From Halococcaceae archaeon (GTDB lineage Archaea; Halobacteriota; Halobacteria; Halobacteriales; Halalkalicoccaceae), in NCBI GenBank assembly GCA_007129135.1, contig SKWB01000117.1, forward strand, positions 1-19,033: a DNA stretch of 19,033 nucleotides, given 5' to 3'. Position 1 is the stretch's first letter; each line of letters begins with the position of its first letter. The translations under genes and the position numbers were made by a program. The notes beneath the pieces are model-generated. The model saw nothing but the letters and a program-made list of their open reading frames with translations, was not told where the DNA came from and did not search any database. This document shows positions 1-19,033 of this stretch, piece by piece.

Positions 1-191
1 CGACCGTCGTCGTCGACGGCGACGAGGTCTCGCTTTCGCCCGGCGACGCCGTCTGGATCGATCACGACTCGACCCGTCAGATCAGAAACGGCGAGAGCGA
101 GAGCACGTTCGTCCTCGTCAGCGCGCCCGAACTGATCGAGGCGACCGGCGACAACGAGATGAGCTGGGCGCTCGCGGGCTTTCAGGGCTAG
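1..191 (+). CDS. Cupin-domain protein, C-terminal fragment
   Basis: The reading frame enters the window already open (first full codon at base 3) and stops with TAG at 189-191, leaving about 62 residues. The visible part contains VDGDEVSLSPGDAVWI followed by DHDSTRQIRN, which is the usual second-half cupin pattern: a PGD turn, an aromatic strand and a late His. It then has a strand ending LVSAPE and a short polar tail. Small cupins of this kind bind a metal or a small ligand in a beta barrel, and the substrate cannot be told from this fragment. Its stop codon shares the tetranucleotide CTAG with the stop of the convergent minus-strand gene, so the two genes end face to face with a 4-bp overlap. 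The identification rests on motif shape only. Confidence 0.7.
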   Translation, partial: TVVVDGDEVSLSPGDAVWIDHDSTRQIRNGESESTFVLVSAPELIEATGDNEMSWALAGFQG

Positions 192-916
192 GTGCCGATC
201 TCGACTCTCGAGAGGGAGACCCCGAGGTCCGAGACGTGCTCGTTGTAGGCGTCGACGAAGCCGGCGAACCCCTCCGCGTGATCCCGCACCACGTCGGGTG
301 CGGGCGGGCCGTACTGCGAGAGGAGATAGGTTCCCCCCTCGCCGCCGATCCTGAGGTAGGCCGCGACGTCACCCTCGCGTTTCAGCTCCCACCGGGTGCC
401 CGAGACCCTGACGGTGAACGTCTCGTACTCGCTCCCGTCGAGGCGGTGGAGCTGTCCGGCGATCGCGTCGGACGTCTCCTCGATCCGGTCGACGATCCGG
501 TCGCGTTCCGCGGCGACCGACTCGGTCGAGATCGGCTCGGGAAACCCCTCTCGCACCTCGTCGAGCAGCCCCGACAGCGAGGCGACGTACTCGTTGTACG
601 CCGCGACGAAGGCGTCGTAGTCGGAGAGCGCTCGCGCGAGCGCGGCGGGTTCCGGTGGCTGTTTCGTCGAGACCACGTAGACCGGCTCACCCGACCGGGG
701 GTCGAAGCGGAGGTACTGCACCGCCCCGGCCTCGTATTTGAGCGTCCACTCGCCCGCATCGGTCTGGAAGGTCCGGTCGCCGTAGTCGCCGCCCTGCACC
801 AGTGCGAGTCCACGGGCGATCTCGCCCGCGTGGTCGGTCACCCGGGAGACGAGGTCGTCGCGTCGCCTGGCGGCGTCCTCGGGATCGGAGGTGGGGATGT
901 CGCTGACGTCGGTCAC
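188..916 (-). CDS. Hypothetical protein with internal tandem duplication
   Basis: This is a 242-residue acidic, soluble protein that I cannot assign to a named family. I chose the GTG start at 916 because it overlaps the TGA stop of the upstream HalOD1 gene as GTGA, a normal coupled arrangement. The frame stays open far upstream, but that part is antisense to other genes and has un-haloarchaeal composition. The protein is built from two related halves. About residues 35-110 (WTLKYEAGAVQYLRF, then DAFVAAYNEYVASL) line up with about residues 165-235 (WELKREGDVAAYLRI, then AGFVDAYNEHVSDL), each being a small beta stretch followed by a helix. A helical linker with many charged residues joins them. 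No signal peptide, membrane segment or metal motif is visible. It is very probably co-transcribed with the HalOD1 gene. The function is unknown. Confidence 0.78.
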   Translation of the reverse strand: MTDVSDIPTSDPEDAARRRDDLVSRVTDHAGEIARGLALVQGGDYGDRTFQTDAGEWTLKYEAGAVQYLRFDPRSGEPVYVVSTKQPPEPAALARALSDYDAFVAAYNEYVASLSGLLDEVREGFPEPISTESVAAERDRIVDRIEETSDAIAGQLHRLDGSEYETFTVRVSGTRWELKREGDVAAYLRIGGEGGTYLLSQYGPPAPDVVRDHAEGFAGFVDAYNEHVSDLGVSLSRVEIGT

Positions 917-1272
917 TCGACAGTGGAGGGGTCGGAGCCGTAAAGCCGCTCTGACGACACCGTCTCCGCCCGGAGTTCGGCCCGAGGATCCGGCTCTTCC
1001 GGTCCGTCGAGGTGCTCGACGGCGAGGGAACCGTCGCTCCCGACCGTGATGCGATACCCGAAGTAGACGAACCCCACCGTGACGAGCGAGTCCTCCGTCC
1101 CATCGAGAGTCTTCCGGGCGGAGAAGAGACCGTCGAGCGCCTCCGGGTCGATCGCTCCGAACAGCGGCGGGAGGGCGAGCGGATCGACCCCCTCGATTCG
1201 CGCCACCTCGTACACCACGGCCTCGCTGAGCGTCCGACCTCTGGACCCATCCCACCACCGTTCGTCTTCCAT
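913..1272 (-). CDS. HalOD1 output-domain protein
   Basis: This is a 119-residue protein that closely resembles the haloarchaeal output domain HalOD1. Residues about 12-90 run TLSEAVVYEVARIEGVDP, then PPLFGAIDPEALDGLF, then a beta section with FGYRITVGSDGSLAVE. HalOD1 domains occur alone or at the C-terminus of haloarchaeal signalling proteins and are thought to act as outputs or in protein contacts; their biochemistry is not established. I chose the ATG at 1270-1272 because the homologous region begins just after it; the open frame extends another 50 codons but through AT-rich, promoter-like DNA. On the minus strand an AT-rich stretch near 1335-1345 could hold the TATA box. The stop overlaps the start of the next minus-strand gene by four bases, so the two are likely one transcription unit. 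Confidence 0.8.
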   Translation of the reverse strand: MEDERWWDGSRGRTLSEAVVYEVARIEGVDPLALPPLFGAIDPEALDGLFSARKTLDGTEDSLVTVGFVYFGYRITVGSDGSLAVEHLDGPEEPDPRAELRAETVSSERLYGSDPSTVE

Positions 1273-1487
1273 GCGGTTGACGAAAACGATGAACGGTGTT
1301 AACGTTATCCGATATCGTCTGATGAATTCCGGCGAAATAATCTTTCGTTCTTCGAGATTCGTATCGATTCGAACGTCGCGGTCCCCGGATCGGATCCCGG
1401 ATCCGAACCGAGAGACCGCCACTCACGGACTTTCGACACGGGGACGAGCCATTACATTCTTTGAGGAGGCGAAAGAAAGAATCAAGC

Positions 1488-1967
1488 ATGGACCGCGCGG
1501 ACGTCTCGACGGTCGATCGAGAGATCCTGTACCTGCTCCAAGAGGACGCCCGGTCCACCGCGACCGAGATCGGCGCGTCCGTCGGCGTATCCGACACGAC
1601 GGTCAGAAACCGCCTCCGTGGCCTCGAATCCGGTGGTGTGGTCCGGGGCTACCGCCCCGTCATCGATTACGAGCGGGCGGGCTTTCACCGTCCGTTCCAC
1701 CTCACGTGTACCGTCCCGATCCTCGACCGCGAACGGATCGCTGAGGAGGCCGCTCGGATCCCCGGCGTCGTGCGCGTCTCCGAACGGATGACGGGCCGGG
1801 AGAACCTCCTCGTCGAGGCCGTCGGCGAACACGCGGACGACGCCACCGAGGTCGCCCGGCGACTCGACGCCCTCGGTGCGACGGTCGAGGGGGAGGTCGT
1901 CGTCCGCGCGATCTACCACTCGCCGCTCCAGCACCTCGCCCCGGAACGGTCGACCGAACGCGAGTGA
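1488..1967 (+). CDS. Lrp/AsnC-family transcriptional regulator
   Basis: This is a 159-residue protein, the usual size for the family. Residues about 8-55 form the winged helix-turn-helix (VDREILYLLQEDAR, then ATEIGASVGVSDTTVRNRL). Residues about 68-145 form the RAM/AsnC ligand-binding domain (FHLTCTVPI, GVVRVSERMTGRENLLVEAV). Such proteins assemble as dimers to octamers and respond to amino acids or other small effectors; the effector here cannot be read from sequence. I chose the ATG at 1488. A TATA-like ttacatt at about 1451-1458 lies about 30 bases upstream, which gives a leaderless or nearly leaderless mRNA. A TTG 27 bases further upstream is in frame but would encode a basic, un-haloarchaeal N-terminus. 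The gene faces the HalOD1 gene divergently and converges on vapC. Confidence 0.9.
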   Translation: MDRADVSTVDREILYLLQEDARSTATEIGASVGVSDTTVRNRLRGLESGGVVRGYRPVIDYERAGFHRPFHLTCTVPILDRERIAEEAARIPGVVRVSERMTGRENLLVEAVGEHADDATEVARRLDALGATVEGEVVVRAIYHSPLQHLAPERSTERE

Positions 1968-2019
1968 GGACGCGGGGAGACGACGACCGACCCGCCGCCC
2001 CTTCTCGTTCACCCGTCCC

Positions 2020-2400
2020 TCAGTACGGGGAGACACGTGCCGCCTCGATTCGACCGAACTCCGAGACGTTCCGGGTGAGGATCGGTTCGGAACGCTCCAC
2101 CGCGGTCGCGGCGATCATCACGTCGACGGCTCCGATCGGAGCCCCCTCGTCGAACAGCCGTCGCTGAATCCGCGCCGCCCGCCGAGCGTGGTGGTACTCG
2201 TACGGAACGACGGTCATTCGATCGACGAGGGCGTCGAACGCACGGATCTCGCGCTCGCCCCGGAGGCCGGATCCGACCTCCGTTACCGTCAGCGTCGACA
2301 TGGCGAGCGGTCTCGCCTCCTCGGTGAGTTCGTCGAGTCGTGCGACGGCGGCCTCGTCGCCGTTCATCAGGTCGATGAGAGAACAGCTATCGAGGATCAC
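2020..2400 (-). CDS. vapC: VapC-type PIN-domain toxin
   Basis: This is a 126-residue PIN-domain protein, normal size for VapC. It starts MILDSCSLIDLM and carries the acidic residues expected of the Mg-dependent RNase site: D4, E41 (in TLTVTEVGSG) and D93 (in GAVDVMIAATA). The fourth position is an Asn, N111, in LTRNVSEFGRI, which also occurs in the family. VapC toxins cleave specific RNAs such as tRNA or rRNA and are held inactive by VapB. The ATG overlaps the TGA of the upstream antitoxin gene as ATGA, the standard arrangement for vapBC. It sits beside non-coding DNA containing partial tRNA copies, which fits arrival or retention through mobile DNA. The target RNA cannot be predicted. Confidence 0.88.
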   Translation of the reverse strand: MILDSCSLIDLMNGDEAAVARLDELTEEARPLAMSTLTVTEVGSGLRGEREIRAFDALVDRMTVVPYEYHHARRAARIQRRLFDEGAPIGAVDVMIAATAVERSEPILTRNVSEFGRIEAARVSPY

Positions 2401-2630
2401 CGGTGTCGGTCCATGTCCCGGTCGACCCCCTCACGGAACTCCTCGGTACGCTCTCTGACCCGTTCGGCCTCGGCGTCGTCGAGGATACCCACTACTTCGT
2501 AGAGTGGGTGTTCACCCCGTCTCGTCGTGAGCAGTCGGTAGATCACGTCCGAGAAGCTCTCGTCGTCGGCTTTCTCCTCGGAGAGCTCCCTGTACACCTC
2601 CTCGCGGAGACTGATGTTCTTGCTACCCAT
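2397..2630 (-). CDS. vapB: VapB-family antitoxin (UPF0330/DUF217-like)
   Basis: This is a 77-residue protein starting MGSKNISLREEVYREL, with the SFSDVIYRLL segment typical of archaeal VapB/UPF0330 antitoxins. The N-terminal part is expected to form a ribbon-helix-helix-like DNA-binding dimer. The charged C-terminal helix (about residues 50-77, rich in E, R and D) is expected to wrap and block the VapC active site. I chose the ATG at 2628-2630 because family similarity begins exactly there. The frame runs 21 codons further upstream without likeness to the family. A TATA-like tatgta on the minus strand lies about 25 bases upstream, so the message is probably leaderless and the pair autoregulated. 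The stop overlaps vapC by four bases. Confidence 0.85.
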   Translation of the reverse strand: MGSKNISLREEVYRELSEEKADDESFSDVIYRLLTTRRGEHPLYEVVGILDDAEAERVRERTEEFREGVDRDMDRHR

Positions 2631-2711
2631 ATCTGTGTAGTCGAGTCTGTGTGTACATAGAGGTTTTTGTCGCGGGGTATCTCGGTGATCCACGGGCTGA
2701 CACGAGACCGA

Positions 2712-2732
2712 TAGACCGGCTCGGATTAGAAC
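2712..2732 (-). repeat. Degenerate copy of tRNA-Pro 3' end
   Basis: These 21 bases match the last 21 bases of the tRNA-Pro gene at 3007-3027 at 17 positions, in the same orientation. Both share the blocks CCGGCTC and GATT and end in GAAC. It is a candidate old attachment-site remnant, or simply a decayed duplicate of the tRNA tail. No integrase gene remains nearby. Confidence 0.5.
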
Positions 2733-2817
2733 TCGTGAAGACCTTCCTGCTCGGCTCGCTACCGCTCGCCTGCGCGGGCTGCGTCTTCCCTGCTCGAATC
2801 ATCGCGACCGGATTCGA

Positions 2818-2863
2818 CTCACGTCACCAGCGTCTCGCTCCGCTCGACGGTTGGTGACGTGAG
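2818..2863. repeat. Perfect 12-bp inverted repeat hairpin
   Basis: The arms CTCACGTCACCA (2818-2829) and TGGTGACGTGAG (2852-2863) are exactly complementary. Inside the 22-base loop, CGTC and GACG could pair further around a core of TCGCTCCGCT. It would form a very stable stem in RNA. It could act as a terminator or processing signal downstream of the minus-strand tRNA, or be a member of an extragenic palindrome family. Confidence 0.7.
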
Positions 2864-2870
2864 GGAGAGA

Positions 2871-2891
2871 TGGGCCGGCTCAGATTCGAAC
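2871..2891 (-). repeat. Exact copy of tRNA-Pro 3' end (candidate att remnant)
   Basis: These 21 bases are identical to 3007-3027, the T-arm, acceptor strand and discriminator base of the tRNA-Pro gene, in the same orientation and 136 bp away. Direct repeats of a tRNA 3' end are the normal scar of tyrosine-recombinase integration. The segment between the two copies is only a hairpin-rich spacer, so any element has been lost or was very small. The likeness extends a little to the left (gagaga against gagaag). Confidence 0.65.
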
Positions 2892-2941
2892 CACGGTCGT
2901 TCCGCTCGCTGGCGCTCGCTTCGCTCCCTGATTCGAATCTG
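2881..2941. repeat. Inverted repeat, 10-bp arms, derived from tRNA T-arm
   Basis: The arms CAGATTCGAA (2881-2890) and TTCGAATCTG (2932-2941) are exactly complementary. The left arm is part of the exact tRNA-tail copy. The 41-base loop contains two CGCTCGCT-type units. The second arm is therefore an inverted piece of T-arm sequence, which suggests a foldback duplication. Confidence 0.6.
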
Positions 2942-2949
2942 TTTGGGTG

Positions 2950-3008
2950 CACTTCTCCGCAATTCCGGCTCCTCGCTCCGCTCGTCGCGTAGAATTGCGG
3001 GAGAAGTG
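2950..3008. repeat. Inverted repeat abutting the tRNA 3' end
   Basis: CACTTCTCC plus GCAATTC (2950-2965) pairs with GAATTGC plus GGAGAAGTG (2992-3008), with one bulged G at 2999. The loop contains CTCGCTCCGCTCG. The right arm reaches into the last two bases of the tRNA gene, so on the minus-strand transcript the hairpin would form immediately after, and overlapping, the tRNA 3' end. It may be a terminator or a 3'-processing feature. Confidence 0.6.
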
Positions 3009-3079
3009 GGCCGGCTCAGATTCGAACTGAGGTTACGGCCACCCGAAGGCCGAAGGATACCAGGCTACCCCACCGGCCC
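3007..3079 (-). tRNA. tRNA-Pro (anticodon CGG)
   Basis: This 73-base gene folds as a full cloverleaf when read on the minus strand. The acceptor stem is GGGCCGG paired with CCGGCCC, with discriminator A. The D arm is GGGT/ATCC, the anticodon stem CGGCC/GGCCG with loop TTCGGGT, giving anticodon CGG and decoding CCG. The variable loop is TAAC and the T arm is CTCAG-TTCGAAT-CTGAG. CCA is not encoded, as is common in haloarchaea. No intron is present. There is one extra base between the D arm and anticodon stem in my pairing. The T-loop TTC carries the positions 54 and 55 that the neighbouring TrmY and Pus10 families modify. Its last 21 bases are repeated downstream. Confidence 0.95.
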
Positions 3080-3105
3080 GCACTCCTCCGAAAGCGAGTG
3101 CCGCT

Positions 3106-3112
3106 GTTAAAC
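3106..3112 (-). promoter_or_regulatory. Likely TATA box of tRNA-Pro
   Basis: GTTTAAC on the minus strand is the only AT-rich heptamer in the short gap between trmY and the tRNA. It is centred 30 bases upstream of the tRNA 5' end, the right distance for an archaeal TATA element. Confidence 0.5.
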
Positions 3113-3125
3113 GTTCCGAATGGGT

Positions 3126-3716
3126 TCAGTAGTTCGCGAAGCCATCGGTGTCGAGCCAGTTGTGCACCACCGTGATCGCGTGGTTGGCGTGGAGCGCCTC
3201 CGGACCGACGCTGAGCCTGGCATCCGCCCGCTCCGAGAGCAGTTCCGCCTCGCGCTCGGTGAAGTCGTGGTGGTCCGAGAGCACGAACGTCGGGTTCTCG
3301 GGTACCTCGCTCTCCGGGAGCGGCGTGCCGTCTTCGTGGAGCTGAATAACCGTTCCAGCCACCGAATCTAGCAGATCCACGAACCCACGTCTGGAGACGA
3401 ACACACCCGGAGTGCTCTCGACCTCCATGTGGCCGATCGCCTCCTCGCGGGCGGTGAGCGCGGCGCGGACCAGCGCGGCCGTCGAGCGCTCGTCGGGGTT
3501 CAGCCGCCTGAGTTCCGACCCCTCGAACCGTATCGTGAACTCGTCCGAGAGGACCAGAAAGAGCCGGACGTCCTCGCGGATCGCGTGTGAGAGGAAGAAG
3601 CCCGAGGAGACGCACCGACAGAGCACGTCGAGGCGGCCCGCGCCCCCCGCGAGGTCGTCGAGCGAGAACTCGTCGGTGGTGGGTGCGTCGTGGCCGATGA
3701 CGATGAACTGGCGCAT
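3126..3716 (-). CDS. trmY: tRNA (pseudouridine54-N1)-methyltransferase TrmY
   Basis: This is a 196-residue protein with the TrmY/DUF358 pattern throughout. It opens MRQFIVIGHDAPTTDEFSLDDL, followed by GRLDVLCRCVSSGFFLSHAI and DVRLFLVLS. It has the C-terminal SPOUT knot region with NPTFVLSDHHDF and GPEALHANHAITVVHNWLD. The enzyme transfers a methyl group from SAM to N1 of pseudouridine 54 in the T-loop, giving m1-psi54, the archaeal substitute for ribothymidine. I chose the ATG at 3714-3716 because the family N-terminus begins there; the frame runs on upstream into the divergent pus10 region with non-haloarchaeal composition. It is divergent from pus10, whose product makes the pseudouridine substrate, and lies upstream of a tRNA gene on the same strand. 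Confidence 0.95.
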   Translation of the reverse strand: MRQFIVIGHDAPTTDEFSLDDLAGGAGRLDVLCRCVSSGFFLSHAIREDVRLFLVLSDEFTIRFEGSELRRLNPDERSTAALVRAALTAREEAIGHMEVESTPGVFVSRRGFVDLLDSVAGTVIQLHEDGTPLPESEVPENPTFVLSDHHDFTEREAELLSERADARLSVGPEALHANHAITVVHNWLDTDGFANY

Positions 3717-3817
3717 GTGGGGGATCGCCGCTACAGGTCGATGAGTCCGTCGAACGGCGGGACGAGCGCCGAAAGGACAACGACTTAGCCCGTGACCGTC
3801 TCTCACAGGGCGATGCC

Positions 3818-3829
3818 TATCGAGCGATA
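3818..3829. promoter_or_regulatory. Short inverted repeat in trmY/pus10 divergent region
   Basis: TATCG-AG-CGATA sits in the 149-bp gap between the divergent trmY and pus10 starts, 37 bases before the pus10 ATG. It may be a small operator or overlap the pus10 promoter. Nothing else in the gap stands out except the GGAGG ribosome binding site at 3856-3860, five bases before the pus10 ATG. Confidence 0.3.
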
Positions 3830-3865
3830 CCGACACCCCCACACACGTGGTGTCCGGAGGGCACG

Positions 3866-5194
3866 ATGAGCGTCCTCGAGGACGCGCGGGCGGTGCTCGC
3901 GGAGGAACCCTGTGACGCCTGTCTCGGCCGCGTCTTCGCCGACCGGAGCTTCGGGCTGACGAACGACGAGCGCGGCACGGCGCTCCGGGTCGCCATCGCG
4001 TTGGAGGACGACGAGCCGGCCGAAAAGCCCGATACGGAGAGCTGTTGGGTCTGCGAGGGTCACAGCGCCCGGTTCGACGAGTGGGCCACCCTCGTCTGCG
4101 AGGGGCTCGCCGGTATGGACTTCGGGACCTACCAGGTCGGCACTCGTGCGCCACCGCTGATCGAAGAGAACGAGCGCCTGCTCCGGGAGTCGGCCGGGCT
4201 ACCCGAGGACGCGGGCGAGCCGTTCAAGTCCGAGATGAACCGCGAGGTCGGAAAGCGCGTCGGGGCGCGGACGGGTACGGACGTGGACTTCGAACGGCCG
4301 GACGTGCTCGCGCTGCTCGACGTGGATCGGGGCGTGAGCGACGAGGGTGAGATCTCCCCGCACGCGGTCGAGGTCCAGGTCAACGCCGCGTTCGTCTACG
4401 GCCGGTACCGAAAGCTCGAGCGCGACATCCCGCAGACCGAGTGGCCGTGTACCGACTGCGGGGCGACCGGGATCCAACTGGCTCAGGGGGGCGGCGAGGA
4501 GCCCTGTGAGGGCTGTGATGGAAGTGGCTACCGCTACGACCGGAGTGTCGAGGGGCTCACCGTTCCGGCAGTAGTGGAGGCGATGGAGGGCGAGGAGGGG
4601 GTCTTTCACGGCGCCGGCAGGGAGGACGTCGACGCGCTGATGCGCGGGACGGGCCGACCGTTCGTGATCGAGGTGAAGAGCCCTCGGACCAGGTCGCCCG
4701 ACGTCGCCACGCTCGAACGCGAGGTCAACGAGCGGGCGGAGGGTGCGGCGGAGGTCGAGGGGCTCCGGCTCGCGACCCACGACATGGTAGAACGGGTGAA
4801 GGAGCTCGAGGCGTCGAAGACCTACCGGATGGACGTCGAGTTCGCCGAACCCGTGAGCGAGGGCGCGCTCGCGGCGGCGCTCTCGGAGTTGGACGGGGCC
4901 ACGATCGAACAGGACACCCCCCAGCGCGTCTCACACCGGCGGGCGAACCTCACACGCACCCGCGAGGTCTACGCCGCCGAGGGCGAGCTGATCGACGACC
5001 ACCACGCGGACCTGACGGTCCACGGCGCGGGTGGGCTCTACGTGAAGGAGCTCGTGAGCGGCGACCGGGGCCGGACCCGCCCGAGCCTCTCGGAGCTACT
5101 CGGCGTCGACGCTGTCGTGACCGCACTGGACGTGCTCGCCGTCGAGGGCGAGGAGGAGCCGTTCGAGCACCCCGACTTCTTCCTCGACGGATGA
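3866..5194 (+). CDS. pus10: tRNA pseudouridine synthase Pus10 (psi54/psi55)
   Basis: This is a 442-residue protein, the usual archaeal Pus10 length. The N-terminal THUMP-containing accessory region carries zinc-ligand pairs C16-x2-C19 and C60-x2-C63. The catalytic domain has GREDVDALMRGTGRPFVIEV (251-270), and D254 of GRED is the expected catalytic Asp. The C-terminal strands TYRMDVEFAEP and LTVHGAGGLYVKELVSGD fit the synthase core. Pus10 makes pseudouridine 54 and 55 in archaeal tRNA T-loops. An extra zinc-type insert, CTDCGATG and CEGCDGSG (195-221), resembles DnaJ CxxCxGxG motifs; I am not certain how widespread it is. The start is supported by GGAGG five bases upstream. It overlaps rnhB by four bases (ATGA). 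It is divergent from trmY, which acts on its product. Confidence 0.95.
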   Translation: MSVLEDARAVLAEEPCDACLGRVFADRSFGLTNDERGTALRVAIALEDDEPAEKPDTESCWVCEGHSARFDEWATLVCEGLAGMDFGTYQVGTRAPPLIEENERLLRESAGLPEDAGEPFKSEMNREVGKRVGARTGTDVDFERPDVLALLDVDRGVSDEGEISPHAVEVQVNAAFVYGRYRKLERDIPQTEWPCTDCGATGIQLAQGGGEEPCEGCDGSGYRYDRSVEGLTVPAVVEAMEGEEGVFHGAGREDVDALMRGTGRPFVIEVKSPRTRSPDVATLEREVNERAEGAAEVEGLRLATHDMVERVKELEASKTYRMDVEFAEPVSEGALAAALSELDGATIEQDTPQRVSHRRANLTRTREVYAAEGELIDDHHADLTVHGAGGLYVKELVSGDRGRTRPSLSELLGVDAVVTALDVLAVEGEEEPFEHPDFFLDG

Positions 5195-5838
5195 CCCGGT
5201 TCGGGGCGGACGAGGCGGGTCGTGGGCCCGTCCTCGGTCCGATGGTCGCCGCGGCGGTCGCGGTCGACGAGGGGGTGACGCTCCCCGAGGGGATCGACGA
5301 CTCGAAACGGCTCGCGCCCGCCCGTCGCGAGGTGCTCGCGGCGGCGCTCGCGGAGCACGACGGGATCGAGGTCGGGATCTCCGTCGTTCCGGTCGAACGG
5401 ATCGACGACCCGGAGACCGACATGAACACGCTGACGGTCGAGGCACAGACGGCGGCGATCGGTGAGGTCGTCGCCGGGGGCGAGTGTGGGGTGGTCGACG
5501 CCTGCGACACCGACCCCGAACGGTTCGCCCGTCGGGTCGCCGACCGGCTTCCGGTCGAGGTCTCGCTGGTCGCGGAACACGGCGCGGACGCGCGACACGA
5601 GACGGTCGCCGCCGCGAGCGTCGTGGCGAAGGTCGAACGCGACCGGAGGGTGGAGGCGCTCTCGGCGGAGTACGGCCCGGTGGGGAGCGGCTACCCGAGC
5701 GACCCAGCCACGAGGGAGTTCCTCGCGCGCGTCGTGGACGAGACCGGGGAGCTGCCGGCGTGTGCGAGGCGGTCGTGGTCGACCTGCGAGGACGTCCTCG
5801 CGGCGGCCCGCCAGCGTGCGCTCTCCGAGTTCGTGTGA
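5191..5838 (+). CDS. rnhB: Ribonuclease HII
   Basis: This is a 215-residue protein of standard RNase HII size. It opens with the signature GADEAGRGPVLGPMV, giving catalytic D7 and E8. D103 in VVDACD and D151 in KVERDRR supply the remaining acidic residues. The conserved AAASVVAKVERD block and the GSGYPSDP loop are present. The enzyme cuts RNA in RNA-DNA hybrids and removes single ribonucleotides from DNA using Mg or Mn. The ATG overlaps the pus10 TGA as ATGA, so translation is probably coupled. The adjacency with pus10 looks like operon economy rather than a shared pathway. It converges with the following minus-strand regulator, with only 16 bases between the stops. Confidence 0.95.
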   Translation: MTRFGADEAGRGPVLGPMVAAAVAVDEGVTLPEGIDDSKRLAPARREVLAAALAEHDGIEVGISVVPVERIDDPETDMNTLTVEAQTAAIGEVVAGGECGVVDACDTDPERFARRVADRLPVEVSLVAEHGADARHETVAAASVVAKVERDRRVEALSAEYGPVGSGYPSDPATREFLARVVDETGELPACARRSWSTCEDVLAAARQRALSEFV

Positions 5839-5854
5839 GGGGAGCGGACAGCGT

Positions 5855-6742
5855 TCAGGGGTCGAGCGGGACGGGGCCGAACTCGACGGGCGTCTCTTGC
5901 GGGCGGTCGGGGGAGCTGTCGGCCCGCACGGGGTCGGGGTTCGTGATCGCCATCGCCTCCGAGCGGACGCTCTCGTAGAGCCGTTCGGCCCACCGTCGTG
6001 CCTCGTACTCGTCGGTGTCGACGAAGACCGTGAGCGCGCCGCTCCGTCTGTCGTAGCCGCTCACCCCGATCCGGTCGTCGAACAGCGAGAGCCCGAACGG
6101 GACCGACTCACAGAGCGAGAGCTCGGTCGTCCGGCTCTCGATGAGGCTGGCGAGCAGTTCCGGGTGTCCGGAGAGCAGCGACTCGACGACGCCGCGCTCG
6201 TAGAGGAGGTCGGTCCGTCGCCCCTCCTCGATCCGGCTGCGGAGGACGCTCTCGTCGAAGAACTGCACGGACGTCGCGTTGAACTCGCGGAGGCTCTCGC
6301 TCCCGTCGGTGAGCGAGAGGAGCCGGTTGACCGGTCCGAGCGGGGCGCCGGGTTCGGCGACCGTCACCCGGGCGTCCGAGAGCGCATCGACGTCGGTCGC
6401 CGGCGCGTCTGTCGGGATCGTTCGAAGCAGAGGGCGGAGCCTGCGAACCGCATCGGCGCGGTCGACGGCCTCGAGGACGCCACCCGCGACGAGTCTACCC
6501 GCGGTCGTCACGCGGTACTGCTGGCCGCTCCGTTCGATCCAGCCGTACTCCTCGAACTCGCCGAGGATGCGCGCGAGCGTCGGCGCGCTCATCGACGTCG
6601 CCTCCCGGAGGTCGCGTCGGTCGTGCGCCCCCTCCCGGAGCGTGCGGAGGAGCGTCAGCCGGTTCGACGACCGGGCGAGAAACGCCACGTCCTCCAGCGC
6701 CGCCTCCCCCTCCCCCGACTCAGGTGTGATACCGTTTTCCAT
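5855..6742 (-). CDS. Winged-helix regulator with FilR1-type C-terminal domain
   Basis: This is a 295-residue soluble regulator. Residues about 17-90 are a winged helix (ALEDVAFLARSSNRLTLLRTL, then SAPTLARILGEFEEYGWIER). Residues about 125-270 fit the FilR1 middle domain (formerly DUF1724) seen in many archaeal regulators: NATSVQFFDESVLRS, LLYERGVVESLLSGHPE, SLCESVPFGLSLFDDRIGV, VFVDTDEYEARRWAERLYE. The tail is Pro/Asp rich and probably flexible. The ligand and target genes are unknown. A TATA-like taatatc on the minus strand at 6766-6772 puts the transcript start close to the ATG, so the mRNA is probably leaderless. A perfect 12-bp palindrome lies between TATA and start codon and could be an autoregulatory operator. 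Confidence 0.82.
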   Translation of the reverse strand: MENGITPESGEGEAALEDVAFLARSSNRLTLLRTLREGAHDRRDLREATSMSAPTLARILGEFEEYGWIERSGQQYRVTTAGRLVAGGVLEAVDRADAVRRLRPLLRTIPTDAPATDVDALSDARVTVAEPGAPLGPVNRLLSLTDGSESLREFNATSVQFFDESVLRSRIEEGRRTDLLYERGVVESLLSGHPELLASLIESRTTELSLCESVPFGLSLFDDRIGVSGYDRRSGALTVFVDTDEYEARRWAERLYESVRSEAMAITNPDPVRADSSPDRPQETPVEFGPVPLDP

Positions 6743-6747
6743 GTCGC

Positions 6748-6759
6748 CTGCGTACGCAG
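6748..6759. promoter_or_regulatory. Perfect 12-bp palindrome between TATA and start of the FilR1-type gene
   Basis: CTGCGTACGCAG is a perfect palindrome lying six bases upstream of the ATG and just downstream of the TATA-like box at 6766-6772. A protein bound here would block transcription initiation, so it is a good candidate repressor site, probably autoregulatory. Confidence 0.45.
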
Positions 6760-6888
6760 CCGGTAGATATTACCGTTGGGAGTATCGGAATGCTCCATTC
6801 TCACTGACACGTAACGCGACGGGTGAGTTGAGCCCTCGCCTGGTGGGTCAACACTCGGGTAGAACGTAGCCGTACCGGACGAGTGAGC

Positions 6889-6919
6889 CTCGGGAGGTGA
6901 ACGAGTCTCACGGCGTGAA
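6889..6919. promoter_or_regulatory. Outlying copy of the CTCACGSCGTGAG operator
   Basis: TCACGGCGTGA at 6908-6918 is the core of the palindrome found in the three arrays (centre 6913). A weaker match, about 8 of 13 positions, is centred exactly 18 bp away at 6895. The pair lies just past the 3' end of the first zinc-ribbon regulator gene, about 120-150 bp upstream of the FilR1-type gene's TATA box. It may place the FilR1-type gene in the same regulon or be a relic. The strong site is clear; the weak one may be chance. Confidence 0.5.
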
Positions 6920-6923
6920 CGGT

Positions 6924-7865
6924 TCAGCGTTCGACGCCGAGGACACGGAGCTGTTCGTCGTACTGGATCGAGAGCGGCCCCGACTCGGTCGGGAACTCGA
7001 CACGGAGTCGCAACGGGTCGGTCGAGACCACCCGTTCGGAGACGCTCGCGATGTACTCCGGGTTCGACCAGAGCAGCCGCTGGAGTTCGAGGAACGTGTC
7101 GAACTCCCAGCGTTCGGAGAGCGCCGTGATCGTCGCCGGGTGGTAGACCGCGACCAGCCAGAGCACCGCTCGACGCTCGTACCGGCAGTTCCGGCAGGTG
7201 AACGTCGCCCAGATCTCGGGGACGCTCTCACAGCGTTCACAGAGCCCGTCGGGACCGATCGCGTGGTCCTCACAGACCAGCACCTCCGTCCCCGTCCGCG
7301 CCGTACAGGCCGGACAGACCCCCTGGAGCATCATCGCGACGTGGGCCTCGAAGAGGACGTGGGCGGCCTCGACCACCTCCGGGAGCGAGCGATCCGCGAG
7401 CCCGGCGGGTGGAAACGCGTAGTGCATGAAGGCGCCGTCGGGGAGGTCCCCCCCGAGGACGCCCGCGCAGTCGCGACACCGGACGGTGATGTGTTCGTCC
7501 CTGTAGAGGAGCTCGATCGGCGAGCCACAGAACGGACAGGGGCGGCCGGCCTCGACGGGGCCGAGTTCGGGGTCCTCGGTGATCGTCCCGGCGACGACCG
7601 CACGCATCACCTGTGTCCCCGTCTCCCTGAGTTCGTAGCCCTCCTCGCACCGGCGGACGAAGTGTGACAGCTCGCCGAGGTGGTAGTTGAAGTTCCCCTT
7701 GTCCACGCCGACGGCCGCCCGGAGGTCGGAGAAGCTCATCGGCTCCGCCCCCTCCCAGAGCGCCTGCAGGATCGAGATCCGGGTCTCGTTGCCGAGGATC
7801 GAGAACGCCTCGGTGGGCGTCACTCCGCCCGGTTCGATCCGTTCGACTGTCTCCGGTTCCTTCAT
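6924..7865 (-). CDS. ArsR-like regulator with multiple zinc ribbons (paralogue 1)
   Basis: This is a 313-residue protein. Residues about 13-95 are a winged helix of ArsR type (TEAFSILGNETRISILQAL, FSDLRAAVGVDKGNFNYHL, ELSHFV). The rest is Cys-rich: C110-x2-C113 with C130-x2-C133 make one zinc ribbon. C184-x2-C187, C198-x2-H201, C209-x2-C212 and C224-x2-C227 make two more. A C-terminal domain of about 80 residues follows, with an FDTFLELQRLLW helix and a beta section. It could sense metal, redox state or a ligand; the Cys sites may be structural. I chose the ATG at 7863-7865 because similarity to its paralogue at 15162-16112 starts there. Its upstream DNA holds a three-site operator array. The TATA candidates at about 7964-7971 or 7989-7996 imply a 5' leader of 75-100 bases. 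Confidence 0.88.
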   Translation of the reverse strand: MKEPETVERIEPGGVTPTEAFSILGNETRISILQALWEGAEPMSFSDLRAAVGVDKGNFNYHLGELSHFVRRCEEGYELRETGTQVMRAVVAGTITEDPELGPVEAGRPCPFCGSPIELLYRDEHITVRCRDCAGVLGGDLPDGAFMHYAFPPAGLADRSLPEVVEAAHVLFEAHVAMMLQGVCPACTARTGTEVLVCEDHAIGPDGLCERCESVPEIWATFTCRNCRYERRAVLWLVAVYHPATITALSERWEFDTFLELQRLLWSNPEYIASVSERVVSTDPLRLRVEFPTESGPLSIQYDEQLRVLGVER

Positions 7866-8027
7866 GTCTCGCTCCTCGACTCCGGGCCGAACCGATACGT
7901 CGCGTCTCGAAGCCGCCGAGGGCGTCGAATCGGTGTGACCTGCTCCGTGACAGGTTCCCTGCGTGAATATTTCTTGCGGTTCGGTACTCTTATACACGGT
8001 AACGGATCACACCGGCAACCACGTCCG

Positions 8028-8076
8028 CTCACGGCGTGAGAGCTCGTCACGGCGTGAAACCGACTCAGTGGGTGCG
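8028..8076. promoter_or_regulatory. Operator array 1: three 13-bp palindromes at 18-bp spacing
   Basis: Site centres are 8034 (CTCACGGCGTGAG, a perfect 6-1-6 palindrome), 8052 (GTCACGGCGTGAA) and 8070 (CTCAGTGGGTGCG, 9 of 13 to consensus). The centres are exactly 18 bp apart. A TATA-like TTTACT and the block CTGTCCGT follow the last site, an arrangement also seen after array 3. The array lies 163 bp upstream of the first zinc-ribbon regulator on the left and before the lipoprotein unit on the right, so it may serve both. The regulators next to the arrays are the obvious candidate binders, which is an inference. Confidence 0.75.
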
Positions 8077-8387
8077 TTTACTGTCCGTGACTGTCCATCA
8101 TCTGAGAGGAGGGCACACCCGATGCCGCGGCGTGTGTAGATCACCGATATGACAGCCGATCCGATCACACCGACGACTGCCGTCCCCACCCATGGGATCG
8201 CGACGGCCCACCGCGGGCCGATCGGCGAACGGGGGGTCGCCGGGTCGACGCCCGCGACCGTGCCGCCGTCGGTGTCGTTGCCGATCGGGGACGTCCTCTG
8301 GCCGCGTTTCCGAACCGACGGGCATCGCGGCGGCCGAACCGACCCGTCGTTCGTCGGGAACTGTGCAGGGAGTGAGCTCCGGTGGGG
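8077..8387. other. Long leader between array 1 and lipoprotein gene, no firm gene
   Basis: These 311 bases separate the array 1 promoter from the lipoprotein start. A GAGGAGGG ribosome site at about 8104-8111 precedes an ATG at 8122, but the frame ends after five codons (MPRRV). The same frame reopens at ATG 8149 and runs 80 codons to 8391, ending GTGA over the lipoprotein start. Its product is basic and Pro/Thr/Gly rich, unlike its neighbours. On the minus strand, one frame encodes a strongly hydrophobic stretch (WVGTAVVGVIGSAVISVIY) but lacks a good start. The region may be a decayed gene, a structured leader, or a small frameshifted membrane gene. None is well enough supported to call. Confidence 0.4.
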
Positions 8388-9104
8388 GTGAACCGACGGG
8401 CGTACGTGGCGACCGTCGCTGCCGTCGCGGTCGGCGGCTGTGTCGGCACGGACCAGGTCGAAGACCGGGTCCGTGACGAGGTGTCGGAGCGACTGGGAGA
8501 CGAGGCCGAGGAGCTTTCGGGGATAGACGTAGAGGAGACGACGCTCCCGGACGAGCCGCCGGAGGACGCACCGACGGCGGACGAAGAGTGGCGCCTCTAC
8601 GAGTTCGAGGCCGACGAACACTACGAGTACCGCGTTCACAGCCGAGAGGACGGCCCCGGCAGCTTCCACTGGACCGTCAGCGAGGTCGACGGGGATCGGC
8701 TCACCGTCGAGGCTTCGCTGGCGTTCGAGGACGGCGAGGAGTTCTCCCGTACGGTGACCGGCACCGACGAGGAGGTGTTCTCGGAGCTGGTGGCGACGCC
8801 TGCGGCGGTGTTCGTCGCTGCGGGGCTCCACTCGCCGTACGTCACGACCCACGAGGGGGGAGTCTACGAGGGCTACGAGTGGAGCGTCGTCACCTCCGAG
8901 GGGAGTCTGCGGTTCGCGGTCGACGGGACCGACCGTTACCTCGGGATCGAGTGTTACCGCACGGTGACGGAGGTTGACGGGGAGGTCGTCCACGAGAGCT
9001 GTCTCTCGCCCGACCTCGCGTTCCCGGCCGCCGTCGTCTACCGCGACGAGGAGACCGGCGAGGTCGCACTCGAGATGGAACTGATCGAGTACGAACGAAA
9101 CTAG
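8388..9104 (+). CDS. Predicted Tat-exported lipoprotein
   Basis: This is a 238-residue secreted protein. The N-terminus MNRRAYVATVAAVAVGGC shows a twin-Arg, a short hydrophobic segment and a lipobox with Cys18, so it should be exported folded and lipid-anchored outside the membrane. A charged segment (about residues 20-60) tethers a beta-rich domain with repeated patterns such as YEYRVHSRE, WTVSEVDGDRLTVEASL and YRTVTEVDGEVVHESC. Two Cys late in the domain (in IECYR and HESCLS) could pair. I prefer the GTG at 8388 because MNRRAY is a typical haloarchaeal lipoprotein start; GTG 8382 is two codons earlier. It is followed after nine bases by a DUF4870 membrane protein, so the two are likely co-transcribed. 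No family with known function is recognised. Confidence 0.82.
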   Translation: MNRRAYVATVAAVAVGGCVGTDQVEDRVRDEVSERLGDEAEELSGIDVEETTLPDEPPEDAPTADEEWRLYEFEADEHYEYRVHSREDGPGSFHWTVSEVDGDRLTVEASLAFEDGEEFSRTVTGTDEEVFSELVATPAAVFVAAGLHSPYVTTHEGGVYEGYEWSVVTSEGSLRFAVDGTDRYLGIECYRTVTEVDGEVVHESCLSPDLAFPAAVVYRDEETGEVALEMELIEYERN

Positions 9105-9113
9105 AGAACTACC

Positions 9114-9545
9114 ATGAGTACGAAAGAGGCGGACGTCGAAGCGGAACTGACCACAGAGAACACCGAACCGGCGACGGAGGGAGGGACCTCGGTCGGCGGG
9201 CTGGACGAGAACATCGTGGGGGCGTTGGCGTACCTCTTCGCGCCCCTGCTCGCCATCGTCTTCTACTTCATCGAGGAGGACAACGAGTTCGTCCGGTTCC
9301 ACGCGGTCCAGAGCATCATCATCTTCGGGGGGCTGTTCGCGCTGAACATCGGGCTGTTCGTCTTCGGGATCTTCCTCGAGGCGATCCCGATGGTGGGCCT
9401 GCTCTTCGCGCTCGTCACGGGGCTGGTCTCGCTGCTGATGGCCCCGGTGGTCTTCGTGCTGTGGGTCGTGCTGACGTACAAGGCGTACAAGGGCGACACC
9501 GACGGCCTGCCCGTCACCGGGAACATGGCGAAGAACTACGTCTGA
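9114..9545 (+). CDS. DUF4870 (Tic20-like) small membrane protein
   Basis: This is a 143-residue protein. After an acidic N-tail of about 28 residues comes GLDENIVGALAYLFAPLLAI, the polar hairpin EEDNEFVRFHAVQSIIIF, and two further hydrophobic segments (about residues 60-85 and 90-122) ending WVVLTYKAYKG. The N-terminal helix, the FVRFHAVQS motif and the following helices are diagnostic of DUF4870, a family with Tic20-like topology and no settled function. The C-tail PVTGNMAKNYV is cytosolic if the topology is as drawn. The gene follows the lipoprotein gene by nine bases. The 180 bases after it, up to the convergent cobW stop, contain nothing I recognise. Confidence 0.88.
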   Translation: MSTKEADVEAELTTENTEPATEGGTSVGGLDENIVGALAYLFAPLLAIVFYFIEEDNEFVRFHAVQSIIIFGGLFALNIGLFVFGIFLEAIPMVGLLFALVTGLVSLLMAPVVFVLWVVLTYKAYKGDTDGLPVTGNMAKNYV

Positions 9546-9725
9546 GCGCGTCCCACTTTCGCGTCGCATCGGTGCCGGAGAGAGCGATCACGACGGGTTC
9601 GGGAGTCGGTCAGCCGGTCACGGAGAGCCGAACGGGGACCGGGGCGACTGGTGAACCGGAGGAATCGCCCGGACGACACGAAACGGGGGTGATCGAACCT
9701 ACAGAGCGACGGCTACCCGTCCCGA

Positions 9726-10934
9726 TCAGTCGTCGGCGAGGGCCATCTCCAGCTCCTCCTCGGGCGAGAACGGGTCCGGAAACGCCTCCCAGTCGGCCTC
9801 CCACTCCTCGTCGGTGAGCAGACAGTCGTCGAGTCGCTCGACGAGCGCCTCGCGGTCGAGGTCACGGCCGATGAAGACGAGTTCGATCCCGCGGTCGCCC
9901 CACCGCTCGTCCCAGCTCTCTCGGAGTTCGGGGTTACGCTCGAGGTAGACCTGCTGGTGCTCCTCGGGGAGCGTGGCGAGCCACTGTCCGCCCGGGCCCG
10001 CTCTGACGGACTGGCCGGCGACGTTTACGCTCATCGCGATCTCCTCGCGTCCGGCGACCCAGAAGTAGCCCTTCGCGCGGATCACTGCCGGTGGTACATC
10101 GCCGAGGAGGCTCTCGAACCGCTCGGGGTGAAACGGCTCGGGTTTCCGGTAGACGAACGAGTTGACGCCGTGTTCTTCCAGCGCGTCCTCGTGGTGGTGG
10201 CCCTCCTCGAGTTCGTGGATCCAACCCGCCGACCGGTTGGCCGCCTCGAAGTCGAACCGTCCGGTCGCGAGGACCTCCGCCGGGTCGATCTCGCCGTGTT
10301 CCGTCCGGACGATCCTCGCCCGCGGCTGGAGCGTCCGGAGCACCGCCTCGATCGCGTCGAGTTCGTCCTCGGGAACGAGGTCACACTTGTTGAGCAGCAG
10401 GACGTCACAGAACTCGATCTGGTCGAGGGTGACCTCCTCGGGCGGTCTGCCCGGGTCGGCCTCGGTCTCCTCGACGAGCGCCCCGCCGGAGTCGAACGCC
10501 TGCCAGAGCGTGTACGCGTCGACGACCGTCACCGTCGTGTCGAGCGCGTAGACGCCCGTCGGGTCGAACTCGGCGTCCTCGAAGCCGAGGGCGAACGTCT
10601 GGGCGACCGGGATCGGTTCGCTGATCCCCGAGGACTCGACCAGCAGGTAGTCGAACTCGCGCTCCTCGGCGAGGCGACCGACCTCCTCGAGCATATCCCC
10701 GCGCAGGCGACAGCAGATACAGCCGTTCTGGAGTTCGATGACCTCCTCGCCCTCGGCCGAGAGCGTCGACTGGCGTTTCACGTTCTCCGCGTCGACGTTC
10801 ACCTCGCCCATGTCGTTGACGACCACCGCGGCGTTCAGCTCCCTGTCGCTGTTCAGTACGTGGTTCAACACCGTCGTCTTCCCCGCGCCGAGGCTTCCAC
10901 TCAGCACCGTCACCGGGATCGGCTCGCTGCTCAT
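9726..10934 (-). CDS. CobW/COG0523 GTPase metallochaperone (copy 1)
   Basis: This is a 402-residue G3E-family GTPase. It has Walker A GSLGAGKTT (13-21), the metal-binding motif CICC (C72, C74, C75), the switch SSGISEP (101-107) and the guanine specificity motif NKCD (182-185). The CobW C-terminal domain follows (about 258-385; NSFVYRKPEPFHPERF, then WLATLPEEH). COG0523 proteins use GTP to insert or deliver Zn, Co, Fe or Ni to client proteins. A small His cluster (H240, H246-248, H255) sits between the domains. It is divergent from nikR across an AT-rich gap with an inverted repeat, and a second cobW lies 1.5 kb away. The metal is not determinable; zinc-starvation and nickel or cobalt roles are the leading options. 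Confidence 0.9.
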   Translation of the reverse strand: MSSEPIPVTVLSGSLGAGKTTVLNHVLNSDRELNAAVVVNDMGEVNVDAENVKRQSTLSAEGEEVIELQNGCICCRLRGDMLEEVGRLAEEREFDYLLVESSGISEPIPVAQTFALGFEDAEFDPTGVYALDTTVTVVDAYTLWQAFDSGGALVEETEADPGRPPEEVTLDQIEFCDVLLLNKCDLVPEDELDAIEAVLRTLQPRARIVRTEHGEIDPAEVLATGRFDFEAANRSAGWIHELEEGHHHEDALEEHGVNSFVYRKPEPFHPERFESLLGDVPPAVIRAKGYFWVAGREEIAMSVNVAGQSVRAGPGGQWLATLPEEHQQVYLERNPELRESWDERWGDRGIELVFIGRDLDREALVERLDDCLLTDEEWEADWEAFPDPFSPEEELEMALADD

Positions 10935-10962
10935 GGTACGCCAGTAATTAGGAATTCAGGAG

Positions 10963-10982
10963 GTTATAATACTAGTTATTAC
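10963..10982. promoter_or_regulatory. Imperfect palindrome in cobW/nikR divergent promoter
   Basis: The 20 bases have the form GTWATAA-N6-TTATWAC with one mismatched pair, and ACTAG lies inside the spacer. The palindrome sits in the AT-rich gap between the divergent cobW and nikR starts and overlaps TATA-like sequence for either direction, so a bound repressor could silence both. NikR, encoded next door, is the natural candidate. This assignment is inference. Confidence 0.5.
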
Positions 10983-11038
10983 GAAGTTGGGATGCTGTGT
11001 TAACAAACTCTAAGGGCGGCCGTCCCCTACACGGCGTC

Positions 11039-11464
11039 ATGACGGTCGTGAGCATATCGATGCCGGAGGCGTTGCTCGAGCGACTCGACGGGTTCGCCGC
11101 AGAGCACGGCTACTCGGGCCGGAGCGAGGTCGTTCGCGAGGGGACACGGGGGCTGCTCTCGGAGTTCGACGAGCCATCGCTCGAGGGCCGAGAGCTCTCC
11201 GCGGTTGTCACCGCGCTGTTCGACCACGACACCGAACGGATCGAGCGCCGGATGCGTCGGCTCCGGCACGAGCACGAGCCGCTCGTCGCGGCGAACGTCC
11301 ACCAGTGTCTCGGCGACGACCACTGCATGGAGGTGTTCGTCCTCGCTGGCACGTTCGAGTCGATCTCGGCGTTCGTCTCGAAGGTCCGAGCGACGAGCGG
11401 CCTCCACCGCGCCGAGCACTCGATCCTGCCGCTCGACGAGGGGGTTCCGGAGGTGAGGTTATGA
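11039..11464 (+). CDS. nikR: NikR-type metal-responsive regulator (CopG family)
   Basis: This is a 141-residue protein with NikR architecture. A ribbon-helix-helix comes first (about residues 2-42; VVSISMPEALLERLDGFA, then SGRSEVVREGTRGLL). The ACT-like metal domain follows (about 53-135; ELSAVVTALFDHD, then HCMEVFVLAG). Aligned with E. coli NikR by spacing, the ligands H76, H87, H89 and C95 correspond here to H77, H88, C90 and C96. The third His is therefore replaced by Cys, which could change metal preference. NikR represses nickel uptake genes when nickel is bound. The ATG at 11039 begins the family similarity. Its stop overlaps the next gene as ATGA, and the gene heads a likely operon through the second cobW. 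Confidence 0.88.
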   Translation: MTVVSISMPEALLERLDGFAAEHGYSGRSEVVREGTRGLLSEFDEPSLEGRELSAVVTALFDHDTERIERRMRRLRHEHEPLVAANVHQCLGDDHCMEVFVLAGTFESISAFVSKVRATSGLHRAEHSILPLDEGVPEVRL

Positions 11465-12000
11465 GCGAAGGCGTGAGGAGGGTCGCCGACGACCACGACC
11501 ATCCCGAGCTCGCGGTGCTGCGAACGGCGGTCGTCACCGTCTCCTCGTCGCGCTCCTCGGCCGACGACGAGGGTGGCGATGCCATCGCCGCGATCCTCGC
11601 CGACCACGGCCACGAGGCGATCGCTCGCGACCTGGTGGTCGACGACCGGGCGGCGATCGAACGCGTCGTCTCCGAGTACGTGGAGCGCGAGGATATCGAC
11701 TGCGTGATCACCACCGGCGGCACCGGCGTCACCCGCGACGACGTGACGATCGAAGCCGTCCGAGAGCGCTTCGAGAAGGAGCTGCCTGGGTTCGGCGAGC
11801 TGTTCCGGACCCTCTCCTACGAGGAGGTCGGCACGCGGACGGTCGCGACGCGTGCGACGGCGGGGGTCGTCGAGGGCGTCCCGGTCTTCTGCCTGCCCGG
11901 GAGCACGAACGCCGTCTCGCTCGCGACGGAGGAGATCATCGTGGAGGAGGCCCCACATCTCGCGGGGCTGGCGACCCGTCACGACCACGAGGGGGCCTGA
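11461..12000 (+). CDS. moaB: MoaB/MogA-type molybdopterin biosynthesis protein
   Basis: This is a 179-residue protein with the MoaB/MogA fold signature. It has RTAVVTVSSSRS, GHEAIARDLVVDDRAAIERV, DCVITTGGTGVTRDDVTIEAV (TTGGTG at 84-89, followed by conserved acidic residues) and FCLPGSTNAVSLATEE. In molybdenum cofactor synthesis such proteins adenylylate molybdopterin before metal insertion. The N-tail (DDHDHPE) and C-tail (RHDHEGA) carry small His clusters, unusual ornament that fits the metal-linked operon. The ATG overlaps the nikR stop by four bases, and the next gene begins one base after the stop. Why a Moco gene sits under a NikR-like regulator is unclear. It might be a general metal-insertion operon. 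Confidence 0.9.
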   Translation: MSEGVRRVADDHDHPELAVLRTAVVTVSSSRSSADDEGGDAIAAILADHGHEAIARDLVVDDRAAIERVVSEYVEREDIDCVITTGGTGVTRDDVTIEAVRERFEKELPGFGELFRTLSYEEVGTRTVATRATAGVVEGVPVFCLPGSTNAVSLATEEIIVEEAPHLAGLATRHDHEGA

Positions 12001-12001
12001 G

Positions 12002-12394
12002 ATGCAGGGCTCGGCGATGTACCGGGAGCTGATCCTCGATCACTACCGCAGTCCCAGGAAGTGGGGCCGGCTCTCGCCACTCACCTTCTCGCACACGGGA
12101 GAGAACAGCTCCTGTGGCGACGAACTCACGTTCGATGTCGAGTTGAAAGAGGACGACGAGACGATCGAGGAGGTCGCCTTCACCGGTGAGGGCTGTGCGA
12201 TCAGCATCGCGAGCGCGAGCCTGCTCGCCGAGGAGCTCCCGGGGATGACGCTCTCGGAGGTCCGCGCGCTGGATCGGGAGGACGCCCTCGACCTGCTCGG
12301 TATCGAGGTGACGCCGATGCGCGTTCCGTGTGCGGTGCTCGCGGAGAAGGTCGTACAGGACGGCATCGAGGGCTACGAGAGGGACCGAGAGTGA
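12002..12394 (+). CDS. SufU/IscU-type iron-sulfur scaffold protein
   Basis: This is a 130-residue NifU-N/IscU-like protein. It starts MYRELILDHYRSPRKWG, the usual opening of the family, preceded by five residues. The three scaffold cysteines are present: C38 in SSCGDEL (with D40), C65 in GEGCAISIASASLL and C110 in RVPCAVLAEK. Such proteins assemble or relay Fe-S clusters or accept sulfur from a cysteine desulfurase; the SufU branch binds zinc at this site. No desulfurase gene is visible in the window. The insertion that separates SufU from IscU appears short or missing, so I do not choose between the names. It lies one base after moaB and 19 bases before the second cobW. Confidence 0.88.
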   Translation: MQGSAMYRELILDHYRSPRKWGRLSPLTFSHTGENSSCGDELTFDVELKEDDETIEEVAFTGEGCAISIASASLLAEELPGMTLSEVRALDREDALDLLGIEVTPMRVPCAVLAEKVVQDGIEGYERDRE

Positions 12395-12413
12395 CGGAGT
12401 ACACCCCTCATCG

Positions 12414-13730
12414 ATGACGGCCACACGGGACCCCATCCCGGTGACCGTGGTGAGCGGGAGCCTCGGCGCGGGGAAGACGACGTTCGTGAACCACCTGCTC
12501 TCCGAGACCGACCGCCGACTCGCGGTCGTCGTCAACGACGTGGGCGAGCTGAACGTCGACCGGGAGCTGGTCGAACGCCAGATCGAGATGGCAAACTCCG
12601 AGAGCGAGGTGTACGGCCTCGAGAGCGGCTGTATCTGCTGTGGGCTGCAGGGCGAGTTCGAGAACGAGCTCTACCGGCTCGCCCACGACCTGGAGTTCGA
12701 TCACCTGCTCGTCGAGTCCTCGGGGATCAGCGAGCCCGCGCCGATCGCCCGGACGCTCTCGGAGCCGGGTCCCGTCGGGGATCTCTACGGGATCGACGCG
12801 ATGGTCACGGTCGTCGACGCCCCCCGATTCCTCGACGCCTTCGGCGCCGACTCGCGACCGGGACGGTCGGGGCCGGACGGATCCGGGGTCCGACCGCTCT
12901 CGGACCTCACGATCGAGCAGGTCGAGTTCTGTGACGTGCTCGTCGTGAACAAGCGTGACCGGCTCTCGGAGGTCGAGATGGAGCGGGCGGAACGGCTCCT
13001 ACGCTCGCTCCAGTCCGACGCCGCGCTCCACTGGACCGAGTTCGGACGGATCGAGCCCGAGAAACTCCTCGAAAGCGGTAGCTTCGACCTCGAACGGGTG
13101 CACGGCTCCGCCGGCTGGAAACGGGCGATCGAGCACCACGAGGCCCACGCACACGGTCACGACCGGGACCACGGCGAAGCGGGCGAGGGCGATGGTGTAC
13201 ACGATCACGAACAGGGGGTTCACTCGCACGACCACGACGACCACCTTCACCCACCCGAGACCTACGGGATCGACTCGTTTCTCTACCACCGAACCCGGCC
13301 GTTCCACCCCGGGCGGCTGCTCGACTGGCTCCGCGAGCCGCCGGCGGGGGTCGTCCGTTGGAAGGGGTTGCTCTGGGTGGCCGGTCGGGACCGCTACGGT
13401 TTCGACCTGAGCGGCGCAGGCGAAGTGCTACGCGTGTCGATCAACGGGCGGTGGGTCGCGACGCTGCCGTCGTTCCAGCGCGAGGCCCACCGCGAACGAA
13501 ACCCGACGATGCACTGGGACGAGGAGTGGGGTGATCGGGAGAACACGCTCGTCTTCATCGGCACCGACCACGACGAACGGGTGATCACCGACGCGCTCGA
13601 CGGCTGCCTGCTCACCGACGGCGAGATGGACACCGATTGGGAGGCCTTCGAAAACGAGTTCCCACGTCGCCCCGCCGAGGAGCTCGTCGTCGACCGGGAG
13701 GAGCCCGAGCAGGCATCCGGTCCCGACTGA
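12414..13730 (+). CDS. CobW/COG0523 GTPase with His-rich insert (copy 2)
   Basis: This is a 438-residue paralogue of the first cobW. It has Walker A GSLGAGKTT (15-23), CICC (C73, C75, C76), SSGISEP (102-108) and NKRD (179-182). A CobW C-terminal domain starts at about residue 285 (DSFLYHRTRPFHPGRL, then WVATLP). Between the domains, residues 241-279 carry 13 His among many Asp and Glu (for example HHEAHAHGHDRDH and HSHDHDDHLH). This is a metal-storage or metal-capture loop that copy 1 has only in rudimentary form. The insert suggests high-capacity Zn or Ni binding. It is the last gene of the nikR-led run, 19 bases after the scaffold gene. The ATG at 12414 is the first plausible start; the frame is open upstream inside the previous gene. 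Confidence 0.92.
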   Translation: MTATRDPIPVTVVSGSLGAGKTTFVNHLLSETDRRLAVVVNDVGELNVDRELVERQIEMANSESEVYGLESGCICCGLQGEFENELYRLAHDLEFDHLLVESSGISEPAPIARTLSEPGPVGDLYGIDAMVTVVDAPRFLDAFGADSRPGRSGPDGSGVRPLSDLTIEQVEFCDVLVVNKRDRLSEVEMERAERLLRSLQSDAALHWTEFGRIEPEKLLESGSFDLERVHGSAGWKRAIEHHEAHAHGHDRDHGEAGEGDGVHDHEQGVHSHDHDDHLHPPETYGIDSFLYHRTRPFHPGRLLDWLREPPAGVVRWKGLLWVAGRDRYGFDLSGAGEVLRVSINGRWVATLPSFQREAHRERNPTMHWDEEWGDRENTLVFIGTDHDERVITDALDGCLLTDGEMDTDWEAFENEFPRRPAEELVVDREEPEQASGPD

Positions 13731-13737
13731 CCGACAG

Positions 13738-13773
13738 TACTAGCGTATCCGAATTTGCTAGTAACTCTTATTA
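13738..13773 (+). promoter_or_regulatory. Inverted repeat and TATA box before the CooC-like gene
   Basis: TACTAGC (13738-13744) and GCTAGTA (13757-13763) are perfect inverted half-sites with a 12-base spacer. A TATA-like CTTATTA at about 13767-13773 follows, placing the transcript start at the ATG (leaderless). The TACTAG core also occurs in the palindrome before nikR, so both promoters could answer to one regulator, plausibly NikR. Confidence 0.5.
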
Positions 13774-13799
13774 GAAGTGGAAATTAAGATCATATCACC

Positions 13800-14540
13800 A
13801 TGCAGGTATCGAGCGTACGGAACCCTACGATACGTCGGGGAGACGGGAGCCGGGTCGCGTTCGTCGGCGATCCCGACGCGGGTCGGACGACCCTCGCGGC
13901 GCTGTTCGCGGGCCGTCTCGCCGAGCGCGGCGACGCACGGCTGCGAGTGATCGGTGAGGCCGCTTCACTCGTCGACGACGGTGTCACAGCCGGGACCGGT
14001 CTCGTCCCGACCTGGACGGTTCGGGACGCCGACGCCGGTCCCGGAGCACTGGCCGACCTCGCGGGACGGGTCGAGACGGCGTTCCTGGTCGTCACGCCCG
14101 AGGGCGTGGCGGGGATCGAGGCGTACGAACGGGCCGCAGAGCGCCTCGGCGTCGACCTCGCGATCGTCGGCAACCGGTTCAGGAGGGGGGAGATAGACCC
14201 GCTCCGCGAGCACGAAGGTGCACCCGTCTCCGAGTACGTCCCGCCCGAACCGGGGATCGCCGGGGCGATGGCCCGTGGAGAGGGAGCGAAACTCGCCGAC
14301 CGGACGATCGAGCGCCTCGCGGTCGACGCGCTCGCGGACGAAGCGGCCGATCGCGATGGCGCGCTCGAAACACTCGACGCCGGCACCGATCGAACCCTCG
14401 ACGTCGAGGTCGAAACCGAAACCGAAGGACGACGACTCGTCAGGACGATCCGAGAGCGCGGTCACGATGCGGGCTACTACCGCTGTAACTGCCGGTGTCA
14501 CGCCGGCCACGCCCTCGCCCGGTCGGGACGGCCCCTCTAA
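13800..14540 (+). CDS. CooC/MinD-like P-loop protein with Cys-His tail
   Basis: This is a 246-residue protein. It opens with a P-loop-like strand and loop, VAFVGDPDAGRTTLAALFAG, which departs from the usual deviant Walker A KGGxGKT (GDPDAGRTT has no lysine before T). Residues about 95-190 resemble the back half of MinD/CooC proteins: ETAFLVVTPEGVAGIEAYERA, LGVDLAIVGNRF, VSEYVPPEPGIAGAMARGEG. The last 20 residues contain CNCRCHAGH, a compact Cys3-His2 cluster apt for binding a metal. CooC-type ATPases help insert nickel into enzymes. Combined with the neighbouring nikR and cobW genes, a metal-insertion role is reasonable but inferred. With the missing lysine, nucleotide hydrolysis is uncertain. 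It has its own promoter. A tiny hairpin AACGG-AGA-CCGTT follows the stop. Confidence 0.75.
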   Translation: MQVSSVRNPTIRRGDGSRVAFVGDPDAGRTTLAALFAGRLAERGDARLRVIGEAASLVDDGVTAGTGLVPTWTVRDADAGPGALADLAGRVETAFLVVTPEGVAGIEAYERAAERLGVDLAIVGNRFRRGEIDPLREHEGAPVSEYVPPEPGIAGAMARGEGAKLADRTIERLAVDALADEAADRDGALETLDAGTDRTLDVEVETETEGRRLVRTIRERGHDAGYYRCNCRCHAGHALARSGRPL

Positions 14541-14578
14541 CGGAGACCGTTCAGGTACCCTCGGTTCCTCCCCCACTC

Positions 14579-14671
14579 ATGGACGACCCACGCGAGCGGT
14601 GGAACGACCGCTACGCCGACTCGGAGCCCCCGACCGAGCCCACGCCGCTGGTCGAGGCCTATCGCGACCGA
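14579..14671 (+). pseudogene. 5' fragment of a SAM-dependent methyltransferase gene
   Basis: The frame begins MDDPRERWNDRYADSE, then PPTEPTPLVEAYRDRL. This is the start pattern of small class I methyltransferases of the TehB/SAM-binding group (ERW-x-RY, then a Pro-Thr-Glu-Pro segment before the first Rossmann strand). Likeness ends after about 31 residues, before the GxGxG SAM-binding motif, and the sequence switches directly into feoB-like sequence in another frame. It is a stump left by a deletion. The identification is from motif shape, so moderately sure. Confidence 0.6.
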
Positions 14672-15128
14672 CTACGGCCTGCTATCGATGGGCCCCTTCC
14701 TCCTCGTCTGGGCGGGCCCGACGATGCTGCTGTTCTCGGTCGTGCTCGGCGTCTACACACCTCGGGACTCGTGACGCGGATGACCGTCGCGCTCCACCCG
14801 ACGATGCGGCCGGTCGGGCTCACCGGCCGGGACCTGGTTCGAGTGGTGATGGGCTTCGGCTGTAACGTCCCTGACGGTCGTCCTCGCCTCGGTCCGCAAG
14901 GACGGGATCTTCCTCCTCACCGAGGGCGGCGTCGCGCAGGGGCTCACCCCGGTGCAGGTGCTCGTCGCGGTCTACCTCGCGGGCGTCTTGTTACCGTGCC
15001 TCGTGACGGTCTTCACCGTCGCTCGGGAGGTCTCCGTACGGTGGTCGCTCACGATGATGGGGCGTCAGGCCACCGCCGCTGTCGGCTTCGCGATCGCCGT
15101 CGCGTGGATCGGGCGGTCGCTGTTCTGA
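14670..15128 (+). pseudogene. feoB: Decayed feoB fragment (ferrous iron transporter B)
   Basis: Three pieces of the FeoB membrane domain are visible. The first is in frame from 14670: DYGLLSMGPFLLVWAGP, then VVLGVYT, after which the frame hits TGA at 14772. The second continues in a different frame from about 14756: HTSGLVTRMTVALHP, then GLTGRDLVRVVMGFGCNVP, the FeoB gate motif. The third returns to the first frame at about 14870: VLASVRKDGIFLLTEGG, LTPVQVLVAVYLAG, and ends RSLF with TGA at 15126-15128. The N-terminal G domain and first gate are absent. The Cys-rich core that normally follows GFGCNVP is also missing. So there are two frameshifts, an internal deletion and a large 5' loss. FeoB imports Fe(II); this copy cannot. 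Confidence 0.78.
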
Positions 15129-15161
15129 GGGTCCCGAGGCCGGTCGGTCGTCCGAGCGCCC

Positions 15162-16112
15162 TCAGCCCGGTCTCTCGATCTCGACGACGTCGAACGCCTC
15201 GTCGAACGTCAGCCCCAGCCGTCCCGTCTCGGCCGGGAACTCGACGCGAACCCGCAGTGGATCGGTCGAGACCACCTCCTCGGAGATCCCCTCGACGTAC
15301 CCGGGGTTCGTGAAGAAGAGTCGCTGGAGCTCCCGAAAGGTGTCGAAGCCCCAGCGCTCGTAGAAGAGGGCGACCGCCGCCGGGTGGTAGATCGCGGGCA
15401 TCCAGAGCACGGGTCGGGAGGCGGTCCCGCAGTTCCGGCAGGTGAACTCGACGAGGATCTCCGGAACGCGACCGCACGCCTCGCAGAGTCCGTCCGACAC
15501 GATCTCGTGCTCCTCGCAGACGAGTAGCTCGGTCTCGGCCCTCGCGGAGCACTCCGGGCAGACCCCCTGTGCCATCGTCGCGGCGCTCGCCTCGAAGAGC
15601 AGGTGGGCGACCTCCAGCACCTCCGGGAGCGACCGACCCGCGAGCCCCGCGGGCGGGAAGCCGTCGATGCTCATGAAGACGCCGCGCGGGAGGTCCCCCC
15701 CGCTGGTCCCCGCACAGCTCTCACAGCTCGCCATCATCGTCTCGTCCTCGTACCGGAGGGAGATCCCCGAGCCGCAGAACGGACAGGGCCGTCCGATCGG
15801 GACGGGATCGAGCTCGGGGACGTCGGTGATCACACCCGCGAGCACGGCGCGGATCACCTGCTTTCCGGTCTCTCGCAGTTCGTAGCCCTCCTCACCCCGA
15901 CGAACGAAGTGCGACAGCTCGTTCAGATGGTAGTTGAAGTTCCCCTTGTCCACCCCCACAGCACACTGGAGATCCGAGAAGCTCATCGACTCCTCGTCCT
16001 CCCAGAGCGTCTGCAGGATCGAGATCCGGGTCTCGTTGCCGAGGAGCGAGAAGGCCTCCGTGGGCGTCACTCCGCCCGGTTCGATCCCGTCGAACGCTCC
16101 TTCGTCCTCCAT
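15162..16112 (-). CDS. ArsR-like regulator with multiple zinc ribbons (paralogue 2)
   Basis: This is a 316-residue close paralogue of the protein encoded at 6924-7865, collinear over its whole length with small gaps. Over residues 11-95, the winged helix, about 72 of 85 positions are identical by eye. All zinc-ligand pairs are conserved: C110-x2-C113, C130-x2-C133, C185-x2-C188, C199-x2-H202, C210-x2-C213 and C225-x2-C228. The recognition region VGVDKGNFNYHL is identical, so both proteins probably read the same DNA site. The ATG at 16110-16112 begins the similarity. Minus-strand TATA candidates lie near 16193-16199 and 16209-16216. Operator array 2 begins 172 bp upstream, with the lipoprotein genes on its other side, repeating the layout of the first copy. 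Confidence 0.9.
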   Translation of the reverse strand: MEDEGAFDGIEPGGVTPTEAFSLLGNETRISILQTLWEDEESMSFSDLQCAVGVDKGNFNYHLNELSHFVRRGEEGYELRETGKQVIRAVLAGVITDVPELDPVPIGRPCPFCGSGISLRYEDETMMASCESCAGTSGGDLPRGVFMSIDGFPPAGLAGRSLPEVLEVAHLLFEASAATMAQGVCPECSARAETELLVCEEHEIVSDGLCEACGRVPEILVEFTCRNCGTASRPVLWMPAIYHPAAVALFYERWGFDTFRELQRLFFTNPGYVEGISEEVVSTDPLRVRVEFPAETGRLGLTFDEAFDVVEIERPG

Positions 16113-16283
16113 CGTCGGTACCTCGTCGTGGGGTTCGCCGCCGTCCTCCGATCCCGAACCGCGGGAGATTCAGGGTTCTACGCTAGACTGATACATACGA
16201 CGGGCCGTCATATATGTGTTCAGGTAGTGGAAGCTCGCTTCCGGGTGGGTCTCGTGTGGAGACCGCTGACCCCGAACGGGACT

Positions 16284-16350
16284 CTCACGCCGCGAGATGC
16301 TATCACGGCGTGAGCCGCCCTCACGCCGTCGTGTACCCTCACCGGGTAGA
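16284..16350. promoter_or_regulatory. Operator array 2: four 13-bp palindromes at 18-bp spacing
   Basis: Site centres are 16290 (CTCACGCCGCGAG), 16308 (ATCACGGCGTGAG), 16326 (CTCACGCCGTCGT) and 16344 (CTCACCGGGTAGA, weak). Each centre is exactly 18 bp from the next. The last site abuts GTTAGATA, a likely TATA box about 40 bases before the first lipoprotein start. A fifth, poor match sits at 16272. The array separates the second zinc-ribbon regulator from the lipoprotein operon. Confidence 0.75.
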
Positions 16351-16397
16351 GTTAGATACCCGACCTCTCGAAGAAGTGAGAAGAGGAGACGAGCCAG

Positions 16398-17057
16398 GTG
16401 AGGAAACAAGCAACATACGGTCTGTCGGGAGGAGCGGAGAATCGAGTCGAACGTCGGACAGTTCTGTGCGCAGTGGGGGGTATGGGGGTCGCTGGACTCG
16501 CTGGCTGTCTCGGTGACGACGGCGACGATGATCCGCCCGACACTGACGGAGAAAGCGACGATGGGGAGGACGCCTCAGACGAGCCTGGCGACGCTGGCGA
16601 CGACGCCACAGAGGACGACGACGCCTCCGACGACTCGGGAGACGGATCCGGTGACGGGGACGGTGACGACGGCACGGCGGAGCTCACCATCCTGGGTGAG
16701 ACGTACACCAGCAGCGGGAGCGACGTCGGATGTTTCGATGGGGCGACCGAGGACATACTGCGACAGCTGGTCGCGACGTTCGAATCGGATAGTCACGTCG
16801 GGCTCAGTATCGAGACGACGTTCTACGACGACGACTCGGTCCGAGTCTCTCTCGAGGGAGTAGATGTCTCTGCAGTCGACGACGAACACGACGGCAGTGC
16901 GCACTACGCGAGCGTCCTGGAACTCGACGAGATAACGTTCGACATCGATGGGGAGGAGGATTTCGCGTCCGGCACGGTCGATCTGGAACCCTCCAATCCG
17001 GTCGCGAACGAGGGGAGTCCCGAGGGAATCGAAGTGGAGTTCGATATACGGTGTTGA
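16398..17057 (+). CDS. Predicted Tat lipoprotein, Asp-rich, first of three
   Basis: This is a 219-residue protein with ERRTVLCAVGGMGVAGLAGC, a twin-Arg signal and a lipobox with lipidated Cys37. Residues about 40-92 are almost only Asp, Gly, Ser and Glu, an extended acidic tether. The remaining 125 residues form a small beta domain opening AELTILGETYTSS, with Cys112 early and Cys219 as the very last residue (EVEFDIRC), suitable for a disulfide. This layout recalls mycobacterial LpqH-type lipoproteins, but that is analogy. I chose the GTG at 16398; a purine-rich GAGGAG lies ten bases upstream. It follows operator array 2 and a TATA-like GTTAGATA. Its stop overlaps the next start (GTGTTGA). Confidence 0.82.
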   Translation: MRKQATYGLSGGAENRVERRTVLCAVGGMGVAGLAGCLGDDGDDDPPDTDGESDDGEDASDEPGDAGDDATEDDDASDDSGDGSGDGDGDDGTAELTILGETYTSSGSDVGCFDGATEDILRQLVATFESDSHVGLSIETTFYDDDSVRVSLEGVDVSAVDDEHDGSAHYASVLELDEITFDIDGEEDFASGTVDLEPSNPVANEGSPEGIEVEFDIRC

Positions 17058-17956
17058 AACCGATCGGGAGGGACACGCCACCGATACCGGCCCCGAGTAC
17101 CGATCGCAGGAACCGGATCGACCGACGGTGCCTCCTTCGGACACTCGTAGGCGCGGGCATCGCGGGACTCGCCGGCTGTCTCGGAGACGACGGTGACGGG
17201 AGCGGCGACGACGGTACCGGTGGAGACGACGTGGACGGATCGGACGACACCGACGAACCGACCGATGGCGAGGACGCGCCCGAGACGTCCGAGGGGGACG
17301 GCGAGGGCGGCAGCGACGACGAGCCAGCGGGGACGGACACCGACGACGAGGACGAGGCGGTCCACCCGGCGGACCTCGAGATCGACCCCGAGGACGGGTG
17401 GGGGGAACCCTACGACGGTGTCGAGGTACCAGACGACCCGGGTCGCGCGGTGCTCGTGATCGACGGCGAGCGTTTCGAACTCGAGGGGAGTTGTCAGGGT
17501 GGCGAAGTCCACGCCGACGACGAGGACGAGGAACGCGAGATACGCGCCGAACACGGCCACTTCGTGTTCGTCGGGACGTTTCACCCCACGGGCGATGAGG
17601 GCTTCGCCGCGGTGGTCTCACGTATCGTCGGGATCGAGCGGATCTCCGGGACCAGCGACGGCTCCCGGACGGTCGCGGAGTTCGATCAGTTCGCACTGGG
17701 GGGTGGGGACAGCGCCGCGGGGTATCGGTTCCTTCGGTACGGCGACGGCGAGACCGAGAGCGTCGAAGACGACGGGGTCACCGGAGCCGACGAGCCGTTC
17801 GTCCGGATCGATCCATCGGGCGTGATAACCGCAGTCGGCCAGCTCGAGCGCGTCGAATCCGGCGTCGATCCCGAGGCCGATGACGTTCCTCTCGGGCAGT
17901 TCGAGTTCGGCGCGCGCTGTCAGGCCGACTGGGACGAGGAGTGGGGAGAGCAGTGA
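17051..17956 (+). CDS. Predicted Tat lipoprotein, Asp-rich, second of three
   Basis: This is a 301-residue protein. After a long N-region comes DRRCLLRTLVGAGIAGLAGC, with twin-Arg at 25-26 and lipobox Cys43. Residues about 44-103 are an acidic tether of Asp, Gly, Glu and Thr. The beta domain begins AVLVIDGERFELEGSC (Cys148) and ends LGQFEFGARC (Cys290) plus 11 residues, matching the early-Cys and late-Cys plan of its neighbours. The middle section RAEHGHFVFVGTFHPTGDE has His residues that might bind metal. I chose the GTG at 17051 because it overlaps the preceding stop by seven bases; TTG 17054 is an alternative. It is translationally coupled to both neighbours. The function is unknown. Confidence 0.8.
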   Translation: MLKPIGRDTPPIPAPSTDRRNRIDRRCLLRTLVGAGIAGLAGCLGDDGDGSGDDGTGGDDVDGSDDTDEPTDGEDAPETSEGDGEGGSDDEPAGTDTDDEDEAVHPADLEIDPEDGWGEPYDGVEVPDDPGRAVLVIDGERFELEGSCQGGEVHADDEDEEREIRAEHGHFVFVGTFHPTGDEGFAAVVSRIVGIERISGTSDGSRTVAEFDQFALGGGDSAAGYRFLRYGDGETESVEDDGVTGADEPFVRIDPSGVITAVGQLERVESGVDPEADDVPLGQFEFGARCQADWDEEWGEQ

Positions 17957-18729
17957 GCAGCGACGAGAGCGGCCGAACACGAGAGAGCCGACCACCGAGA
18001 ACACCGATGACAGGATCCAACCGGAACGAGCGGACCACGAAACGAATCGACCGACGAAGAGTCCTCGGGGCACTGGGTGTCGCGGGCATCGCTGGGCTCA
18101 CGGGCTGTCTCGGAGGTGACGAGGACAGTGGTGGGGCGGACGCGGACGGCGAGGACGACCGTCAGGACGACGAAGTGGACGACGACTCCGAAGCGGACGA
18201 CGGAGACGCCGACACCGACGACGGAGCGAACGGCGACGACGACGCGAACGGCGGTGACGACGACCCGTATCTCCGCGAGGAGCTGGAGAACGCGATCGAG
18301 AACCTCGAGGCCCCGGAGCCGGGGTCCGCCGTCGTGGTTTTCGAGAACGACGGAGAGTACCACACAGAGGATATCGAGTGTGGTGCTGACAGCGCCGATC
18401 CCGACGACCCCGAGAAGGGTACCGCTGAGGGCGTCTTCGAGTTCGACGACGGCGAGGCGTTCAGCGTCGAACTGAGCAGGGGCGACGACCTCGAGGACCT
18501 CCAGAACACGATCACCCTCACCGTACCGAACCCCGACGAGGACAGCCAGTTCGAGGAGGCCGCAGTCCCTCGGAGCATGCGCCCCATCAAACCCGAGGAG
18601 GGTGCGGAGGGACGGTCGGCGTTCGTCATCAGGGATGCCGAGACGTGGTACGGCGGCATCGGGTTCGACCTCTCGGATCAGGAGGGCGTCGACTACGGCG
18701 AGACGTGGGTCGCGGTGACCTGTGCGTGA
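17953..18729 (+). CDS. Predicted Tat lipoprotein, Asp-rich, third of three
   Basis: This is a 258-residue protein if started at the GTG that overlaps the previous stop as GTGA; the ATG at 18007 would give a 240-residue form with a shorter N-region. The signal is IDRRRVLGALGVAGIAGLTGC with lipobox Cys52, numbered from the GTG. Residues about 53-104 are the acidic tether. The domain begins AVVVFENDGEYHTEDIEC (Cys143) and ends ETWVAVTCA (Cys257), again one early and one terminal Cys. It lacks other motifs I know. It completes a three-gene overlapping run driven from array 2. After the stop, ACCCAGC and GCTGGGT (18737-18773) could form a weak hairpin. Confidence 0.8.
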   Translation: MSSDESGRTRESRPPRTPMTGSNRNERTTKRIDRRRVLGALGVAGIAGLTGCLGGDEDSGGADADGEDDRQDDEVDDDSEADDGDADTDDGANGDDDANGGDDDPYLREELENAIENLEAPEPGSAVVVFENDGEYHTEDIECGADSADPDDPEKGTAEGVFEFDDGEAFSVELSRGDDLEDLQNTITLTVPNPDEDSQFEEAAVPRSMRPIKPEEGAEGRSAFVIRDAETWYGGIGFDLSDQEGVDYGETWVAVTCA

Positions 18730-18791
18730 GGAGCCGACCCAGCGTCGCCTCCTGGCCGAGCCACTGGCTGGGTATCGCGTCCCGATCCGAT

Positions 18792-18840
18792 TCCACACCG
18801 TGAAATCCTCTCTCGCCGTCTGATCCTCTCAGCGGGTGCG
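18792..18840. promoter_or_regulatory. Operator array 3: three 13-bp palindromes at 18-bp spacing
   Basis: Site centres are 18798 (TCCACACCGTGAA), 18816 (CTCTCGCCGTCTG, 10 of 13) and 18834 (CTCAGCGGGTGCG). They are again exactly 18 bp apart. The last site differs by one base from the last site of array 1, and both are followed by a TATA-like element and CTGTCCGT. Here the TATA candidate is GTTAGGTA at 18841-18848, 30 bases before the lipoprotein ATG at 18878. No regulator gene lies beside this array within the window. Confidence 0.68.
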
Positions 18841-18877
18841 GTTAGGTACTGTCCGTTCCTGGAGAGGTAAGAGGGTA

Positions 18878-19033
18878 ATGAGATCGTTACATCACGACGG
18901 AAGGGGCCGAGGAAGGCGTGCCCGGAGACGGGCGGTCATCCGAGCGGTCGGCGTCGCGAGCGTTCCGCTGATCGCGGGCTGTCTCGGCGACGAGACTGGT
19001 GACGACGACCCGGGTGACGACGCGGCTGAGGAC
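18878..19033 (+). CDS. Predicted Tat lipoprotein, N-terminal part
   Basis: Fifty-two codons are visible before the window ends. An arginine-rich N-region (RGRGRRARRR) is followed by AVIRAVGVASVPLIAGC, a short hydrophobic core and lipobox Cys35. LGDETGDDDPGDDAAED, the start of an acidic tether, comes next. It is a fourth member of the lipoprotein set, with its own operator array and promoter rather than being coupled to the previous gene. The ATG at 18878 is preceded by a purine-rich GAGGTAAGAGGG. Confidence 0.75.
   Translation, partial: MRSLHHDGRGRGRRARRRAVIRAVGVASVPLIAGCLGDETGDDDPGDDAAED

Follow-up and report, generated by a model that had tools for sequence, protein, structure and literature searches.

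The runs of 13-bp palindromes that recur in a 19,033-nucleotide stretch of the genome of a Halococcaceae archaeon (contig SKWB01000117.1, here called the window) are probably promoter-registered operators, cooperatively bound by a winged-helix regulator of the FilR1/HVO_A0261 family which, judging from sequence comparison, would be the protein encoded at 5858-6742 of the window itself. The best copy of the palindrome is CTCACGGCGTGAG, and successive copies are separated by steps of exactly 18 bp at three loci. The relevant features of the window are as follows.

5858..6742, minus strand: filR, winged-helix regulator, HVO_A0261_N plus FilR1_middle (Pfam 8.8e-26 and 1.7e-23)
6871..6919, minus strand: array 4, centres 6913 and 6895 plus a very degenerate third one at 6877, lying upstream of filR
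6924..7877 (ORF start possible at 7997), minus strand: reg1, DUF7347-DUF7351 protein with ArsR-like HTH (Pfam DUF7351 2e-35), divergent from lp1
8028..8076, plus strand: array 1, centres 8034, 8052 and 8070 (the last degenerate), 18-bp step, before lp1
8077..8083, plus strand: TATA-like TTTACTG, read directly from the sequence, abutting array 1, in the same register as in other genera
8382..9104, plus strand: lp1, Tat-type lipoprotein, its RR motif and lipobox recognized by eye
9114..9545, plus strand: tm, small membrane protein downstream of lp1 (weak DUF4870 match, E 0.0087, below cut-off)
15162..16112, minus strand: reg2, DUF7347-DUF7351 regulator (Pfam DUF7351 9.9e-34), divergent from lpA
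16284..16350, plus strand: array 2, centres 16290, 16308, 16326 and 16344, lpA downstream
16352..16359, plus strand: TATA-like TTAGATAC, read directly, 1 bp past array 2
16398..17057, plus strand: lpA, Tat-type lipoprotein (ORF; lipobox by eye)
17051..17956, plus strand: lpB, Tat-type lipoprotein overlapping lpA (ORF; lipobox by eye)
17941..18729, plus strand: lpC, Tat-type lipoprotein overlapping lpB (ORF; lipobox by eye)
18792..18840, plus strand: array 3, weak palindromes, centres 18798, 18816 and 18834, before lpD
18842..18849, plus strand: TATA-like TTAGGTAC, read directly, 1 bp past array 3
18878..19033, plus strand: lpD, further lipoprotein gene, 5' part only (end of the window), read directly

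The sequence-only reading that first drew attention to arrays 1 to 3 had missed array 4, but its ten centres are all present at the coordinates it gave, the 18-bp register is exact, and the constant step is matched by the sequence at every one of them. Compared with the 12 letters of CTCACGnCGTGAG, the sites of array 1 show 12, 10 and 8 matches (8034, 8052, 8070), those of array 2 show 11, 11, 9 and 7 (16290-16344), and array 3, weak at every site, shows 8, 9 and 8 (18798-18834). In arrays 1 and 2 the degenerate site is the one nearest to the TATA element. The TATA-like elements of the window are non-canonical and start 0-1 bp after the last palindrome; the earlier description of arrays 1-3 as ending just before a TATA-like element is borne out.

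How unusual the arrays are within the window depends on the measure. In a partly circular test with the CTCACGnCGTGAG consensus, the best triples at step 18 score 31 and 30 of 36 and none of the other 29 steps tested exceeds 25, the score of array 3 by itself, which is not above background steps. When up to 3 mismatches are allowed, the pattern TCACGNCGTGA-N7-TCACGNCGTGA is matched four times in the window as compared with 0.01 expected from shuffles; over the whole draft genome it occurs at six places, four of them in the window, and the reversed control yields none. A motif-free statistic of palindromic triples likewise reaches its highest value in the window, 31 of 36, at step 18. In 100 simulated windows, however, it averages 28.7 and goes up to 31, and on the window alone motif-free significance is borderline. 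It is conservation across genomes that settles the reality of the arrays.

Two congeners (G008 and G009) carry related arrays at places corresponding to those of the window. Sites 1 and 2 of array 1 are identical in G009, and sites 2 and 3 are weaker in G008. The latter genome has a near-identical copy of array 2 before lpC, and its lpB-like gene is preceded by a promoter similar to that of array 3 in which two sites are better (9 and 11). Array 4 precedes filR in G008; in G009, where the contig ends, it precedes a fragment of that gene. Further afield, a strict pair was defined as two copies of TCA-N5-TGA matching in at least 11 of 12 letters. Among 42 stretches that had been selected for the gene module or for an array, 37 distinct strict pairs occur at step 18 and 9 in total over the other 17 steps between 13 and 30. 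The step-18 pair is present in 17 genomes belonging to 11 genera and 5 families of Halobacteria. In 59 promoters chosen solely because they lie upstream of tm homologues, 6 contain a strict step-18 pair, two of which (L305 and L316) resemble arrays of G104 found earlier, while the other 28 steps give a mean of 0.14 and a maximum of 1; perfect pairs number 4 at step 18 versus 0. Loss of the sites with retention of the flanking genes, which would have spoken against operators, was looked for: the arrays are kept in the two congeners, and 10 more genera have strict pairs. Sequence check and conservation bear out the view that these are real, operator-like arrays. A relaxed pattern is found at 22 places in 8 genomes, 10 of the 22 lying elsewhere (7 of these 10 inspected). 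By eye, matches in L017, L018 and L073 fall inside a transferase-like gene and were discarded as chance or coding, and that in L074 as a coding repeat.

The register with the TATA box is fixed as well. An alignment of 20 promoters by nothing but TATAA[TC] gives a profile with maxima of TGA at -40, -22 and -4 (8, 6 and 6; 0.33 expected) and of TCA at -66, -48 and -30.

The genes that the arrays accompany belong to the FilR family or encode a Tat lipoprotein or a DUF4870-like membrane protein; the arrays are sometimes unlinked from filR. The FilR protein of the window lies well above the Pfam cut-offs (90.1 bits for HVO_A0261_N, cut-off 35; 83.5 for FilR1_middle, cut-off 27). The DUF4870 match of a tm homologue in L221 is above the cut-off (1.2e-8); lp1 matches no Pfam family at 0.001, and 47 of 391 genomes of Halobacteria contain a homologue. 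At 19 module loci outside the genus that bear a FilR gene, the filR, tm or lp1 promoter carries a strict array in 11 cases, a weak one in 3 and none in 5. Homologues of lp1 outside the genus have an array in 4 of 7 cases when filR lies inside the 1.5-kb flanks and in 0 of 21 when it does not. Likewise, arrays precede tm in 7 of 10 promoters that have a FilR-clade gene no more than 1 kb away versus 4 of 78 without (Fisher 5e-6), or 4 of 10 versus 3 of 78 at a stricter threshold (0.003), adjacency having been read by hand among the matches listed and the p-values being optimistic because related species are not independent. In two of the four array-bearing tm promoters that lack FilR within 1 kb (L305 and L339), FilR is found at a distance of about 3 kb. 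Arrays before tm genes not linked to filR were further revealed by pattern searches in G104, G252 and G334. The pair is present in filR's own promoter in the window, L214, L216 and L107. That lipoprotein genes lie downstream of arrays had been recognized from the start; the list was incomplete, since the DUF4870-like membrane protein and filR are also targets.

The FilR of the window clusters with the array-bearing clade (0.865) when the tree is rooted at its midpoint, but it lies outside the subclade of the module FilRs of other genera, with identities mostly of 30-39%, which counts against it as the binder. A related FilR subclade uses a step of 19 bp. Also on the negative side, the array-bearing clade includes array-less members (e.g. 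L204, L210, L217, L360, L364), and a FilR paralogue of the same genome (C135) falls outside the clade, yet has an array. No array was detected in the 29 promoters of tm homologues most similar to that of the window or at the second tm copy of the same genome (L350), and the closest lp1 clusters (G217:C92, G310, G410) had neither filR nor an array in the stretches fetched. A general step-18 signal at FilR-like promoters was also considered and rejected: in 56 further ones it is weak, and steps 12, 15 and 36 appear alongside it.

For the binder, its cooperativity and the sign of regulation we infer the following scheme. Each 13-bp palindrome, with its core TCA-N5-TGA, would be bound by one FilR dimer, and dimers on adjacent sites 18 bp apart would interact such that two to four of them load cooperatively. 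The last site, ending 0-1 bp before the TATA element, would overlie the position of the BRE, and since it abuts the one and covers the other, a loaded array could act directly on TFB/TBP. FilR would also control its own gene. Activation of the lipoprotein and membrane-protein operons is slightly favoured over repression, because the TATA register is fixed and the TATA and BRE elements of the window are weak. A purely repressive role for the same FilR operator, with the array over the BRE excluding TFB and filR subject to negative autoregulation, is a serious contender that we would put somewhat short of an even chance. It fits the overlap of the last site with the BRE position, the array before filR, and the existence of repressors as well as activators in the IclR family (PMC8222616). 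However, a TATA register held constant across many genera is what one would sooner expect of activators, position constraints being tight for archaeal Lrp activators (PMC2995911) and for GvpE (PMC4390858), and in arrays 1 and 2 it is the BRE-proximal site that is degenerate.

A bolder version of FilR-mediated activation, which we regard as speculative and rather doubtful, has the array act as a helical loading track: FilR dimers would add one per 18 bp (19 in the related subclade) to an oligomer winding round the DNA, which would dock end-on to TFB/TBP and replace the BRE. An oligomer winding along DNA is conceivable because 18 bp correspond to about 1.7 helical turns, unlike the two- or three-turn spacing reported for archaeal Lrp proteins (PMC2995911). 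If true, this would amount to archaeal promoter-locked multi-site activation with a unit length set per regulator subfamily.

The sequence-only reading knew of no haloarchaeal regulon with this geometry, and among the papers listed in searches of a mainly open-access literature no operator for FilR1/HVO_A0261 proteins was found described; the step does have a bacterial parallel, however. The nearest known kind, by analogy, is the tandem palindromes 18-22 nt apart to which bacterial IclR regulators are predicted to bind (PMC8222616), a range that includes the 18 bp of the arrays and the 19 bp of the related subclade. IclR regulators bind as dimers or tetramers and have 7-3-7 boxes, GKTYCRY-W3/4-RYGRAMC (PMC8222616), which are fitted by the better sites of the window, with 4-7 of 7 letters per half at 8034, 8052, 16290, 16308, 18798 and 6913 against a background of 2.82; degenerate sites mostly reach 3-4 per half. 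HTH_IclR matches the FilR of L201 (9.9e-8, 32.1 bits, cut-off 22) and scores 17.9 bits, below cut-off, with that of the window. On the other hand, IclR steps are mainly 19-21 nt (PMC8222616) while FilR arrays keep to exactly 18 (19 in the related subclade), FilR has FilR1_middle, its arrays of two to four sites are locked to an archaeal TATA box, and none of three FilR proteins matches the C-terminal IclR effector domain at E up to 10. Like FilR, FilR1 of Methanosaeta harundinacea has a winged helix and a PF08350 middle domain, but it ends in a REC receiver domain as part of a two-component system (PMC3991700, PMC5847659); the FilR of the window (5855-6742 in this search) does not match REC at E up to 10, and neither "palindrom" nor "footprint" occurs in the main text of PMC3991700. 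A PDB sequence search returned one weak match, a non-regulator, and the HTH matches in NCBIfam are weak and all below cut-off.

Other archaeal regulators are similar in part. At haloarchaeal gas-vesicle promoters the site of the activator GvpE adjoins the BRE and close spacing is essential, but GvpE is a leucine-zipper-like protein and, as described in PMC4390858, uses one 20-nt UAS of two 8-nt boxes per promoter rather than an 18-bp array. Archaeal Lrp proteins bind as cooperative dimers to regularly spaced sites, one of them beside the BRE, and wrap DNA, but they belong to another protein family and occupy one face of the helix at two or three turns instead of about 1.7 (PMC2995911). CsmR of Haloferax volcanii recognizes TATCA(N4)TGATA sites beside the TATA box, which also contain the TCA/TGA half-site, but it is a small 13-kDa protein with an Lrp/AsnC-like HTH and a single motif without an 18-bp array in the account of PMC13286277.

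The sequence-only reading had proposed zinc-ribbon regulators as binders; these are the DUF7347-DUF7351 proteins. That in this genus they bind the adjacent arrays, alone or in competition with FilR, seems unlikely to us. In the three genomes of the genus, reg1, reg2 and a G009 paralogue each diverge from a lipoprotein promoter that carries an array, and in a motif-free test of 35 DUF7351 upstream regions step 18 ranks highest (7 versus a mean of 0.8), 4 of the 35 being the loci of this genus. Despite this rise, strict arrays are absent from the 27 relatives fetched from outside the genus and from 5 paralogues in the same genome, which rejects these proteins as general binders; moreover, arrays elsewhere sit beside FilR-family genes, no DUF7351 gene was detected at the array loci of other genera, and the filR array is not located at any DUF7351 promoter. 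Repeats devoid of a regulatory role, whether they arose by recent tandem duplication or form a small repeat element common to paralogous promoters, are very improbable: arrays 2 and 3 do precede similar lipoprotein genes and the motif-free statistic is just borderline in the window, but the units vary between copies and genera, yet 5 families keep TCA-N5-TGA together with the 18-bp step and the TATA register, 4 of the 6 pattern places of the genome fall within the window, and the TATA-anchored profile already contradicts this reading.

With FilR as the preferred binder, the arrays probably represent the docking sites of a large haloarchaeal regulator family, FilR1/HVO_A0261, and would provide its first testable DNA code, in which filR, lp1 and tm are the targets, units follow one another every 18 bp (19 in the related subclade) and the register to TATA is set. 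They also offer a clean system in which to ask whether an archaeal regulator sitting over the BRE activates or represses. FilR relatives of one subclade (E 1e-30 or better) are present in 160 of 391 haloarchaeal genomes, and the 71%-complete draft genome from which the window derives contains 9 matches to PF08350.

The ten 13-bp palindromes that a sequence-only reading had grouped into three arrays ahead of lipoprotein genes are centred as it described, in an exact 18-bp register. At least 10 of the 12 consensus letters are present at only four of the ten (8034, 8052, 16290 and 16308), the sites of array 3 being weak, and there is also a fourth array.

5858-6742, minus strand: filR, gene of a FilR1/HVO_A0261-type winged-helix regulator
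6913 and 6895 (centres): fourth array, upstream of filR
8034-8070 (centres): array 1
8149-8391: small ORF of 80 aa, filling the 300 bases from array 1 to lp1
8382-9104: lp1, lipoprotein gene
9114-9545: tm, gene of a DUF4870-like membrane protein
9726-10934 and 12330-13730: ORFs that we take to be CobW-type GTPases, with a presumably NikR-like ORF between them
16290-16344 (centres): array 2
18798-18834 (centres): array 3

The unit has the core TCA-N5-TGA, with more than 1.6 bits per core position (a value that follows from how the units were chosen), and a C/G-rich centre. A relaxed double-site pattern occurs at six places in the genome of origin (a draft with a completeness of 70.9 %, 2.7 Mb split over 400 contigs, of which the window is one); four of the six lie within the window, and the reversed control gave none. 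A motif-free statistic on the window is insufficient by itself to decide whether the arrays are real. Both congeners, G008 and G009, keep arrays in the equivalent intergenic regions, at the regulator/lipoprotein pairs and at filR. The G008 sequence upstream of the lpC lipoprotein gene is CTCACGCCGCGAG-N5-ATCACGGCGTGAG, and that upstream of lp1 in G009, CTCACGGCGTGAG-N5-GTCACGGCGTGAA, comprises the same two sites as the window; the lp1 array of G008 is weaker, with one site at 11/12 and the remainder degenerate. The arrays are in all likelihood real, conserved and regulatory. By eye, a sequence similar to the small ORF is present in G009 and absent at that place in G008, and neither the CobW-like ORFs nor the NikR-like one was found in the stretches fetched from these two genomes.

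When 391 Halobacteria genomes were searched with one mismatch allowed, 6 gave matches, some within coding sequence; the one in G375 lies upstream of an lp1 homologue adjoining a FilR-type gene. Homologues of lp1 occur in 47 of the 391, and 30 loci were analysed, 2 from the own genus and 28 from others. A clear 18-bp pair is present at four of these 28, all with filR in the locus and none with a detectable DUF7351 gene; filR lies inside the 1.5-kb flanks at 7 of the 28. In 25 sequences (20 further regions, G375, the own genus and the window), strict pairs, i.e., two neighbouring core units that together match at least 11 of 12 letters, number 24 at step 18 versus 6 in total over the other steps from 14 to 30. 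De-duplication over 42 stretches left 37 distinct pairs at step 18 versus 9 over the other steps from 13 to 30, spanning 17 genomes, 11 genera and five families (f1, f4, f5, f6 and f8); since these stretches were picked because they hold the module, or in some cases an array seen earlier, it is the contrast between steps and not the raw count that constitutes the evidence.

Homologues of tm are found in 82 of the 391 genomes, and their promoters allow a test in which the motif plays no part in choosing the sequences. Of the 72 listed places that rank below the top-scoring loci, 59 supplied promoters (12 were left out as already seen and 1 as the weakest match; two further G008 places stand outside this set). 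Six carry a strict pair at step 18, against a mean of 0.14 and a maximum of 1 for the other 28 steps, although L305 and L316, among the six, are similar to arrays known before from G104; perfect pairs occur in four at step 18 and in none at every other step. A second set of 29, made up of 28 promoters of the top-scoring loci and that of the other tm copy in the own genome, contains no strict pair at step 18. In 20 of all 88, TATAA[TC] is present no less than 30 bp ahead of the match. With these 20 aligned on the string and nothing else, TGA is seen at offsets -40, -22 and -4 in 8, 6 and 6 promoters, respectively (expectation 0.33 at each offset), and TCA at -66, -48 and -30 in 5, 5 and 9 (expectation 0.30). 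The profile is an 18-bp ladder fixed relative to TATA.

That arrays end just before a TATA-like element, as the earlier reading had noted, is borne out: the last unit stops 0-1 bp upstream of TATA, on the BRE. A protein bound to the array may activate transcription by touching TFB/TBP, a reading favoured because the register is fixed and the core promoters of the window are weak. Repression is allowed by the overlap of the last unit with the BRE, and we lean only slightly towards activation. Array and TATA are spaced somewhat differently upstream of filR in the window, L214 and L216, which may reflect a different logic for autoregulation.

As binders, the zinc-ribbon (DUF7351) regulators had been favoured. 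A motif-free test on their upstream regions, genus loci included, has its maximum at step 18, but strict pairs there are confined to the genus loci, and the regulator common to most array loci is a FilR-family gene. FilR is the more likely candidate. Going by the FilR matches listed, tm promoters score as arrays in 7 of 10 cases where a FilR-clade gene lies no more than 1 kb away, versus 4 of 78 where none does (4/10 and 3/78 at a stricter threshold). In 30 FilR-clade promoters, which include several seen before as well as a new step-18 case (L366), step 18 accounts for 7 strict pairs, step 19 for 4, step 17 for 1 and the other steps from 12 to 30 for none. In a midpoint-rooted FastTree of 94 sequences, some being fragments of one gene, the window FilR and its congeners cluster with an array-bearing clade (support 0.865), which includes members without an array. 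In the other main clade, the only strict pair noticed belongs to an own-genome paralogue on C135, where three sites at 18-bp steps precede TATAACC (L108, ~800-848). The tm-lp1-lpA clusters closest to that of the window (L219 from G217:C92, L112 and L113) have neither filR nor an array within the fetched stretches; a second cluster of the L219 genome (G217:C46) has both.

Of ten promoters inspected after these, nine score highest for a triple at step 19 (12-16/18, one tie), five at the same distance to the gene, and those members present in the tree make up part of a single subclade within the array-bearing clade.

L370, L371, L373, L374 and L376-L380: step-19 promoters upstream of FilR-type genes, with similar palindromes (L374 and L376 weak)

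The nearest known kind is the IclR family, for which tandem palindromes 18-22 nt apart with GKTYCRY boxes are reported (PMC8222616). Pfam relates the IclR-type HTH to FilR, with a match over the cut-off for the FilR of L201 and below it for the window FilR; FilR is not classed as IclR because the FilR proteins tested are without the IclR effector domain. FilR1 of Methanosaeta has two domains in common with FilR and itself carries REC (PMC3991700, PMC5847659); the operators of Lrp (PMC2995911), GvpE (PMC4390858) and CsmR (PMC13286277) are alike in placement but not in geometry. No published array of this kind was among the literature matches listed, a coverage that excluded most subscription papers. 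Among tandem-palindrome operators, the arrays would form a new type, set apart by the unusual rigidity of their 18-bp steps and of their position relative to TATA.

Eight genomes, selected as module carriers, hold 22 places that match the pattern. Of these, 12 are upstream of filR, tm, lp1 or other lipoprotein genes; the remaining 10, seven of which were examined, lie elsewhere. Three of the 12 are upstream of tm homologues far from filR and lp1 (G104:C13, G252:C1:1857855 and G334:C1:1743342), and at the first of these four sites are followed by TATAACC. An array at a promoter without a linked regulator implies that a protein acts on it in trans. The G104:C13 array (stretch L221/L259, in which filR was not found) has a DUF4870-like gene on one side and, on the other, a divergent gene that we take to be AIM24-like. 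At G334:C1:1241169 (L229), a FilR paralogue and a gene for what looks like a beta-helix surface protein flank a double site, and a gene of similar appearance to the latter is found near filR in G375.
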